DNA from: Bradyrhizobium elkanii USDA 76
GTDB lineage: Bacteria; Pseudomonadota; Alphaproteobacteria; Rhizobiales; Xanthobacteraceae
DNA length: 64,000 nucleotides
Reading direction: 5' to 3'
NCBI RefSeq assembly: GCF_023278185.1
Contig: NZ_CP066357.1
Coordinates: 248,001 to 312,000, forward strand
Shown here one piece after another: positions 1 through 64,000 of this stretch. Numbering within the stretch: the first letter of the stretch is position 1; each line of letters opens with the position of its first letter. The position numbers and the translations under genes were made by a program. The notes under the pieces are model-generated. The model worked only from the letters and a program-made list of their open reading frames with translations. It ran no database searches and was not told the origin of the DNA.

Positions 1-74
1 AACCCCTCCCCCGACTGGTATTGACGCAGAAGCTTTTGATCCAGGTTCATTGCTGATTCCAAATCGCTATCGAG

Positions 75-1298
75 TCATGCCACGCTCGGCGCGATCGAAC
101 TGTCGCGGAAGACCGAAGATCGACCAATCAGGCAAAGAATGGACGAGACCAGCAGGCAGGTAGCGGCGACAACAAACCATGGCAGGTAGTTGCCGGCCCG
201 ATCATAGAGCATCCCGGCCAGGATCGGCCCACCGCCGCCACCGACCGACACCGCGAGATAAATGCCGCCAAACAGCGTGCTGAAGTGAGCTGGCGGGAAG
301 CGTCTTCCGACCAGGAAAAGAGCGAGATCAAACTCCGAGCCAATGGTGAAACCCATGGCCAGCGTTCCCGGCACGATCAGCTCCGAGTTGCCCGACGCCA
401 ACATGAGCACACCGCAGGCAGACAACAGAAAAATCGCGGCCGCAAGCAGGTTGGTTTCGATGATATCCAGCAGGAATCCTGTAATCAGTCGCCCCGCGAT
501 AACAGCAAAGCCTATCAAACCCGCTAGTCCCGCAGCGGCTGCAGCCGGAGTACCGCGGTCAGTCAGCATCGGGACGAAATGGACGATCGTGCCGAAGATT
601 CCCGTCGATGCCAGCAGGAAGATGATGGCGAGCAGCAGAAAGCGTCGATCGGCGTACAGACCCCAGTTCTGCCGTGCCGCGCCGGGCTTGGATCTTTCGT
701 GCCCAGCCTGGCTCTTCAACAGCAGCGCGATGATCGGAATCATGCCGAAAGTCAGTATAGCCAGCCCGATATAGGCTCCCCTCCATCCGTAAGCGTCGAG
801 TAACCGCCCGACCAGCGATGGAAACGTCAGAGCAGCGAGGCCAGGCCCGCAATACACGATCCCGTAGACAAGCCCCAAGCGTCGCGGAAAATTGCCGACG
901 ATCATGCGGCCGTAAGAGACGGGAGTCGTCGCGCTACCAAGAACAGCCAGAACGAACGTGAGAAGAAGGAAGCTGACGAGCCCGCCGGTTACCAGACCCA
1001 ATAAAAGGAACGAAAGCGCTAACGCGCCTCCCGACAAGAGCGCCATTCGAAATGCACCGAACCTGTCCACCAACCGCCCCGCAAAGGGACTAGCCACACC
1101 GATGGTCAGTATTCCGATCAGTGGACCGAGAGACGCCATCCCGCGCGTCCAGCCGTACTCGGCGGCAAGCGGCTTCAAGAACAGGCCCGAAGTATAGAAT
1201 TAGATCGATGAGACGCTCATCATCATGCCGAGCAGGCAACCCACAATCAGATTCCGGCCCCGCCAAAGCTCGCGTCGCGAGCTGATTTCGCCGTCCAT
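75..1298 (-). pseudogene. MFS transporter with premature stop
   Basis: Encodes a 12-helix-type major facilitator protein of the inner membrane; substrate unknown. An ATG at 1298 with a strong ribosome site (GGGAGGAAAAGG) starts a reading frame that reaches an in-frame TAA at 1202-1200 after 32 codons (…MMMSVSSI-stop-FYTSGLFLKPLAAEYGWTRG…). The frame then runs uninterrupted to 75 with typical MFS features: a GRLVDRFG loop, repeated Gly/Ala-rich membrane segments and a second-half repeat. Restart at TTG (1178) would give 367 residues but would lack the first helix. I read it as a nonsense-mutated gene; a sequencing error is the alternative. The lost codon probably encoded a residue of helix 1. 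Confidence 0.8.
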
Positions 1299-1388
1299 CC
1301 TTTTCCTCCCAATAGGCCCGTAGCAGGCTTTTATAGTTATTACACGTATCGTTTCGAAAATACTTATGTCAAGAGAAGCCCTCCGCGC

Positions 1389-2180
1389 GGCATCGTCAAC
1401 TTAATCGACCGCCGAGCCGAAGGAGGCGATTCTCAAAGGTTCGAGATTCGGCGATAGCGCTCGTCGTGGAGATGTCGCGCCAAGTCGCAAAGGCTCGCTC
1501 GCGCGAAGCACGACGGAAGTCGGCGGTGACAGCTCCGGGATAGGGGATGTGGAAAAGGTTCGCGACCTGATCGTGAACTGACAGAAACTGTTGAGCCTGA
1601 CGGGACGATTTGAAACGCTTCATGATCCGCTCGCGTCGCCGCGTCGGCTGATGAGAATTCTCGGCCCGATTGTTGAGAGCTTTGTGCTGGCGATGTTCGA
1701 CGTGAAAGCCCATCTTCGCCCTCGCAGCGCCGTACGAACGGAGCTTGTCCGTGATTATCACGCGCGGCGGCGTGCCGGCGGATTTCAAGAGCTTCTTCAT
1801 GAGCCGCTGGGCAGCGCGCGAGTCTCTTCGGCGCTGGATCAAGACGTCGAGAACGAAGCCATTCTGGTCGACAGCGCGCCAGAGCCAATGTTGTTCGCCC
1901 GCGATCAAGATAACGACTTCGTCCAGATGCCATTTGTCACCGCGAGCGGGTGCGCGCTGGCGGATCCGATCGGAGAACGGCTTGCCGAATTTCCGTCCCC
2001 ACTGGCGCACGGTTTCATAGGTCACGCCAATGCCACGCGCCGCCAGCATTTCCTCGACCATGCGCAAGCTTAAGGGAAACCGGAAATACAACCAAACGGC
2101 ATAGCTGATCACTTCCGGCGGGAAGCGATGGCGGCGATAAAGAGGGTCCTTGGCAGTCCGCATGCCGCTCGTCTACCCCG
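1389..2180 (-). mobile_element. IS6-family element, copy 1, one end missing
   Basis: The right inverted repeat GGCATCGTCAACTTAA is present at 1389-1404. The other end, GGTACCGTCAAGTTAA in the copies at 17624 and 23177, is absent: similarity to those copies stops about 2180, shortly upstream of the transposase start. The copy is therefore truncated and probably cannot transpose by itself. The 2181-2397 stretch beyond it holds no recognisable gene. Confidence 0.85.
1396..2163 (-). CDS. IS6-family transposase
   Basis: 255-residue DDE transposase of the IS6/IS26 type, which forms cointegrates by replicative transposition. The DDE residues are visible in HLDEV, ITDKL and the E of PTRRRERIM. An N-terminal helix-turn-helix-like stretch ([20 protein letters not shown]) precedes the catalytic core. 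It is nearly identical to the intact copy at 17674 (differences include VVILIAG for VVISIAG). The reading frame is complete although the element has lost its upstream end, so the protein could still act in trans on the other copies. Confidence 0.93.
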   Translation of the reverse strand: MRTAKDPLYRRHRFPPEVISYAVWLYFRFPLSLRMVEEMLAARGIGVTYETVRQWGRKFGKPFSDRIRQRAPARGDKWHLDEVVILIAGEQHWLWRAVDQNGFVLDVLIQRRRDSRAAQRLMKKLLKSAGTPPRVIITDKLRSYGAARAKMGFHVEHRQHKALNNRAENSHQPTRRRERIMKRFKSSRQAQQFLSVHDQVANLFHIPYPGAVTADFRRASRERAFATWRDISTTSAIAESRTFENRLLRLGGRLS

Positions 2181-2397
2181 CTTCACGGCCACCTTGGCAC
2201 TATTTGTCGGCGCACGAGACTCGTATCCGCAACCGGTTCGCTATACGCGGTGGGATCAGGGGCAGGGCGGTCTTGTTTGAAATTCGATTGCGTTCGTTGC
2301 GCTCTGGTTGGGGTGTTTCTGGCGTGAAACTGGCGCGGTGATTCCTCATCTCTCCGTCCTCCGCACCAGCGCCAGTGGCTCCCGTAAAGAATGGTCG

Positions 2398-3204
2398 CTA
2401 GGTGTCTTGAACTTCGTTGACGGATCGATCCATTCCGAGAAACGACCGAAACCTCTCAGTTTGAGGATTGGCCATGATGTCGTGCGGCGCGCCGTGCTCC
2501 ATGATCACGCCGCCGTCCATGAAAATAACGCGATCGGCAACCTCCCGGGCGAAGCCCATCTCATGCGTGACGACGATCATCGTCATGCCCTCGTTGGCCA
2601 GTTCCCGCATGACGCGGAGCACTTCGCCGACGAGCTCGGGGTCGAGGGCCGACGTCGCTTCGTCAAAGAGCATGACAGCGGGTCGCATCGCGAGCGCGCG
2701 GGCGATTGCCACGCGCTGCTGCTGGCCGCCGGAGAGGCGGGCGGGATATTGGTCGGCCTTGTCGGTCAAGCCGACCTTCTCTAGCAACTCCAGCGCGTGC
2801 TTCCTCGCCTCAGTCCTGTCTCGGTGCTGGACCGACACGGGCCCCATCATGACGTTCTGAAGGACGGTCCGATGCGGGAACAGATTGAAGCTTTGAAAGA
2901 CCATTCCGACATGCTCACGGTTCTTCGCAACTACCTTCTCATCGAGCATGCGGCGACGGCCTGCGCTGTCGCTCTGATAGCCGACCGGTGCCCCATTGAC
3001 CGTGATTGTGCCGTCCTCGAATGTCTCAAGGAAGTTGACGCAGCGCAGCATCGTGGACTTGCCTGATCCGCTCGGGCCCAGAACGACAACGACTTCACCG
3101 CGCCGGACATCGAAAGAAACCCCGTTCAGGACACGATGCGCCCCGAAGGATTTCACGAGGCCATTCACTGATACGATAATGGGCGATCCGGCGGAGATGG
3201 TCAT
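2398..3204 (-). CDS. Polar amino-acid ABC transporter, ATP-binding subunit
   Basis: ATPase of a GlnQ/HisP-type importer on the cytoplasmic face. It shows Walker [10 protein letters not shown], the Q-loop [10 protein letters not shown], the signature [15 protein letters not shown], Walker [15 protein letters not shown] and the H-loop VVTHEM. I place the start at the ATG at 3204 (MTISAGSP…), which follows the upstream permease stop by 8 bases and has GAGGGTG overlapping that stop; an upstream in-frame start at 3243 would overlap the permease. Last gene of the leftward transporter operon (binding protein, two permeases, ATPase). The ligand cannot be read from the sequence, but all four subunits are intact. 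Confidence 0.93.
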
Positions 3205-3212
3205 GGGCACCC

Positions 3213-3863
3213 TCAGTGATCGAAGGAGAGTTTCCGCTCGCAATAGTTCGCGAGCAGCGAAATGGGGTAGCAGATCAAAAAGTAGATCAGCATGACACCC
3301 AGGAAGATTTGGAAAGCCGCGAGTGTTCTCTCCACGACCTCGCGAGCAGCAAAGGAGAGTTCCCAGGCTCCGACGACCGAGGCGTAAGAGGTCTGCTTGA
3401 TCGCCATAAGCGAGATGTTGAGGATCGGCGCAATCGAGAGACGGGCTGCCTGAGGGAGGACGACCTCACGGAGCATCGTCAGCGGCCGCATGCCAAGGCT
3501 CTTAGCTGCTGCGATCTGGCCGGTCGGCACGGCTGCGATGGCGCCGCGCACTGCCTCGGTGACGAAGGCGCCGACATAGAAGACCATCGATATCATGACT
3601 GCGGCGTAGGCGCTGAGACGGATTCCAAATGCCGGGAAAGTGTAGAAGCCGAGAAACATCACGACCAATACCGGAATGCCCCGAAACACGAAGACGTAAG
3701 CCGTGACGAGGGACCGAAGGATCGGTCCACCTCCGCTCGAGATCGTTCCGACGACCGCGCCAAGAAGCGTGCCGGCTATGACGACGACGAAGGCGAGCCA
3801 TAGCGTGACAAGCGCACCCTGCAACAGGTAGGGCAGGTTTGCGATAAGGACGGATATGCTCAT
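3213..3863 (-). CDS. Amino-acid ABC transporter permease
   Basis: 216-residue HisM/HisQ-family membrane subunit. It has an N-terminal helix ([20 protein letters not shown]), further helices, and the EAA-type cytoplasmic loop that contacts the ATPase ([18 protein letters not shown]). Its start overlaps the end of the upstream permease by four bases (ATGA), so the two are translationally coupled and probably form a heterodimer. The charged C-terminal end (YCERKL) is usual for this family. Confidence 0.92.
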
Positions 3864-4528
3864 CCGAGCCTCCGCGAGAAGCGCATCTCGCTGACTCGAA
3901 ACCCGGCGCCGATGACGGAAGTCAGGATTAGATAGAGCGCCGCAACGAGGATGAAGACCTCAAAGGACGCTCCTGATCTTTCGATGATGACCTTGCCGGA
4001 CAGTGTCAGGTCAAGCACACCGATCGCCGATACGAGAGACGTGTCCTTCACAAGGACGATCAGTTGGTTCGAGACGGGTGCCATGACCTTGATAGCGGCC
4101 TGTGGAAGAACGATCTGGCGAAAAATCGCCCAGCGGCGCATGCCGATCGCCTGTCCCGCCTCCCACTGCTTGGCGCCCACGGCCGCGATGCCGCTGCGCA
4201 AGAGCTCAGACAAAAAGGCTGCGTGCTGAAGCGCGACGGCGAGGACACCGCAGGTGATCTCACCCCAGAAGATTCCCACGAGTGGCAGGCCGAAGAAGAG
4301 GAGGTACATCTGGACGAGGAGCGGTGTATTCCTCATCACCTCGACATAGGCTCGTACAAGAGCGCTGGGTAGCCGCCAGCCGGCAACGCGCGGCACAGTG
4401 AGAAGCACGCCGATTGCGAGAGCCGTCGGCGCCGCGAGCGCCGCGACAGCGATGGTAACGAGCATCCCGTTCCAGAGTTGCGGAAGGTAGCGGACGGCGA
4501 AGTTGCCAAACTGTGACCAATCCATCAC
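3860..4528 (-). CDS. Amino-acid ABC transporter permease
   Basis: 222-residue partner permease of the same importer. The helices and the EAA loop (SGIAAVGAKQWEAGQAIGMRR) match the polar amino-acid permease family. It starts about 20 bases after the binding-protein gene and overlaps the next permease by four bases. The order binding protein, permease, permease, ATPase is the usual one for glutamine/histidine-type systems. Confidence 0.92.
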   Translation of the reverse strand: MMDWSQFGNFAVRYLPQLWNGMLVTIAVAALAAPTALAIGVLLTVPRVAGWRLPSALVRAYVEVMRNTPLLVQMYLLFFGLPLVGIFWGEITCGVLAVALQHAAFLSELLRSGIAAVGAKQWEAGQAIGMRRWAIFRQIVLPQAAIKVMAPVSNQLIVLVKDTSLVSAIGVLDLTLSGKVIIERSGASFEVFILVAALYLILTSVIGAGFRVSEMRFSRRLG

Positions 4529-4549
4529 CCGCCCTCTCTGCGCAGTCGA

Positions 4550-5392
4550 TCAGTTATTGTTGAGATACCACTTCGCATTCTTCGGCTTTTCGCCGAACCA
4601 CTTCTCGTAGATCGCGCTGTACTCGGCGAAGAGATACCCGCCGGTCATCTCGGACACGACGAGATCGAGGTATTGCCAGAGCCGGAAGTCGCCCGGCTTC
4701 ATGAAGATACCCGTGTTGACGACATCCGTCAGGCGAGTTTCCATCACGCGCATGTCCGGGTTGGACTTGACATACCATGCGGCTACGGGAGCATCGAGCT
4801 GAGCGGCCTGGGCTCGGCCAAGCTTCACAGAGTTGAATTGCGAGGCGATGCCGTCAAAGGTCTGGAGCTTGGCCTGCGGGAAGAGGCGCTTGGCGCGCTC
4901 CTCCTGGGTCGGCGTGGTCAGATTGGCGATGGTGACGTTCGGCTTGTTCAAATCGTCGAGCGTCTTGAAGGGCGCATCTTTGCGGACGATGAGGACGATG
5001 CCGCCATCGATATAGTTGCGGGTGAACGCGACCCGCTGCGCGCGGTCGGCGTAGATGGTTGTCGTCTGCGCGCCAAAGTCGATCGTGCCGTTCTGGGCAT
5101 TGGGCCAGCGCTGGGCTGCGCTCTGGCGAATGAACTCGACCTTGTTGGGATCACCGAAAGTCGCTTTGGCGATCAGCCGGGCAACATCGATGTCGAAGCC
5201 CACCAGCTCCCCCTTCTCGTCGACGAAGCCGAAAGGAGGTGACTCGCTCGACACGCCGACGACCAGCTTGCCCCGCGCCAGGATTTCATCCAGCCTGGAC
5301 TTCTCCTGAGCGTGGCTCGCCCCGGCCGCGAGCGCGAACCCGCAGAATGCCGCAACCAGATCGGTGACGAACCGCAGTCCATAGCTTCGCAT
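4550..5392 (-). CDS. Periplasmic amino-acid-binding protein
   Basis: Type II solute-binding protein (bacterial extracellular binding protein family 3) feeding the downstream permeases. A signal peptide begins MRSYGLRF and ends near ASHAQ; the mature protein starts around EKSRLDEILARGKLVVG. Family landmarks are VGVSSESPPFGFVDEKGELVGFDIDVA, written here in part, and an aromatic C-terminus. I chose the ATG at 5392 because GGAG lies seven bases upstream; an ATG at 5398 is too close to it, and longer starts add a non-signal extension. It is the first transporter gene behind the LysR gene. Confidence 0.92.
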   Translation of the reverse strand: MRSYGLRFVTDLVAAFCGFALAAGASHAQEKSRLDEILARGKLVVGVSSESPPFGFVDEKGELVGFDIDVARLIAKATFGDPNKVEFIRQSAAQRWPNAQNGTIDFGAQTTTIYADRAQRVAFTRNYIDGGIVLIVRKDAPFKTLDDLNKPNVTIANLTTPTQEERAKRLFPQAKLQTFDGIASQFNSVKLGRAQAAQLDAPVAAWYVKSNPDMRVMETRLTDVVNTGIFMKPGDFRLWQYLDLVVSEMTGGYLFAEYSAIYEKWFGEKPKNAKWYLNNN

Positions 5393-5521
5393 GTCCATGC
5401 TCCATTGGTTGTTGGAAAGATAGAAGTGTGGCCTTTGCTCAACGACTAGCGCTCGTCTTGCCGCGGCGAAAGAACACGGTTCCTGACGGAGCACGTTAGA
5501 AATAGTTACGCTGCCAACGTT

Positions 5522-6493
5522 TTAGAGGCGGCAATTGAGGGCCGCTCGCTCCAGGGCCGCCAATGCAGCGGCAACGATAGGGCGCCGGGATGTGCCCTTG
5601 GGAACGGCGCTGAATATGTGTCTGTGTAAGGCGGGCGCAATGGGAAGAACGCGAAAGTCGGGATCCTTGTCGAGGGGCTGCACCGCAAGACCGGGCAGGA
5701 CTGTTACGAATTGTCCGGTGCGTACCATCTCAAGGGTGGCAGAAATATTACGAGCGCTGCAGCCAATCTTCATTTCGAATCCGGCAGCCAAGCACGCGTT
5801 AGTCAAGTTCTGCTGATAGGCGACCGCCGTTTGGTTGATCGCCCACTTCTCGTTCGAGAGATCCTTGAGCTCTATGCTTGTCAAGTCGGCCTTCGCGAAG
5901 CGGTGGTCTGACGAAAGGATCGCACTCAAGGCGTCGACATAGAGGGGGTGGAATTCGAGGGCCTGTTGGTACGCACTTGCATCGGCATAATCGTCGACAA
6001 TTGCGATATCGACCTGCTTGGCGACGGTTGCCTTGAGGCCTTCGGTCGGCTCGAGTTCGACGAAGATTGCATCGATCAGGGGGTGTGTCTTGTGGAGATA
6101 GCCCAAGGCTCTTGGAACGATGCTGGTCGCGACACTCCCGAATGCGGCAAGTCGTAGTTCGCCCGCAGGAGGTCCGTCCTTCTCGTCGAGCTCGGCTTCG
6201 ATGCGCTCTGCCAGTTGCAGCAGCGGCGTGACGCGATCCAGGAGTTGCTGCCCTTTGGTTGTCAGGCGCAGCCCTCCTGCCGAACGCTCGAAAAGTACCG
6301 CTCCCGCCTCGCGTTCGAGCAGCGCCAACTGTTGCGACACGGCTGGCCGTGTCTGGCCGAGCGCTCGTGCCACCGCCGAGATCGTGCCGAGCTCGGAAAG
6401 CTCATGAAAGAGACGTAGTCGTGAAAGACTGAGGGCCAAACTGGCATATCTCCAAAGAACCCGAGAGTAAGAATTTCTTTCGCCTCGCGTCAA
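5522..6493 (-). CDS. LysR-family transcriptional regulator
   Basis: About 320 residues with an N-terminal winged helix-turn-helix (LFHELSELGTISAVARALGQ, then TRPAVSQQLALLEREAG) and a C-terminal inducer-binding domain of periplasmic-binding fold. It lies upstream of, and in the same direction as, the leftward transporter operon, and is divergent from the catabolic operon starting at 6631. It is therefore the likely regulator of both. The true start may be internal to the first 25 residues, since family members usually begin close to the SLSRLRLFHEL helix. Confidence 0.9.
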   Translation of the reverse strand: MTRGERNSYSRVLWRYASLALSLSRLRLFHELSELGTISAVARALGQTRPAVSQQLALLEREAGAVLFERSAGGLRLTTKGQQLLDRVTPLLQLAERIEAELDEKDGPPAGELRLAAFGSVATSIVPRALGYLHKTHPLIDAIFVELEPTEGLKATVAKQVDIAIVDDYADASAYQQALEFHPLYVDALSAILSSDHRFAKADLTSIELKDLSNEKWAINQTAVAYQQNLTNACLAAGFEMKIGCSARNISATLEMVRTGQFVTVLPGLAVQPLDKDPDFRVLPIAPALHRHIFSAVPKGTSRRPIVAAALAALERAALNCRL

Positions 6494-6630
6494 TTGGACT
6501 GGTCTTCCGGGGCCGGTCGAACCGGCCCAAAACCGCCGGCATCACCCTTGTGATCGCGATCATCGCGAAGATGAGGCTGCGATCGCCGAGTTTTGACCGG
6601 CCTATCGGCCAATATCGCGAGGATTTATCG
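6494..6630. promoter_or_regulatory. Divergent control region with 19-bp palindrome
   Basis: The 137 bases between the LysR gene and the rightward operon must hold both promoters. They contain a perfect inverted repeat, GGGCCGGT-CGA-ACCGGCCC at 6510-6528. This could be an operator or an RNA hairpin in the LysR leader. I found no confident -35/-10 pair. A ribosome site GCGAGGAT at 6617-6624 serves the ATG at 6631. Confidence 0.45.
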
Positions 6631-7521
6631 ATGCCGACGATCGCCTTCTTGGGTGTTGGCCGCATGGGTTCACATATGGCGCGTCGGCTTGCCGAAGCCG
6701 GACATAAGGTGCGGGCCTTCGATCCCAACGCGCCGGCCGTCGCCAAGCTTGCCCCGGCTGGCGTGGAAGCTGCCGCAAGCCCCAAGGCCGCTGCCGCTGG
6801 AGCCGATTTTATTCTGGCGAGCCTCCCTTCTCCAGTGGCCCTGACGGCGGCCGTAACCGGTGAGGACGGGATCCTCGCCGCTGCGAAGAAGGGCGCGACT
6901 GTGGTCGATTTCAGTACGGTAGACCCCGAGACCACCAAGGCGGTCGCTGCAGTCTGCGACAAAGCTGGGATCAACTATCTCGATGCGCCCGTCAGCGGCG
7001 GCGTCGCCGGCGCAGAAAATGGCAAGCTCCTGATCATGATCGGGGGCGACCAGACCGTGCTGGATGCGACGCGCCCTGTGCTTGAGACGCTGGCTGGCAA
7101 GATCATTCATTGCGGCCCGGTCGGTTCCGGACAACTTATGAAGTTGAGCCACAACCTGTTGACCGCGATCAACACGGTAGCACTCGGCGAGGTGCTGGCA
7201 GCTAGCGTGAAGTCCGGCGCGAAGCTCGACGTGTTGCTCGAGGTTCTCGGCGGAGGTCTCGCCGGCAGCAAGATGCTGGATTGGCTTGGCAAGACGCTCT
7301 TTACGCAGGAGCGGCCAGCCTTCTTCGCGCTCGACCTGATGCACAAGGACATCTCGCTCGCACTCGACGAGTTCACGGCTTCACCGATGTATCTCGGGCA
7401 GCTCGTTCGCCAGATCTACAATACGGCCCGCGCGGATGGTCTGGGCGGAAAGGATTCCACTAGCGTCTCGGAGGTCTACGAGCGACTGCTCAAGGTCAAT
7501 CTCCGTCACCCCGCAGCATGA
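6631..7521 (+). CDS. NAD-dependent beta-hydroxyacid dehydrogenase (3-hydroxyisobutyrate dehydrogenase family)
   Basis: 296-residue cytoplasmic oxidoreductase. The N-terminal Rossmann motif is FLGVGRMGSHMA, the substrate-binding signature DAPVSGGVAGAENGKL, and the likely catalytic lysine lies in GSGQLMKLSHNLL. The start at 6631 is fixed by the GAGG site upstream and by the glycine motif at residue 7. The family oxidises 3-hydroxy acids such as 3-hydroxyisobutyrate or tartronate semialdehyde; the substrate here is not known. First gene of the rightward operon, and its stop overlaps the region just before the aldehyde dehydrogenase. The pairing with an aldehyde dehydrogenase suggests a hydroxyacid to semialdehyde to acid sequence. 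Confidence 0.92.
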   Translation: MPTIAFLGVGRMGSHMARRLAEAGHKVRAFDPNAPAVAKLAPAGVEAAASPKAAAAGADFILASLPSPVALTAAVTGEDGILAAAKKGATVVDFSTVDPETTKAVAAVCDKAGINYLDAPVSGGVAGAENGKLLIMIGGDQTVLDATRPVLETLAGKIIHCGPVGSGQLMKLSHNLLTAINTVALGEVLAASVKSGAKLDVLLEVLGGGLAGSKMLDWLGKTLFTQERPAFFALDLMHKDISLALDEFTASPMYLGQLVRQIYNTARADGLGGKDSTSVSEVYERLLKVNLRHPAA

Positions 7522-7544
7522 TTTCGAAGAACAGGAACGAACAA

Positions 7545-9050
7545 ATGAGAGCGCAACGCGCCACCACCAGCTACGATTCCGAACTGACGTTGCCGCGCTC
7601 CGGGCTGCTTGGCAACTTCATCGGAGGAAAGTGGATCAAGCCGGTCTCGGGCCGCACGATGGCAGTCGAGAATCCCTGCCGACGCGACACCATCGCCATG
7701 GTCGGGGCTGCGGACAAGCAAGACGTCGATGCCGCAGTCGCGGCGGCCAAGGCGGCCTTTCCGAACTGGCGCCGCATGGCGGCACGAGCCCGCGGTGCGT
7801 TATTGACTGAACTCGGCAATCGCGTATCGGCGCATGCCGAAGAGATCGCCAAGATCCTCGCGGCCGAAACGGGTAACGCGCTGCGCACGCAAAGCCGACC
7901 TGAGGTCGCGAGCACTGCCGAGGTCCTGCGCTACTACGGCGGCGTGGTATCCGAGCAGAAGGGCGAGACGTTGCCGCTCGGCCCGGGGATATTCAGCTAC
8001 ACTACGCGAGAGCCGCTTGGCGTCGTCGGCGCGATCATCCCCTGGAATTCGCCTCTCGTACTCGCGGCCGTGAAGATCGGCATGGCGCTCGGCACCGGTA
8101 ACACGCTGGTTCTGAAGCCTGCCGAGGACGCGCCGCTAGCGGTCATCAAGGTCGCGGAACTTGCAGCCGACATCTTCCCAGCCGGCGTCTTCAATGTCGT
8201 CACCGGAACGGGCATCGAGGCCGGTGCTCCGCTTTCGAACCATCCCGACGTGTCGAAGATCTCGTTCACAGGCTCGGTCGAGGTGGGAAAGCTCGTGGCG
8301 CATGCCGCCGCCGACCGCATTGCGAAGGTCACCCTTGAGCTCGGCGGCAAGAGTCCCTGCGTCGTCTATCCAGATGCGGCGACGCCCGAGCAACTCGATA
8401 CCTGCGCGACAAACGTCATCAATGCCATGCGCTTCGCGCGCCAAGGGCAGTCCTGCACGGCGGGCTCGCGGCTCTTCATCCACCGGGACGTGTTCGCGCC
8501 GGTGGTTGCAAAGGTTGTCGAGAAGCTGAAGGCCATGAAAGTCGGCGACGCGCTCGACGAGGCCTCTGACATCGGCGCGATCATCAACGCCGAACGCTAC
8601 GGAGAGGTTTGCGCTTTTATCCGCGAGGCCGTCGATCGTGGCGCGAAGGTGGAGATTGGCCAGGTCCCAGCTCCCGCCAACGACACCGACGGCTTCATGC
8701 CGGGCCCCGTCGTGCTGACGGGCGTCGACAATAGCTGGCGGGTTGTGCGCGAGGAGGTCTTCGGGCCTGTCCTGGTTGCGATCCCCTGGACGAACGAAGA
8801 CGAGATGATCGGCTGGGCGAACGACACCCATTACGGTCTCGCCGCCTACATCTTCACGAACGACATCACCACCGCCCTGCGCGCAGCGGAGCGAATCGAT
8901 GCTGGCTGGCTCCAGATCAACCGTGCCGGCGGGCAGATCCCGGGCATGTCCTACGGCGGCGCCAAACAGAGCGGCATCGGCGCCGAATATTCCATCGAAG
9001 GAGCCCTCGAGAGCTACACCTATCGCAAGAGCGTGACCGTCACGGTGTGA
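7545..9050 (+). CDS. NAD(P)-dependent aldehyde dehydrogenase
   Basis: 501-residue ALDH-superfamily enzyme oxidising an aldehyde to an acid or acyl product. The catalytic glutamate is in VTLELGGKSP and the nucleophilic cysteine in RQGQSCTAGSR. The cofactor loop FTGSVEVGK and the C-terminal motif (PGMSYGGAKQSGIG) are normal. The start at 7545 is preferred because AGGA lies about eight bases upstream; an in-frame ATG at 7518 overlaps the previous stop. It probably handles the semialdehyde produced by the preceding dehydrogenase; this is inferred from gene order. Confidence 0.93.
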   Translation: MRAQRATTSYDSELTLPRSGLLGNFIGGKWIKPVSGRTMAVENPCRRDTIAMVGAADKQDVDAAVAAAKAAFPNWRRMAARARGALLTELGNRVSAHAEEIAKILAAETGNALRTQSRPEVASTAEVLRYYGGVVSEQKGETLPLGPGIFSYTTREPLGVVGAIIPWNSPLVLAAVKIGMALGTGNTLVLKPAEDAPLAVIKVAELAADIFPAGVFNVVTGTGIEAGAPLSNHPDVSKISFTGSVEVGKLVAHAAADRIAKVTLELGGKSPCVVYPDAATPEQLDTCATNVINAMRFARQGQSCTAGSRLFIHRDVFAPVVAKVVEKLKAMKVGDALDEASDIGAIINAERYGEVCAFIREAVDRGAKVEIGQVPAPANDTDGFMPGPVVLTGVDNSWRVVREEVFGPVLVAIPWTNEDEMIGWANDTHYGLAAYIFTNDITTALRAAERIDAGWLQINRAGGQIPGMSYGGAKQSGIGAEYSIEGALESYTYRKSVTVTV

Positions 9051-9076
9051 GCCGACAGACAGGCCAAGAGGTCTCC

Positions 9077-10123
9077 ATGGTTATGCTCTTAACCGAAGAC
9101 TCCACCGGTCCGGACCCTCTTCTGGCCATGGCGGGCGAGCGGTTCGATCGTCTGATGACGATTGAATCCCGTCCTCTTTCGGGCGGGCTTCCACCGGGTC
9201 TCGTCGTTCCGATGTACGAGATCTGCCGTCGTCATCACGGCGAGCCGTTGTCCACGTTGGCAGCCAGAGCACTCATGTCGCGCGTCGTCTACGGTGACAA
9301 CGTCATCGTGGCGACAGGTGCCGGCGTTCCGCCCAAACTCCCGCAGGGCGAAACCGACGGACCGCCAGGCGCCGCTGTCCTTGCACGGGCCATAGCTCTC
9401 GGTCTTGGCGCCCAGGTCACAATTGTTTCGGAGGAGGCTCATTTTAAGCCGGTGGAGGCCTGCGCCGCGCTCGTTGGATCCTCTACCGCAAGGCCAATCA
9501 AGGTGGAGACTATCCCGCCTCATTCTAAGTATGGGCCCAAGGCCGTCGAGGCGCTGATGGCGCGATACCAGCCATCGGCAATCGTCTTCGTCGAGCTCGA
9601 CGGCCCCAACCCCGATGGTCTTTTCCACGGTGTCCGGGGCGACCGTCGCCCTGCAGGCACGATGGCGCATCTTCATTTGCTCGCGGAGGCCGGACGCGCG
9701 GCGAAGCGCTTGACGATAGGAATTGGCGACGGCGGTAACGAGGTCGGCTTCGGCGCGGTGCGGACCGCACTTGCCGCGTTCCATCCCAACAGCTTCGTTG
9801 TCACGGCAGTCGAGACAGACGTGGTCGTCAGCGCTGCGATATCGAACTGGGGCGCGTACGCCGTTTGCGCCGGACTTGCTGTCGGAATAGGCAGTCCCGA
9901 CCTGCTACATAACGATACTCTCGAAGGGGATCTGATCAGAGCCTGCGTTAGCGCGGGCGCTCGTGATGGCGCTACGGCAAGCACCGAACCCCTCGTTGAC
10001 GGTGTCCCTGAGAGCGGTCATCGGGGCTTTGTCAGTCTGCTCCAAAGCATCGTTGCAAGTTCGTCAAGCGAACCTGGTCCGGATTCATCATCGCGTCAGC
10101 GATCTCGTGAGGTGACGTCGTGA
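9077..10123 (+). CDS. DUF4392 / glutamate-cyclase-like protein, paralogue A
   Basis: Belongs to the DUF4392 family, the domain found in the C-terminal half of mitochondrial D-glutamate cyclase, which interconverts D-glutamate and 5-oxo-D-proline. The conserved core GIGDGGNEVGFG and the later SNWGAYAVCAGLA block both recur in paralogue B (11640). Early residues VIVATGAGVPPKLPQGETDGPPGA, given here in part, form the substrate-side glycine loop of the family. The start at 9077 has GAGGT five bases upstream. The C-terminal 25 residues are Ser/Pro-rich and diverge. The reaction in this operon is unknown; a cyclised or D-amino-acid substrate is an inference from the family. Confidence 0.85.
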   Translation: MVMLLTEDSTGPDPLLAMAGERFDRLMTIESRPLSGGLPPGLVVPMYEICRRHHGEPLSTLAARALMSRVVYGDNVIVATGAGVPPKLPQGETDGPPGAAVLARAIALGLGAQVTIVSEEAHFKPVEACAALVGSSTARPIKVETIPPHSKYGPKAVEALMARYQPSAIVFVELDGPNPDGLFHGVRGDRRPAGTMAHLHLLAEAGRAAKRLTIGIGDGGNEVGFGAVRTALAAFHPNSFVVTAVETDVVVSAAISNWGAYAVCAGLAVGIGSPDLLHNDTLEGDLIRACVSAGARDGATASTEPLVDGVPESGHRGFVSLLQSIVASSSSEPGPDSSSRQRSREVTS

Positions 10124-10323
10124 CGCCGAGCTACGACTTCGCTGTTGGGCCCGACTTCATCGGTCTCGTACCGGGCTTGAAGCATCGGGAATGTCTCGCG
10201 TGGCGTATTCGCGCGGCAAGACGCTTTCGCCGAATGCTCCTGACAAGAACGCCCATTTCATCGCGCATCGCCGGTCACCTTGGCTCCCTGGTTGTCCGCA
10301 TCGCCAAGTCACACCGGTTCTAG
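10120..10323 (+). CDS. Small unknown open frame, possibly a remnant
   Basis: 67 codons starting with GTG that overlap the previous stop by four bases (GTGA), the arrangement used by coupled genes in this operon. The first half (MTPSYDFAVGPDFIGLVPGL) looks protein-like; the second half is Arg/Ser-rich and resembles out-of-frame sequence. It could be a frameshifted remnant of a longer gene. No family recognised. Confidence 0.3.
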   Translation: MTPSYDFAVGPDFIGLVPGLKHRECLAWRIRAARRFRRMLLTRTPISSRIAGHLGSLVVRIAKSHRF

Positions 10324-10332
10324 GAGAAGATG

Positions 10333-11643
10333 ATGACAGCCGTCGCCTCGGAGTCGAAAACGCAATCCCCGAAGCCCACAGATCGCTTCGGCAATCCCAT
10401 CGATCCCATTGTCGGCTTTGCGCGTGGTACCATCATCCGATCCAGTGTCGACGAAGCGCGTCGCCTTCGGCAGGGACAGGCCGTAGCGGCCGATCGTGTC
10501 CGCAAGCTCGGCCCGCATTCCATCGGTGTGTTCACGGGAAATCAGCGAGACTTTCCGCTTAAGCCGGAGGATCTTACGACACTGTGCGAGGAATGGGTCG
10601 GCCCGGGCCTCTTCGCCGAAGACCTCAGAGTGGCCGCGATCACTCACCTCGGTGGCGAGGACGGGGATGGCGTCGCTGTATTCAATCGCACCAGCGCGGG
10701 AATCATTGCCACCATCGTCGCTCATGCCGCCGGCAGCCCCGTGATTTCGGTCGTCCCTCCGGGCGGGCGATCGCACGCTTCGGTGATCCGAGGCTGTTCC
10801 ATCGCCCGGGTGGAACTCGTCGAAATCGGGGGCGATCGCGACTGGCAGGCAGCTCTGACCAAGGCGAAACCCAACCTCGTCGTCGTCACCACCGTAACGA
10901 GCGCCCTCGAGCTTCTGGATGACACCGTGACCTCGGCTGTCGTCAAAGCCTCCCACGCGGTCGGCGCTATTGCGTTCGTGGACGACGCTTATGGCGCCCG
11001 TCTGCGTCCTGTGCTCCACGGCGGTAAGCCGGGCCTCGCCCTCGGCGCCGATCTCGCGATTACCAATTGCGACAAGGCGGGTCTCGCCGGACCGCGCGCA
11101 GGCGTCCTTGCCGGCCGCCCCAATCTTGTCACGGCGGCGTCAGCGAAGGGCGCTGAATTTGGGATGGAGGCACGCGCGCCGATCGCCGCTGGCGCCATGC
11201 GGTCTCTCCAGGCGTTTCGGCCTGAAGACCTGCGGGAGGAGGCTCGCTCCGGACAGGCGCTCGCTGTCGCACTCGCCGAGAAGCTGGGTCGCGACCTCGT
11301 GGTTGTCAGCGATCTCGGACCAATGGTCGACGAGCAAGATGTGCTCGCCGTTGTCCTGCGGCGCGCCGGCCGTTCCGCCGAAGGCCTCGGGCTCGTTCCC
11401 TGCGAGGTCTCCTCTGCGCTCGGCATGGTCCTCCTGCGCGACGCTGGAATCCTCACGGTCAACACCCACGGACAGCCTGGGGCGCGTGTGTCGCTGCGCC
11501 TGAAGCCGACACTCGACGCGATCGGGAGAGTTGGCGGCCAGGATGCCGTCGTCGCCGCCGTTGATACTGCACTCGATCATCTCGCCTCGCGGATCGACGA
11601 TGTCTCCGCAATCTCACAGCTCGTTCTCGGAGAGCAGGCATGA
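10333..11643 (+). CDS. SelA-fold PLP-dependent enzyme
   Basis: About 436 residues, fold type I PLP enzyme related to the SelA / D-glucosaminate-6-phosphate ammonia-lyase group. The PLP lysine is predicted in NCDKAGLAGPRAG, aligned with the SGDKLLGGPQAG-type motif of SelA. The preceding AFVDDAYGA supplies the Asp that pairs with the pyridine nitrogen. AGGAG six bases before the ATG at 10333 favours that start over the ATG at 10330. It is flanked on both sides by DUF4392 genes and overlaps the second by four bases, so the three probably act on one substrate. It is unlikely to make selenocysteyl-tRNA because no other selenium genes are present. Confidence 0.85.
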   Translation: MTAVASESKTQSPKPTDRFGNPIDPIVGFARGTIIRSSVDEARRLRQGQAVAADRVRKLGPHSIGVFTGNQRDFPLKPEDLTTLCEEWVGPGLFAEDLRVAAITHLGGEDGDGVAVFNRTSAGIIATIVAHAAGSPVISVVPPGGRSHASVIRGCSIARVELVEIGGDRDWQAALTKAKPNLVVVTTVTSALELLDDTVTSAVVKASHAVGAIAFVDDAYGARLRPVLHGGKPGLALGADLAITNCDKAGLAGPRAGVLAGRPNLVTAASAKGAEFGMEARAPIAAGAMRSLQAFRPEDLREEARSGQALAVALAEKLGRDLVVVSDLGPMVDEQDVLAVVLRRAGRSAEGLGLVPCEVSSALGMVLLRDAGILTVNTHGQPGARVSLRLKPTLDAIGRVGGQDAVVAAVDTALDHLASRIDDVSAISQLVLGEQA

Positions 11644-12656
11644 GCAACGCCAACACTGCCTTTGCGGGCATGGATGACCGGCTCGACCGACTGGTCAATC
11701 TCGATCTCGGGGGCCGAGGCGTCGAACATCTTTACGAGGCGGCTCGCGCGCGGCAAGGCGGTGCCCTGTGCGGCGCGGCCGCCGAGGCGCTCGCCGCTAT
11801 CCCGGTGGGGGCGACAGTCGTGGTGACGACGGGCTCCGTCTCGCGGGCCTGGATTTCGCCCACTATCGGCGAGAACGACGGGCCTGCCGGCGCCGCCGCG
11901 GTCGTGCGAGCGCTTGCCCTATCCAAGCGAGCGACCTGTGTCGTTGTCGCGGAGGAGACCCTGCTCGACGGCACCGCCAAGATCCTCACCAGCGCCGGCC
12001 TGTCGGTGCTCCCCTACGAGCAGGCGCGGATTGCGAGCGGCGACGGAAGCCTCGCGGTCGCCAGCACGCGCTCCTTTCCCGTGACGGACGCCGAGGCGAA
12101 GGCCGCCTCCGCCGCCTTGCTCGATGAATTAAAGCCTGCCTTGGTCTTCTCAACGGAGCGGGTTGGCCGTAACGCCGACGGCATCTATTGCTCGATGCGC
12201 GGTATCGACTACGGCATGGGGCGGGCCCGGATTGACTACTTGTTCGACGAGGCGCTCGCCCGCGGGATTCCTAGCGTCTGCGTGGGCGACGGGGGCAATG
12301 AGATAGGCATGGGGGTCGTCGCCGACGCCGTGCGGCGCCATGTGAAGTTCGGCGACGCGCGGCCGGAAGGCGGTGCCGGCATCGGAGCGGTGACTGGCAC
12401 CGATGTCCTAGTCACCGCAGCCTGCTCGAACTGGGGTTGCTACGCCATCCTGGGGGCGCTTGCGGCCCGTCTGAAGAGGCCCGACCTCCTCCATGCGCCA
12501 AAAATGGAAGAACACCTGCTGCGTCGCGGTGTCGACATCGGCTTGATCAACTCGGTCGGCAACGTCGTCGATGCTGACGTCGATGGGATTCCTCTCCAGA
12601 CGCATGTCGCGATGACCGACCTGATCTCCGCGGTCGTTCGACCAGCGTTGCGCTGA
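11640..12656 (+). CDS. DUF4392 / glutamate-cyclase-like protein, paralogue B
   Basis: 338 residues, closer to canonical DUF4392 proteins than paralogue [24 protein letters not shown] (in part), then [18 protein letters not shown] and [13 protein letters not shown], and a [15 protein letters not shown] block near the end. It begins inside the stop of the PLP-enzyme gene (ATGA). Two diverged paralogues side by side suggest either a hetero-oligomer or two successive steps. It is followed after 17 bases by the second ABC transporter, consistent with one catabolic transcript. Confidence 0.87.
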
Positions 12657-12673
12657 AAACAGAGAGGCGCCCA

Positions 12674-13423
12674 GTGTCAACCGAACCGATTGCACCCTTC
12701 CTCGATCTGCGTGGCATACGCGTTTCGTACGGATCAAACGAGGTTCTGAAGGGCGTCGATCTCTCGGTTCGTCAAGGCGAGGTCGTCGTCATCATTGGCC
12801 CGAGCGGCAGCGGCAAGAGCTCGCTCCTGCGAACGGTTAACATGCTTCAGCCGGTCGTCGGCGGTGAGATCGTGCTGGAAGGCCAGGACTTGCTCTCCGG
12901 CAAGCAGGACGTGAATAAGGTCCGCCAGCGCGTGGGAATGGTGTTCCAGCACTACAACCTGTTTCCGCATCTTACCGTTTTGAAGAATCTCACCTTGGTT
13001 CCGCGGCGCGTCTTGAAGGAGCCGACAGCGGAATCGGAAGCGCGCGCCCGAGAGTTGCTCGCGAAGGTCGGTTTGGCAGACAAGGAGAGCAGTTATCCCG
13101 ACCAGCTTTCGGGAGGTCAGCAGCAGCGTGTCGCGATCGCCCGAGCCCTGATGATGCGTCCTCACGTGATGTTGTTCGATGAGGTCACATCGGCGCTCGA
13201 TCCTCAGCTCGTACGCGAGGTCTTGAACGTCATGAAGGATCTCGCGAGTTCCGGCATGACTATGCTCGTCGTGACGCACGAAATGAGTTTCGCGCGAGAG
13301 GTCGGCGACACACTCGTATTTATGGCCGACGGTGTGGTCGTTGAGAAAGGACATCCGGCCGACGTCCTCGATCGACCTGGTCACGACCGCACGCGCCAGT
13401 TCCTGTCACACACTGACGTCTGA
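12674..13423 (+). CDS. Amino-acid ABC transporter ATP-binding subunit
   Basis: 249 residues beginning with GTG at 12674 behind a GAGAGG site. Walker [11 protein letters not shown]-loop [10 protein letters not shown], signature [15 protein letters not shown], Walker [15 protein letters not shown] and [12 protein letters not shown] are all present. It is a second GlnQ-type ATPase, clearly diverged from the one at 2398. It leads a second complete importer (binding protein and two permeases follow), so the locus carries two distinct uptake systems for related ligands. Confidence 0.93.
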
Positions 13424-13466
13424 CCTACTTTTTTCGCCATACCAAGATCAACAGGAAAGCGGAGAT

Positions 13467-14342
13467 ATGAACATGCTGAAATGCCTAGCCGCGATCGCGG
13501 CCCTGTCATTTTCGATAGTGGCGTTGCCGGCCATCGCGCAGTCGAAGGTGGACGTGCCGCTGCCCACGGACCTCGCCACGCCAAAGGTGCTGACGATCGG
13601 CATCAATTGCCAGTATCCGCCCGCCGGCTATGTCGGGCTCGATGGAAAGCCCGCCGGCTTTGAGTATGGGCTCGTAAAGCGCATCGCCGAATTTGCCTTC
13701 GGCACCGAAGCGGGTCTCCAGACCCAATGTATGAACGACAGCAACCGTATCCCGTTCTTGCAGTCCAGCAAGGTCGACCTCGTGCTCGCCTCGCTTGCCA
13801 GAACTCCGGCGCGCGCCGAGCAAATCGACTTCTCGGATCCGATCTGGTTGAGCAATCTCCAGCTTGTTGTGAAGAAGGATTCTCCCATCAACAACTACGC
13901 CGACCTCGCCGGTCGCACGGTCGTGACGCCGACAGGGAGCACCTACCAGACCTGGTTACAGAAGTGTCATCCGAAGGCGAACCTGATCACGGCCCAAAGC
14001 CCGGCCGATTCCTCCACGATGCTGATCCAGGGGCGTGCTGACGCCTTCGCCTATATCGACGTCTACGACTACAACTTCGTGCAGAACAACAAAAACTTCA
14101 AAGTCGTTGGCGAGCTCGCTTCACCTGCGATCCAGGGTATTGGTGTCAAGAAGGGCAATGCGGCCATGCTTGCCTGGATCAACGCAGTGATCGCCAAGAT
14201 GCGCGAAGAAGATGCCTTCTACAAAGCCTTCGCCGAAGAAGTCAAGGATCCGACGATGGTCGCGAAGTATCGCAATGTCGTCCCGGGGCCGAATGTCAAG
14301 CTCGACTATGCCGGCGTCGATCCCATGGAGTGCAAATCTTGA
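13467..14342 (+). CDS. Periplasmic amino-acid-binding protein, second system
   Basis: About 291 residues with signal peptide MNMLKCLAAIAALSFS… ending near PAIAQ. Family 3 binding-protein features follow: LTIGINCQYPPAGYVGLDGK (core part), FEYGLVKRIAEFA and FLQSSKVDLVLASLARTPAR. Start choice lies between ATG 13467 and ATG 13473; GGAG at 13461 fits the latter better. The two Cys (INCQYPP and QKCHPK) could form a periplasmic disulphide. It is unlike the binding protein at 4550, so the ligand may differ. Confidence 0.9.
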   Translation: MNMLKCLAAIAALSFSIVALPAIAQSKVDVPLPTDLATPKVLTIGINCQYPPAGYVGLDGKPAGFEYGLVKRIAEFAFGTEAGLQTQCMNDSNRIPFLQSSKVDLVLASLARTPARAEQIDFSDPIWLSNLQLVVKKDSPINNYADLAGRTVVTPTGSTYQTWLQKCHPKANLITAQSPADSSTMLIQGRADAFAYIDVYDYNFVQNNKNFKVVGELASPAIQGIGVKKGNAAMLAWINAVIAKMREEDAFYKAFAEEVKDPTMVAKYRNVVPGPNVKLDYAGVDPMECKS

Positions 14343-14395
14343 GGGTCCCGGCAGCGCGATAGCGTCCCAATTCGGCTTGAGCGGAGGTGCGGATC

Positions 14396-15058
14396 GTGCA
14401 GAACGATCTCATGAAAGAGGCAACTGAGCTGCTGGCGGGGCTCGGCAACAGCCTCCTCATCAGCGCGATCGGCATCGCGCTCGGAATTGGGATCGGGCTC
14501 GTACTCGGGGCAATACGCTATGCACGGATCCCCATCGCCAACATTGCAATCGTTGGATTCGTAAATGCATTCCGCTGCACGCCGCTCCTCGTACAGATAT
14601 TCCTTCTGTTCTACGCGCTACCCGACATAGGCATCCGTCTGACGCCATTCGAGACTTCCTGGCTAGCGCTCGCATTGTGGGGCGGTGCTTATCAAACGGA
14701 GGTCTTCAGGGCCGCATTCGAAGCTGTGCCGAAAGGCGAAGTGACGGCAGCTCGCGCTCTCGGCTTGCCGGCATTCCAGACCTTTCTTGACGTCACACTC
14801 CCGATCGCGTTGCGCATGGCGATCACCGGAACAACGACCACGGCGATCACGCAGTTCAGATCGTCCTCCTTCATGATCGTCGTCGGCTATCAGGAATTGA
14901 CCTATGTCGCCAACCGGATCGTGTCAGATACGTTTAAAGTGTTTGAGACCTTCGGTATCGCTTGTCTCATGTACCTGCTGGTGTGCAGCATCCTCAGCGC
15001 TTTGTCTCGTACGTTCGAGCGCAGGCTCGCGATTCCGGGGCTGGGAGTAGTTAAATGA
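14396..15058 (+). CDS. Amino-acid ABC transporter permease, second system
   Basis: HisQ-type permease, about 220 residues, with five predicted helices and the EAA loop (AAFEAVPKGEVTAARALGL). I place the start at GTG 14396 because GGAGG at 14383-14387 sits eight bases upstream; the GTG at 14387 overlaps that site. It overlaps the next permease by four bases. Confidence 0.9.
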   Translation: MQNDLMKEATELLAGLGNSLLISAIGIALGIGIGLVLGAIRYARIPIANIAIVGFVNAFRCTPLLVQIFLLFYALPDIGIRLTPFETSWLALALWGGAYQTEVFRAAFEAVPKGEVTAARALGLPAFQTFLDVTLPIALRMAITGTTTTAITQFRSSSFMIVVGYQELTYVANRIVSDTFKVFETFGIACLMYLLVCSILSALSRTFERRLAIPGLGVVK

Positions 15059-15717
15059 GCAACTGGGTTTGGCCTGTCACCCTTTACCTTGGTAAGGGCC
15101 TTTTGGTCACTTTGTGGATCTCGCTGCTCACCGTCATTTTGGCGACAATGCTTGGTCTCCTGATCGCGGCGCTGTCGCAAAGCACGCTCACGTTCGCGCG
15201 CTTTGTCGGACGGCTTTACGTCGAGTTGTTCCGCGGCGTGCCGTCGCTTATGATACTCCTCTTCGTGTTCTTTGCACTTCCGCAAATTGGTCTCCGCACG
15301 GGCCCACTCACGGCCGCAATAATCGGATTGGGGCTCTGGGGTGGGGCGAACATCGGTGAGGTCTTTCGAGGCGCCTTGGATTCAATTCCACATCGCCAAG
15401 AGCAGGGCGCCCGAGCGCTTGGCTTGAGCGCAACGGAAGCGCTTGTGTTCGTCATTTTGCCACAAGCATTTCGGCGTGCGTTGCCGCCCTACGTCGGGCA
15501 GCTCACCGTCCTCGTCCAGGCGAGTGCACTGACGTCCGTTGTCGGCGTGTCGGATCTCTTGGGATCGGCGCGTCAAATGATAGAAAGACTAGCGTATGTC
15601 GGAACCGGAGACTCACACGCCATCGAGATCTATCTGGGCGTGCTGAGCATATTCTTTGTGATCTGCTACGCGTTGACCGGGCTGGCCAGTATGATCGAAC
15701 GCCGTCTTCGAGTCTGA
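15055..15717 (+). CDS. Amino-acid ABC transporter permease, second system
   Basis: 220-residue partner permease starting inside the preceding stop (ATGA). Helices include LLVTLWISLLTVILATMLGL and ILLFVFFALPQIGL; the EAA loop is GALDSIPHRQEQGARALGL. It ends the rightward operon. The next 175 bases (15718-15892) show no gene and no clear terminator, and lead straight into conjugation-locus debris, so the operon border is also a recombination border. Confidence 0.9.
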   Translation: MSNWVWPVTLYLGKGLLVTLWISLLTVILATMLGLLIAALSQSTLTFARFVGRLYVELFRGVPSLMILLFVFFALPQIGLRTGPLTAAIIGLGLWGGANIGEVFRGALDSIPHRQEQGARALGLSATEALVFVILPQAFRRALPPYVGQLTVLVQASALTSVVGVSDLLGSARQMIERLAYVGTGDSHAIEIYLGVLSIFFVICYALTGLASMIERRLRV

Positions 15718-15892
15718 AAACAATTCCTAGTCGATCGAAACCTTCGAGGGAAAGGCAATTGCGCCGTTTGAGCGAACCCGCTCGACTCCATCGAGCGCTT
15801 TGCGCGGAGACATGTTCTAGTTCAAGCAAAGCCCAAACTGCACCGAGAGCGCGCCCACGCCAGTCAGATCATCGCCTGAAAAGCGGCCGTGC

Positions 15893-16284
15893 GGACGGCC
15901 AGAGTCGAATCCTCTTGGTCTGGACTCGCATCATCATACCGGACGGCAACTCGATCGTGCTGGAGCGCCAGCCGGGCGCCGACGCTGGTGGTTATGCCGG
16001 ACTCGAGGACGATGTCGACAACCACTGGGGCATGCTATTCAAGGCCGCCGTTCTCTCGACCATGCTCAGCGTCGGAGCGGAGGCGGCACGAGCCAAATGA
16101 GAACAACCTCGTTCAAGCGATTCGTAGCGGTGCGTCCAACAGCATCAGCCAGACCGGCCAATTGGTCGTGCAGCGTCAGCTCAACATCCAGCCGACGCTG
16201 ACCATCCGGCCAGGTTTCCCGGTCCGCGTGATCGGCACGCGCGATTTGGTGCTGGCGCCCTACAGCAATGGAGGAACGCCATGA
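15893..16284 (+). pseudogene. trbI: trbI 3' remnant (conjugal transfer protein)
   Basis: C-terminal end of TrbI, the VirB10-like scaffold of a type IV conjugation channel. Visible pieces are SRILLVWTRIIIPDGNSIVL, GYAGLEDDVDNHWGMLFKAA, then, in another frame, NENNLVQAIRSGASNSISQ and QRQLNIQPTLTIRPGFPVRV. The frame changes near 16096, where a single A appears to be missing from the run in gccaaatgag. The 5' part of the gene is absent. The fragment marks the former edge of an integrative conjugative element or conjugative plasmid. Confidence 0.88.
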
Positions 16285-16568
16285 CGAAGCTCAAGCTTGA
16301 GCCGCTTGAAGACGACAAGCCAGTCAAGCTCACGATCGAGCTGCCGGCGGCGGTCTTTAGGGATCTCAGAAGCTACGCCGAGATCCTGACGCATAGCGTA
16401 GGTCTGATGACGCGGACCGAGCCTAAACTGATTGCGCCGATGATCGAGCGTCGCACGGCGACCGACCGCGCCTTCGCGAAAGCACGGCGAAATGCCACTC
16501 AGCTCGCACCTCGGTATAGCGTTCACGACGCAGGTCAAGAAACGGACGCAGCGATGGATTGCCGTTAG
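16281..16568 (+). CDS. DUF2274 protein of the trb locus, altered C-terminus
   Basis: The first ~70 residues (KLKLEPLEDDKPVKLTIELP, AVFRDLRSYAEIL, EPKLIAPMIERRTATDRAFAKARR) match the DUF2274 family found directly downstream of trbI in integrative elements; function unknown. It overlaps the trbI frame by four bases. After about residue 72 the sequence no longer looks like the family, so the gene may be truncated and read into foreign DNA. 16569-16736 holds nothing recognisable. Confidence 0.75.
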   Translation: MTKLKLEPLEDDKPVKLTIELPAAVFRDLRSYAEILTHSVGLMTRTEPKLIAPMIERRTATDRAFAKARRNATQLAPRYSVHDAGQETDAAMDCR

Positions 16569-16736
16569 CCTGCCGCCAGTAAGCGCGAAAGCTGAGCACA
16601 GGGTTTGCCGATTCGGGAAGGCAAGGCGTCCAGCCATAAGATGTATTGGCCGAACAATTCGGTCGTCAAATCGGCCGGCGCCTGACCCCTGCCGCTATCG
16701 GCGAGAAAGCGGGCAAAGAACTTCAGTGCTTTCTAG

Positions 16737-17571
16737 GGTCTGTACCTGAATAGCGCCGCGTGATTCTCTTGCCTACGTGTTCTTGATTCGGGGGCGAGAG
16801 AATGCGCGCTAGTTTGTTTTGGCTGAATGACAGGCAATGGGCGCGTATCGAACCGCATCTGCCGACGGGACTGACGGGGCCGGATCGGGACGACGACCGG
16901 CGCATCATCAGCGGCATCATTCACATGCTGCAATCGGGTGCACGATGGCGCGATTGTCCGGGTGAATACGGCCCTTACACGACGATCTACAATCGCTTCA
17001 ATCGCTGGGCCAAGCGAGGACGATGGTGCGCAATCTTCGAAGCGCTGGCCAAGCCTGGCGAAGACGGCGTTGTGCTGTCGCTCGATTCGACCTCGATCAA
17101 AGCTCATCGTTGTGCCTCCGGCGGAAAAGGGGGGAGCACAATCAAGCAATCGGCCGCTCGCGCGGCGGCCGCACTACAAAAATCCATGCGCTGAGCGATC
17201 CGCTCTGTCGGCCGGTCGTCCTGCATCTGACCCCAGGCCAGGATGCAGATATCGCGGCGGCGCCCGATGTCCTCGCGCTCGCGCCACCCATGAGCGCACT
17301 CCTCGCCGACAAAGGGTATGACGGCGACAACTTTCGCAGCGAAATCGTTCGTCGCGGCGCCAAGCCCGTAATCCCCAATAAATCTAACCGTGTCGTCATC
17401 CATCGCTTCAACAAACGCGCCTACAAAGGCCGAAATGTCATCGAACGCTGCTTTTGCAGGCTCAAGGACTTCCGGCGCATCGCCACGCGATATGACAAGC
17501 TCGCCCGGAATTTCTTGGCCGCTGTTCATCTCGCCGCTCTCGTCGCATATCGGCTCAATTGAGTCTGGACC
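16737..17571 (+). mobile_element. IS5-family (IS427-like) insertion sequence
   Basis: About 835 bp flanked on both sides by CTAG (16733-16736 and 17572-17575), as expected for IS427-type target duplication at YTAR. Imperfect ends GGTCTGTACC and, in complement, GGTCCAGACTC. Contains one two-frame transposase. Confidence 0.85.
16802..17562 (+). CDS. IS5-family transposase, two overlapping frames
   Basis: Frame 1 (16802-17194) carries the N-terminal domain (LFWLNDRQWARIEPHLPTG, LSLDSTSIKAHR). The remainder is in the -1 frame and runs to 17562 (GEHNQAIGRSRGGRTTKIHA, LADKGYDGDN, ERCFCRLKDFRRIATRYDK). The two join at the run AAAAGGGGGG near 17126, which suits a -1 ribosomal frameshift; several IS427-group elements are known to use one. 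I therefore treat it as a functional two-frame gene, although a plain frameshift mutation gives the same picture. DDE residues: D in LDSTS, D in ADKGYD, E in VIERC. Confidence 0.8.
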
Positions 17572-17623
17572 CTAGCATTGGTGACGCGTGCTAGGTGACG
17601 ACGCTGCATGATGCCCCCGGAAC

Positions 17624-18448
17624 GGTACCGTCAAGTTAACGAATTGGAGCGGCGGAGCGGGTAGACGAGCGGCATGCGGACTGCCAAGGACCCTCTTTAT
17701 CGCCGCCATCGCTTCCCGCCGGAAGTGATCAGCTATGCCGTTTGGTTGTATTTCCGGTTTCCCTTAAGCTTGCGGATGGTCGAGGAAATGCTGGCGGCGC
17801 GTGGCATTGGCGTGACCTATGAAACCGTGCGCCAGTGGGGACGGAAATTCGGCAAGCCGTTCTCCGATCGGATCCGCCAGCGCGCTTCCGCCCGCGGTGA
17901 CAAATGGCATCTGGACGAGGTCGTCATCTCGATCGCGGGCGAACAACATTGGCTCTGGCGCGCTGTTGACCAGAATGGCTTCGTTCTCGACGTCTTGATC
18001 CAGCGCCGAAGAGACTCGCGCGCTGCGCAGCGGCTCATGAAGAAGCTCTTGAAATCCGCCGGCACGCCGCGGCGCGTGATGATCACGGATAAGCTGCGTT
18101 CGTACGGCGCTGCGAGGGCGAAGATGGGCTTTCACGTCGAACATCGCCAGCACAAAGCTCTCAACAATCGGGCCGAGAACTCTCATCAGCCGACGCGGCG
18201 ACGCGAGCGGATCATGAAGCGTTTCAAATCGTCCCGTCAGGCTCAACGGTTTCTGTCAGTTCACGATCAGGTCGCGAACCTTTTCCACATCCCCTATCCC
18301 GGAGCTGTCACCGCCGACTTCCGTCGTGCCTCGCGCGAGCGAGCCTTTGCGACTTGGCGCGAAATCTCCACGACAAGCGCTATCGCCGAATCTCGAACCT
18401 TTGAGAATCGCCTCCTTCGGCTCGGCGGTCGATTAAGTTGACGATGCC
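17624..18448 (+). mobile_element. IS6-family element, copy 2, both ends present
   Basis: Bounded by GGTACCGTCAAGTTAA (17624) and TTAAGTTGACGATGCC (ending 18448), imperfect inverted repeats. No 8-bp target duplication: left flank cccggaac, right flank ccagagac. That fits IS6 cointegrate or deletion products. It directly abuts the oleate-hydratase remnant, which it cuts. Confidence 0.9.
17674..18441 (+). CDS. IS6-family transposase
   Basis: 255-residue intact DDE transposase, almost identical to the copy at 1396. D in HLDEVV, D in [10 protein letters not shown] in PTRRRERIM. This is the only copy in the window with both terminal repeats and an open frame, so it is the probable active source. 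Confidence 0.93.
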
Positions 18449-18751
18449 CCCAGAGACACTCGAAATGATCCTCCATCTCTCTACCACCTCGAATCACGAA
18501 TCCCCTTTCCGGATCCTGACTACCGTCCAACGCGCCCCCGGAACCGTGTGTCGTTCGAGGATGGTGATACGGTCGCCACGCATCTGCCCGTCGCGGATCA
18601 AGAAGGCCGCGCCGGAGAGCGCAGCCAACCCCGAACCAACGAACCAAGCTGTCTTGCTATCCACGCCGGCGGGTTTGCGGGGCCGAGCAAAAGCTTCGTA
18701 ATTTCCACTGGTGTAATACATCGCGACATTCCATCTCGTTTGATGTGACAA
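18449..18751 (-). pseudogene. Oleate hydratase (MCRA family) N-terminal fragment
   Basis: Flavoprotein that hydrates oleic acid to 10-hydroxystearate. The N-terminus is recognisable: [20 protein letters not shown], then [20 protein letters not shown] (FAD-binding glycine motif). A run of five C (18537-18541) has apparently lost one base; in the other frame the protein continues [16 protein letters not shown] and [18 protein letters not shown]6 copy 2 then cuts it at 18448. Only about the first 100 of some 550-650 residues remain. Confidence 0.87.
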
Positions 18752-18766
18752 TCCGTCCGCTGATAG

Positions 18767-19525
18767 TCAGAAGATGTTTTCGACCGCCTGACACTTTTGC
18801 GGGACGCCGATCGTCAGACCGCCATCGACGACGATTTCGGAGCCCGTAAAATAAGAGGACTCGTCGCTAAGCAGGAACAAGACTGCCTGTGAAACTTCCT
18901 GCGGCTCGGCCGGCCGCCCGAGCGGAATTGGAAAACTGGAAAGATCGATGTTCTCTGTCATCCGAGTGTTGATGAAGCCCGGATGGATAGAGTTTATGCG
19001 AACGCCGGACGCGGCGGCCTCCAAGGCAGCGGACTTCGTTATGCCACGCACGCCGAACTTGGAAGCAACATAGGCGTGAAGCCCAGCACTACCCCTCAGC
19101 CCCTCGACCGACGAGATGTTGACGATCGACCCTCCGCCCGCGCGGCGCATGGCAGGTAGGGCAGTCTGCATTCCCAAGAACACACCAGTGAGATTGACAG
19201 CCAGGGTCTTCTCCCACTGCTCGAGCGGAAACAGCTCGATGGGAGCCATGCTGGCTATGCCTGCATTGTTGACGAGGCCGTGCAGCGCGCCGAACTTGCT
19301 CTCAACAGCCGCGATCGCCTGGCACCATTCCTCTGGCTGAGCGACGTCTTGATGCACATACATCGCGGATGGGCCAAGTTCGGCCGCGAAAGTCGCTCCT
19401 TCATTGTCAAGAATATCGGTGATCACGACTTTCGCGCCCTCGGCTACCAGCAGGCGCGCATGAGCGGCCCCCATCCCTCGAGCCCCGCCGGTTACCAAAA
19501 TGACTTTTTCGCTCACGCGTCCCAT
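18767..19525 (-). CDS. SDR-family oxidoreductase
   Basis: 252-residue classical short-chain dehydrogenase. NAD(P)-binding TGGARGMG, NNAG, catalytic Ser in NISSVEG and YxxxK in HAYVASK; DVNGG-like end SEIVVDGGLTIG. It resembles hydroxysteroid/cyclic-alcohol dehydrogenases, substrate unknown. It lies just upstream of, and in the same direction as, the broken oleate hydratase (about 15 bases apart), so it may once have oxidised the 10-hydroxy fatty acid made by that enzyme. The frame is intact. Confidence 0.9.
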   Translation of the reverse strand: MGRVSEKVILVTGGARGMGAAHARLLVAEGAKVVITDILDNEGATFAAELGPSAMYVHQDVAQPEEWCQAIAAVESKFGALHGLVNNAGIASMAPIELFPLEQWEKTLAVNLTGVFLGMQTALPAMRRAGGGSIVNISSVEGLRGSAGLHAYVASKFGVRGITKSAALEAAASGVRINSIHPGFINTRMTENIDLSSFPIPLGRPAEPQEVSQAVLFLLSDESSYFTGSEIVVDGGLTIGVPQKCQAVENIF

Positions 19526-20653
19526 AACTCTTGGTTCCCTCGATCAGTGGCGGTGCAGGGTTTTTCAGCATCAAAAAGGATGACGGGCATGTTGATCAAA
19601 ATGGTTGAGAACGAGCGTTGAAAGTCGGGCAAGCCAAGAGTTGCGGTCTGCACCACGCCCCGGACTCTTGCCGATCTGCCCTCTGCTACGCATCATCTTT
19701 GATGCCCAAAGCCTGTGCGCAGTACCCGTGTAAATTGGCGCTAAAGCACTTCGATAACGATTTCACATCGCGAACGTGCTTCCGCCGCTCAGGCGTTAGC
19801 CATCCTTCGGATTGTTGCATTGGCTTTGCCGACTACCCCACCTTCTAGACGCCGACAATTTGCGACCGAATTTCCTCCGGTTTCGGAGATAGGATCGGTA
19901 CCCGCGAGCGGAGCGATACCGGTGCCGAACGGTGCTGAGCTCCTTGTGGATCGAAAAGTGGGGCGCAGAACGCATGAGGTTCTCCTAAGTCTTGCGAATT
20001 GGAGTATCCATTCCGTGCAATCGGCGCGCCGAGACTCTGATGGGAAGTCAGCCTCACGTGACTCTTGCACAGGCGCTGGAGGTCTTCCGACTCTCTACCG
20101 AGACGGTGATGTCAGGGCCTGCGTTTTCTACCATCCGCAGCGATAATGTTACGCTGATCTGGTTTAATCGAGACACAATGGCGATAGCCATGCTGTTGCG
20201 AAAACTCGTGAGAGAGCCTCATCAACTTTCTGTCCGGATACTTGATCATGTCGGGCTTTCGACATCGCGTCGTCAATCGGACAAGCGAGGAAGACAACAG
20301 AACAAGAGTCGAAAGTTGTCGGGTCACTCGTACCCAATTTGACGTCAGCCGGTGAGCCGTATAACCGCACGAGGTGCCTGGCATCGACGTTGCATAACGA
20401 CTGATAGACAAATAGGAATCACCCACTCGCCTTGACGTCATCATCGGTGAGCACGCTCCGCCGGAATGGATGGACAATCAGGCGCATTCGGCAGCACAGG
20501 ACAGCTGCCGGCTTCTAGAATGGAAAAGGTCAAGCGTGTTGGATGTTTTCGGATCGTTTAATCCGGCGGATTGAGGTGCAAGGCGCAGAAACGGCACTGC
20601 GGCCTCGCGTAGCGAAGATCGCTATCACCGGATCGATGTGCCGTACGGACTAC
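19526..20653. other. 1.1-kb stretch without a recognisable gene
   Basis: Between the SDR gene and IS3 copy 1. Short open frames exist on both strands (for example 19992-20342 +), but none has a convincing ribosome site or a known motif. A 37-codon frame ending at the IS3 junction (20543 on) continues in phase for 24 codons beyond the element once one target repeat is removed, so a small gene may have been split. Treated as decayed DNA. Confidence 0.4.
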
Positions 20654-20799
20654 AGAGCTGGCCCCGGTTGTTGGGACAGCGCCCCGCTGGATTTAAGTGG
20701 ATTCCTGCCGGGTTATGCTGAACGCGGGGCTTTACGGTTTTGTCGTTGCGTCGGGAGGGCGTAGCCCGACCAGAGCGACGACAAAACCGTCGGCGACGG

Positions 20800-21627
20800 T
20801 CATGCGGCCATCACCATAGCTTGCGTGCCGAAGTAAGCCTCGTCGGGCGTGCGCCCGTCAAGGCTCGAGTGAGGGCGTCCCTGATTGTAGAAGGCCAGAT
20901 ACTTGGCAATTGACGCTCGCGCCTCGGACACGCTGTCGTAGGCGCGGAGATAAACTTCTTCGTATTTGACCGTGCGCCAGAGCCGCTCGACAAACACGTT
21001 GTCGCGCCAGGCGCCCTTGCCGTCCATGCTGATGGCGATCTTCGCGTCCAGCAGCACATCGGTGAACTCGAGGCTGGTGAACTGGCTGCCCTGATCCGTG
21101 TTGAAAATCTCGGGCCTGCCGTGCTTCGCCAACGCCTCCCGGACCGCTTCGACGCAGAAGGCCGCCTCCATTGTGATCGAGACGCGATGGGCCAGGACCC
21201 GTCGGCTGAACACATCGACGACCGCCGCGAGATAGACGAAGCCACGCCGCATCGGAATGTAGGTGATGTCCATTGCCCACGCATGGTCGGGCCGCTCGAT
21301 CTTCAATCCGCGCAACAGGTACGGGTAGATCTTGTGACCCGGAGCCGGCTTGCTCGTGTTCGGGCGACGATAGACCGCCTCGATCCCCATGCGCTTCATC
21401 AGCGTCGCGATGTGGCGGCGACCGGCGTATACGCCCTCCCGCCGCAGCAACGATCGCAGCATACGCGCTCCCGCGAAGGGATAATCGAGATGCAGCTCAT
21501 CGAGCCGACGCATCAAGGCAAGGTCCTCGGCCGAAACTGGCCGAGGTTCATAGTAGACCGTGCTGCGAGCCAGCTTCAGGACCTTCGCCTGGCGCACGAT
21601 AGAAAGATCATGATCGCGGTCGATCAT
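20800..21627 (-). CDS. IS3-family transposase OrfB
   Basis: 275-residue catalytic half with the rve/DDE core: D in AWAMDITYIP, D in FNTDQGSQFTS, E about 35 residues later in VFVERLWRTVKYEEV. The N-terminal part has the HTH_21-type segment YPFAGARMLRSLLRREG. It starts within the orfA stop (ATGA), so reinitiation or frameshifting to a fusion OrfAB is expected. Copy 2 differs at a few bases (VREAL here, VQEAL there). Confidence 0.93.
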   Translation of the reverse strand: MIDRDHDLSIVRQAKVLKLARSTVYYEPRPVSAEDLALMRRLDELHLDYPFAGARMLRSLLRREGVYAGRRHIATLMKRMGIEAVYRRPNTSKPAPGHKIYPYLLRGLKIERPDHAWAMDITYIPMRRGFVYLAAVVDVFSRRVLAHRVSITMEAAFCVEAVREALAKHGRPEIFNTDQGSQFTSLEFTDVLLDAKIAISMDGKGAWRDNVFVERLWRTVKYEEVYLRAYDSVSEARASIAKYLAFYNQGRPHSSLDGRTPDEAYFGTQAMVMAA

Positions 21628-21983
21628 CGCTTTGCGCTCAGCAGGCCCGCCTTGGTGAGCGCGCCGGACAAAAAATCGTTTTCCAACGCCAGCTCGCCGA
21701 TCTTGGCATGTAACGCCTTCAAATCGACCGGCGTCTCGGCCGATGTCTTGTCATGCCCAAACACGCCGGCGGCGCCTTCCAGGAGCTGGTTTTTCCAGAT
21801 CGTGATCTGGTTCGGATGAACATCAAACAGTTGCGCCAGCTCCGCCAGTGTCTTGTCGCCTTTGACCGCAGCCAAAGCAACCTTCGCCTTGAATGCCGGA
21901 GAATGCGTCCGGCGGCTCTTCTTCGTCATCTTCGCTCCTGATTCGCAGCAAGAATCCTCGCCGCTGTCAGGCAGAAAATCCAC
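21624..21983 (-). CDS. IS3-family OrfA (DNA-binding subunit)
   Basis: 119 residues: an HTH_Tnp_1 domain (SRRTHSPAFKAKVALAAVKG, LAELAQLFDVHPNQITIWK) followed by a short leucine-rich helix (LKALHAKIGELALENDFL) for multimerisation. Probable true start is the internal Met of MTKKSRRTHS. Identical in both IS3 copies. Confidence 0.9.
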   Translation of the reverse strand: MDFLPDSGEDSCCESGAKMTKKSRRTHSPAFKAKVALAAVKGDKTLAELAQLFDVHPNQITIWKNQLLEGAAGVFGHDKTSAETPVDLKALHAKIGELALENDFLSGALTKAGLLSAKR

Positions 21984-22147
21984 TCAAGCTACTGTCCGAA
22001 TTTGCGGGGCCAGCTCTCTACCGAACCCACATCGCTGCCAGCGCAGTACAGTCGCTTCAGGGGCGCTTCAACAACCGGAGAGGCGAGGTGAGATGAATAG
22101 CTCAATCTCCAACCGCGCGAAATTGTTCTGAGATCGAGGAGGATGCG

Positions 22148-22924
22148 ATGCCCGACGTCAAAGGCATTCCGCTTGATGCGCCGCTTTACCATGGGGGCAA
22201 AAATCGTGGCGGTGCGTTTCTCGGCTGCCAAGCCATAAACCTTATGTTCAGCGTGGGGCACGAGGCGAATTGTTTATTGCCGAAGGAACTAGCACCTGCA
22301 GCAAACCCTGCAATCGCCATTGTGGGGGTCGCGAGCTATCGCTCAAGCACTGTCGGGCCATACTTGGAGTGCTATTCAGGAATTCAAGTTCGTGATCCCG
22401 ACGGCGAGACTGGCTACTACATCCCTTACATTTACGTGACGGTAAATGATGCAGCTCTCGCCTCGGGACGAGAGGTTCTTGGTGCTCCAAAAAAGCTGGC
22501 GCACATTAGACTGATCAGAGAAGGCGGTCTAATTCAGGGTACGCTCGAGCGTCCGAAAGGCAAGCGCCTGCTGACCCTTACCGCTCAACCAGACGAGCGC
22601 ATGAGCTCGGATTCGCGGCAGATGTATTCTGCGCGGACGAATTTCTACTCGGTTCGGCAGCTGCCGCCCATCATTGAGTCCGGGAAGGGAGAGGTCACGC
22701 AACTCGTCAAATGGTGTACGGACCGAACGTTGCGACGCGACGAGCGTGGCGAAGAAGTTCTATTTACTGGACCAACCTCCCTAACTTACGACTCCCCCTC
22801 GATTATCGATCCCGTGCACAACTTGACAGTTGGCCAAGCCCTGCTCGGCACATACGAGGAGTATGACGCAAGGCTCGAGGCCATTGATATCCTTTCGGAG
22901 GAATCAAACCCGGTAAACAGATGA
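22148..22924 (+). CDS. Acetoacetate decarboxylase family protein
   Basis: 258 residues; cytoplasmic beta-keto-acid decarboxylase fold. The Schiff-base lysine is expected in REVLGAPKKLAHI, matching the family motif. VGVASYRSSTVGPYLECYSG (part) and GYYIPYIYVTVNDAALASG are typical ADC segments. GAGGAGG at 22136-22142 fixes the start at 22148. Family members also act on larger ketoacids or in secondary metabolism, so the substrate is open. It stands alone after IS3 copy 1; its original upstream partner was probably displaced. 22925-23176 shows no gene. Confidence 0.88.
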   Translation: MPDVKGIPLDAPLYHGGKNRGGAFLGCQAINLMFSVGHEANCLLPKELAPAANPAIAIVGVASYRSSTVGPYLECYSGIQVRDPDGETGYYIPYIYVTVNDAALASGREVLGAPKKLAHIRLIREGGLIQGTLERPKGKRLLTLTAQPDERMSSDSRQMYSARTNFYSVRQLPPIIESGKGEVTQLVKWCTDRTLRRDERGEEVLFTGPTSLTYDSPSIIDPVHNLTVGQALLGTYEEYDARLEAIDILSEESNPVNR

Positions 22925-23176
22925 TCGACGAGCTTGAAGAATTCATCCAATCCTAAATTGCTGCCAGGGCTGTCGGTTTGCCGGCTCACGGGCGGTTATT
23001 GCAATGTGAGCTAAAGTCCTTGACTCACTGCATGACATCGCAAAGCAGGGACGACGCCTCGCCTGCCGCGTGTGCCATATGTAACAGGCATGCTCGCACC
23101 AGGCGCCTGCATGATGAGTGGCCCATCCGGGGGGTGGTGGTCGTATCGGCCATGATGGCTGGAGAATAGTCACAGC

Positions 23177-24005
23177 GGTACCGTCAAGTTAACGAATTGG
23201 AGCGGCGGAGGGGGTAGACGAGCGGCATGCGGACTGCCAAGGACCCTCTTTATCGCCGCCATCGCTTCCCGCCGGAAGTGATCAGCTATGCCGTTTGGTT
23301 GTATTTCCGGTTTCCCTTAAGCTTGCGCATGGTCGAGGAAATGCTGGCGGCGCGTGGCATTGGCGTGACCTATGAAACCGTGCGCCAGTGGGGACGGAAA
23401 TTCGGCAAGCCGTTCTCCGATCGGATCCGCCAGCGTGCACCCGCTCGCGGTGACAAATGGCATCTGGACGAAGTCGTTATCTCGATCGCGGGCGAACAAC
23501 ATTGGCTCTGGCGCGCTGTCGACCAGCCAGAATGGCTTCGTTCTCGACGTCTTGATCCAGCGCCGAAGAGACTCGCGCGCTGCCCAGCGGCTCATGAAGA
23601 AGCTCTTGAAATCCGCCGGCACGCCGCCGCGCGTGATGATCACGGACAAGCTCCGTTCGTACGGCGCTGCGAGGGCGAAGATGGGCTTTCACGTCGAACA
23701 TCGCCAGCACAAAGCTCTCAACAATCGGGCCGAGAATTCTCATCAGCCGACGCGGCGACGCGAGCGGATCATGAAGCGTTTCAAATCGTCCGATCAGGCT
23801 CAACGGTTTCTGTCAGTTCACGATCAGGTCGCGAACCTTTTCCACATCCCCTATCCCGGAGCCGTCACTGCCGACTTCCGTCGCGCTTCGCGCGAGCGAG
23901 CCTTCGCGACTTGGCGCGACATCTCCACGACAAGCGCTATCGCCGAATCTCGAACCTTTGAGAATGGCCTCCTTCGGCTCGGCGGTCGATTAAGTTGAAG
24001 ATGCC
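23177..24005 (+). mobile_element. IS6-family element, copy 3
   Basis: Starts GGTACCGTCAAGTTAA at 23177 and ends TTAAGTTGAAGATGCC at 24005 (one mismatch in the right repeat). No target duplication (gtcacagc left, ttgtgcga right). Transposase is frameshifted. Confidence 0.9.
23227..23998 (+). pseudogene. IS6-family transposase, frameshifted by a 4-bp duplication
   Basis: The first 100 codons match the copy at 17674. At 23525 gaccagaatgg has become gaccagccagaatgg: a 4-base repeat (ccag) shifts the frame, and the rest of the protein ([19 protein letters not shown]… to the end) continues in the third frame. The catalytic D2 and E residues are therefore lost from the main product. This is not a slippery site, so a programmed shift is unlikely. 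Confidence 0.92.
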
Positions 24006-24112
24006 TTGTGCGATGATGTTTCGCAAATGCAGTCTCAGCGGCTGAGGCTGCACGCTCCAAGCTGTTATTTTTCTGCATGTCTTTCTCCTTCGAAACCAAG
24101 GGCGCCCGGCAA

Positions 24113-24706
24113 TTACGTCGACGATCGTGCCTTCACGATGGGACTGCGGCGTAGGCCGAAGCTGACTCCAATCCAGCTCGCGCCCGCCACGATTAGATCG
24201 ACGCCGAGAAACAGGCCCAGAATATAAACACTGTTTATCGGCCAACGCGCTAAGATCAACGATCCAATCAGCAGAGTAATGACACCGGCTATCGCCAGCC
24301 AGGACCGGGGCGTTGCGCGTTTCATGCTGAACGCCAGGATCAGGCGCATGATACCGGCGGCGACCAGCGATGCGCCGAGCGCCAGCGTAAGCAGCACAGC
24401 GGCGAGCGTAGGATTATCAAATGTCAGAAGCCCCGCGACGATGTAGAGCGCACCCAAAAGAGCGCATAGCAAGAGCCTGCCCCAGGTCTTAACCTGGAAA
24501 GCATTGATCATTTCGGCAACGCCGGCGACGATCATCATCACGCCAACTAGCACCACACTCGCCACCGTCGCGAGCGCAACGCTACCAAGCGCCACGAAGC
24601 CAGTGATCAGATAAACTACGCCGAGGGCGAAAACCCAGCCCCACTTCGGCAGCGAAGCGGTGCCCGGACCAGCTCGAAGCCGCACGATATCAGACAAACT
24701 TGTCAT
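24113..24706 (-). CDS. HdeD-family (DUF308) membrane protein
   Basis: About 197 residues with six predicted helices in three pairs (VFALGVVYLITGFVALG, LVGVMMIVAGVAEMINAF, ALLGALYIVAGLL, LAIAGVITLLIGSLILARWP, GLFLGVDLIVAGAS). This is the pattern of HdeD, an inner-membrane protein linked to acid resistance in enterics; its role in rhizobia is not established. The start at 24706 has GGAGACCTCA directly before it. Stands alone, between IS6 copy 3 and a gene-poor stretch. Confidence 0.88.
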   Translation of the reverse strand: MTSLSDIVRLRAGPGTASLPKWGWVFALGVVYLITGFVALGSVALATVASVVLVGVMMIVAGVAEMINAFQVKTWGRLLLCALLGALYIVAGLLTFDNPTLAAVLLTLALGASLVAAGIMRLILAFSMKRATPRSWLAIAGVITLLIGSLILARWPINSVYILGLFLGVDLIVAGASWIGVSFGLRRSPIVKARSST

Positions 24707-25520
24707 TGAGGTCTCCGGTGCCAAAGCTGCGCCGCAGCATGGCGCGCCTAGCCATCGCTTTGTTGCGATTAGGGTTGAGCTTGCGGGTCGTTGCGAGCAG
24801 CCGACTCAGTGTGCCCATCAGGGAGGACCACATTACTAAGCCCGGGGAGGCGGTGTCGTAGGCCGAGCAATTGGCGTGCCACGCTTTGCGAGCCGCGCGT
24901 CGAGAGCGAAACTAGTTTCTTCGTGACCCGATCCTGAAATCGCGGCCGTTTGTGGCAGCTTGCCGCCAAACGTCTTAAGTCCGACGCGCATAAACGCGAC
25001 AACATGAACATCTTGCGCGTGGCGGCGATTGGCCTAACTGCATTCTCGAGGGGGTGGTATGCGCCCCACATGACGGAGTTGGACATCCCAGAAAACCGCC
25101 GAGTTCTGGCTCGATGCCTTTCGATGGCCTTGACCAATTCACCAGACCGTCGGCGGCAATCGCAGGTGCCGCCGAGCTAGTCTAGAAAAGGATACCTGCA
25201 ACATCTCTCTGCACAGCAAGCATGACGAGTAGACCAACGACCAGAAATGGTCCGAACGGGTTCGACGTTCGTGCGGTGACGCCTTGCCCGACAACATGGC
25301 GGCAGAGTACTGTGGATCGGCGCGGCTTTTTGACCCCCGACCGGGGCCCAACATTGACCCCGCCTAAAATGCGGTAAGCGCCCGGATGCATTTCGAATTG
25401 GAGCAGTGAGCCGAGGTCAATGTTGGGAGCCGAAAGGGCGCATTGCCTCACCCAGAATGTTACTGGACAACTTCTCGCCGATGATTGGGTCGGTGCCATC
25501 GAATTGGTTCGGTGGCGTCT
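24707..25520. other. Gene-poor stretch with a 13-bp inverted repeat
   Basis: No credible gene. CCCAACATTGACC (25347-25359) is repeated in inverted orientation at 25415-25427, 55 bases apart, just before the ISNCY transposase. This looks like the end or ends of one or two IS elements, but I could not match it to the far side of the transposase. Confidence 0.4.
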
Positions 25521-26636
25521 ATGGCGGGAAAGATCAGCATGGGCGCGCGGCGCGAGGTGGTGTCGGTGGTAACGGAGCGTTACCGATCGGCCAAACGAGC
25601 GGAGAAGGGACGGATCCTCGACGAGCTGTGCGCGACGACTGGCTGGCATCGCAAGCATGCGGTGCGCGCGCTCAGGCGACGCGAGGCGGTTGGACCGGGC
25701 GAGGTCGAGGCAACAAGAAAGCGAAGACGCAGATATGGCGCGACGATCAAGGACGCGCTGACTGCGCTGTGGGAGGCGTCAGATCGGGTGTGCGGCAAGC
25801 GGCTCAAGGTGATGATCCCGACCTTGCTGCCTGCCCTTGAGCGACATGGCCGATTGCAGCTTGGCCAGTCGGACCGTGACCGTGTTCTGGCTATCAGCGC
25901 CGCCACCATCGATCGCCTGCTCGTCGATGTGAAGATCGCGGCGAGCGGCGGCAGGCGGCGCCGTGCCGGGTTCCATTCGGCAATCCGGCGCGAGGTCCCG
26001 ATCCGCACCTTCAATGACTGGAACAGCCCGCCGCCGGGCTTCTGCGAGGTCGACATGGTCGCCCATGGCGGCACGTCGGTGGCTGGCTCGTTCATCCAGA
26101 CCCTGACGATGGTCGATATCGCCACGGGCTGGACGGAGTGCCTGCCGTTGCTGACGCGGGATGGCTCGCTGGTTGCCGAGGCGATCAACCGCGCACAGAG
26201 CCTGTTCCCCTGGCTCTTGCGCGGCGTGGACTTCGACAACGACAGCGCCTTCATGAACGATGTCGTCGTGCCATGGTGCCGCCAACAGAAGCTCGAGGTG
26301 ACGCGCTCGCGTGCCTATAAGAAGAACGATCAGGCGTTCGTCGAGCAGAAGAATGGTGCCGTCGTCCGCCGCCTCATGGGCTATGGCCGCTTCGATGGCG
26401 TCGAGACGGCGCGTATGATGGGCCGCCTTTATGCTGCGGCACGGCTCTACGTCAACTTCTTCCAGCCGTCGTTCAAGCTGAAGGAGAAGCGTCGCGAAGG
26501 GGCAATATTCGGAGCCGCGTCACAAAGCAGGAGCACCGTGATCGCGGTCCGGCACGGGATCGGGCGGCAATTGCGAGTTGGTTTCGTTCGTTGGCCCACC
26601 GGTCGCGCCGTCTCCGAATGGCTCGAAATCGAGTGA
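25521..26636 (+). pseudogene. ISNCY-type transposase (rve fold), C-terminus replaced
   Basis: N-terminal helix-turn-helix (ARREVVSVVTERYRSAKRAE, ILDELCATTGWHRKHAVRAL) and integrase-type DDE core: D in CEVDMVAHGG, D in GVDFDNDSAFMN, E in AFVEQKNGAVVRRLMGY. The related element at 45930 continues about 160 residues beyond FFQPSFKL; here the match stops near 26509 (KEKRREGA) and a 43-residue unrelated tail ends at 26636. Start taken at ATG 25521 (MAGKISMGARR). The 3' end of the element is therefore missing; it is unlikely to move. Confidence 0.8.
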
Positions 26637-26663
26637 GATTGACGGCCTGCCGGCGATTCCCTG

Positions 26664-26780
26664 CTGAACGCATCCAGCAAGGGCTATTACGTCTGCGTCG
26701 TGCGGCAGCTCTCGGGCGCGCAGAGCAACGAGGCCGCCGCGGCGATCATGGCAGCGTGCCGCGCGTCCAATCCGCTTTGA
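26664..26780 (+). pseudogene. C-terminal scar of an unknown protein
   Basis: A 38-codon end reading LNASSKGYYVCVVRQLSGAQ… to TGA at 26780 has protein-like composition and no start. It lies between the cut ISNCY element and the PLP-enzyme fragment. Family not recognised. Confidence 0.3.
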
Positions 26781-26789
26781 TCCCCTCGC

Positions 26790-27053
26790 TCAAGCCGCGT
26801 TCAGCGCCTGCGCGAGGTCCGCGATCAGATCCGACGGGTTCTCGATCCCGATCGACAGCCGGATGGTGGAATCGAGCACGCCGATCTTTTGGCGAATGTC
26901 GGCGGGAACGCCGGAATGGGTCATGGTCGCGGGCAGGCTCGCAAGCGACTCGGTGCCGCCGAGGCTCACCGCCAGCTTGAGAATTTGCAGCGCATTGAGA
27001 AATTTCACCGCCGCCTCCTTGCCGCCGACAATGTCGAATGCGTGTTTCGGCAA
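26790..27053 (-). pseudogene. Methionine gamma-lyase / cystathionine gamma-synthase-type C-terminal fragment
   Basis: The last ~80 residues of a Cys/Met-metabolism PLP enzyme: [40 protein letters not shown] and [21 protein letters not shown]. The catalytic lysine lies in the missing N-terminal three quarters. Similarity ends close to 27036. The following bases contain an inverted repeat (AATTACCGG…CCGGTAATT, about 27053-27078) that looks like an IS end, and IS66 begins at 27098. Confidence 0.85.
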
Positions 27054-27179
27054 TTACCGGACACGGATTCCGGTAATTCGCGGACAGCAATTTCAGTGTA
27101 AGCGCGAATTTCCCCGCACCTTTTGCGGTTGAGTGCTGTGATGCATGAGGTGTCCACCAAATTAGGTGGACACCTTGTG

Positions 27180-27653
27180 ATGGCAGACGATGATCAGAAA
27201 CTGCGGGTCAGGCTTGTTGGCCGGAATGGGCGCCGGCGATACGACCCCGCATCGAAGGACCGTCTTGTCGCGGCCTGCCTTGAACGTGGGGTTTCGGTAT
27301 CGAGGCTTGGGCTCGAACATGGGGTCAATGCGAACCTTCTTCGGAAGTGGATCAAGAAGTGGACGGCGACCAGGTCGCTGCCGCCGTCTTCACCACCGGC
27401 GTTCATCCCGGTTCAGCTTGAGAGGACTGCCGATCGGGCCCTGTCGCGGCAGAGCAGCGTGGCGACGGTGGATTTGCCGGCTACTTGCGATGAAGTGCGT
27501 GATTCGGAATCCAAAAGGACTGCAGTTTTTTGCTCTCCGGCCAAAGTGAGCGCGTCCCTGCCGAACGGCGTGAAGCTCGGGCTGGAATGCGGCGATGTAG
27601 ATGCATTGACGGCGATCATCGGAGCACTGAGCCATGTTCAGGCTGGGCGGTGA
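27180..27653 (+). CDS. IS66 TnpA accessory protein
   Basis: 157 residues with the TnpA helix-turn-helix (RRYDPASKDRLVAACLERGV, SRLGLEHGVNANLLRKWIKK) and a variable Ser/Pro-rich second half. Required with TnpB for IS66 transposition; precise role unclear. Start could also be the ATG at 27141. The end overlaps tnpB, suggesting coupled translation. Confidence 0.85.
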   Translation: MADDDQKLRVRLVGRNGRRRYDPASKDRLVAACLERGVSVSRLGLEHGVNANLLRKWIKKWTATRSLPPSSPPAFIPVQLERTADRALSRQSSVATVDLPATCDEVRDSESKRTAVFCSPAKVSASLPNGVKLGLECGDVDALTAIIGALSHVQAGR

Positions 27654-27985
27654 CCTGCAGGTCTATCTGCACCGTGAGCCGATCGACTTCCGGGCTGGCA
27701 TCAACAGCCTTGCGGTCCTAGTCCAGGAGACGATGGCGCTCGATCCATTCACTCCGGCGGTTTTTGCGTTCTGCAATCGCAGTTGCGACCGGATGAAGTT
27801 GCTGTTCTTCGACCGGTCCGGCTGTGCTGGTCCTGAAGCGGCTGACCGAGGACAAGTTCCGATGGCCGCGCCGCCAGGAGGCGGTCGTCACGCTGACGAC
27901 CGAGCAATTGCACTGGATCCTTGACGGCATCGATATCGATGCGATGGTCCGCCATCCGGTGCGGCAATATCAGGTTGCCGGCTGA
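27634..27985 (+). pseudogene. IS66 TnpB, frameshifted
   Basis: Begins LGGDLQVYLHREPIDFRAGI (the TnpB signature region) and runs in frame to about 27820 (LLFFDRSG). There the frame changes: VLVLKRLTEDKFRWPRRQEA and the C-terminal QLHWILDGIDIDAM…RQYQVAG-stop are in another frame, ending at 27985. One surplus base or two lost bases around ggctgtgctgg explains it. Confidence 0.87.
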
Positions 27986-29061
27986 GCTCTCGAGTTGAGC
28001 GGTTGACGCGTCGGTACGGTTCAGATTCAAGAATCCGATGAATCGAACCGGCGATCCGAGTGTTGAAGTGCTGTTGGCGCGCATTGCTGCGCTGCAGGCG
28101 GAGAACCATCAACTCGCCGACCGCGTCGTCAAACTCGAGGAAGAACTGGCGCTGGCACGCCTGCATCGTTTTGCGCCACGCAGCGAAAAGCACGTCGATC
28201 GTCTCTTCAATGAAGCCGAGCAGGCCGCCGATGAGGATGACGCCGGCAGTGAAACGAACAATATCGCCGAACTTCCCGACACAGGTTTGCCACCCGTCGA
28301 AAGCACGACAGGAAAAAAGCGCGGCCGCAGACCGCTGCCGACGAACCTGCCGCGTGAGCGCGTCGAGTATGACCTGCCCGACGATCAGAAGGCGTGTCCT
28401 TGCTGCCGTGGCCAGATGCATCGCATGGGCGAGGCTGTCACCGAGCAACTTCATATCGAGGTGAAGGCGAAGGTTTTACAGAATGTGCGCTTCAAATATG
28501 CGTGCCGCCATTGCGATCGCACCGGGATCAACGCACCTTTCGTGACGGCGCCGATGCCGACGCAGCCCTTGCCGGGCAGCGTTGCCACGGCCTCAACGCT
28601 GGCGTTCGCGCTGGTTCATAAATATGTCGATGGCACGCCGCTCTACCGCCTGGCGCAGGCATTCGAACGCGCCGGTGTTGCTGTCAGCCGCGGCGCTCTG
28701 GGCCACTGGGTGATCGGCTCAAGCGAGAAGCATCTCTCCCGCATCTATGACGCCCTGAAGCTGCGGCTCAGATCGCAGCCCCTCATCCATGGCGACGAGA
28801 CGACGGTTCAGGTCCTCAAGGAAAAGGACAGAGAGGCCACCAGCACATCGTATATGTGGGCCTATCGCAGCGGCGAGGACAGCGACCAGCCGATCGTGCT
28901 TCTCGATTATCAGCCAGGCCGCGGCCAAATCCACCCGCAGGCCTTTCTCGGCGATTACCGTGGCATCGTGATGAGTGAACGGCTATACCGCCTGGCGCAC
29001 GCTGGAAGATGCTATGGGGCGGTGGCGAGGATATTGCATCTATCGTTGCTAATGTGAACCG

Positions 29062-30234
29062 ATGGAGCGCCCCATGCAAAAGTTGAACGATCTGAGCCGA
29101 TCGCCGAGCCCACTCGATCCGGACGGCACGCTGATCGCCGTTATCGAACTGAGCCTGTCGAGCTGGCTCGTCGCCGGCATTGTGCCTGGTGTCGAGCGCC
29201 AGCCATTGAAGAAGCTCGCGGTCGATGAGAGCGCATTGCTGAAATTGCTGCATCGATGGCGAGATGAAGCGGCGAAGGCTGGGCATGACATCAAACGCAT
29301 CGCTGTCGCTTTCGAGGCCGGCCGTGACGGCTTCTGGCTGGCGCGCTGGCTCAGCGCACATGATATTGAGGTCCACGTCATTCACGCATCGAGCGTCGCG
29401 GTATCGCGCGAGCACCGGCGCGCCAAGACCGATCGGCTCGACACCAGCTTGCTCAAACGCTCTTTTCTCGGCTGGCTGCGCGGCGAGCGTGATCACTGCA
29501 AGATGGTGGCGATCCCGACAATCAAGGACGAAGACGCCAAGCGGCCCAACCGCGAGCACGAGAGCCTCGTTGGAGAGCGGAGTCGGATCGTCAACCGAAT
29601 GAAAGCAGCGTTAATTCGGCTCGGCATCCGCGGCTTCAATCCCAAGCTAAAGAAGGCAGCCGGACGCCTTGAAGATTTGCGCACTCCTGAGGGAGAGCCA
29701 ATACTGCCCAACATGTTGGCTGAGCTGCGTCGCGACATGGAGCGCCGCCAGCTGATCAATGATCAGATCCGCCAAATCGAGGATGCTCGCCTGGAACGCA
29801 TCGAGCAAGCGCCCGGTGATGGACCAAACGCCATGGTGCTCCTACTGGCGCGGGTGATCGGGGTTGGCATCGAGACGGCCGCCATGCTGGTGCAGGAGGT
29901 GCTGGCGCGAAACATGCGCGATCGACGGGCCGTCGCACGTTATGCCGGCCTCACGGGTTCGCCCGACGAGAGTGGCATAAAACGGCGAGAGAAAGGGCTC
30001 GCCCGTTCCGGCAACGCTCGGGTTCGACGCGGCATGATCCAATTGGCGTGGCGATTTCTCATGTTCCAGAAGGACAGCACCTTGGCGCAGTGGTTTCGAG
30101 GCCGCACTGAGAGCGCCCGCGGCACTCGCAAGACCATGATCGTGGCCTTGGCGCGCAAGCTTCTGATCGCCCTGTGGCGGCTGGTGCGCGAGGGCGTGGT
30201 ACCGGACGGCGTCGTTCTGCGCCCGGCGCAATGA
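29062..30234 (+). CDS. IS110-family transposase (DEDD recombinase)
   Basis: 390 residues with the two-domain layout: N-terminal RuvC-like DEDD domain (IAVIELSLSSW, then HRRAKTDRLDTSLLKRSF) and C-terminal Transposase_20 domain (LARVIGVGIETAAMLVQEV, RYAGLTGSPDESG) with the predicted catalytic serine in LARSGNARVRRGM. Coiled-coil linker near DMERRQLINDQIRQIEDARL. These enzymes are guided by a structured element-encoded RNA. Start may be the ATG at 29095-proximal Met of MQKLNDL (29074-29095 region); both are in frame. Intact. Confidence 0.9.
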   Translation: MERPMQKLNDLSRSPSPLDPDGTLIAVIELSLSSWLVAGIVPGVERQPLKKLAVDESALLKLLHRWRDEAAKAGHDIKRIAVAFEAGRDGFWLARWLSAHDIEVHVIHASSVAVSREHRRAKTDRLDTSLLKRSFLGWLRGERDHCKMVAIPTIKDEDAKRPNREHESLVGERSRIVNRMKAALIRLGIRGFNPKLKKAAGRLEDLRTPEGEPILPNMLAELRRDMERRQLINDQIRQIEDARLERIEQAPGDGPNAMVLLLARVIGVGIETAAMLVQEVLARNMRDRRAVARYAGLTGSPDESGIKRREKGLARSGNARVRRGMIQLAWRFLMFQKDSTLAQWFRGRTESARGTRKTMIVALARKLLIALWRLVREGVVPDGVVLRPAQ

Positions 30235-30714
30235 ACGGAGGTCACTGAAGGCACCCGACAGTTTCGGCCCAGTCCGTCCGCTTGTGACGGGCCGCCGATG
30301 ACGGTTCGAGGTGGCGGGGTCCCGAGTTGCCCCATGGCTGTCATGCCGAGAGGAAGAATGGGTCCGCCGCCTCGGAGCTTCGCTGCCGATGCGCATGACT
30401 GCATCATGGTTCGGGTCCCTGGACCCACCGGATACAAGGTTGTGGCGCGACTGATCCGCGCCCGAAAGCGGGCTCCCCTCTGATCGTCATCCCGACCGCA
30501 CCCACCGTGCCGGCGTGCTCGAAGCTGTCAAGGTATGGCCTCGCAAGAGCGAAGCATCTCGAAAGGTTGGTCCGCCGGCCAACCTTGACAGCCCCTGCGC
30601 GCGACGGCCTGGCGCTGCCGCGGCTCGGGACGAAGAAACGGGCTTTCAGATCGAACAAAGAAACTGACGAAGGACAAGACATGCGTTGCACTGCCGAACT
30701 TCTTGACAAAAGAA
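30235..30714 (+). ncRNA. Candidate bridge/seek RNA region of the IS110-type element
   Basis: 480 bases between the transposase stop and the right subterminal repeat contain no credible coding frame. In IS1111-type elements the guide RNA lies in this position. The whole interval is given because I cannot fold it; the RNA itself would be shorter. Position is the only direct evidence. Confidence 0.35.
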
Positions 30715-31455
30715 GCCCCATACAAGGGGCAACCCACATTGGATGCATGGCCCACTCCAGGCGACGCTTTGTCGATGCCCTCAAGGCGAGGAAGAAAGGC
30801 GGCGGTCCGCCCGAGCAGGCGCTGCGGTTCTTCGAACAGCTTTACCGGGTTGAAAGGCAGGCGCGGGACGAAAAACCAGACAGAGGCGAAACGTCAGATC
30901 AATGCATTCGCCGCTTCCGCCAGCAACACAGCATTCCCGTCCTGAACGCCCTCAAGGAATGGCTCGATCAAATCGCCTCGAAGGTCTTGCCGGACAGCAA
31001 GCTTGGCGACGCCATATCCTACACCCGAAACCAATGGGAATATCTGACGCGCTACGCCGAGGACGGCAGGATGCCGATCGACAACAATCTTCTGGAGTGT
31101 GATATCAGAATCTTTGCCACTGGCAGAAAGAGCTGGCTGTTCAGCGACACCGTCGAGGGCGCCAGGGCCAGCGCCGTCGTCTACAGCCTGATGCTGAGCT
31201 GCCGCGCCTCACGCGTCGAGCCGTTAGCCTGGTTGCGCCACGTCCTCACCGAATTGCCTCAGCGCGCGGGCGCCGCCGATATCACCGACCTGCTGCCCTT
31301 CAACTTCCCCAAAACCGCCACTGCCTGAACAGGCCAGACGTCGCCCCAATACGAAGACCATCCGTCTGCGGATTCCGACGAAGTCGCCCGGGTGTACCGA
31401 TACGAAGTCGCCGTCAAAAGCGCAGGCGTCAACGTGCGGGGAAAATCGCGCTTAC

Positions 31456-31846
31456 TCTTCGAGAGTCGCCAGATACTCCTTCACGGCGCGACTGAACCTC
31501 CTCGGATCGCGATCCCTATGCCAGTCCCGCCCCGTGATCGAGCGCTGCTTGTTGGCGTCAGCCGCAATCAAGCTCGCAACGACCGCAAAGCCTTCGCCGC
31601 AACCAGGCCAGCCGCAATCCACGCTTCGACGATCCGCTCGAGCATGTGACGGAAAACATTTCTCTCGCGGAAGCGCTCGTTGCGGGCGCGCGAGAACGAG
31701 GGCGAGGCCCGAGGACCTTCCCTCATCCCCAAGGGGAGTTTTGATCCTAAAGTTGTTTCGCGCACATCGGTCGTTGTGACGCTGAGCTCCCTTTGCGTCG
31801 TGTCGAAGTGTGAAACATGCTTGATTAGCTCCAGAGAGCGGCCCAC
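31456..31846 (-). pseudogene. IS1182-type transposase scar, frameshifted
   Basis: Two frames on the minus strand carry ERFRERNVFRHMLERIVEAW (from about 31690 down) and GEGFAVVASLIAADANKQRS, GRDWHRDRDPRRFSRAVKEY, matching the central part of IS1182-type transposases. The IS66 right end cuts the sequence at 31455, and a frameshift lies near 31590-31610. N- and C-terminal parts are missing. Confidence 0.75.
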
Positions 31847-32301
31847 GTCTTGGGGCCGACAATTCCATCAGCCTTCAACGGGTTACCATTAAAATCAACG
31901 TGGGATGCCTGGAATGCTCTCACCGCGGTCTCAGTGTGCGGGCCAAAATCGCCGTCTATGGCCCCAGGATCAAGTTGAGGATCCGCGTAGTGCTTGAGGA
32001 TCTCCTGGAGAAGCCTCACACCGCCGCCCTTCGAACCCCTCTTGACCGTCTCTGGTGTTAGCCTGAACCAAGTCGCCGGCCCCACGATGCCGTCAACTTT
32101 TAGGGGAAACGAGAACGCCCAGGAATGCCCTGGAGATCGATCGGTTTGATATCTTATGACCGCGTTTTGGGTTACAGGTCCGAAGACGCCGTCATCCGTT
32201 CCGGGGGGAAGATAACGTCGCTCAATCAACGCCTTTTGCGCGTTCTTTACTGCTTCACCTTTCGACCCCAGTTTGATGATAGGTTCGGCCATAGCCATCA
32301 T
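31825..32301 (-). CDS. Peptidoglycan-binding-domain protein
   Basis: About 158 residues made of two PG_binding_1 repeats: KLGSKGEAVKNAQKALIERR … DGVFGPVTQNAVIRYQ, and KRGSKGGGVRLLQEILKHYA … DGDFGPHTETAVRAFQ, each ending in DGIVGP(A/K)TW. No signal peptide and no catalytic domain are visible, so it may be an endolysin-like cell-wall-targeting module or a fragment of one. AAGGGA precedes a cluster of Met codons; the start is at 32301 or, with better spacing, 32292. Confidence 0.82.
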   Translation of the reverse strand: MMAMAEPIIKLGSKGEAVKNAQKALIERRYLPPGTDDGVFGPVTQNAVIRYQTDRSPGHSWAFSFPLKVDGIVGPATWFRLTPETVKRGSKGGGVRLLQEILKHYADPQLDPGAIDGDFGPHTETAVRAFQASHVDFNGNPLKADGIVGPKTWAALWS

Positions 32302-32462
32302 TCCCTTGGTTGTCTGGTGTAATTTGGCATCATTGCCACCGGCGCGCGTATAGATGCGCATTCACTATCGTATGCCCACCTGGGAGGCTGATCACCTCCT
32401 AAAACTGGTGGGGTTTCTGCCCTGCGGAAAAGAGCCCGCATACGCGGATCAGCGCATCCGGC

Positions 32463-32753
32463 CTAGTAGCTCGTCACAGTGATTTTGACGGTTTGATACC
32501 GAGCCAGCTTAGGATCGGCAAGTTTTCTGGGTACGAGGATTTCGATGCTTCTGGCGGCGCCGGCTTGACGGCGAATGAGGCCGTTACGTTCGAGCGTGAC
32601 GATCATCTGATGGACTGAGGGCGGGCTGACGCCGAAGTGGCGCTGCATGTCGGTTTCGGCGGGGGGCCGTCCGAACATGTGCGAGTAGGTATAGATGAAA
32701 GCCAGATAGTGGCCCTGCTTCTCGGTGAAGCGCGCGCCTGATTTTTGACTCAT
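32463..32753 (-). CDS. LexA/MarR-like winged-helix protein carried by IS630 element A
   Basis: About 96 residues starting at ATG 32753 (MSQKSGARFTEKQGHYLAFI…). The helix-turn-helix lies in RPPAETDMQRHFGVSPPSVHQMIVTLER, given here in part, followed by a wing (GLIRRQAGAARSIEIL), as in the LexA N-terminal domain; no protease domain. It is transcribed away from the transposase from a shared ~40-bp gap, so it may repress the transposase promoter. A diverged homologue sits in the same place in element B (48309). Confidence 0.82.
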   Translation of the reverse strand: MSQKSGARFTEKQGHYLAFIYTYSHMFGRPPAETDMQRHFGVSPPSVHQMIVTLERNGLIRRQAGAARSIEILVPRKLADPKLARYQTVKITVTSY

Positions 32754-33931
32754 GGATCGATTCGTCCGGAGCCTCCGACAGGGAGGCGAACGATGAATGT
32801 ACGGTACCGGGTCGAATTGAGCCAAGCCGAGCGAGAGGAACTAACGGCGATGCTGCGCGGCGGCAAGCATGCCGCTCGCAAACTCAAGCGGGCCCAGATT
32901 TTGCTGGCGGCCGATATCGGCAGCCGCGACGAGGAGATTGCCCGGACCGTCAGAGTAAGCACCTCCACCATCTATCGGACCAAGCGCCGCTTCGTGGAGG
33001 GCAATCTCGATCGGGCCTTGAGTGAGGAGCTGCGTCCCGGTGCAGAGCGCAAGCTGACCGGCAAGGAAGAAGCCCTGCTGGTGGCGACTGCATGTGCCAA
33101 GCCGCCTGCCGGCCGGAGGCGCTGGACGCTGGCGCTGCTGGCCGACGCGATGGTCAAGCTCACCGATCATGACAGCTTGTCGGGCGAGACTGTGCGCCGC
33201 CGGCTGGCCGATAATGATCTCAAGCCGTGGCGCAGGGACATGTGGTGCATTCCCCATGTCGATGGCGAATACGTCGCCCGCATGGAAGATGTGCTCGATC
33301 TCTACGCTGAAGCGCCCGATCCCGAGCGACCGCTGGTCTGCTTCGACGAAACCCCCGTCCAGCTCATCGGCGAGGTGCGCCAGCCGATCCCGTCCGAGCC
33401 GGGAAAGCGCGAGCGCTACGATTACGAGTACCGTCGCAACGGCACCGTCAATCTCTTCGTCGCCCTCGACCCGCATCGGGCCTGGCGCAAGGTCAAAGTC
33501 ACCGAACGGCGCACCGCCGTGGACTATGCTCACTGCATGCGCGAACTCGTCGATGTCCATTACCCCAAGGCCGCCTGCATCCGTGTTGTTCAGGACAACC
33601 TGTCGATCCATGCCCCCGGCGCCCTCTACCAGGCCTTTGCCCCTACCGAGGTCCGCCGCATCCTGCGCCGCCTCGAGTTCCACTACACCCCGAAACACGC
33701 CAGTTGGCTCAACATGGTCGAGATCGAGATCGGCGTCCTTCAAGGGCAGTGTCTCGGCCGCCGGATCGACGATCCAAAATGCCTTAAAAATGAGATCGCA
33801 GCATGGGAGCGGCAGCGAAACAAAGCTCGCGCCCGGATCAACTGGATGTTCACAACAAACAAAGCACGCGCCAAACTTGGCCGCGCCTATCCAGGCACCC
33901 CCAAAGAGTCAAAATCACTGGGACGAGCTAC
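32466..33931 (+). mobile_element. IS630-family element A with divergent winged-helix gene
   Basis: 1466 bp with inverted ends GTAGCTCGTC(A/C)CAGTGATTTT and TA on both sides (32464-32465, 33932-33933), the IS630 target. Two divergent genes. The transposase frame reads out 43 bases past the right end, and the winged-helix stop (TAG) is completed by the target TA. Confidence 0.88.
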
Positions 33932-33974
33932 TAGCTTCACCAGGCCCCCATTTATTGATGATGCCGCGGCATAG
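32793..33974 (+). CDS. IS630-family transposase
   Basis: 393 residues from ATG 32793 with GGGAGG upstream. N-terminal HTH (GKHAARKLKRAQILLAAD, DEEIARTVRVSTSTIYRTKR) and DDE core: D in LVCFDETPVQLIG, D in VVQDNLSIHAPGAL, E in NMVEIEIGVLQGQ. The last 14 residues (TSFTRPPFIDDAAA) are encoded outside the element. Apparently complete. Confidence 0.92.
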   Translation: MNVRYRVELSQAEREELTAMLRGGKHAARKLKRAQILLAADIGSRDEEIARTVRVSTSTIYRTKRRFVEGNLDRALSEELRPGAERKLTGKEEALLVATACAKPPAGRRRWTLALLADAMVKLTDHDSLSGETVRRRLADNDLKPWRRDMWCIPHVDGEYVARMEDVLDLYAEAPDPERPLVCFDETPVQLIGEVRQPIPSEPGKRERYDYEYRRNGTVNLFVALDPHRAWRKVKVTERRTAVDYAHCMRELVDVHYPKAACIRVVQDNLSIHAPGALYQAFAPTEVRRILRRLEFHYTPKHASWLNMVEIEIGVLQGQCLGRRIDDPKCLKNEIAAWERQRNKARARINWMFTTNKARAKLGRAYPGTPKESKSLGRATSFTRPPFIDDAAA

Positions 33975-33980
33975 TTTGAT

Positions 33981-35052
33981 GTCGTTCGTGAAGAATGCAG
34001 ATCGGCCTGAGAGATAGGCAGAAGTTGTCTCGATAAAGTATTCGATTTTGCAGGAAAGCCGGGTGTCGGGCCGCGCATTCTTGCGTTTTGGGATTTTGCT
34101 TTCGCGCGATTCGTGATTCCCTGACCGCGGGTCATCGGCATTGGGAACGGCGATGAGCAAACCGCGGGACGATCGCCAGAAGGACCTGTTGCTTCCGGCG
34201 CTTGATCAAATCCTCGACATGGGCCACCCGCTGGTGCGGTTGGCGGCGCTGATCGACTGGAAGTTTCTGGATGACCGCTTTGGTTCGGTGTGCCAGGCCG
34301 GTCCGGGGCAGCCAGGCCTGCCGACGCGGCTTGTCGCCGGCCTGTTCATCCTGAAGCACATGCACAATCTGTCAGATGAGGCGCTGTGCGCCCGGTGGAT
34401 TGAGAATCCCTACTACCAATACTTCTGTGGCGAGTTGAGCTTCTGCCACCGTTTGCCGTTCGATCGATCGTCGATGACACGCTGGCGCCAGCGGCTCAGG
34501 TCGAGTGCATCGGCAAAGGCAAAGCCCGCGCGCCTTACGAGTTCGGCTGCAAGATCAGTATCGCCACCCCCGTGACGTCTCCGAAGGGCGGACAGTTCGT
34601 GCTCCATGCCAAAGCGCTGCACGGCAATCCCTTCGACGGCCACACGCTCGGCCCCGTGATCGCCGACATGGAGAAGCTGACCGGCGTGGGGCTCGTCGCA
34701 TCCACGTCGACAAAGGGTACCGCGGTCACAACCACCCGCATCGGTTCAGGGTCTGGATCTCTGGTCAGGTTCGTCGCGTCACGGCTTCCATCCGTCGCGA
34801 GATGAAGCGTCGCGCGGCTGTCGAGCCCGTCATCGGCCACATCAAGGCCGAGCACCGCATGGATCGAAACTATCTCAAGGGACGCCTCGGCGACCGCATC
34901 AACGCCGTCCTCGCCGCTGCCGGCTACAACTTCGGCCTGCTCCTACGATGGCTCGCAGAGCTTTTGCGCGTCATCATCCGGGCGTTGGCTGAAACCGTCC
35001 TGCCACAAAAGATCGCTTAAATCAGCGCTCGTCCGCGTTCTTCACGGCGGAC
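33981..35052 (+). mobile_element. IS5-type element, copy A, internally deleted
   Basis: Ends GTCGTTCGTGAAGAA and, in complement, GTCCGCCGTGAAGAA; 6-bp target repeat TTTGAT at 33975-33980 and 35053-35058. It is about 468 bp shorter than copy B (53307-54846) because the middle of the transposase is missing. Copy A could be mobilised in trans since both ends are kept. Confidence 0.88.
34153..35020 (+). pseudogene. IS5-type transposase with internal deletion
   Basis: The N-terminal part (SKPRDDRQKDLLLPALDQIL to FDRSSMTRWRQRL, about residue 115) joins directly to sequence that in copy B encodes VECIGKGKARAPYEFGCKIS. The missing ~468 bases held the first catalytic Asp (VVVDTTVQPKAV in copy B). A further single-base loss near 34688 (gtggggctcg versus gtggaggctcg) shifts the frame before the last catalytic region (GHIKAEHRMDRNYLKGRLGD). 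Confidence 0.88.
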
Positions 35053-35273
35053 TTTGATGGAAGCAGTAGTATGTCTCATTCACTCGTTCGTTGAGTCGGT
35101 CTTTCTTGGCCCGCGTCGGAACCTCCGAACGAGCAGCTCACTGGGTGTACGTCGTTCCTATGACCGAGAGGGGAAAAGTCGAGATGTTGTGCCGGAGATA
35201 TGGAGTGAATATTGTCACCGATCCGCCGCCGGCAGAGCGTAAAGGGGACGTGGGGACTTCCGAGAAGTTCTAG
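35053..35273 (+). other. Short unknown sequence between IS5-type copy A and IS1380 debris
   Basis: Contains a small frame ending RGKVEMLCRRYGVNIVTDPP…GTSEKF with its TAG at the IS1380 junction (35271). No start with a ribosome site and no family recognised; possibly the C-terminal end of a cut gene. Confidence 0.25.
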
Positions 35274-35412
35274 CCCGTCTTATTCGCGAGAGGGCGCCTG
35301 AGAGGCTGGCGAGCGTGGTGTAAAGCGCTGATGCGGCGTAGGATTCGGTTGTGAAGCCAACCCCATCACCTCAACCGCGAACGCCACGCCCGCCATGACC
35401 GATGATACGATT
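35274..35412 (+). mobile_element. IS1380-family left-end fragment
   Basis: About 139 bases resembling the first ~120 bases of the intact IS1380 at 35623, from the terminal CCCGTCTTATTCG to just past the transposase ATG. Left flank is CTAG (35270-35273), the same tetranucleotide that follows the right end of the intact copy (37240-37243). A 210-bp unrelated stretch (35413-35622) without a gene separates it from the intact copy. Confidence 0.8.
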
Positions 35413-35622
35413 TCAGACCACTATCGAGAAGCAAGAATTCAACACAAATAAAACCTCTGCCTCGCGCTCGATCTCTTCATGCTTGATAGTCTCGTTTCGG
35501 AGGCTGATCACCTACCGCGTCTAATAGGCCGCTCGCGCCGGTTTCTTTGGACGCGGCACGACCGCGACTCCACGTTTCGGCACAGAAATGATCGGGAGTC
35601 ACTCAATCTTTCTTCAACTTAA

Positions 35623-37239
35623 CCCGTCTTATTCGTAAGAGTGCGTCTGAGGGGTAAAGCGCTGATGCGGCGTAGGATTCGGTTGCGAAGCCAACCCCAT
35701 CACCTCCAACCGCGAACGCCACGCCCGCCATGACCGACGATACGATTCCGCCCTTCTCGTTTCCAGCCGTTCACGCCAAGAAAGTCACAGCTGCCTTCGA
35801 TGGTGGGCGCCTAACCTCGAACGGGGGCGTGATGCTTCTGGCGATGGCCGAGCGGCGTCTCGGTTTGGCCAACAATCTGGCCCGGGTGTTCCCGGATCGG
35901 CGCGATCCGACGCGGGTCGTGCACAGCCTTGTCGATATGTTCCGCGCGCGCATGTTCGCGATCTGCTGCGGCTACGAGGACGCCGACGACCTCGATCATC
36001 TGCGGTCCGATCCCGCATTCAAGCTGGCCTGCGGACGGCTGCCGGACACGGGCCGCGATCTGTGTTCCCAACCGACGCTGTCGCGGCTGGAGAATGCTCC
36101 GCGCCTGCGCGACGTGATCCGACTGACCTACATTTTGGTCGACGCATGGATGGATAGCTACCCGCGCGAGCCGGCATCCGTCACGCTCGACATCGATGAT
36201 ACCTGCGATGTCGTCCACGGCCATCAGCAGCTCTCGCTGTTCAACGCTCATTATGACGAACGCTGCTTCCTGCCGATCCACGTCTACGACACGGAGAAGA
36301 GCCGGCCCGTGGCCGTCGTGCTGCGGCCCGGCAAGACGCCGGGCGGCGTCGAGGTGCGTGCCCATCTGCGCCGCCTGGTACGGCATATCCGGACGCGATG
36401 GCACAACACGCAAATTACGTTCCGTGGCGACGGGCACTATGCCCGGCCGGAGGCAATGGCGTGGTGCGAGACCAACGGCATCGACTACATCTTCGGTCTG
36501 TCCGGCACCAAGCCTCTCGCCAGAAAAGTCGACGAGGTCGCCGACGACATCCGCACCCGACGCGCCATCGAGAACCTGCCGGTTCTGCGTGGCTATACCG
36601 AGACGCGCCACAAGGCAAAGTCCTGGGATCGCGAACGGCGCACCGTCGCCCGTATTGAGGCGACGATGCTCGGCCTCGACATCCGCTTCGTCGTCACCAG
36701 CCTCGATGTCGGCTCGGCCGAGTGGATCTACGACAGCCTGTATTGCGCGCGCGGCCAAGCCGAGAATCTGATCAAGCTGCATAAGACGCAGCTCGCCTCC
36801 GACCGCACCAGCTGCCGTTCGGCGCTCGCCAACCAGGTCCGTCTCGTGCTCCATACGGCCGCTTATTGGCTGATGCTGACCGTGCGCGACGCCATTCCCA
36901 AAGTCCGGGAATTGGCCGCTGCCGAGTTCGCGACGCTGCGTCTTCGGCTCTTGAAAATCGCCGCCCGTGTCGTCGAGACCACGAGCCGCATTCGCCTTGC
37001 GTTTGCCGCGGCATGTCCCGAAGCCGACCTGATCTGCGGCTTGCCCGGCGCGCTGCTGCCGCTCGGTCCTTGACCGGCGGGGCGTCCGCCCCCGTTCGCC
37101 CAACCCATCCCTCAAGCGCGTTGCAAAGTACCGGTCGTCAGGCGGCGAAAAGCCGAAGGCAATCCTGTGCGCCTCGTCAGAGCAGATGTGCGGCCACATC
37201 AATCGGACTAGAAAAACGCACTCTCACGAATAGGACGGG
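35623..37239 (+). mobile_element. IS1380-family element
   Basis: Ends CCCGTCTTATTCGTAAGAGTGC and, in complement, CCCGTCCTATTCGTGAGAGTGC. Left flank ttaa, right flank ctag: no target repeat for this copy on its own. Confidence 0.9.
35730..37073 (+). CDS. IS1380-family transposase
   Basis: 447-residue DDE transposase (DDE_Tnp_1 group). Conserved blocks include GGRLTSNGGVMLLAMAERRL, VTLDIDDTCDVVHGHQQ (first Asp), FRGDGHYARPEAMAWCE (second Asp) and YDSLYCARGQAENLIKLHK (Glu). Intact from ATG 35730. A long open frame on the opposite strand (35811-37202) is a GC-driven shadow. Confidence 0.93.
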   Translation: MTDDTIPPFSFPAVHAKKVTAAFDGGRLTSNGGVMLLAMAERRLGLANNLARVFPDRRDPTRVVHSLVDMFRARMFAICCGYEDADDLDHLRSDPAFKLACGRLPDTGRDLCSQPTLSRLENAPRLRDVIRLTYILVDAWMDSYPREPASVTLDIDDTCDVVHGHQQLSLFNAHYDERCFLPIHVYDTEKSRPVAVVLRPGKTPGGVEVRAHLRRLVRHIRTRWHNTQITFRGDGHYARPEAMAWCETNGIDYIFGLSGTKPLARKVDEVADDIRTRRAIENLPVLRGYTETRHKAKSWDRERRTVARIEATMLGLDIRFVVTSLDVGSAEWIYDSLYCARGQAENLIKLHKTQLASDRTSCRSALANQVRLVLHTAAYWLMLTVRDAIPKVRELAAAEFATLRLRLLKIAARVVETTSRIRLAFAAACPEADLICGLPGALLPLGP

Positions 37240-37503
37240 CTAGAGGCACCTCAATGCTCAACGTATAAGTGACCGAACGGCAATATTCGGCTTGCCGGGT
37301 CGGCTTTCCACATCCCCAAGTCCCCATCTCCACAAGATATTCATCTGCGGCCAGGCATCATCGGACCGCACAATAGATACAATGGAAGGCCGCAGTTTGT
37401 CATTTGAGTGCCACGTGGGCACCTTTTCACGTCTCGAACGAAACTGTGTTCCGGGCGACCATGGCGTGCGTGCCTGTCATCTTGCTGGCCGGCTGCACGA
37501 CCT

Positions 37504-37860
37504 ATGCGTCACCGTCATCAATCATACCTTCGTCCGCATCGACGACGCTGGGGGCTTACCCAGCAGGAGCTGGCATTCTTAATCGGCGTAAAGAGCAGGA
37601 CCGCAGTCTCTCGAATGGAAGGCTCAAAGCGCAGGCCCAGTCTCGATGCCGTGTTCATATGCGAGATGATCTTCAATACGCCCCCATTGGAGCTGTTTCC
37701 TGGCCTCATGTCAGAGCTACAGGAGGCTATCCTTCGGCGTGCCAGCGAACTCTATGAAGTGCTTCAGGGCGACCCATCCAAGGCAACGCGCCTGAAGCTT
37801 GATTTCCTCGAACGGCTGCTGGAGCGAGTACAAGGGAAGCGCGCTGATGCAACCATATGA
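37504..37860 (+). CDS. XRE-family helix-turn-helix protein
   Basis: 118 residues with an N-terminal HTH (LTQQELAFLIGVKSRTAVSR, MEGSKRRPSLDAVFICEMIF) and a C-terminal helical region (LQEAILRRASELYEVLQ, LDFLERLLERVQG). The start at ATG 37504 precedes the HTH by about 17 residues; longer frames upstream read as non-protein. It overlaps the next gene by four bases (ATGA), so the two are coupled. Probably a regulator or a partner of the nuclease-like protein. Confidence 0.8.
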   Translation: MRHRHQSYLRPHRRRWGLTQQELAFLIGVKSRTAVSRMEGSKRRPSLDAVFICEMIFNTPPLELFPGLMSELQEAILRRASELYEVLQGDPSKATRLKLDFLERLLERVQGKRADATI

Positions 37861-38363
37861 CGAATGACAACCGGTCCGCACTCGTCCTCTCTGTCTATCT
37901 AAACACGCGCGGCTTTGCGTTCATCGTGTTCGAAGGCCGCTTATCACCGTACGACTGGGGAATACGCGAGATGCGCGGACCTCGAAAGGGCAAGGGATGC
38001 CTTCTGCGTATCGCCCAAATCATCGATCGTTACGCTCCCGATGCGCTCGTCATTCAAGATACCTCCGAGCAGGGTACGCGACGAGCGCGATGGATCAGCA
38101 AGCTCAACGGCTCGATCGCTGGCGTCGCAAAAGATCGCGCCATTCCCGCTTTTGCCTACTCGCGCGATCAGGTGCGACGCGCATTCGAGTGCTACGGGTG
38201 CTCGAACAAGCAAGGCCTCGCCGAGGTAATCGCGAAACACATTCCGGCTTTCGAGCAATACGTCCCGCCACCCCGCAAACCGTGGATGAGTGAAGATCGC
38301 CGAATGGGCCTGTTCGATGCAGCAGCGCTGGCTTGGATGTTCTTTCAGTCGGTAGGAAGATGA
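37857..38363 (+). CDS. RuvC/RNase H-fold protein of unknown function
   Basis: 168 residues. Repeating beta-strand pattern at the start (ALVLSVYLNTRGFAFIVFEG), then DALVIQDTSEQGTRRARWIS, AFAYSRDQVRRAF and a final RRMGLFDAAALAWMFFQSVG resemble the layout of RuvC-like Holliday-junction resolvases, where acidic residues at strand 1, strand 4 and the last helix bind metal. Here strand 1 lacks the usual Asp (LSVYLN), so catalysis is uncertain. Translationally coupled to the XRE protein. Family assignment is by pattern only. Confidence 0.6.
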   Translation: MTNDNRSALVLSVYLNTRGFAFIVFEGRLSPYDWGIREMRGPRKGKGCLLRIAQIIDRYAPDALVIQDTSEQGTRRARWISKLNGSIAGVAKDRAIPAFAYSRDQVRRAFECYGCSNKQGLAEVIAKHIPAFEQYVPPPRKPWMSEDRRMGLFDAAALAWMFFQSVGR

Positions 38364-38379
38364 TCAATCGCACGGAATC

Positions 38380-38691
38380 TTAGAAGACGCGGTAAAATAA
38401 TAGGAGCAGGTTTGCGTGTAGAATGCCGAGGTAAAAAGCTAGAAAGATTGTCCAGCCTAGTAACGACTGGAACTGCGGAAGCCGCAACGTAAGATAGAAG
38501 GAGACAACTGTGAACGCTCCCCATTCAAGTACAAACAATACATCGTACGGATGTGCGGCTCCACCAGCTTCGATAATCGAAAGCATCCAAAGTGATGCGA
38601 ACAGCAACGTGGCAAACACTATACCGGTTGTCGCGAAAAGCATTCTCAATATAGACGCCGGCATTGAGTAGATTGAGGTATTTTCGATCAT
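38380..38691 (-). CDS. Small membrane protein, unknown
   Basis: 103 residues with three predicted helices (LRMLFATTGIVFATLLFASL, LFVLEWGAFTVVSFYLTLRL, LGWTIFLAFYLGILHANLLL). No family recognised. It is AT-richer than its surroundings and faces the XRE/RuvC pair tail to tail. Confidence 0.6.
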   Translation of the reverse strand: MIENTSIYSMPASILRMLFATTGIVFATLLFASLWMLSIIEAGGAAHPYDVLFVLEWGAFTVVSFYLTLRLPQFQSLLGWTIFLAFYLGILHANLLLLFYRVF

Positions 38692-39621
38692 CTTAGAATA
38701 TTACCACGCTCAAGCCGCGCCTTTCAGAGGCGCTGTGAGACCAGTGGCAGCACTTGCGGAGACGTCCTCCGAAGCGCACAATCGCCACGGTTTCAATGAC
38801 CATGTTTCGTCTGAATAGGAATCGGCGCCGCAATTCTTGGGGCCCATCTCATGAGGACGCGTTTTGGGAATATTGGCTCGTTACTAATTGCGGCCCTAGC
38901 CTCCATCGCGTGTGCGCCCGCCTACGCAGAGGACGCAGGACCAATTGGCGCCTCGACCGCAGCCGGAATTATGCCTGCCGCGCAGATGGCGCAGGATGTC
39001 TGGTATCACAAGGCGACGTTGACGATCCCTGGCTGGAAGCGAGCGGAAGATTGGCAGGTTGAAATCAATAAGAGGGCCCCGGCCGGTTTTTACGCGGCCA
39101 TTTACAAGGGCCCCGGGCATAACGATTGCGTACCGCTCGTCAGATACGCTTTCTGATTTTACTGGAGCCAATTTTTCAGCGGCGAAGGGGGAGACCCCTT
39201 ACCAATACGAGTTCGCAAAGCAGTTAGCTATCCTCGTAAAGCAGAAGTTTCCGCACTCGACTATATCCGTAACAGGCCATTCCCTTGGAGGAGGTCTGGC
39301 CGCGTATGCTGCTCAACAGGTGCCAGGAATTGCTAATGTCACGACGTTCAATGCGCCGAGACCCCCAATTATCAGTACGGTGACGGCGGGTACAGTTAAC
39401 CAGATAAACATCATTGCACGCGGTGATTTCGTTGGCGATCCACGGAAAAGCATCTCTGACTTCAATGCGGGTTATAGAGCTGGCCCCGGTTGTTTGGACA
39501 GCGCCCCGCTGGATTTAAGTGGATTCCTGCCGGGTTATGCTGAACGCGGGGCTTTACGGTTTTGTCGTTGCGTCGGGAGGGCGTAGCCCGACCAGAGCGA
39601 CGACAAAACCGTCGGCGACGG

Positions 39622-40449
39622 TCATGCGGCCATCACCATAGCTTGCGTGCCGAAGTAAGCCTCGTCGGGCGTGCGCCCGTCAAGGCTCGAGTGAGGGCGT
39701 CCCTGATTGTAGAAGGCCAGATACTTGGCAATTGACGCTCGCGCCTCGGACACGCTGTCGTAGGCGCGGAGATATACTTCTTCGTATTTGACCGTGCGCC
39801 AGAGCCGCTCGACAAACACGTTGTCGCGCCAGGCGCCCTTGCCGTCCATGCTGATGGCGATCTTCGCGTCCAGCAGCACATCGGTGAACTCGAGGCTGGT
39901 GAACTGGCTGCCCTGATCCGTGTTGAAAATCTCGGGCCTGCCGTGCTTCGCCAACGCCTCCTGGACCGCTTCGACGCAGAAGGCCGCCTCCATTGTGATC
40001 GAGACGCGATGGGCCAGGACCCGTCGGCTGAACACATCGACGACCGCCGCGAGATAGACGAAGCCACGCCGCATCGGAATGTAGGTGATGTCCATTGCCC
40101 ACGCATGGTCGGGCCGCTCGATCTTCAATCCGCGCAACAGGTACGGGTAGATCTTGTGACCCGGAGCCGGCTTGCTCGTGTTCGGGCGACGATAGACCGC
40201 CTCGATCCCCATGCGCTTCATCAGCGTCGCGATGTGGCGGCGACCGGCGTATACGCCCTCCCGCCGCAGCAACGATCGCAGCATACGCGCTCCCGCGAAG
40301 GGATAATCGAGATGCAGCTCATCGAGCCGACGCATCAAGGCAAGGTCCTCGGCCGAAACTGGCCGAGGTTCATAGTAGACCGTGCTGCGAGCCAGCTTCA
40401 GGACCTTCGCCTGGCGCACGATAGAAAGATCATGATCGCGGTCGATCAT
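39622..40449 (-). CDS. IS3-family transposase OrfB
   Basis: 275 residues, same as the protein at 20800 except for a Gln/Arg change in the AVQEALAKHG helix. Catalytic residues unchanged (AMDITYIP, NTDQGSQF, VERLWRTVKYEE). Confidence 0.93.
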   Translation of the reverse strand: MIDRDHDLSIVRQAKVLKLARSTVYYEPRPVSAEDLALMRRLDELHLDYPFAGARMLRSLLRREGVYAGRRHIATLMKRMGIEAVYRRPNTSKPAPGHKIYPYLLRGLKIERPDHAWAMDITYIPMRRGFVYLAAVVDVFSRRVLAHRVSITMEAAFCVEAVQEALAKHGRPEIFNTDQGSQFTSLEFTDVLLDAKIAISMDGKGAWRDNVFVERLWRTVKYEEVYLRAYDSVSEARASIAKYLAFYNQGRPHSSLDGRTPDEAYFGTQAMVMAA

Positions 40450-40805
40450 CGCTTTGCGCTCAGCAGGCCCGCCTTGGTGAGCGCGCCGGACAAAAAATCG
40501 TTTTCCAACGCCAGCTCGCCGATCTTGGCATGTAACGCCTTCAAATCGACCGGCGTCTCGGCCGATGTCTTGTCATGCCCAAACACGCCGGCGGCGCCTT
40601 CCAGGAGCTGGTTTTTCCAGATCGTGATCTGGTTCGGATGAACATCAAACAGTTGCGCCAGCTCCGCCAGTGTCTTGTCGCCTTTGACCGCAGCCAAAGC
40701 AACCTTCGCCTTGAATGCCGGAGAATGCGTCCGGCGGCTCTTCTTCGTCATCTTCGCTCCTGATTCGCAGCAAGAATCCTCGCCGCTGTCAGGCAGAAAA
40801 TCCAC
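40446..40805 (-). CDS. IS3-family OrfA
   Basis: 119 residues identical to the protein at 21624; HTH_Tnp_1 plus leucine-rich helix; stop overlaps the orfB start by four bases. Confidence 0.9.
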   Translation of the reverse strand: MDFLPDSGEDSCCESGAKMTKKSRRTHSPAFKAKVALAAVKGDKTLAELAQLFDVHPNQITIWKNQLLEGAAGVFGHDKTSAETPVDLKALHAKIGELALENDFLSGALTKAGLLSAKR

Positions 40806-41208
40806 TCAAGCTACTGTCCGAATTTGCGGGGCCAGCTCTTTATTTGCCGGGCAAGACCTACAGTGTCCAGTCAACAAGCGCGGTACCTCAGAGCCAGCTC
40901 TCTGGGCTGCAAGGAAAGTGGGACCCCTACGCTTCAGATACCCACACCCTTTCTGGAATTATCGGTGGCCTTAAGAATGCCGCAGCCAGCAAACCTGGCA
41001 GTCCAGCGATCCCGCAAGCAGAACAGCCAGCACGCCAATCCACCGCGGTTGTCCCGCAAACTCCCGCGCCAAGCATTCAGACTATCCAATCGAATAGCCG
41101 AGTAGCAGCTCGAACTCAGCCGCACAACGCAATTGTGTCGAACCCGCCGCCAGTTCTGTCCCATCCGCTGCAATTACAGGCTTTCGTCCGACTCCTGGAG
41201 GGGTTTCA

Positions 41209-41469
41209 TTGAGCAGGGCTGCGGCTGAACGTATGCCGCTCCAAATTGCGTTGGATGCGTCCGCTCTAGCCGATGGAAAGATTGTGCTTTCAGGCCGCGC
41301 TTCAGAATCTCGGATGGACGCAGCGCTATTTTTGACGGCTCTTCGAGCCGCATGTGATGATCGAGACCCCTATTTCAGTCTCGATCCAGATGATGGGATC
41401 CTCTGGACCCAGCAAGGTGATCAAGCATCCAACGAATTCTGGGAGAAGATAAAGAAGGATTTCTCGTGA
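41209..41469 (+). CDS. Unknown small protein behind the lipase gene
   Basis: 86 residues, TTG start at 41209 overlapping the lipase stop with GGAGGGG seven bases upstream; ATG 41233 (MPLQIALDAS) is the alternative. Predicted soluble alpha/beta protein with an acidic C-terminal half (DRDPYFSLDPDDGILWTQQG). Its TGA is formed across the junction with IS256 (41468), so the original C-terminus may have been longer. Coupling to the lipase suggests a partner or inhibitor, which is only an inference. Confidence 0.55.
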   Translation: MSRAAAERMPLQIALDASALADGKIVLSGRASESRMDAALFLTALRAACDDRDPYFSLDPDDGILWTQQGDQASNEFWEKIKKDFS

Positions 41470-42864
41470 GCTATGCGGGATTTTGGGTGACGAGGCGATC
41501 AGGCGGCGTGGTTTGCCGGCACTTGGATGACCTCGATGCCGTCGTTGAATCTGACACCTGCGATCACCTTCGGCAACTGATTTGTGCCTTTGAGCCGCCG
41601 CCAGGTTTTTGATGCGGCGACGACCAGCTTGAATACCATCAGCTTGGCGGTGGTCGGCGACAACGAGCCCTTGGTGCGCACCGTCCTGTGCCGCACGGTC
41701 GCGAACACGCTTTCGATGGGATCCGTCGTGCGCAAGTAATCCCAATGCTCGGCAGGGAAGTCATAGAAGGCCAGCAGCGCGTCGCGGTCCTTGGCGAGGC
41801 ATTCGACCGCTCGGCTGTACTTGGCGCGGTATTTCTCGGCGAAGACATCGATCGCCACTTCGGCGGACGCCCGGCTCGGCGCCCAGTAGACCTCGCGCAG
41901 ATCCTTCTTCATGTCAGCCTGCACCGAGAGTGGGACCTTGTCCAAGACATTCACGGTCTTGTGCACCCAGCACCGCTGGTGCCGCGTGCCGGGAAAGATC
42001 TCGTCGAGCGCTTTCCAGAAACCGAGCGCGCCGTCGCCAACGGCAATTTCCGGGGCGATTTGCAGTCCGCGCTGCTTCACGTCGATCAGCAGCTCGCGCC
42101 AGCTCTGCGCGCTCTCCCGCACGCCGACCTGGAAACCGATGAGCTCCTTCTTGCCTTCCGGCGTCGCGCCGATCAGCGCCAGCATGCATTCGCCGTGATC
42201 TTCCATGCGAGCCTGCAGGAAGACGCCGTCGGCCCACACGTAGACGTACCGCCGCGCCGACAGATCGCGCTTCTGCCAGCGTTCGTACTCGCCCTGCCAC
42301 TCGGCCGTCAGTCGGGAAATCACCGCCAGCGACAGGTTCGGCGCGTCCTTGCCCAGCAAGGCGGTCAGGGCCTCCTGGAAATCGCCGGTCGAGATGCCGC
42401 GCAGGTATAGCACCGGCAACAGCGCATCCAGACTTCTGGTCCGCCGCGCCCACAGCGGCAGGATCGCCGAGCTGAACCGGATCCGCTCGCCTTCGCCGGC
42501 CGCTCCGCGGTCGCGAATCTTCGCCCGCGCCACCTCGACCGGACCGATGCCCGTCGCAATCGTTCGTACCGGCCCGTGACCGTGCCGCACCACACGGGCG
42601 CGCCCGTCGGTAAGCTTCAAGTCTTTCATCGTGGCAAGAAACGTCTCGACCTCGATCTCCACAGCCTGCGCCAGTAGCTGCCGCGCTCCGGCTCGCAGGA
42701 TATTGGTCAGTGGATCGTCGATCTCGTCGGGCTGACGAAGCGGGACAATGTTGCTAGTCTCGTTCATGGCGTATCGCTCTCCTTGAGAGGTTCTGGCAGG
42801 CTCGACACCCGCCTCGATACGCCGCCTATCTCATTCCGTCATCACCCAGTTTCCCGCATAGCTC
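41468..42864 (-). mobile_element. IS256-family element
   Basis: Ends GAGCTATGCGGGATTTTGGGTGA and, in complement, GAGCTATGCGGGAAACTGGGTGA. Flanks tttctcgt and ttgtagct share no 8-bp repeat, pointing to a deletion next to the element. Confidence 0.9.
41499..42767 (-). CDS. IS256-family (mutator-type) transposase
   Basis: 422 residues. DDE in YVWADGVFLQARMEDHGEC (first Asp), IAVGDGALGFWKAL (second Asp) and TTDPIESVFATVRHRT (Glu); conserved CWVHKTVNVLDKVP between them. Intact. Confidence 0.94.
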   Translation of the reverse strand: MNETSNIVPLRQPDEIDDPLTNILRAGARQLLAQAVEIEVETFLATMKDLKLTDGRARVVRHGHGPVRTIATGIGPVEVARAKIRDRGAAGEGERIRFSSAILPLWARRTRSLDALLPVLYLRGISTGDFQEALTALLGKDAPNLSLAVISRLTAEWQGEYERWQKRDLSARRYVYVWADGVFLQARMEDHGECMLALIGATPEGKKELIGFQVGVRESAQSWRELLIDVKQRGLQIAPEIAVGDGALGFWKALDEIFPGTRHQRCWVHKTVNVLDKVPLSVQADMKKDLREVYWAPSRASAEVAIDVFAEKYRAKYSRAVECLAKDRDALLAFYDFPAEHWDYLRTTDPIESVFATVRHRTVRTKGSLSPTTAKLMVFKLVVAASKTWRRLKGTNQLPKVIAGVRFNDGIEVIQVPANHAA

Positions 42865-42909
42865 TTGTAGCTTTTCTCATTGTTGAATATCGACCAATGG
42901 AGCAGGCGT

Positions 42910-43080
42910 ATGCCAAACAGCCAGGAGATCGAGGCGAGGTCGAACAGCCCGGTGCCGCAGGGTTATGTGCTTGGTGCCAGCGAGGGTGAACACCTGATCC
43001 ATTTTCGGGCCTCTCCGCGACTGGCTGTTGTGGGCTGTGGACTGACCCGAGCCGGAGCCTTGAAATCACGAACTCAGTGA
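42910..43080 (+). pseudogene. Cupin-type protein, N-terminal scar
   Basis: Starts MPNSQEIEARSNSPVPQGYV and continues LGASEGEHLIHFR, which resembles the opening of a small cupin protein; after about residue 36 the match ends and a 21-residue unrelated tail follows. The metal-binding cupin motifs would lie in the missing part. GGAGCAGG before the ATG supports an original start here. The family guess is weak. Confidence 0.4.
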
Positions 43081-43086
43081 CCACCC

Positions 43087-43308
43087 ATGGGACAAGCTAA
43101 GGAAATCCGCGTCGCGCCAATCGTAAAAAAGGATGCCGACGCGATGATCATCCGGCTCCATTACAGCCACAAGACGGACAACAATGCTTTCCTCGCGCTT
43201 GGCGTGTTCCTCAACGGGCGCCTTGAAGGCGCGATGACGTTCGGCCCGTCGATGGACACGAGCAACATTCAAGGGCTCGAGAGTTTACGGTCAACAGCCG
43301 CGACCTAA
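43087..43308 (+). pseudogene. Mom-like DNA-modification protein, N-terminal scar
   Basis: MGQAKEIRVAPIVKKDADAM, IIRLHYSHKTDNNAFLALGV and FLNGRLEGAMTFGPSMDTSN match the first third of the phage Mu Mom-type acyltransferase family (adenine modification that blocks restriction). The match ends at IQGLE (about 43280). The 43281-43518 interval reads as further debris (a protein-like piece LRIAKETLGVDAEDGARNIV without start), family unknown. Confidence 0.65.
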
Positions 43309-43518
43309 GCGTAGGAGCGGTGAACGCTGAGCTGGCCCTTTGACTATTTGCGACGCTTGAAGCGACTGTCGGCGCGAAGGAACTTCGCATCGCAAAGGAA
43401 ACGCTGGGAGTGGATGCGGAAGACGGTGCGCGGAACATTGTCTTCGGTACCGGCAAGGAGAATGGTGCAGCATACCCGGCCTTCTGGGAGATAAATGATA
43501 CTGTGGCGAATGTTGCGA

Positions 43519-44601
43519 TCACGGCGTGGCGATCACTTTTTGCGGCGGCCGGCGTAGTGACTTTGGCAGATCGGGTCCCGCGCCAAACCGCATGACGATG
43601 TCTGGGCGACGCTGCCCGATGCCGAGATATGAGGCAAATTGCGTTCTCAACGCCGCCACCTCGACGGGTTGATTGATGAACGCATACTTGAGACCAAGAG
43701 CTGTCACCTGCAGCCCGAAGCGTTGGCATGAACGACCCACCGCGACCCAATGAGCTCTGTCAGCGGCATCGGCGGTCAGGATGACAATGCCGGCCGAGCT
43801 TTCGATATGCTCGCGATATTTCTGGTTCTCTCCGCTCTCGGTGAAGAATAACCGAAGAAGCGGCCGCGCGATCCAACCCGGCAATGCGAGGTTGCCGGTG
43901 GCGCGCGAGAACAAGCCGTCCATCGCCGTAACCGCATCGGCCTCGCTGAAACGCATCCAACTCACCAGTTCATCCATGAAGGCCTTGTCGCGCATTTGCG
44001 CCGAATTGCCCTGAAGCACGTAGTCGATGACGTTCGCGATTCCCGTTTTGTCGGTTATGAAGATTGCCGACACGCCGGGTTCTGCGCAAGCCTTCTCGAG
44101 TAGCGCCAGGCCGCCTTCCGGTCGGCCGTCATACTTGGCGCGCGTGCATTGGCGCACAGGTATGGCTTCAAATTGCGTCGACTTGACAACCGGTCCCGGC
44201 TCAAGCTCCACGGTAATGGCGTCGCCTTCGACGCGGGGGCTGGCCCTGAGTCCAATGGCGGACGCCGCCAGCACGAGGTTCTCCGTCGCGCATCCCAGGC
44301 TGACGAATAGGTGATGATCGTCCGGATCCACCGCCGGGCACCTGCGTGCATAGTCTGGAGTAATGGTGATCCGTGTATCGCTCGCGTTGAAACGCCAAGG
44401 CTGCGTGTTGTGGCTGTTGGCGGCAAGGCTGGCAAACCGCACGAGTTCCTGATCTCTCGGTGCGCTCAGCAACGGGGCTCGAATCTCGCGTGCAACATCC
44501 TCGTAAGTCATGGATGCTGCCGCCGCAGGCGACGCGCAGTTCGTGGAGCTAGCTTCGAATCCAAGCAGGGCGCGCAGAACGTCTCGACGGTCGAACGGCA
44601 T
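43519..44601 (-). CDS. Acg-family FMN-binding nitroreductase-like protein
   Basis: About 360 residues. The N-terminus MPFDRRDVLRALLGF resembles the RR-type leader of this family, followed by RFASLAANSHNTQPWRFNAS, the classic FMN-contact motif. Acg-type proteins are divergent nitroreductases that may only bind flavin. C-terminal AHWVAVGRSCQRFGLQVTAL and GLKYAFINQPVEV complete the fold. I take ATG 44601 as start; the longer frame to 44682 adds 27 unlikely residues. Stands alone; 44602-44836 has no gene. Confidence 0.82.
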   Translation of the reverse strand: MPFDRRDVLRALLGFEASSTNCASPAAAASMTYEDVAREIRAPLLSAPRDQELVRFASLAANSHNTQPWRFNASDTRITITPDYARRCPAVDPDDHHLFVSLGCATENLVLAASAIGLRASPRVEGDAITVELEPGPVVKSTQFEAIPVRQCTRAKYDGRPEGGLALLEKACAEPGVSAIFITDKTGIANVIDYVLQGNSAQMRDKAFMDELVSWMRFSEADAVTAMDGLFSRATGNLALPGWIARPLLRLFFTESGENQKYREHIESSAGIVILTADAADRAHWVAVGRSCQRFGLQVTALGLKYAFINQPVEVAALRTQFASYLGIGQRRPDIVMRFGAGPDLPKSLRRPPQKVIATP

Positions 44602-44836
44602 GGTTGGCGCCTTTAGAAATCCGAGTGAGTCTAACCAACAGATGCCAGACGGGCCTTGATCGGGATCAATCGAAATGTCCACTGCTGGTCGTAGCTCCGT
44701 CGTTGTCGGCGACGTCCCCGTGATTCACCCCGACGCGACGATAGAAATCATCTTCCTGTCTGATATCGAGCATGGCGCTTGGCTATCGTTCCACGTCGAC
44801 CGATCCCATCATGCGGGGCTGTAGCGCGCGCTAGCT

Positions 44837-45241
44837 TTGGACGAAACTAAAGGGACCTCACACCATTTACCATCTCAGCAATGGACACATAGAGGCGAGC
44901 TTCCGGCACCGTGTGGCCATCAATCTTGTGCGGATGTCGCAGATGAGCCGGCCACGCCGTGTCCGCAGGAATTTGAGCTGGGAGTCGACGCCGACGTTCG
45001 AACTTTGGATGGTACATTTGCCAAGTGGGCACAAGAAGTATTCCGCGAACTACAAACCAACGAAGGCCAGCGCATCTTGCAAAATATCAAACGTCTCCAG
45101 CAGCACTTTGATCCGGAGGTGGTGGCGAAGGAGAAGGCTTCTCGACCTTGCCGAGTAAAGGCTGCGAAGGAAGCTTATAGAGCGCGCGGAGCCGGTGCGT
45201 GGTCTCTGGCAAACGAGCTACCAAGGATAGATCCAAGATAG
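44837..45241 (+). CDS. Unknown protein frame, 5' part is IS debris
   Basis: 134 codons. The first half (to about 44985) overlaps a diverged IS5-type transposase scar in antisense and is unlikely to be original coding sequence. The second half reads like a real helical protein: FAKWAQEVFRELQTNEGQRI, LQNIKRLQQHFDPEVVAKEK. It may be the C-terminal portion of a cut gene. Function unknown. Confidence 0.35.
   Translation: MDETKGTSHHLPSQQWTHRGELPAPCGHQSCADVADEPATPCPQEFELGVDADVRTLDGTFAKWAQEVFRELQTNEGQRILQNIKRLQQHFDPEVVAKEKASRPCRVKAAKEAYRARGAGAWSLANELPRIDPR
44892..44981 (-). mobile_element. IS5-type transposase scar, diverged
   Basis: Ninety bases resemble, with scattered changes, the region of IS5-type copy B around 53943-54035 (gcgagcttcc…gccatcaatctt…cgtgtccgcaggaa). 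It is an older relic of the same family. Confidence 0.65.
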
Positions 45242-45466
45242 TACGTCGGAAAACTTCAGCATGGGCCAGCGGTTGTTCATTTTTGCAAACATGTTGTATC
45301 CGAGGCCGGTGACCGCGCCGACTGCAAATCCAAAAAGAAGCGACACAAGATATCGCTGACCGAGATGGGCGCTCACTCCACCTGCGGCAAAGGAAGCGGC
45401 GCATATTATCAATCCGATGTAATTTTTCTTTTTGCCGCTGTTACGATTGTTCGTCAGCCATTCCAT
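45218..45466 (-). CDS. Small two-helix membrane protein, unknown
   Basis: 82 residues with a basic N-terminus (MEWLTNNRNSGKKKNY) and two helices (IGLIICAASFAAGGVSAHLG, YLVSLLFGFAVGAVTGLGYN). No family recognised. 45467-45729 beyond it holds no clear gene. Confidence 0.5.
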   Translation of the reverse strand: MEWLTNNRNSGKKKNYIGLIICAASFAAGGVSAHLGQRYLVSLLFGFAVGAVTGLGYNMFAKMNNRWPMLKFSDVLSWIYPW

Positions 45467-45799
45467 ACTTAGAAATTGTACACCAGAGATACTTCATCGC
45501 CGACCGTAATTGGGGTACGCGCCAATAATCCTGTCGCGAATGCAGGTAGAAATTGCCAAATTGGCAACTTTGCTGGGGCCCGGAGCGGTTCGATCCCAAC
45601 GTCGTCGACCGGAAGGCGCTCGAAGCCACCGTCAACGCGTTGTCCGACATATGGAAACCGCGGCGGTGCGCTACGCGAACAAAATAGGCGTCAAGCGCCA
45701 TTCAAAAGGGCCGCAGAGCTACGCTTACGATCGAGCACGTCCTCCATTCGGGCGACGTACTCGCCATCGACCTGCGGAATGCACCACATGTCCTTGCGC

Positions 45800-47822
45800 T
45801 ATAGCGCGACAATCAGGATGAGAGCGCGCATTGCGTCAGCGTAGAAGCTCCCGAATGATAGGCTGTTGCCTCATGTAAGTTGCTCCCCGACCAGACGGGC
45901 GGGCGGGGGCGACGATGAGGCGGCTGAGCATGGCGACTAGGAAGGAACTGACGGCAGCTGTGGGCGAACGCTACCGATCGGGCGATCGCGTGGAGAAGGC
46001 GCGGATATTGGATGAGTTCGTCAATATCACTGGATATCATCGCAAGCATGCGATGCGGCTGCTGCGGGGCACGATGGGTCGCGAAGAGGTCGTCGGGCGC
46101 AGCGCCGGATTTACGGTGAAGCCGAACGCAATGCGCTCGCACTCCTCTGGGAAGCGTCGGACCGGGTTTGCGGCAAGCGGCTGAAAGCCTTGATGCCGAT
46201 GCTGGTCGAGGCGATGGAGCGGCACAGCCATCTTGACCTCGCTCCCGAGATCCGCGGCAAGCTGCTTTCGATGAGCGCGGCGACGATCGACCGGGCGTTG
46301 GGCCGGATTCGGGAAGGGCTCGGTCGCCAGCGCCGGCGACCGGCCGCACACGCCCTGCGACGCAGTATTCCGATACGGACTTCGGCGGATTGGAATGATC
46401 CCGCACCGGGATTCGTGGAGGCGGACCTTGTCGCCCACAGCGGTCCATCGGCGCGCGGCAGTTTCGTACAGACCCTGGTCCTCACTGACGTCGCGACCGG
46501 CTGGACGGAATGCGCGCCGCTGATCGTGCGCGAGCAGACGCTGCTGAGCACCGTGCTGACGGAATTGCGTAAGCAATTGCCCTTCGTGCTTCTTGGCTTG
46601 GACACGGACAATGACACCGTTTTCATGAACGAGACGCTCAAGACGTACTGCGACACGGCCAATATCGTTTTCACGCGCTGCCGGCCGTACCTCAAAAACG
46701 ATCAGGCGTTCGTCGAGCAAAAGAACGGCGCTGTCGTGCGCAGGATGGTCGGCTACCGGCGGTTCGAGGGTTTGGAGGCGGCGACGCTGCTGGCGCAGCT
46801 CTACCGCTCGGCGCGCCTGTTCGTGAACTTCTTCCAACCGTCGTTCAAGCTGATCGCCAAGCAGCGCGACGGCGCCCGTGTGCACAAGACCTACAGCGCG
46901 CATGCGACGCCGCATCAACGGCTAGCCGCCGACTCGCGCACCTCCGATGAAGTTCGCGCCCGTTTACAAGAGACTTTCGCCAGCCTCGACCCCGTCGCCT
47001 TGTTGCGCGATATCCGAGTGACGCAGGAGCGGTTGGCGGCGCTTACTGACGCCGAGCCTGCCGCGAACCCCGGCCCGATCGCGCAGCCGATTGATCTTTT
47101 CCTGGCGAGCTTGAGAACCGCCTGGAAGGAGGGCGGTGCCCGGCCGACAGATCGGCCGATCGTCAAAGCAAAAAGAGGCCGTCGCCGTCCCGACCCGCTC
47201 ATTCGAGTGACGCCGGATTTGCGCAAATGGTTTGAAGCCGAGCCGTGGCGGACCGGCAGCGAACTCCTGGCGCGATTGCAGGCAGAATACCCTGGAGTCT
47301 ATCCCCAAAAACTTCTGCGCACGCTACAGCGTCGCCTAAAGACCTGGCGCAGCGAACAGGCCAACGCCCTGCTGTTCGGCCCCTCCCAAGTGCCGCCGCT
47401 CGCCCTTGACGTCGTAGCGCCTCAGTAACGGCGGGCTCGCGCAGGAAAAGCCGGGCGCTGCGAACCGCGACCATCATCGCATCCGGTGCGGCCGAGTGCC
47501 TGATCCGTGCTCGGCGTCAAGGCCAAGCCCGCTACGCGGGTCGCTCCGCGAGCCTTGACCCCTGCGCGCGGATCAGGCCGCGGACGACCATGAGCTTTGC
47601 TGGCAGGCCCGGCCCTGAGGCCCGGTCCCGGTCAGCAAAGCTCATGGCGAACCGCCACCAAATGGCGGTTACTCCAGCAGCACATCTTAGGCCCACTTCG
47701 GTAATCATTGAGACGCCGCCTCCTCTTCAAGTCGGGAGCAAAAAAGATGAGGCAGCGGACCAGCCTGAGGGAGCACTTTTACGTGCGGCAATACGAAGTC
47801 TCACCCTGATCGCCGCCGCGCA
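45800..47822 (+). mobile_element. ISNCY-type element inserted in IS630 element B
   Basis: Ends TATAGCGCGACAATCAGGAT and, in complement, TGCGCGGCGGCGATCAGGGT. Flanked by TTGCGC on both sides (45794-45799, 47823-47828). The 390-bp 3' tail (47429-47822) has no gene but contains a perfect 15-bp inverted repeat, ccatgagctttgctg (47588-47602) with its partner at 47633-47647. Confidence 0.85.
45930..47428 (+). pseudogene. ISNCY-type transposase, frameshifted
   Basis: N-terminal HTH part (RKELTAAVGERYRSGDRVEK, DEFVNITGYHRKHAMRLLRG) runs to about 46109, where the frame changes; the expected IYGEAERNALALLWEASDRV is in another frame, which then stays open to 47428. The core has D in FVEADLVAHSG, D in GLDTDNDTVFMNE and E in AFVEQKNGAVVRRMVGY. 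The C-terminal 160 residues, lost in the copy at 25521, are present here. One base change would restore it. Confidence 0.85.
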
Positions 47823-48259
47823 TTGCGCCAGGGTTTGAGGTCATTCTCCGCCAGACCTCGCCGGACCGTCTCGCGCGACAGGCTTTTGTGCTCGGTGAGC
47901 TTGATGAGTGCACCCGCCAGCAGATCGAGCGTCCAGCGGGTACGCCCCCTTGGAGGGGCCGCACAGGCGGTCGCCACCAGCAGAGCTTCTTCCTTGCCCG
48001 TGAGCTTGCGTTCTGCCCCGGGCCGCAGCTCCTCGCACAGCGCCCGTTCCAGATTGCCTTCCACGAAGCGGCGCTTGGTCCGGTACACCGTCGAGCCGCC
48101 CACGCCGACGCTCCTGGCGATCTCCTCGTCACCGGCCCCGGCAGCCAGCAAAATCTGGGCGCGCTTGAGCTTGCGGGCCGCATGCTTGCCGCCGGTGAGC
48201 AGCGCCTTGAGTTCGCCGCGCTCGACTTGGCTGAGTTCGATCCGATAGCGTACATTCAT
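47801..48259 (-). pseudogene. IS630 transposase N-terminal part (element B)
   Basis: 152 codons from ATG 48259 (MNVRYRIELSQVERGELKAL…) with the HTH (EEIARSVGVGGSTVYRTKRR) and the linker to LKPWR. ISNCY interrupts after that; joining the flanks over one TTGCGC gives LKPWRKDMWCIPQVDGEYVA in a single frame, equivalent to element A. The DDE core is not present anywhere, so the gene is dead. Confidence 0.88.
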
Positions 48260-48308
48260 GCCTGCCTCCCTGAGAGGCACGCACGAACAACTGAATCGGA
48301 AGGCCGGC

Positions 48309-48551
48309 GTGAGTCCTTCGGCTAAAACCTTCACGCCCAAACAGGGTCAATACCTCGCCTTCATCCACCTCTATACGAGGCTGCATCGAAGGCCTCCGAC
48401 AGAAGCCGACATGCAGGAATATTTCCGCGTCAGCCCGCCTTCGGTTCACCAAATGGTACGATCGCTCGAGACAGCAGGCAAAAGATTGCCAAGGATGGCT
48501 CGCAGTATCGAACTCCTCGTCGATCCCAAAACTCTGCCGGAGTTAATCTGA
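48309..48551 (+). CDS. LexA-like winged-helix protein of IS630 element B
   Basis: 80 residues from GTG 48309 (MSPSAKTFTPKQGQYLAFIH…), aligned with MSQKSGARFTEKQGHYLAFI in element A. HTH in RRPPTEADMQEYFRVSPPSV, wing in RLPRMARSIELLVDPKTLP. A start at ATG 48258 would add 17 residues overlapping the transposase start. The two proteins are clearly diverged, so the pairing with this transposase is old. Confidence 0.78.
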   Translation: MSPSAKTFTPKQGQYLAFIHLYTRLHRRPPTEADMQEYFRVSPPSVHQMVRSLETAGKRLPRMARSIELLVDPKTLPELI

Positions 48552-48591
48552 CCGCCCGAACCCAACGCGTCAAAATCACTGTGAAGAGCCA

Positions 48592-48672
48592 CTAGGCGGC
48601 CACTCGCTGCTGGCGGTCCAGCTGATGGAGCGCCTGCGGCAGCTGTCGCTGGCGGTTGTGGCCGTTATCTGA
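48592..48672 (+). pseudogene. NRPS/PKS carrier-domain scar
   Basis: 26 codons reading LGGHSLLAVQLMERLRQLSL… then TGA. LGGHSLLAVQLM is the phosphopantetheine-attachment motif of a peptidyl carrier domain, with the Ser that carries the arm. IS630 element B ends exactly at its first codon (TA of cta). Everything upstream of the Ser region is gone and the tail soon stops. 48673-48997 has no gene. Confidence 0.7.
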
Positions 48673-48997
48673 ACAGTCAAGCTGTCTCACCGGCTGATAG
48701 TGGGTCAGTTTGAATTTCGCCAATGCGCCAGGAATGGACATTCCGCGCGAAGGTTCATGCCGAGGCTTACGCGTGCGGCCTGAGAATGGTCGAGGGCCCT
48801 CCGGCCGCGCGCGGCGGCGGCGTCAGCGACGAAACAGTCGCCGACGAGCGGCATCGAAATTCTCGAATAAGATGTGCCACGCCCGCGGGAACCGGGAATT
48901 TCTCACAACGAGATATACGCCGACGATGGGCAGGCGTCATCTCGGTTGGGCTTCGCCCATCTTCCGCGACGCCGCCGCGATTCAGTTTCTCGGAGGC

Positions 48998-49777
48998 TCA
49001 TCGGATGGTTATATTGCCTCCTGAAGTGACCGCTGAAATATTTCCTCCGGCGCCGCCATGGATCGGGCCATCATAAGACCCTTGATGGTCATAACCGCCT
49101 GGATATAATACGCTATCTATATGCACGTTCCCTCCTGAAGTGCGCGCATGCAACTGGAAGCTCGCCGAATCCGGCACTTGAACCGTTATGGTGCCGCCGT
49201 TTGTCTGGAGCGTCGCGACGGGCTGCGGGTCGAGGAGTTCCACCGCGATATTTCCGCCTGACGTTCGGGCATTGGGTATACTTCCTGAAACAGAATGCAA
49301 ATCGATATTCCCTCCAGAGGTGTTTGCGTTTATTCGACCGCCGACTCTACCGGCCGAACCTACGGTAATTCGTCCGCCACTCGTGTGAAGCGTCAGGTCG
49401 GCGGCTCCCTCGCCGATCTCGATTGCGCCACCGCTGGTCTGTGCATCGACGGTCGCATCAGCCTTATCCAAGGAGATCGAACCGCCGCTCGTCTTGATCG
49501 TCAACGGCGAGTTGGCGGGAACGTCCAGTTGCAGGTCGATGAATGTCGACGGCTGCCGATTTTGTATGCTGCAGTTGATCACAGCATCCCCGCTCGTCTG
49601 GATTTCGACTCTCACGAAGCTGGCGTCTCCGGTCCGCAACCGCCAGCTTACTGTCAGCTCGTTTGTCGGTTTTGAATGAATTGTTATATTTGCCGAAGCC
49701 GCAGGCACGCTGATTTTGGCTCCCTGTGGCAAAGATACGCTTTTCGGCACGTTTTGAGGGACGTTGATGGTCGTCAT
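48998..49777 (-). CDS. DUF4097-type beta-repeat protein in the RiPP locus
   Basis: 259 residues from ATG 49777 with GGAGGT six bases upstream. About nine T-S/N-G-G repeats spaced roughly 20-25 residues apart (IKTSGGSISL, AQTSGGAIEI, LHTSGGRITV, ANTSGGNIDL, ARTSGGNIAV, LQTNGGTITV, ARTSGGNVHI, AVTSGGNITI) predict a right-handed beta-solenoid like DUF4097 putative adhesins. No signal peptide. It follows the radical SAM gene after about 150 bases on the same strand. Role unknown; it might bind or present the modified peptide. Confidence 0.78.
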   Translation of the reverse strand: MTTINVPQNVPKSVSLPQGAKISVPAASANITIHSKPTNELTVSWRLRTGDASFVRVEIQTSGDAVINCSIQNRQPSTFIDLQLDVPANSPLTIKTSGGSISLDKADATVDAQTSGGAIEIGEGAADLTLHTSGGRITVGSAGRVGGRINANTSGGNIDLHSVSGSIPNARTSGGNIAVELLDPQPVATLQTNGGTITVQVPDSASFQLHARTSGGNVHIDSVLYPGGYDHQGSYDGPIHGGAGGNISAVTSGGNITIR

Positions 49778-49931
49778 GATCATACCTCCAAAGATAGAAT
49801 CGACCGACATTTTCTGTTCGACGATATTGTTCGAATATTCGAGGGCGCGTATTCGACCGCCCCCGATCGACATCGACGCCGCGTTCTTCCACCGCTCTCC
49901 TCGAGCGGCCGATAGCCGATCGGACAGCATA

Positions 49932-50855
49932 TCAACTCGACGGAGCCTCGCCCGGCGCCCAATAGGGACATGCTTTCTGCTCTTCATTTCCGGTCATCAA
50001 CCCGCGCGACCAAAATGAGAATTTCTCCGAATCGACCAGTATTCCGCCGTCTTCTCGAATACGGCCGATATCATTGAGCGCGTCGTGAAGACCGACAGTG
50101 CATTTCCCCAGGCGGCCGTCTGGATAAACCAGCAGGTGATTGGGCATGGCCGCGTAACATAACTCCGTGTCGATCCTCCAATGCATCGTGTCCCGAACGA
50201 CTCGATAGAAGGATTCCTCGATCTCGCGGTATGTTCTACGATCGAGCACGGCAAGATCATCATCATTCGTCCCGCCCCACTTGCCGACAGGTCTGATGAA
50301 AGTCTTGAACCGAGGGTCGTCTCCGAAATCCTTCCCGATGTTTTCCGCCAACCGGCCTATATCGTCCGCATTGGTCGGCGAAGCATTGGCACGAATTACG
50401 CCCGTAAAATCTCCGACCGCTTTTCGATAGGAGAGGAGATTTTCATATATGAGGTTGAAGGTCCCGTCGCCGATTTTCGTGTGTCTAGCCTTGTCGTGAG
50501 AGTCTTTCCATCCATCCAGAGTAATCTGGAATTGGACGAGATTCTCATCGAGCAGCTCCTGTAGTTTCGTGAGCGTCAACATTGTTCCGTTCGACGTGAG
50601 CGAATAAGAAAAGGCGCAATTCAACTCTGAATTGTGCGCCATTATTTCTCTCATGCGGTGGAAGGCGAGCATGGGTTCCCCGCCGAAAAACGAAACATCT
50701 ACGCTGTCGTATTTATGCGACAGCACCCCGAAGAAATTTTTTATCAGATCTGCTTGGCGCTCGTCGGAGCCTTTGTACTCGTAGCGTTCGTAACAATAGT
50801 CACAACGTAAATTGCATTTCTCTGTAAGCAGAAGTGTGACGGAAAAACTGCTCAT
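49932..50855 (-). CDS. Radical SAM peptide maturase
   Basis: 307 residues. The CxxxCxxC cluster motif is KCNLRCDYCYE near residue 14; the SAM-binding GGE motif is FFGGEPML. The C-terminal third carries only a few further Cys (ELCYAAMPN, LGKCTVGL, KACPYW), so the SPASM/twitch domain for auxiliary clusters is short. Such enzymes form thioether or C-C cross-links in ribosomal peptides. It lies 115 bases downstream of the candidate precursor on the same strand. No transporter or protease is next to it. Confidence 0.87.
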   Translation of the reverse strand: MSSFSVTLLLTEKCNLRCDYCYERYEYKGSDERQADLIKNFFGVLSHKYDSVDVSFFGGEPMLAFHRMREIMAHNSELNCAFSYSLTSNGTMLTLTKLQELLDENLVQFQITLDGWKDSHDKARHTKIGDGTFNLIYENLLSYRKAVGDFTGVIRANASPTNADDIGRLAENIGKDFGDDPRFKTFIRPVGKWGGTNDDDLAVLDRRTYREIEESFYRVVRDTMHWRIDTELCYAAMPNHLLVYPDGRLGKCTVGLHDALNDIGRIREDGGILVDSEKFSFWSRGLMTGNEEQKACPYWAPGEAPSS

Positions 50856-50969
50856 TATCGTTTTCCGACACGAATCTCATAGTTGAGAATAATAGAAGGC
50901 TTGCGCTTGCAAGCCTTCCGCCTTACGATGAATTAAAGCGCTTTTTAGCTGCTGCACTCGCAGCCGCCG

Positions 50970-51152
50970 TTAGTTGCACTGGCAGCCGCCATTGTTATCT
51001 GCAGCGCGCCCCCCGCGGCGTACTTCGCCAATAGATTCTTTCACATGTTCTGCGAATTTTTTGTCTTTTATGATTATTTCTCCCTTCGGATCGATCGTGA
51101 TCCAGTCGACTGGGATTTTATTGAGGTCGATCTTGTTTTCCGAGGTAGCCAT
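50970..51152 (-). CDS. Candidate RiPP precursor peptide
   Basis: 60 residues from ATG 51152 with GGGAG upstream. The leader is charged and regular (IDLNKIPVDWITIDPKG, EIIIKDKKFAEHVKESIGEV), then a basic RRGGR stretch and a short C-terminal ADNNGGCQCN. The two Cys are the only ones in the peptide. Directly after the stop, in the next frame, lies a second copy of the motif (TNGGCECSS-stop, ending at 50945), so the original core may have carried two repeats and been shortened by a one-base change. Modification by the adjacent radical SAM enzyme is inferred from position and composition. Confidence 0.72.
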   Translation of the reverse strand: MATSENKIDLNKIPVDWITIDPKGEIIIKDKKFAEHVKESIGEVRRGGRAADNNGGCQCN

Positions 51153-51645
51153 TTGTAACTCCCTATTGTGAATTTCCCGATAATGCGCGTCCAAAACGCA
51201 GGTGTAATTTATGCGTTCGATGGAACATCGTAGGCTCATGCACCGAAGCGTGCTACTACCTGAATCGAGGGGGATCGGAGCTACGTTGGGATTCCGTGCA
51301 ATCCGATCCTTGGGGTGCCAGCAAGGATCCTCGTAATGGTAGGTCGAGACGTCGATAGAGTGGGTCAAGGATATGCTTCTCGATTTGAAAAAAAGCGATT
51401 GACGACGCAAACGTCAAAACTCACGCCGAGACATCAAGAGATAAGGCGGAGGAGTGCAAGCCGCTCAAGCAACAAACACTTCGGTCGCGCGAGCTTGAGC
51501 GCACGCGGCGAATTGGATCGATAGGAAGCGAATAGCCTATCAAGTTAGCCGAGATTAGTCAGACTTTATCACTTTTTGGGCAACCCGTGGGCAACCACGC
51601 AGTTATTATTAGCAAAGGCGATACGGCAAAGGTGATGAAGCATAG
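51153..51645. other. Upstream region of the RiPP locus, no gene seen
   Basis: Must contain the precursor promoter. No open frame with a ribosome site was found. Near 51577-51596 there is a direct repeat tgggcaacccgtgggcaacc. Confidence 0.4.
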
Positions 51646-51675
51646 CGCAAAAGCCGCCATATGGCGGCTTTTGCG
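51646..51675. terminator. Perfect 30-bp palindrome, probable bidirectional terminator
   Basis: Arms cgcaaaagccgccat and atggcggcttttgcg meet without a loop (51646-51660 and 51661-51675). The GC stem edged by A/T runs (aaaa and tttt) fits a bidirectional intrinsic terminator. It separates the RiPP locus from the small-gene group to its right. Confidence 0.65.
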
Positions 51676-51713
51676 TGAAAGAGACCAAAACTGGCGGCCG
51701 AGTAAGTGAGCCC

Positions 51714-51926
51714 TCATCGACCACGTTGCGGAGACGGAGCTATCGCAGTTCGGCGAGACGATTGGCCGGAACGCCAAAGCACGGCAACCGTGTTGGTCTG
51801 CAATCTTGCCTCGCCAAACCGTCCGACAAACTCCACTTGCGCTTGGTTGCCGAGATCGAGAAGTGCAGCACGAAGCGCAGACACTTTGAAGAGCGATGCG
51901 ACTTCATCATCGACGGCGAACGTCAT
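51714..51926 (-). CDS. Small unknown protein
   Basis: 70 residues (MTFAVDDEVASLFKVSALRA…), start overlapping the stop of the next upstream gene by four bases (ATGA), typical of a coupled pair. The C-terminal third is Arg/Ser-rich and may be out-of-gene sequence. Unrecognised. Confidence 0.4.
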   Translation of the reverse strand: MTFAVDDEVASLFKVSALRAALLDLGNQAQVEFVGRFGEARLQTNTVAVLWRSGQSSRRTAIAPSPQRGR

Positions 51927-52235
51927 TTTGACAACACCTTCCTGTCCGCCTCGAACGCTTCCTGATCTTTCGGGTCTGCAAGCTTAAACCAAGAGCCGGG
52001 TGCATACGTGGCGATAAGCTTGGCAAAGAACGATTGTGGCTCCCAATCTTGCCCTTCACGCTTCTCGAGAATAATGATTCCGTCGCGGGTGAAATAACTA
52101 GGTGCGGGAACATTGCAGTCGACCGAAAGCTCGACGCGCCACAGCCCGCCCATTGACCCGTCACGTCGTTCGACCGAAGCATTTTGTTCTCGGGTTGACC
52201 AGGCGAACGGAGCCTGATGCCCCTGCAATTCCATC
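51923..52235 (-). CDS. Unknown protein, start uncertain
   Basis: About 103 residues from Met at 52235 (MELQGHQAPFAWSTREQNAS…), up to 161 if the frame starts at 52408. The C-terminal half (GIIILEKREGQDWEPQSFFA, KLIATYAPGSWFKLADPKDQ) looks well ordered. The longer version would overlap the gene on the other strand, so I use the short one. No family recognised. Confidence 0.45.
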
Positions 52236-52249
52236 GCGCTGTCGAAGAC

Positions 52250-52465
52250 ATGGAAATATGGAGTGCGAGCAGCGACGGCTATTCGTTCGTGATCAGCTTC
52301 CAGAGCCCGACTGGTCATGGCTTTCGCGGAAGGTTGGGCTACGTCGCCTCCTGGCGTCCGCTTCACCAGAGCCGTGGCTCGATACGGATTCTCGGCTCGC
52401 CGCTTCAAAGCTTCGCTGAGGCCGAGAATGCGTGCAACCGCATGTTGAACTACCTCCGAGACTGA
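52250..52465 (+). CDS. Unknown small protein
   Basis: 71 residues from ATG 52250 (MEIWSASSDGYSFVISFQSP) with a beta-rich first half and a closing helix (FAEAENACNRMLNYLRD). It is divergent from the gene at 51923, with about 15 bases between starts. Function unknown. 52466-52670 has no gene. Confidence 0.5.
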   Translation: MEIWSASSDGYSFVISFQSPTGHGFRGRLGYVASWRPLHQSRGSIRILGSPLQSFAEAENACNRMLNYLRD

Positions 52466-52670
52466 ACTGATTTCCTATCGCTGAAACGTTAGAGCCTCTC
52501 CAAAATGCCGCAGTCGCTCCGAGTACCACCCAGGATATTCGACGAACCTCACCGCTCACTCATTATGTAAAGCAAGTATAGGCGTTGGAGTATATGCTGC
52601 AGCCGATGCGGACGAAGTTGATCTTTAAGATACGGCATTCGGAATGATGCGTGGTGTACAATGAGAGGAG

Positions 52671-52991
52671 ACAGCTTGAAGATGAGCACGACTGCGAGGA
52701 AGCTGAGGCGATTGCCGCGGCACTTTACCTCAGGCCCGATGAACTAAATCAAATCGAGTATACGATACACGAGATCGCAACGACGACGGGCTGGTTTACG
52801 GATACGGCGTAGAGATCAAAGAAGGAGCCCCGCGGCACATCCTCGACAAGCTTGCGCCGCTGCCCAGGCGGGGGCAACTTAGTGCTGAACCATTTGCAGG
52901 GATACGCCCAGGACGCAGATCAAGAGCAAATGGAAATGGAGATGGCCAGGACCACCGTTTACAAAGTGAAGCTCTACAACATCGCTACGGA
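52671..52991 (+). pseudogene. Small unknown gene, frameshifted
   Basis: One frame reads LEDEHDCEEAEAIAAALYLR, PDELNQIEY up to about 52762; the sensible continuation is in another frame (DGLVYGYGVEIKEGAPRHIL, DKLAPLPRRGQL). Together they look like one small acidic protein with a frame change near 52770. No start assigned, no family recognised. Confidence 0.35.
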
Positions 52992-53145
52992 TGAAGTGGT
53001 TATCTCTCGACGCATGGCCACCTACGAGGGGGCAGCCAAGATGGGAGGGTGGCCGGTTGAAGGCACGGGCCATGTAATTGACCTAGCTGACCTAGAACCC
53101 GGAGAGGAATGGACACCTCGCGATTTCGATCCGACCAAGACATGA
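52930..53145 (+). CDS. Unknown small protein
   Basis: 71 residues: MEMEMARTTVYKVKLYNIAT, then EVVISRRMATYEGAAKMGGW and an acidic end (EPGEEWTPRDFDPTKT). It overlaps the start of the next gene by 37 bases. Predicted small alpha/beta protein; unrecognised. Confidence 0.5.
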   Translation: MEMEMARTTVYKVKLYNIATDEVVISRRMATYEGAAKMGGWPVEGTGHVIDLADLEPGEEWTPRDFDPTKT

Positions 53146-53306
53146 CGGTGCTCACGACTGAGCATCCGCTCATTTGGCTAACGAAGGACTTTGTCCTCCG
53201 GAACACTGTTCCGACTGGTGTCCTCGAACGCATGTTGGCGCTTGATCAGAAGCAGCATCAGCGAGGACCAAACGTCTATTCGCTGCGTCTACTGTATAGC
53301 CCACTA

Positions 53307-54846
53307 GTCCGCCGTGAAGAACGCGGACGAGCGCTGATTTAAGCGATCTTTTGTGGCAGGACGGTTTCAGCCAACGCCCGGATGATGACGCGCAAAAGCT
53401 CTGCGAGCCATCGTAGGAGCAGGCCGAAGTTGTAGCCGGCAGCGGCGAGGACGGCGTTGATGCGGTCGCCGAGGCGTCCCTTGAGATAGTTTCGATCCAT
53501 GCGGTGCTCGGCCTTGATGTGGCCGATGACGGGCTCGACAGCCGCGCGACGCTTTATCTCGCGACGGATGGAAGCCGTGACGCGACGAACCTGACCAGAG
53601 ATCCAGACCCTGAACCGATGCGGGTGGTTGTGACCGCGGTACCCTTTGTCGACGTGGATGCGACGAGCCTCCACGCCGGTCAGCTTCTCCATGTCGGCGA
53701 TCACGGGGCCGAGCGTGTGGCCGTCGAAGGGATTGCCGTGCAGCGCTTTGGCATGGAGCACGAACTGTCCGCCCTTCGGAGACGTCACGGGGGTGGCGAT
53801 ACTGATCTTGCAGCCGAACTCGTAAGGCGCGCGGGCTTTGCCTTTGCCGATGCACTCGACCTCCGGCGCATGTAATGCATAGACCTTGGGGCCGCGCTGA
53901 TGCTGATCCTGGCTGCGCACCTGCTGCGCTAAACCGAGCAGCGGGCCGAAGCGAGCTTCCAGCACCGCATCGCCATCAATCTTGCGGCGGATGTCGCGGA
54001 TGATCCGGCCAAGCCGTGTCCGCAGGAACTTGAGCTGGCGCCGGGCGCGTTTGAACTGGTGGGCGTGGGTATAGCGGCCAGACCATGATGGCGGCGCGCT
54101 TGGCCAGGCGCAGATAGCTCTGGCGCAGCGGCACACGGTTGCGCTTGGCGAGCCCGACGAGCTTGATGATGGCCCGATGCATCAGCCGCGCGTCGGTCGG
54201 GTGCGCAACTGCCTTGGGCTGCACCGTGGTATCGACCACCACCCGCTCCAGGTCCTTAGGGCCGATGGCGCCAGTCTTGTGCGCCACCGACAGACTTTCC
54301 TGGATGAGCGCGACGAGTTGCTCCTCGCCGAGCCGCTGGCGCCAGCGTGTCATCGACGATCGATCGAACGGCAAACGGTGGCAGAAGCTCAACTCGCCAC
54401 AGAAGTATTGGTAGTAGGGATTCTCAATCCACCGGGCGCACAGCGCCTCATCTGACAGATTGTGCATGTGCTTCAGGATGAACAGGCCGGCGACAAGCCG
54501 CGTCGGCAGGCCTGGCTGCCCCGGACCGGCCTGGCACACCGAACCAAAGCGGTCATCCAGAAACTTCCAGTCGATCAGCGCCGCCAACCGCACCAGCGGG
54601 TGGCCCATGTCGAGGATTTGATCAAGCGCCGGAAGCAACAGGTCCTTCTGGCGATCGTCCCGCGGTTTGCTCATCGCCGTTCCCAATGCCGATGACCCGC
54701 GGTCAGGGAATCACGAATCGCGCGAAAGCAAAATCCCAAAACGCAAGAATGCGCGGCCCGACACCCGGCTTTCCTGCAAAATCGAATACTTTATCGAGAC
54801 AACTTCTGCCTATCTCTCAGGCCGATCTGCATTCTTCACGAACGAC
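53307..54846 (-). mobile_element. IS5-type element, copy B (1540 bp)
   Basis: Ends as in copy A (GTCGTTCGTGAAGAA / GTCCGCCGTGAAGAA), 6-bp target repeat CCACTA at 53301-53306 and 54847-54852. Full length but transposase frameshifted. Confidence 0.92.
53339..54674 (-). pseudogene. IS5-type transposase, single frameshift
   Basis: From ATG 54674 (MSKPRDDRQKDLLLPALDQI) the frame is good to LAKRAAIMV at about 54085; then one extra base (gtctggccgc) puts the rest (GRYTHAHQFKRARRQLKFLR to ALAETVLPQKIA) in another frame. Catalytic parts: D in VVVDTTVQPKA, D in HVDKGYRGHNH, E in EPVIGHIKAEHRM. Removing one base would restore an apparently active protein. Confidence 0.9.
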
Positions 54847-55240
54847 CCACTAAGGCCCTCCACTTGCGACGCTGACCCACAGTGGCAGGTAAACTCCTTA
54901 ATCCACCCTCTCGGATGATGATCTGCCGCTCATCGCGCCCGATGAGGACCGAACGACAACACTAACGCCCGATATTGATGCGGCATGTGACCATTGGCCT
55001 ATTGACGCGCGCCGAATCGGTTCCTCGAATTCCGGAACCTGCGCGGCGTAACGCTCCCAGCGATCTTAGAACACTGATCCCAGAAGCGTCCGATTGTGAG
55101 ACTTTTCCAGCCACGCAGGCAGTCCCCCTCTTTATCAGGGCTCTTCCAATCGTGGTGACGTGATAAGCCTTGCCCCCATCAGGCCGCGTCAGCAACTGCT
55201 AATGAGGCTGGGGGCCGGCCTTAGAACAAAGGCAAGTTCG

Positions 55241-56923
55241 TCATTTTGGTTTCGCTTTGACGTTGGTCCACAGCAGACCCTCGCACCATATGTGTTCGAC
55301 GCGTCCCCACTGGCACGCCGCTGCGGTATCCGGAAAAAACCCCCTTCCATGGAGGTTGGCGCTTGTATTGCAAAGCAGCGGGATGCCCGTGAGCCTTTCA
55401 TATTCGACGAGAAGCTCAGCCACTGCATGCTGAGAGGTTCTGGGAATCGTCTGCAATCGCGCAGACCCGTCGAGGTGAACAACAGCAGGAATTTTGTTAC
55501 GCCAATCAACCCGCGTCTCGTGATCGAAAAGCATGTAAGGGTCGGGCGTTCCAGGACTGAAAATGTCCGGCGCACGGTCCTCCAAACATATAGGAGCCAC
55601 CGGCCGGAAGTGTTCTCGAAGCTTGAGGTCGTTGAGATAGTCCTTCATTCCCGCCGAGGTCGCCGCTGCGAGAATGCTTCTGCCACCCAACGCCCGTGGT
55701 CCCAACTCGGCACGTCCGGCAAGGAAGACCACGGGCTTGTCAGCCGCGAGAATGATTGCCAATTCGCGCAAGCTGCACGGCGCCGCTTTCCACCCGCGCG
55801 GCACATCACCCCGTTTCAGCGCGGGGCCGCTGTAGACGGACCACTCCAACGGTCCGAAGAAGCCATTGTGCGCTGCCAACGCGGAACAAGCGGCGCCGAC
55901 TGCTGAGCCACTGTCATTGGGAAACGGGGGCACCCAGACGGCCTTGAACAAGCCTGTTGCACGCAGTGCACTGTTCCACTTGATGTTCAGACCACAACCG
56001 CCGACTATGCACAAATTCCGTGGTCCCGCAACGAACGAATGCCGCTGCAGAGCATTCTCGATTTCTCGCACGAGCAGACGCTCGACGAAGCAATGAAACG
56101 ATGCAAGCACATCTTCTGGTGGTTTGGCTTTGAACCGCAACGCGCTGGCCTCGAAGAAATCATGCACAGCGGAAATCGCCGATTCCATACCGTTGACATC
56201 CACACAGTGAGCAAGCTCCGCATGGTCGCCAAAGCGCTTCTCGTATTCCTCCCGAAACACCTCCACAATGTCTTTGTCCGCCGACCCAAGCGCAATGTAG
56301 GCCATTATCTTGCCCGCAATTGCCCGGTCGCCCCAACCACCGCGATTTGCCCTCATATACGGCCCAAAGTGCTGGCTCGCCGCAGGATAGGCATGCCCAA
56401 TCATCGGGAATAGGTATTCGAGGAACTGGGCTCCGCCGCGCTCAATATGATAGAGCCGTGGAAACATGGCGCCGTCCCAAACCAGACAGAATGCCGGTTC
56501 GCCTGTTTTGGCAAAGGGGCTGGTGCAGTATGCGGAGGCCATATGTCCCGTGACATGCGGATAGCTCTTGTAAGGGAAGGCCCTGCCGTCAAGCATCAGG
56601 CCAAAGGCGTCGCACGAGGTGAGGGGGTGGTCAGCATGGCGTTCGAGATATGGCGCCCCTTTGAGCGTGATGGGCGCCGTACCGCTGATGATCTCCAACC
56701 GCGACTCTTCTCGCCCGATCCAGCCGTCGACGACGAACTCATCGACGTCTCGCGCATCGAGGCCATACTCCGCCAGAGCAACGACAATTGCATCGAGGTT
56801 ATCGATTTTTTGATACCGAGGATTATTGCCCCGTTTTTCCTCTTCAACGCAAAAGACAAGCCGTCCATCCTCGACTAGAGCGACTGCCCCGTCATGAGTC
56901 AGCTTTATACCGCAGATGCGCAT
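55241..56923 (-). CDS. O-carbamoyltransferase (NodU/CmcH family)
   Basis: 560 residues, full family length. The N-terminal Kae1-like ATPase-fold domain begins ICGIKLTHDGAVALVEDGRL; it contains HVTGHMASAYCTSPF (metal-binding His) and GGCGLNIKWNSAL. The C-terminal domain has ELGPRALGGRSILA and PLLCNTSANLHGRGF. The enzyme moves a carbamoyl group from carbamoyl phosphate to a hydroxyl, as in Nod factors, cephamycin or novobiocin-type antibiotics. No nod genes are seen here. Its nearest biosynthetic neighbours are the S66/AsnRS-like genes on the other side of an IS630, so a secondary metabolite is as likely a substrate. Confidence 0.92.
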   Translation of the reverse strand: MRICGIKLTHDGAVALVEDGRLVFCVEEEKRGNNPRYQKIDNLDAIVVALAEYGLDARDVDEFVVDGWIGREESRLEIISGTAPITLKGAPYLERHADHPLTSCDAFGLMLDGRAFPYKSYPHVTGHMASAYCTSPFAKTGEPAFCLVWDGAMFPRLYHIERGGAQFLEYLFPMIGHAYPAASQHFGPYMRANRGGWGDRAIAGKIMAYIALGSADKDIVEVFREEYEKRFGDHAELAHCVDVNGMESAISAVHDFFEASALRFKAKPPEDVLASFHCFVERLLVREIENALQRHSFVAGPRNLCIVGGCGLNIKWNSALRATGLFKAVWVPPFPNDSGSAVGAACSALAAHNGFFGPLEWSVYSGPALKRGDVPRGWKAAPCSLRELAIILAADKPVVFLAGRAELGPRALGGRSILAAATSAGMKDYLNDLKLREHFRPVAPICLEDRAPDIFSPGTPDPYMLFDHETRVDWRNKIPAVVHLDGSARLQTIPRTSQHAVAELLVEYERLTGIPLLCNTSANLHGRGFFPDTAAACQWGRVEHIWCEGLLWTNVKAKPK

Positions 56924-56991
56924 GATCCCACCAAATTGTTTGACCTCGAAGGGTCAGCTTCGAACGAGGAACTCTCGCCGGCAAGTCCCTA

Positions 56992-58145
56992 GTGTTCTGT
57001 CACTGACATTTGAATCCCAGCTTGTCGCGAACATGATTCACTCGCGGCATGGGAAACGACTTGATTGGACTTGATCGCAAGGCTCGCAGGGAACTGGAGC
57101 AACTGCTCACCGATGGGAACACGGCTCAGAAAATCGCCAAGCGAGCGAGGATCGTGCTGATGACGGCGGACGGTCATGGCGTCGTGGCGATGATGCGTGA
57201 GGTCGGGGTTTCGAAAACCACCGTCTGGCGTTGGCAGGACTACTTTGCCGAGGCCGGTGTCGATGGTCTGATCAAAGGCCGCTCCAAGCCGCCTGGCCGA
57301 AAGCCGCTCAGCGCTGCCATGAAGCTCAAGGTCGTCGAGAAGACCGTGAAGGAACGTCCCGCCAATGCCACGCACTGGAGCGTGCGATCGATGGCGGAAG
57401 AAATGGGCATCAGCCACACGAGCGTGCAGCGCATCTGGGCCGAGCACGGCCTCAAGCCGCATCTCGTGCGCAGCTTCAAGATCTCCAACGATCCCGACTT
57501 CGTCGCGAAGGTCGAGGATATCGTCGGCCTTTACGTCGATCCGCCGGAGAAGGCCCTGGTGCTCTCCGTCGATGAGAAGAGCCAAATCCAGGCACTCGAC
57601 CGCACGCAGCCGGGTTTGCCCTTGAAAAAGGGCCGTGCCGGCACGATGACCCATGATTACAAGCGCAACGGCACCACAACACTCTTCGCCGCGCTCGATG
57701 TGGCGGCCGGTACCGTCATCGGCGAATGTCTGGCACGCCATCGGGCAGACGAGTTCCTGTCGTTCCTGAAAACAATCGACCGCGAGACGCCTGCACATCT
57801 CGATCTGCATCTGATCCTCGACAACTACGCCACCCACAAGACGCCGGCCGTGAAGCGCTGGTTGGCGCGACACAAACGCTTCACGCTGCACTTCACGCCG
57901 ACATCCAGTTCCTGGCTCAACCTCGTCGAGCGGCTGTTCGCCGAAATCACTCGCCAGCGTATCCGGCGAGGAACCTTCAACGACGTCACCGAACTCAAAA
58001 CCGCGATTGACGAGTGGATCGAGCATCGAAACCAAAACCCAAAGCCATTCAAATGGACCGCCAGCGCCAAGTCCATCCTCGCAAAGCACCGCCGAGCCAA
58101 AAACGCGCTCGCCATAGCGGGATGCAAATGAATGAGTCAGAACAC
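56992..58145 (+). mobile_element. IS630-family element C
   Basis: Ends GTGTTCTGTCACTGACATTTG and, in complement, GTGTTCTGACTCATTCATTTG (first 20 bases of each considered); TA at 56990-56991 and 58146-58147. It has no winged-helix gene, unlike elements A and B. It sits in the gap between carbamoyltransferase and peptidase genes. Confidence 0.92.
57049..58131 (+). CDS. IS630-family transposase
   Basis: 360 residues. HTH (AQKIAKRARIVLMTADGHGV, MREVGVSKTTVWRWQDYFAE), D in VLSVDEKSQIQALDRTQ, D in LILDNYATHKTPAVKRWL and E in SWLNLVERLFAEITRQ. Intact; the stop lies just before the right end. Confidence 0.95.
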   Translation: MGNDLIGLDRKARRELEQLLTDGNTAQKIAKRARIVLMTADGHGVVAMMREVGVSKTTVWRWQDYFAEAGVDGLIKGRSKPPGRKPLSAAMKLKVVEKTVKERPANATHWSVRSMAEEMGISHTSVQRIWAEHGLKPHLVRSFKISNDPDFVAKVEDIVGLYVDPPEKALVLSVDEKSQIQALDRTQPGLPLKKGRAGTMTHDYKRNGTTTLFAALDVAAGTVIGECLARHRADEFLSFLKTIDRETPAHLDLHLILDNYATHKTPAVKRWLARHKRFTLHFTPTSSSWLNLVERLFAEITRQRIRRGTFNDVTELKTAIDEWIEHRNQNPKPFKWTASAKSILAKHRRAKNALAIAGCK

Positions 58146-58883
58146 TAGCATCTGCCGACAATTCGGTGTCGATGGAGCACGCATTCCGCATAGCGAAGAT
58201 CACCGCGTCAGCGGCGCGACCGAATAAGGAAGCACAAACACCGATGCGAAGAATTGCGGCGACCTGCACACGACCGGGAGCGCATTATGAACATTCCTTC
58301 GGGGAACGGCAGCCGGAGCCTGTCGTAGTCGGCCGCACTCAAGCGGCGAAATCGTCGGCCCGCGATATACAGGTTGACAACTTGAATTCGATCCATGTTG
58401 AAGCTCACGAATTTTCGCCCAACCTAGCGGGCACGACCAGACCTTAGACGATGCGGAACTCTGAGGGGCGAAACAGCAGCCTCCGGTTCGCGGTCCGGAC
58501 GATCGAATCACGAACAAGGCCGTTTCGTTTCGCCCTGATTGGTGGGGTGACAGTCACAGCAATGCTGTCGACAGCCTAATTGTCCAGAAACTTACCTCCG
58601 ATCGCCTGTCGCCGTCGAGTGCCGGAGGTCCTAGCCTCCTAGCTTTGGCAGGCTCCCTGATTTGAGAGTTGCTGTGGACCTACGCTTAAATCTATTCCTA
58701 CATGCGGCCGACATGAACTCCGAGGCGCCCTCGATTCGGTCGAGGTACTAGCCGATTCTTGGGTGCCGCTTTTGCAGACCAAGAGCTGCGGCGGCGCCAT
58801 CGCGAACTCTGGAAGTGCTCCAGCACGCCAGCTAAAACGACGATTGCGCAATCGACTAAGGTGATAAACGGAAGTGATCGCCG
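58146..58883. other. Intergenic stretch before the S66 peptidase gene
   Basis: No convincing gene. A 66-codon minus-strand frame (58208-58408) starts with a protein-like piece (VVNLYIAGRRFRRLSAADYD) but lacks a recognisable family or ribosome site. The promoter of the peptidase operon should lie in the last 200 bases, which I could not define. Confidence 0.4.
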
Positions 58884-59879
58884 ATGAGCGCATCCCATGC
58901 AACGTATCCGCCCCGCCTTGTTCAAGGCGCGCATTTACGCGTTGTAGCGCCGTCACGCAGTCTGAGCTTTATCACTCCGAGCGTCAGAGACAGGGCGACG
59001 CAATTCCTAAAATCACACGGAATGCACGTCAGTTTTGGACGGCACGCGGCCGAAATGGATAGCTTTCAGTCAACATCGGTCGCCGCTCGAGTCAGCGACC
59101 TTCATGAAGCGTTTCTTGATGACTCTGTAACGGTTATCCTGAGCGCCATTGGCGGATACAATAGCAATCAACTCCTACGCCATATCAATTTCACATTAAT
59201 CGAAAGACATCCAAAGATCATATGCGGATTTTCCGACACAACGACTCTTACGAATTCAATTCTCGCGCAAGCAGGCCTAGTGACGTATTCCGGACCGCAC
59301 TTCTCAACGTGGGGCATGAAATACGGACTTGAGTTTAGCGCAGAGAATTTCCTGACGTGCTGCATGGGGAGTGAGCCGTTTGAGCTGCTCGCCTCTCCCG
59401 AATGGAGCGACGACGACTGGTACATTGATCAGGAGAATCGGAAATGGCTACCGAATGAAGGCTACTGGGTTCTTAATCCGGGTGTTGCCCATGGACGGCT
59501 CGTGGGCGGGCACTGTCGTTCACTGAACGCACTGCAGGGGAGCGACTATTGGCCAAGTCTTCTCGGCAGCATCGTTTGCCTTGAAGAAACTGCCGACATC
59601 ACCCCGCGACATTTCGACAGGCAACTCCAATCCCTGATCTTGCAGCCGGATTTTGAAGGCGTCCGAGGAGTACTGATCGGCAGGTTTCAAGCGGCAAGCG
59701 GAATGTCAAGATCCATTCTAAAGCGCATCGTGGCGAATAAAGCCGAGCTCAAAGGCATTCCGGTTGTGGCCAATCTGGGTTTCGGCCACACAAGCCCAAT
59801 TGTGACACTTCCGATTGGAGGAGAAGCCAGGATCATTGCAGAAGACGATACACCACGAATCTGGATCGACAAACATTAG
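58884..59879 (+). CDS. S66 peptidase, LD-carboxypeptidase / MccF type
   Basis: 331 residues. The S66 catalytic triad is visible: nucleophilic Ser in ICGFSDTTTLTNSI, Glu in IVCLEETADITPRHF and His in NLGFGHTSPIVTLPIGG. The start of the fold is LRVVAPSRSLSFITP. S66 includes cell-wall LD-carboxypeptidases and MccF, which cleaves the amide of microcin C-type aminoacyl nucleotides to give self-immunity. The Trp/Tyr-rich middle loop (NRKWLPNEGYWVLNPG) recalls the nucleotide-stacking loop of MccF-like members. It is followed after 17 bases by an aminoacyl-tRNA-synthetase-like gene, which favours the MccF interpretation. Confidence 0.88.
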   Translation: MSASHATYPPRLVQGAHLRVVAPSRSLSFITPSVRDRATQFLKSHGMHVSFGRHAAEMDSFQSTSVAARVSDLHEAFLDDSVTVILSAIGGYNSNQLLRHINFTLIERHPKIICGFSDTTTLTNSILAQAGLVTYSGPHFSTWGMKYGLEFSAENFLTCCMGSEPFELLASPEWSDDDWYIDQENRKWLPNEGYWVLNPGVAHGRLVGGHCRSLNALQGSDYWPSLLGSIVCLEETADITPRHFDRQLQSLILQPDFEGVRGVLIGRFQAASGMSRSILKRIVANKAELKGIPVVANLGFGHTSPIVTLPIGGEARIIAEDDTPRIWIDKH

Positions 59880-59896
59880 CGAGAAGGAGAGGCGAG

Positions 59897-61015
59897 ATGT
59901 TCGATAGCCACTTCGAAGCCGCCATTCTGCGGGATGATGCATCGTATCGTCTTCAGGAGCGGTCGCTCTTCTCGATGCCCGTGTACAATCCCTCAACTCA
60001 CTATATTGATCTGACGCGCAACAAATACTTCCACGCTCTGCTCACCCTTCGCCATTACGTTCGCGCCGTGTCTGACTACTACTTCTCGGTCATGCACGAA
60101 GGGCGAAACATAGATTTGTTTATGCTAACACCCAGCATATCGTCGCCAATGGGGGCCGGCTCAGACTCGGAGGCAATTGCTATCAAGTTTGGCGAACTCG
60201 ATTCATATCTTGTCGATTCCTCTCAGTTCGGGTTCGAACCGCTCCTCTTGAACGGCATGCCGATGGTCTATTGCTACCTCCCATCTATGAGAGGGGAAGA
60301 TGCCGATAGTAGGCACCTAAACCAATTCTTCCACTGTGAGGCCGAGATCCGCGGGAGCATTGGTCAATTGTTCCCGCTGATAGAAGGCTACATAAAGGCA
60401 CTATGTCGTGCATTGAGTTTGATGAACAACATCGTCGAGAAGATTAGTACGAATCCGAAACAGACCAGGAATGCTATCAACTCCATCACTGCGGCGGCGG
60501 CATTTCCTCGCGTTTCCTTCGATCAGGCGTGCGAACTTCTCCGCGAGCACGGAGGAAAGGGAATTACTGAACTGGCCACGCATCGCCGAACAATTACAGC
60601 CGAAGGTGAGATGCGGCTAGCCGATCTCTTGAAGCTAGATACTCCTTTCTGGATAACCAACTATGATCGAGACCAAGTACCGTTTTATCTAAAGCCCGAT
60701 CGCCGGCACCCGGAAAAAGCGATCAACGCAGACCTTATCTTCCCGCCCCTCGATGGTGGATGTTTTGGTGGTGAGATTGTGGGATGTGGCGAGCGCCAGG
60801 ACGCCGCGGACGAGTTGATCGAATCGCTCGCGAGGCAAGGCATATGTCCTAGACCATATGAATGGTACATCGAACTAAGACGGCAGCCAAACTACTCTAC
60901 TACGTCCGGCTTTGGCTTAGGGATAGAGAGATTTCTAGCCTGGGCCCTCTGCCGGACGAACATTCGGGATGTGATTGCCTACCCAAGACTGAAGAATATT
61001 ATGACGTACCCCTAG
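59897..61015 (+). CDS. Asparaginyl-tRNA-synthetase-like enzyme without anticodon-binding domain
   Basis: 372 residues, only the class II catalytic core. Motif 2 region: RHLNQFFHCEAEI (compare RHLAEFWMIEPE in AsnRS); motif 3: GFGLGIERFLAWALCRTNIR followed by DVIAYPR (compare GFGLGFERLVMYVTG…NIRDVIPFPR). The N-terminal OB-fold that reads the anticodon is missing, so tRNA charging is unlikely. Such free-standing cores activate amino acids or carboxylates as adenylates, as in asparagine synthetase A-type enzymes and AgnA of the agrocin 84 cluster. Ribosome site GAGAAGGAGAGG just upstream. Co-transcribed with the S66 peptidase. Confidence 0.87.
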   Translation: MFDSHFEAAILRDDASYRLQERSLFSMPVYNPSTHYIDLTRNKYFHALLTLRHYVRAVSDYYFSVMHEGRNIDLFMLTPSISSPMGAGSDSEAIAIKFGELDSYLVDSSQFGFEPLLLNGMPMVYCYLPSMRGEDADSRHLNQFFHCEAEIRGSIGQLFPLIEGYIKALCRALSLMNNIVEKISTNPKQTRNAINSITAAAAFPRVSFDQACELLREHGGKGITELATHRRTITAEGEMRLADLLKLDTPFWITNYDRDQVPFYLKPDRRHPEKAINADLIFPPLDGGCFGGEIVGCGERQDAADELIESLARQGICPRPYEWYIELRRQPNYSTTSGFGLGIERFLAWALCRTNIRDVIAYPRLKNIMTYP

Positions 61016-61249
61016 GAGATCACCAGTTACGCGCGCGCGACTGTTGCGCGTCTGGTGTCAGCGGCCCGAAGCGATCATCCAGAAAATTGACAAGAGTCGC
61101 GACGGAGCCGCGTCTCGGCCAGGCCGCCCTAAGAGCTTAAACTCGTCGCCCCTCGACAACTGGCCAGCTTTGAGGGCGCAGCCGTGATCGCAAATTAGCC
61201 GTTGACTGTTGGAAACAGCCAAAATCAGGAATGTCATGCGTTATAGGTG

Positions 61250-61888
61250 ATGAACTTGTCGAAAGCGTCGGATATCCAGGCAATCATATTTGATCTTTCA
61301 GAGGTTCTCTTGCACGGCCTGCTCGGACTTCATGAGCGGCTCGGCAGGAGTGTCGGCGTGTCTTCGAGCAGGCTCGAATTGCAGATTCCTGAACTTAAAG
61401 CCCTTTTCGAAGGACGCATCAGCGAGCAAGACTATTGGTCGGCGCTAATTGATAAGCACTGCTGGACCATAAGCTCAGAGGAGCTTCACAACCTCGTACG
61501 TGAGGGTTTTCGGGAAATCCCCGGCACACGATCGATAATTCATGAGCTTCGACGATCCGGCTATCGGATAGGCTTGCTATCCGTTCATGCCCGGGAATGG
61601 ATCAGCTATTGCGAAGAGAAATTCTCATTTCGAGAGCTGTTTGACGAGATCAGCTACTCGTTCGAAACTGACACATGCAAGCCCGCCCCCCAGTCTTTTG
61701 TCATGATCCTTGAACGGCTGAGATGTCGGCCTCAGGAGGCTCTTTTCATTGACGATATGCCGGCAAATCTCGATGCAGCCTCTATGATTGGAATGCACAC
61801 CCTTCAATTTTTTTCAGCTGCGCGGCTGCGGCGTGACCTGCACTTATTCGGGATAGCGCTCCCGTCCGCGAGAACTCGCCATGACTAA
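61250..61888 (+). CDS. HAD-superfamily phosphatase-like protein
   Basis: About 212 residues, subfamily IA-like. Motif I is IIFDLSEVLLHG (nucleophile Asp; the second Asp is replaced by Ser, as Gly/Asn replaces it in YihX-type members), motif II GLLSVHARE, motif III Lys in TCKPAPQS and motif IV LFIDDMPANL. It may dephosphorylate a sugar or nucleotide intermediate. Starts GTG-ATG at 61247/61250. It overlaps the methyltransferase gene by eight bases. The 61016-61246 gap has no gene. Confidence 0.85.
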   Translation: MNLSKASDIQAIIFDLSEVLLHGLLGLHERLGRSVGVSSSRLELQIPELKALFEGRISEQDYWSALIDKHCWTISSEELHNLVREGFREIPGTRSIIHELRRSGYRIGLLSVHAREWISYCEEKFSFRELFDEISYSFETDTCKPAPQSFVMILERLRCRPQEALFIDDMPANLDAASMIGMHTLQFFSAARLRRDLHLFGIALPSARTRHD

Positions 61889-62669
61889 ACTCGATGACAT
61901 CAGACATCTCGTTGAGCAGGAGAATTTATTCTGGAGTGCTCAGTTTCAAAAGGAGGCTGCAAGGGATAAAAAGAACCCAGTCAACTTCTCATCAGATTGG
62001 TGGCGGCTCTATTATAGGGAGATAACAGACCACATAGGGCACATTCTCAAACTTCGATCCGATCCCTATGTCTTGGAGGCGGGAAGTGGATCTGGAAAAG
62101 CGTCTCTACTGTTATCATCGAATATGAGGCGAGTGTTGCTAGATATATCGCCGAGCGCTCTGCGATTCGCAAAATATCTCGCCGAGCGGTTTGGATGCCA
62201 AAATGTTGATTTCATTCAAGGCGACTTATTCAAGCTCCCTTTTGAGGAGCGGTCATTCGACCTCACATGGAATATTGGTGTACTAGAGCACTATCACCCT
62301 GAAGCAGCCCTGCAGATCTTGAAGGAAATGTCCCGAGTTACAGTTGATGGTGGCTATCTCGCCGTCGGAGTGCCGAACTTCGGAGCCTTTGCGATCCAAA
62401 AAGCTCGTACGCTGCGATCTCCTATTCTGCACTTCGTTCCTGGCTATCGATTGGGCACCGAGAGACCCTATACGCCGCCGCAACTAATCGAGCTTATTGA
62501 AGGGGCATGTCATCTTGAGGGACGCTCCGTTAAGAGCACAGAGATTGTCAATTTTGGAAATCCGCTGCCGATGGGATCACCTGCTTGGCTGCTGAGATCG
62601 CTCGGACCTGCGGCGGAGCGGCGATGGCCCCATCGGAAGTTTCTCATCGTAGCCATTTCGAGACTATAG
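61881..62669 (+). CDS. Class I SAM-dependent methyltransferase
   Basis: 262 residues. SAM-binding motif I VLEAGSGSGKASLLL, motif II LLDISPSALRFAKYLAERFG, and the acidic DLFKLPFEERSFDLTW followed by NIGVLEHYHPEAALQIL, typical of methyltransferase 11/25-type small-molecule enzymes. Start at ATG 61881 inside the HAD gene. Target unknown; in this neighbourhood a nucleoside, sugar or amino-acid moiety is plausible. Last gene of the candidate antibiotic cluster; 62670-62784 holds no gene. Confidence 0.88.
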   Translation: MTKLDDIRHLVEQENLFWSAQFQKEAARDKKNPVNFSSDWWRLYYREITDHIGHILKLRSDPYVLEAGSGSGKASLLLSSNMRRVLLDISPSALRFAKYLAERFGCQNVDFIQGDLFKLPFEERSFDLTWNIGVLEHYHPEAALQILKEMSRVTVDGGYLAVGVPNFGAFAIQKARTLRSPILHFVPGYRLGTERPYTPPQLIELIEGACHLEGRSVKSTEIVNFGNPLPMGSPAWLLRSLGPAAERRWPHRKFLIVAISRL

Positions 62670-62784
62670 ATGCCAGGCCAAGGCTCAGGACCTTGCCAGA
62701 CATGGTGATGTGAGGCTGACCTGCCACTGAGTATTTCCTCCAGAAGGAGTTAGAGTCCGCCCCGAAGTGTAGCGAGACCGAACT

Positions 62785-63498
62785 TTGGACCACCCAGAAC
62801 TAGAGTTTTGCGCCGCTGTCACGTTGGCGGGCTGGTCGCGCCGACGTGGGTTTGCAGCAAAATCGGCGGTCGATTGCCGATCGCCCTATGGGGCCGTTCT
62901 TCGTTATACAACAAGGCTCAAGAACGCCCACAGGACCGTTCTTCGCGAGGTTTTTTATCGACATCATCCCTGGTTTGGTCTCCGAGTTTGCGTTCATGGA
63001 AGGGTCGAGAAGGCTGATGATGTCGCTTTCCGCTGCTCTCTTGATGGATCGCAAACAGATCGTTGCCTGGAAGTTCCAGCGTGGATGTTCGACCGGACGG
63101 CATGCCCTGACGCTGAGCCTTTGACAGCTCAGCCGTTTGTCAGCATTGACGCACTTGCGGCGCTCTCTACGCTTCTCGATCTGGCGTTGAAGGATCGAAC
63201 GCCATTAGCTGCCCTGCTTTCTGGCGCATCCAGAGCCTCTCACGACCAGAATCGGGGAGAGACTCATGTCACGGCAGACGGCAGTGCCAGCGAGCGGATA
63301 CCGACACAATCGACAACCGCGGCCGCAGCAGCAGATGGATCTGTTCGGGAGTGGCCTATCGAACGGCGCCATCGGCGCGCCCACATGGCTGGATCTGCCC
63401 GCAGAAGCGCGGGCAGCGCTCACGAGCCTGATGACGCAGTTGATCCTCGACCATGCAGCGATGACAGCGACGCCGCCCGCGAAGGAGGTCGATCATGA
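62785..63498 (+). CDS. Accessory protein of a serine-recombinase operon, start uncertain
   Basis: The middle (HPWFGLRVCVHGRVEKADDV, FRCSLDGSQTDRCLEVPAWM, FDRTACPDAEP, FVSIDALAALSTLLDL) matches the small protein found upstream of large serine recombinases in rhizobia. The first ~45 codons from TTG 62785 do not look like the family, and the last ~75 codons overlap the next gene in another frame, so both ends may be altered. Function unknown. Confidence 0.55.
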   Translation: MDHPELEFCAAVTLAGWSRRRGFAAKSAVDCRSPYGAVLRYTTRLKNAHRTVLREVFYRHHPWFGLRVCVHGRVEKADDVAFRCSLDGSQTDRCLEVPAWMFDRTACPDAEPLTAQPFVSIDALAALSTLLDLALKDRTPLAALLSGASRASHDQNRGETHVTADGSASERIPTQSTTAAAAADGSVREWPIERRHRRAHMAGSARRSAGSAHEPDDAVDPRPCSDDSDAAREGGRS

Positions 63499-63505
63499 TC
63501 TCTGA
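63266..63505 (+). CDS. Second accessory protein of the recombinase operon
   Basis: 79 residues (MSRQTAVPASGYRHNRQPRP…) with a well-formed helical end (PTWLDLPAEARAALTSLMTQ, LILDHAA). It ends four codons inside the recombinase gene (overlap about 11 bases), as in intact three-gene operons of this type. Role unknown. Confidence 0.65.
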   Translation: MSRQTAVPASGYRHNRQPRPQQQMDLFGSGLSNGAIGAPTWLDLPAEARAALTSLMTQLILDHAAMTATPPAKEVDHDL

Positions 63506-63710
63506 CAAGGTCAGGCCTCATCATCTGGAGCGCAAGGCGATTCTTTACGTGCGTCAGTCTTCGGCCCATCAGGTGTTGCACAATCGCGAGATCGGCGCGC
63601 TCCAATACGCCATGCGAGACCGGCTGACGGCACTCGGGTGGTCCGAGATTGAAGTGATCGATGATGATCTCGGTCGTTCAGCCGCCGGCGGCATTCCCGG
63701 TGTGGACGTA
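63495..63710 (+). pseudogene. Large serine recombinase, N-terminal fragment
   Basis: Begins MISDKVRPHHLERKAILYVR and has the catalytic serine region YVRQSSAHQVLHNRE, then VIDDDLGRSAAGG. Similarity to the family ends near 63705; the frame then runs into the NYN-domain gene. Only about 70 of more than 500 residues remain, so it cannot recombine DNA. Confidence 0.82.
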
Positions 63711-63755
63711 ATTTCGCTCAGCTATAATTTCGCACTTCGCTCGGAAACGGCAGCC

Positions 63756-64000
63756 ATGTCACCTTCTGCCACTAACAAGATCGCGCTCTTCATCGATGGG
63801 GCCAATCTCTACGCGACGGCGAAAACTCTGGGCTTCGACATCGACTACAAGCGCCTGCTGAAGGAATTTCAGAGTCGCGGGACGCTGTTGCGGGCGTTCT
63901 ACTACACCGCGATCATCGAGGATCAGGAATACTCCTCGATCCGCCCGCTGATCGACTAGCTGGACTACAACGGCTACACGGTCGTCACCAAGGCGACCAA
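63756..64000 (+). pseudogene. NYN-domain (LabA/DUF88) protein with in-frame TAG, runs off the window
   Basis: Starts MSPSATNKIALFIDGANLYA (first metal-binding Asp in FIDGANL), continues TLGFDIDYKRLLKEFQSRGT. A TAG at 63957-63959 interrupts …RPLID-stop-LDYNGYTVVTKAT; beyond it the same frame continues with typical family sequence to the window end, so TGG (Trp) has probably become TAG. NYN proteins are PIN-like nucleases. If the stop is real, the product is 67 residues. Confidence 0.8.

Follow-up and report, generated by a model that had tools for sequence, protein, structure and literature searches.

An AsnRS-like ligase and MccF-type peptidase cassette on Bradyrhizobium plasmids, a candidate reduced relative of agrocin 84-type pathways

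A single co-directional cassette (58884-62669, plus strand) of Bradyrhizobium elkanii USDA 76 codes for an MccF-like S66 peptidase, an AsnRS-like catalytic core, a HAD phosphatase and a SAM methyltransferase; its four genes lie in the stretch of 64,000 nucleotides analysed here, called the window. We lean towards reading this cassette as a mobile, reduced member of a pathway family that combines an AsnRS-derived ligase with an MccF-type peptidase, is related to agrocin 84, and acts by a mechanism that we infer below. At the level of sequence, ligase, peptidase and methyltransferase recur together, mostly in Patescibacteria and often with a second truncated class II aaRS core, and the gene content, the catalytic residues and the genes common to agrocin-type clusters are documented. 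That the family is a mostly patescibacterial sister branch of the agrocin-type systems is partly supported; its product, and the action of this product as a toxin, are presumed.

A check of the open reading frames of the window bore out the sequence-only reading of gene content and positions, with five genes present, four on the plus strand and a carbamoyltransferase on the minus strand. The S66 serine peptidase (58884..59879, plus strand; PF02016/PF17676) is the single PF02016 match in the whole genome. S117, E234 and H302, all present, are its predicted triad. Its best PDB sequences were Lmo1638 and BA_5613 (331-336 bits, E about 1e-98), followed by the MccF proteins (108-129 bits, E 1e-30 to 1e-36), and the murein tetrapeptide carboxypeptidases scored lower than these (58-61 bits). 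This ranking agrees with the earlier assignment to the MccF type, and cell-wall LD-carboxypeptidases, which had been named as the outcome that would contradict it, were not the best matches. In NCBIfam only the model of the murein enzyme PRK11253 was matched, and its 93.8 bits fall far short of the cut-off of 378, which leaves the protein outside the murein LD-carboxypeptidases as defined by that model. BA_5613 carries both depositor labels 'MccF-like' and 'LD-carboxypeptidase family', and the literature, as judged by titles and abstract openings, offered no functional study of Lmo1638 or of BA_5613.

The AsnRS-like gene (59897..61015, plus strand) lies 17 bp from the S66 gene and codes for 372 residues. 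Its single Pfam domain, PF00152, spans residues 35-365, so there is no room for an anticodon-binding domain, as had been claimed. Active-site residues and fold are conserved: R132 and E134 of motif 2 and R300 and R345 of motif 3 were invariant in two alignments, one of 7 of 8 AsnRS-like proteins (the Pantoea protein, of uncertain start, was left out) and one of 26 of the 120 listed relatives, so that the adenylate-binding residues have not been lost. The protein also carries the SSPxGxGS[DN]S and DSSQFGFEP motifs of a family of about 372 residues. Archaeal asparagine synthetase A (AsnA) was counted among the closest known systems; the protein is far below the cut-offs of the PRK06462 models in NCBIfam (63-126 bits against 309-389) and is not assigned to that enzyme. 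With AgnA of agrocin 84 it shares 31% identity. Closer relatives were found at 55-66%, with one at 85% in Bradyrhizobium, and among the best 120 listed, all with at least 55% identity and a query coverage of 93% or higher, the named ones are mostly from Patescibacteria, which are tiny and uncultured. A tree was built from 10 of the 120 listed proteins and 36 of the 38 AsnRS-cluster members, including four longer AsnRS-type frames and leaving out the too short pieces from L047 and L053. In this tree, which contains long branches, the protein fell outside and beside the AgnA group; support was 98/94 for the AgnA group and 94/89 for the second group.

The HAD-IA phosphatase gene (61247..61888, plus strand, PF13419; RefSeq start in pS05J at 61256) is overlapped by 8 bp by the class I SAM methyltransferase gene (61881..62669, plus strand, PF13649/PF08241). 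The phosphatase is the least conserved cassette member, with phmmer matches confined to two loci among the 34 related ones (L031, E 5.7e-42; L044, E 2.9e-9). Its nearest relatives, at 84% (Bradyrhizobium sp. Pa8) and 55%, apparently come from the same genomes as the AsnRS-like relatives P0002 and P0003; strain Pa8 has full-length relatives of both the AsnRS-like (85%) and HAD proteins. The methyltransferase fits family 6 (profile E 8e-82, ten-sequence set), which occurs in 9/34 related loci, and is distant from the agrocin-type profile at only 31 bits, so that it is not of agrocin type. The full-length methyltransferase of agrocin-type clusters is family 7 (7/34 loci), whose profile in the same ten-sequence set gave E 5e-71 to 4e-92 for the agrocin-type proteins, with the remaining five sequences no better than 2e-11.

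The peptidase and the ligase are kept together elsewhere. Of the 34 other loci, 31 had an S66 gene close to the AsnRS-like gene (27 with the two genes on one strand, 4 with them on opposite strands), and one of three methyltransferase families was nearby in 29/34; the lack of a conserved neighbourhood, named beforehand as contrary evidence, was not observed. The AsnRS-like family is present in 26 loci named as patescibacterial lineages. A second truncated class II aaRS core, either AlaRS-like or, by fold only, HisRS-like, was found in 22/34. The AlaRS-like core occurs in 12/34 loci, among them 10 of the 11 with the S66 closest to that of the window; ten of these 12 proteins were aligned, L032 and L043 being left out. 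In a seven-sequence set its profile matched AlaRS-related proteins of Exiguobacterium (1e-25) and Peribacillus (9e-19) and scored the ordinary AlaRS there more weakly (6e-17 and 3e-14). The assignment is profile-based, the L048 protein having no match in Pfam and 20 bits in NCBIfam. When AlaRS-like and AsnRS-like matches were paired to the same genome by an assembly statistic, 25 of 118 paired, against a shifted mean of 1.0 and maximum of 4. In L043 the AlaRS-like core is fused to S66, and L039 has an S51 peptidase in the cluster in place of S66; S51-like ORFs were also seen in two S66-bearing loci, L027 and L037. Among the ten loci with the HisRS-like core, seven have it on the other strand from the AsnRS-like gene; Pfam and PDB sequence searches gave two chance-level matches to other proteins, and nine of the ten were aligned (the short L026 protein was left out). 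No paper on AgnA-like clusters in Patescibacteria was found in the open literature, judged by titles and abstract openings; PMC13060819, considered as related work, concerns a glutamine-using (AsnB-type) enzyme and was judged unrelated.

The closest described system is agrocin 84 (agn, pAgK84) of Rhizobium rhizogenes (Agrobacterium) K84. Like the window, it has an AsnRS core, AgnA, described as lacking the anticodon domain (PMC4392301), together with an MccF-like S66 peptidase (AgnC5, 32% identical to the window protein, which has the predicted triad), a SAM methyltransferase beside agnA, and a conjugative plasmid in a plant-associated alphaproteobacterium. In contrast to agrocin 84, the window cassette has four genes only, lacks a LeuRS, includes a HAD phosphatase and uses a methyltransferase from another family.

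AgnA-like plasmid clusters of Peribacillus, Exiguobacterium, Xenorhabdus and Streptomyces sp. NBC_01707 all four have an AsnRS-like core and a class I methyltransferase, and three have S66, none being among the genes shown for Exiguobacterium. Unlike the window cassette, all four contain a second aaRS core (AlaRS-like in Peribacillus and Exiguobacterium, ProRS-like in Xenorhabdus and the Streptomyces) together with an MFS transporter, and three of them have an additional AlaRS or LeuRS; on the Exiguobacterium and Peribacillus plasmids this is a separate AlaRS of 595 aa. Three agrocin-like plasmid loci had no annotated S66 in the stretch examined. Phosmidosine is a proline N-acyl-phosphoramidate of 8-oxoadenosine, and the Streptomyces sp. 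NBC_01707 genes (AsnRS-like, methyltransferase, FAD and molybdopterin subunits, ProRS-like core and S66) would fit such a compound; no paper on a phosmidosine gene cluster was found by title or abstract opening.

The window cassette resembles microcin C (mcc) operons in the MccF-type family of its peptidase and in the bond that this peptidase is expected to cleave, but no ThiF-like MccB was found among the ten window proteins scanned. According to PMC9239234, MccF and MccG, the latter an S51 peptidase, share one aminoacyl-nucleotide carboxamide bond as their cleavage site, and peptidases of both types confer resistance. For the AlaRS-like core of the fuller clusters, a possible functional analogue is the AlaRS-like AcmF of ascamycin, which loads a nucleoside sulfamate with alanine taken from Ala-tRNA (PMC12945691). 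AcmF, however, uses Ala-tRNA and has a tRNA-recognition domain, and in the genome of the window no AlaRS-like core was found.

Several parts of the fuller clusters were looked for here and not found. Searches of the window and of the genome, the latter run without a positive control, gave no AlaRS-like core, and a search of the window and of two stretches of plasmid gave no HisRS-like core. The Pfam families PF01411, PF00587, PF00152 and PF00133 revealed no spare synthetase in the genome, and with these no counterpart of the agrocin 84 self-immunity enzyme AgnB2, a LeuRS; PF00133 gave nine pieces (six frames), one of them LeuRS-sized (903 aa) as judged by length alone. No transporter or exporter is among the four cassette genes, and none is annotated within 14 kb of the cassette in the incomplete annotation table of pS05J. 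With neither an AlaRS-like core nor, in the four Pfam families, a spare synthetase found, and with no exporter among its genes, the cassette may yield a simpler product, serve for detoxification alone, or be what is left of a larger cluster.

The carbamoyltransferase probably stands outside the cassette. Encoded divergently (55241..56923, minus strand), it scores as NodU, the nodulation O-carbamoyltransferase (NF041651 equivalog, 1062 bits, cut-off 1000), is one of four copies above this cut-off in the genome, and is now separated from the cassette by an IS630 element with duplicated CTAG (about 56993..58144; transposase ORF 57049-58131, plus strand; NF033545, 275 bits), an insertion absent from pS05J and pBb323S2a. 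The sequence-only reading had noted neither the NodU identity nor the IS630. The carbamoyltransferase was thus rejected as a pathway member, having earlier been counted as one, and with NodU probably apart and no AlaRS-like core or spare synthetase found with the four Pfam families, the proposed carbamoylated, methylated aminoacyl-nucleotide toxin is unsupported. One reservation comes from L056, where a carbamoyltransferase gene separates the methyltransferase gene from that for S66; its protein scores only 158 bits on the NodU model. Control of the cassette by a nod box was considered and set aside: the window had no match to a partial consensus with up to three mismatches and none to a looser pattern; a divergent nod box is possible.

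The contig is near-identical to conjugative Bradyrhizobium plasmids (pS05J, pBb323S2a). The four-gene stretch was found at 99.9-100% identity in 3 of 72,556 plasmid records, all three from Bradyrhizobium, with all four frames open there and in the window. Among 265 genus genomes only its own held a close copy, indicating a patchy distribution in the host's group. The plasmid is IS-rich and occurs in soybean-associated soil Bradyrhizobium. A viral-contig scan for phage carriage gave 47 pattern matches, none coding for a relative.

We propose that the AsnRS-like enzyme would activate Asp or Asn with ATP to give an acyl-adenylate or an N-acyl-phosphoramidate nucleotide, which the methyltransferase and HAD phosphatase would tailor. 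The S66 peptidase would hydrolyse the aminoacyl-nucleotide amide bond, for self-immunity or to release the nucleotide phosphoramide. In fuller clusters the second core (AlaRS-like, ProRS-like or HisRS-like) would load another amino acid and yield an aaRS inhibitor; in Bradyrhizobium the product may carry Asp or Asn only, or the cassette may modify or detoxify compounds of its neighbours. For the ligase and peptidase reading we count the likeness to AgnA and AgnC5, the S66 pairing, family 7, the AlaRS-like core, its pairing with AsnRS-like matches by genome, the L043 fusion, the S51 gene of L039 with the cleavage reported for MccF and MccG, the action of AcmF, and the conserved active-site residues and fold. 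Against it stand the second core, spare synthetase (four Pfam families) and transporter not found, the rarity of HAD, the 31 bits of the methyltransferase, the opposite-strand loci, the S51-like ORFs beside S66, and the agrocin-like and Exiguobacterium loci with no annotated S66.

An unlikely alternative is an aminoacylated nucleotide, cofactor or signal for intracellular use, mainly patescibacterial and acquired by Bradyrhizobium. It would agree with the 26 patescibacterial loci, with the identity and coverage of the best 120 relatives, as under constrained function, and with a cassette devoid of a transporter. Patescibacteria have reduced genomes with little secondary metabolism, which also favours it. 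Yet the methyltransferase and AlaRS-like core are common to clusters with a separate synthetase and transporter, and the distribution in the genus is patchy.

Detoxification alone, in which S66 would cleave aminoacyl-nucleotide antibiotics of neighbours, HAD dephosphorylate them, and the AsnRS-like protein and methyltransferase modify the released parts, seems quite unlikely. Carriage on conjugative plasmids, the AlaRS-like core and (in four Pfam families) spare synthetase not found, a cassette with no exporter, and the resistance conferred by MccF- and MccG-type peptidases (PMC9239234) speak for it, but it needs no ligase with conserved active-site residues, and ligase, S66 and methyltransferase are kept together in other bacteria. 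That a non-functional remnant of a larger cluster hitch-hikes on the plasmid is improbable: the AlaRS-like core of the loci with the closest S66 was not found here and the plasmid is IS-rich, but the four frames are open in the window and in the 3 plasmid records, strain Pa8 has full-length relatives and the catalytic residues are conserved. Scarcely credible is a chance neighbourhood of a murein LD-carboxypeptidase and a stray asparagine synthetase A-like gene, to which only the far sub-threshold PRK11253 match points, against the pair kept in 31/34 loci, the single PF02016 match and the PDB ranking of MccF over murein enzymes.

The related loci thus partly support the core idea of the sequence-only reading and widen it to a mostly patescibacterial sister branch of the agrocin-type systems. 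Tentatively, and with rather less than even confidence, we suggest that Patescibacteria widely carry compact clusters, sister to agrocin 84, in which two truncated class II synthetases (one AsnRS-like, the other AlaRS- or HisRS-like) work with a methyltransferase and a peptidase of MccF or MccG type to make aminoacyl-nucleotide aaRS inhibitors, one reduced member having reached plasmids of soybean-associated Bradyrhizobium. If this is true, Patescibacteria would join the bacteria with nucleotide antibiotics of the class to which agrocin 84 and microcin C belong, and aaRS paralogues beside an MccF-type peptidase in reduced-genome cells would have a testable reason. An AsnRS core with a methyltransferase and an S66 or S51 peptidase would then serve as a cluster-finding rule, and from the second aaRS core one could predict the amino acid and, through it, the target. 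The patescibacterial relatives hint at an overlooked family of agrocin-type compounds, to which the Bradyrhizobium cassette offers a small, cultivable entry point.

Four co-directional genes and an opposite-strand carbamoyltransferase were confirmed where the sequence-only reading had seen a clustered set. On the plus strand, an S66 peptidase (58884-59879) is followed by an AsnRS-like core (59897-61015), a HAD-IA phosphatase (61247-61888) and a class I methyltransferase (61881-62669). The first two genes are 17 bp apart, a gap of about 230 bp precedes the HAD gene, and the HAD and methyltransferase genes overlap by 8 bp. The G+C content of the cassette genes is 50-53% compared to 59% for the window, which fits acquisition from elsewhere. 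The host genome comprises 9.5 Mb in two contigs, C1 and C2, the window being on C2. Positions 44741-64000 are 100% identical, bar one insertion, to plasmid pS05J of Bradyrhizobium elkanii, and match parts of plasmid pBb323S2a of B. barranii at 99.76-99.96%; both plasmids are typed as conjugative. The cassette stretch was present in 3 of 72,556 plasmid records, and within the genus (265 genomes) a close copy was found in the own genome only, with weak matches in two. The family profile matched in 18 of 398 genomes of the phylum at E<=1e-30; in 17 of these the match spans about 265-275 residues of a frame that, at 465-524 residues, is as long as an ordinary AsnRS, so the AsnRS-like family proper is restricted to the own genome among these 398. 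Elsewhere in the window (48998-51152, minus strand), a radical SAM protein, whose best NCBIfam match is a ranthipeptide maturase (109 bits versus a cut-off of 340), lies beside a 60-aa peptide ending in GGCQCN and a DUF4097 protein, possibly forming a small RiPP cluster.

The carbamoyltransferase (55241-56923, minus strand), which had been proposed as a pathway member, is probably not one. With 1062 bits it passes the cut-off of 1000 set for the NodU model, as do three other copies in the host genome (of the four, three are on C1 and one on C2). The gene is divergent and is parted from the cassette by an IS630 insertion (56993-58144) with CTAG duplicated, missing from the near-identical pS05J and pBb323S2a. 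It is taken as a neighbour, probably outside the cassette system. Such a combination is possible in general, since in an Andersenbacteria locus (L056, 10269-12819) a carbon-nitrogen hydrolase and a carbamoyltransferase lie between the methyltransferase and S66 genes of an AsnRS-like set.

At E<=0.001 the AsnRS-like protein matched 1534 proteins, among which ordinary AsnRS must be expected. The best 120 of these comprised the query, one protein of 85% identity (Bradyrhizobium sp. Pa8), one of 66% and the remainder at 55-64%; the few organism names among them were six patescibacterial lineages and one Bradyrhizobium, the others being just 'bacterium'. A genome-contig scan with two peptide patterns taken from the relatives gave 69 matches and 34 loci, assigned by record titles, which for MAGs may err through mis-binning, to 26 patescibacterial lineages, 5 unspecified bacteria and 3 others (a Calothrix plasmid, a Gammaproteobacteria MAG and a Desulfurellales MAG). 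In a 55-row tree, in which many forks are open and for which the program warns of long branches, the window protein, the Pa8 protein and the 66% protein grouped together (support 100/96), nested among these relatives (94/89) and separate from the AgnA-like group (98/94).

The stretches fetched around each AsnRS-like gene (up to 8 kb per side) showed that the pairing is conserved in other genomes, with an S66 gene nearby in 31 of 34 loci, on the same strand in 27 of the 31. It was not found in L036 and L051, where contig ends are close on one side, or within the L039 stretch. A methyltransferase of family 2, 6 or 7 is present in 29/34 loci, the window's own family 6 in nine, while HAD matches occur in just two (L031, L044); in L025 an HD-domain hydrolase adjoins the methyltransferase in place of HAD. 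Of 120 listed HAD matches, 6 have a longest contig of exactly the size given for a listed AsnRS-like match (shifted controls: mean 1.0, maximum 5); this is a weak count, though the two top relatives are among the six (longest contigs 9,542,277 and 7,390). On a cyanobacterial plasmid, Calothrix parasitica NIES-267 plasmid2 (L030, 4958-9068), methyltransferase, AlaRS-like, S66 and AsnRS-like genes stand together. Radical SAM proteins, as is AgnC7 of agrocin 84, lie near the clusters of L031 (9195-10106, judged by eye), L039 (9079-10209) and L052 (11023-11931), the latter two by Pfam.

A second truncated aaRS core was found in many loci, AlaRS-like (about 375 aa) in 12/34 and HisRS-like (about 380 aa) in 10/34, never both together; in seven of its ten loci the HisRS-like gene runs opposite to the AsnRS-like gene. 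The AlaRS assignment draws on profiles, which match AlaRS structures (6e-8) as well as AlaRS-related proteins from agrocin-like clusters, and on the precomputed PF01411 label that 18 of the 120 listed relatives carry; the HisRS assignment is a prediction from a structural model (pLDDT 68, Foldseek E 7e-10). The AlaRS-like core accompanies the S66 closest to that of the window (E<1e-80) in 10 of 11 loci, versus 2 of the remaining 23, and in L043 (9841-11919, minus strand) the two are fused in a single 692-aa protein. Among 118 listed AlaRS-like matches, 25 share the exact longest-contig size with a listed AsnRS-like match (118 shifted controls: mean 1.0, maximum 4). L039, in which S66 was not found, has an AlaRS-like core and an agrocin-type methyltransferase with a PF03575 S51 protein next to them (11386-12180, 160 bits); S51-like ORFs occur also in L027 and L037, both with S66.

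Comparable sets were found in agrocin-type clusters. Plasmid pAgK84 carries agnA, an adjoining methyltransferase, the LeuRS agnB2 and the S66 agnC5; Peribacillus and Xenorhabdus plasmids combine AsnRS-like, methyltransferase and S66 genes with a second aaRS core plus an additional AlaRS or LeuRS; an Exiguobacterium plasmid has this set too, except that S66 is absent among the genes shown. The Streptomyces sp. NBC_01707 plasmid (L057, 13179-22888) joins hydroxylase-type genes, with FAD and molybdopterin subunits, and a P450 to its AsnRS-like and methyltransferase genes, ProRS-like core and S66; this cluster might be of phosmidosine type. Xenorhabdus and Streptomyces have ProRS-like second cores, whereas that of Exiguobacterium is AlaRS-like. 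The clusters of K84, Peribacillus, Exiguobacterium, Xenorhabdus and Streptomyces 1707 use methyltransferase family 7 (E 5e-71 to 4e-92), which is also present in 7 of the 34 loci. An annotated S66 was not found in the AsnRS-like plasmid stretches of Pantoea, Streptomyces changanensis and Streptomyces sp. NBC_00829, thus the pairing is not universal.

AcmF, an AlaRS-like enzyme, transfers alanine from Ala-tRNA onto a nucleoside sulfamate, as described in PMC12945691. From AcmF and the S51 proteins above we infer every chemical step of the following scheme, only genes and residues being observed: the AsnRS-like enzyme would form a nucleotide conjugate bearing Asp or Asn, the methyltransferase and phosphatase would tailor it, the peptidase would strip the acyl group or shield the producer, and a second aaRS core, where present, might add another amino acid, which would determine the target.

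A housekeeping murein role is argued against by the cassette S66 being the sole PF02016 match in the host genome. An AlaRS-like core was not found there by one-sequence and profile searches run without positive control; AlaRS-like and HisRS-like profiles had no match in the window and the two plasmid stretches, where the same method recovered the window methyltransferase. Nor was a spare synthetase found in the genome, judged by match number and frame length (one match for PF01411, three for PF00587, three including the cassette gene for PF00152, and six frames with nine pieces for PF00133), and the cassette holds no transporter. The toxin cluster first proposed is partly supported, as an agrocin-related AsnRS-like/S66 system probably without the carbamoyltransferase. 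By the present sampling the system is centred in the Patescibacteria. As no AlaRS-like core, spare synthetase or cassette transporter was found, toxin production by this Bradyrhizobium strain is a conjecture, and the role there may be a detoxifying or reduced one.
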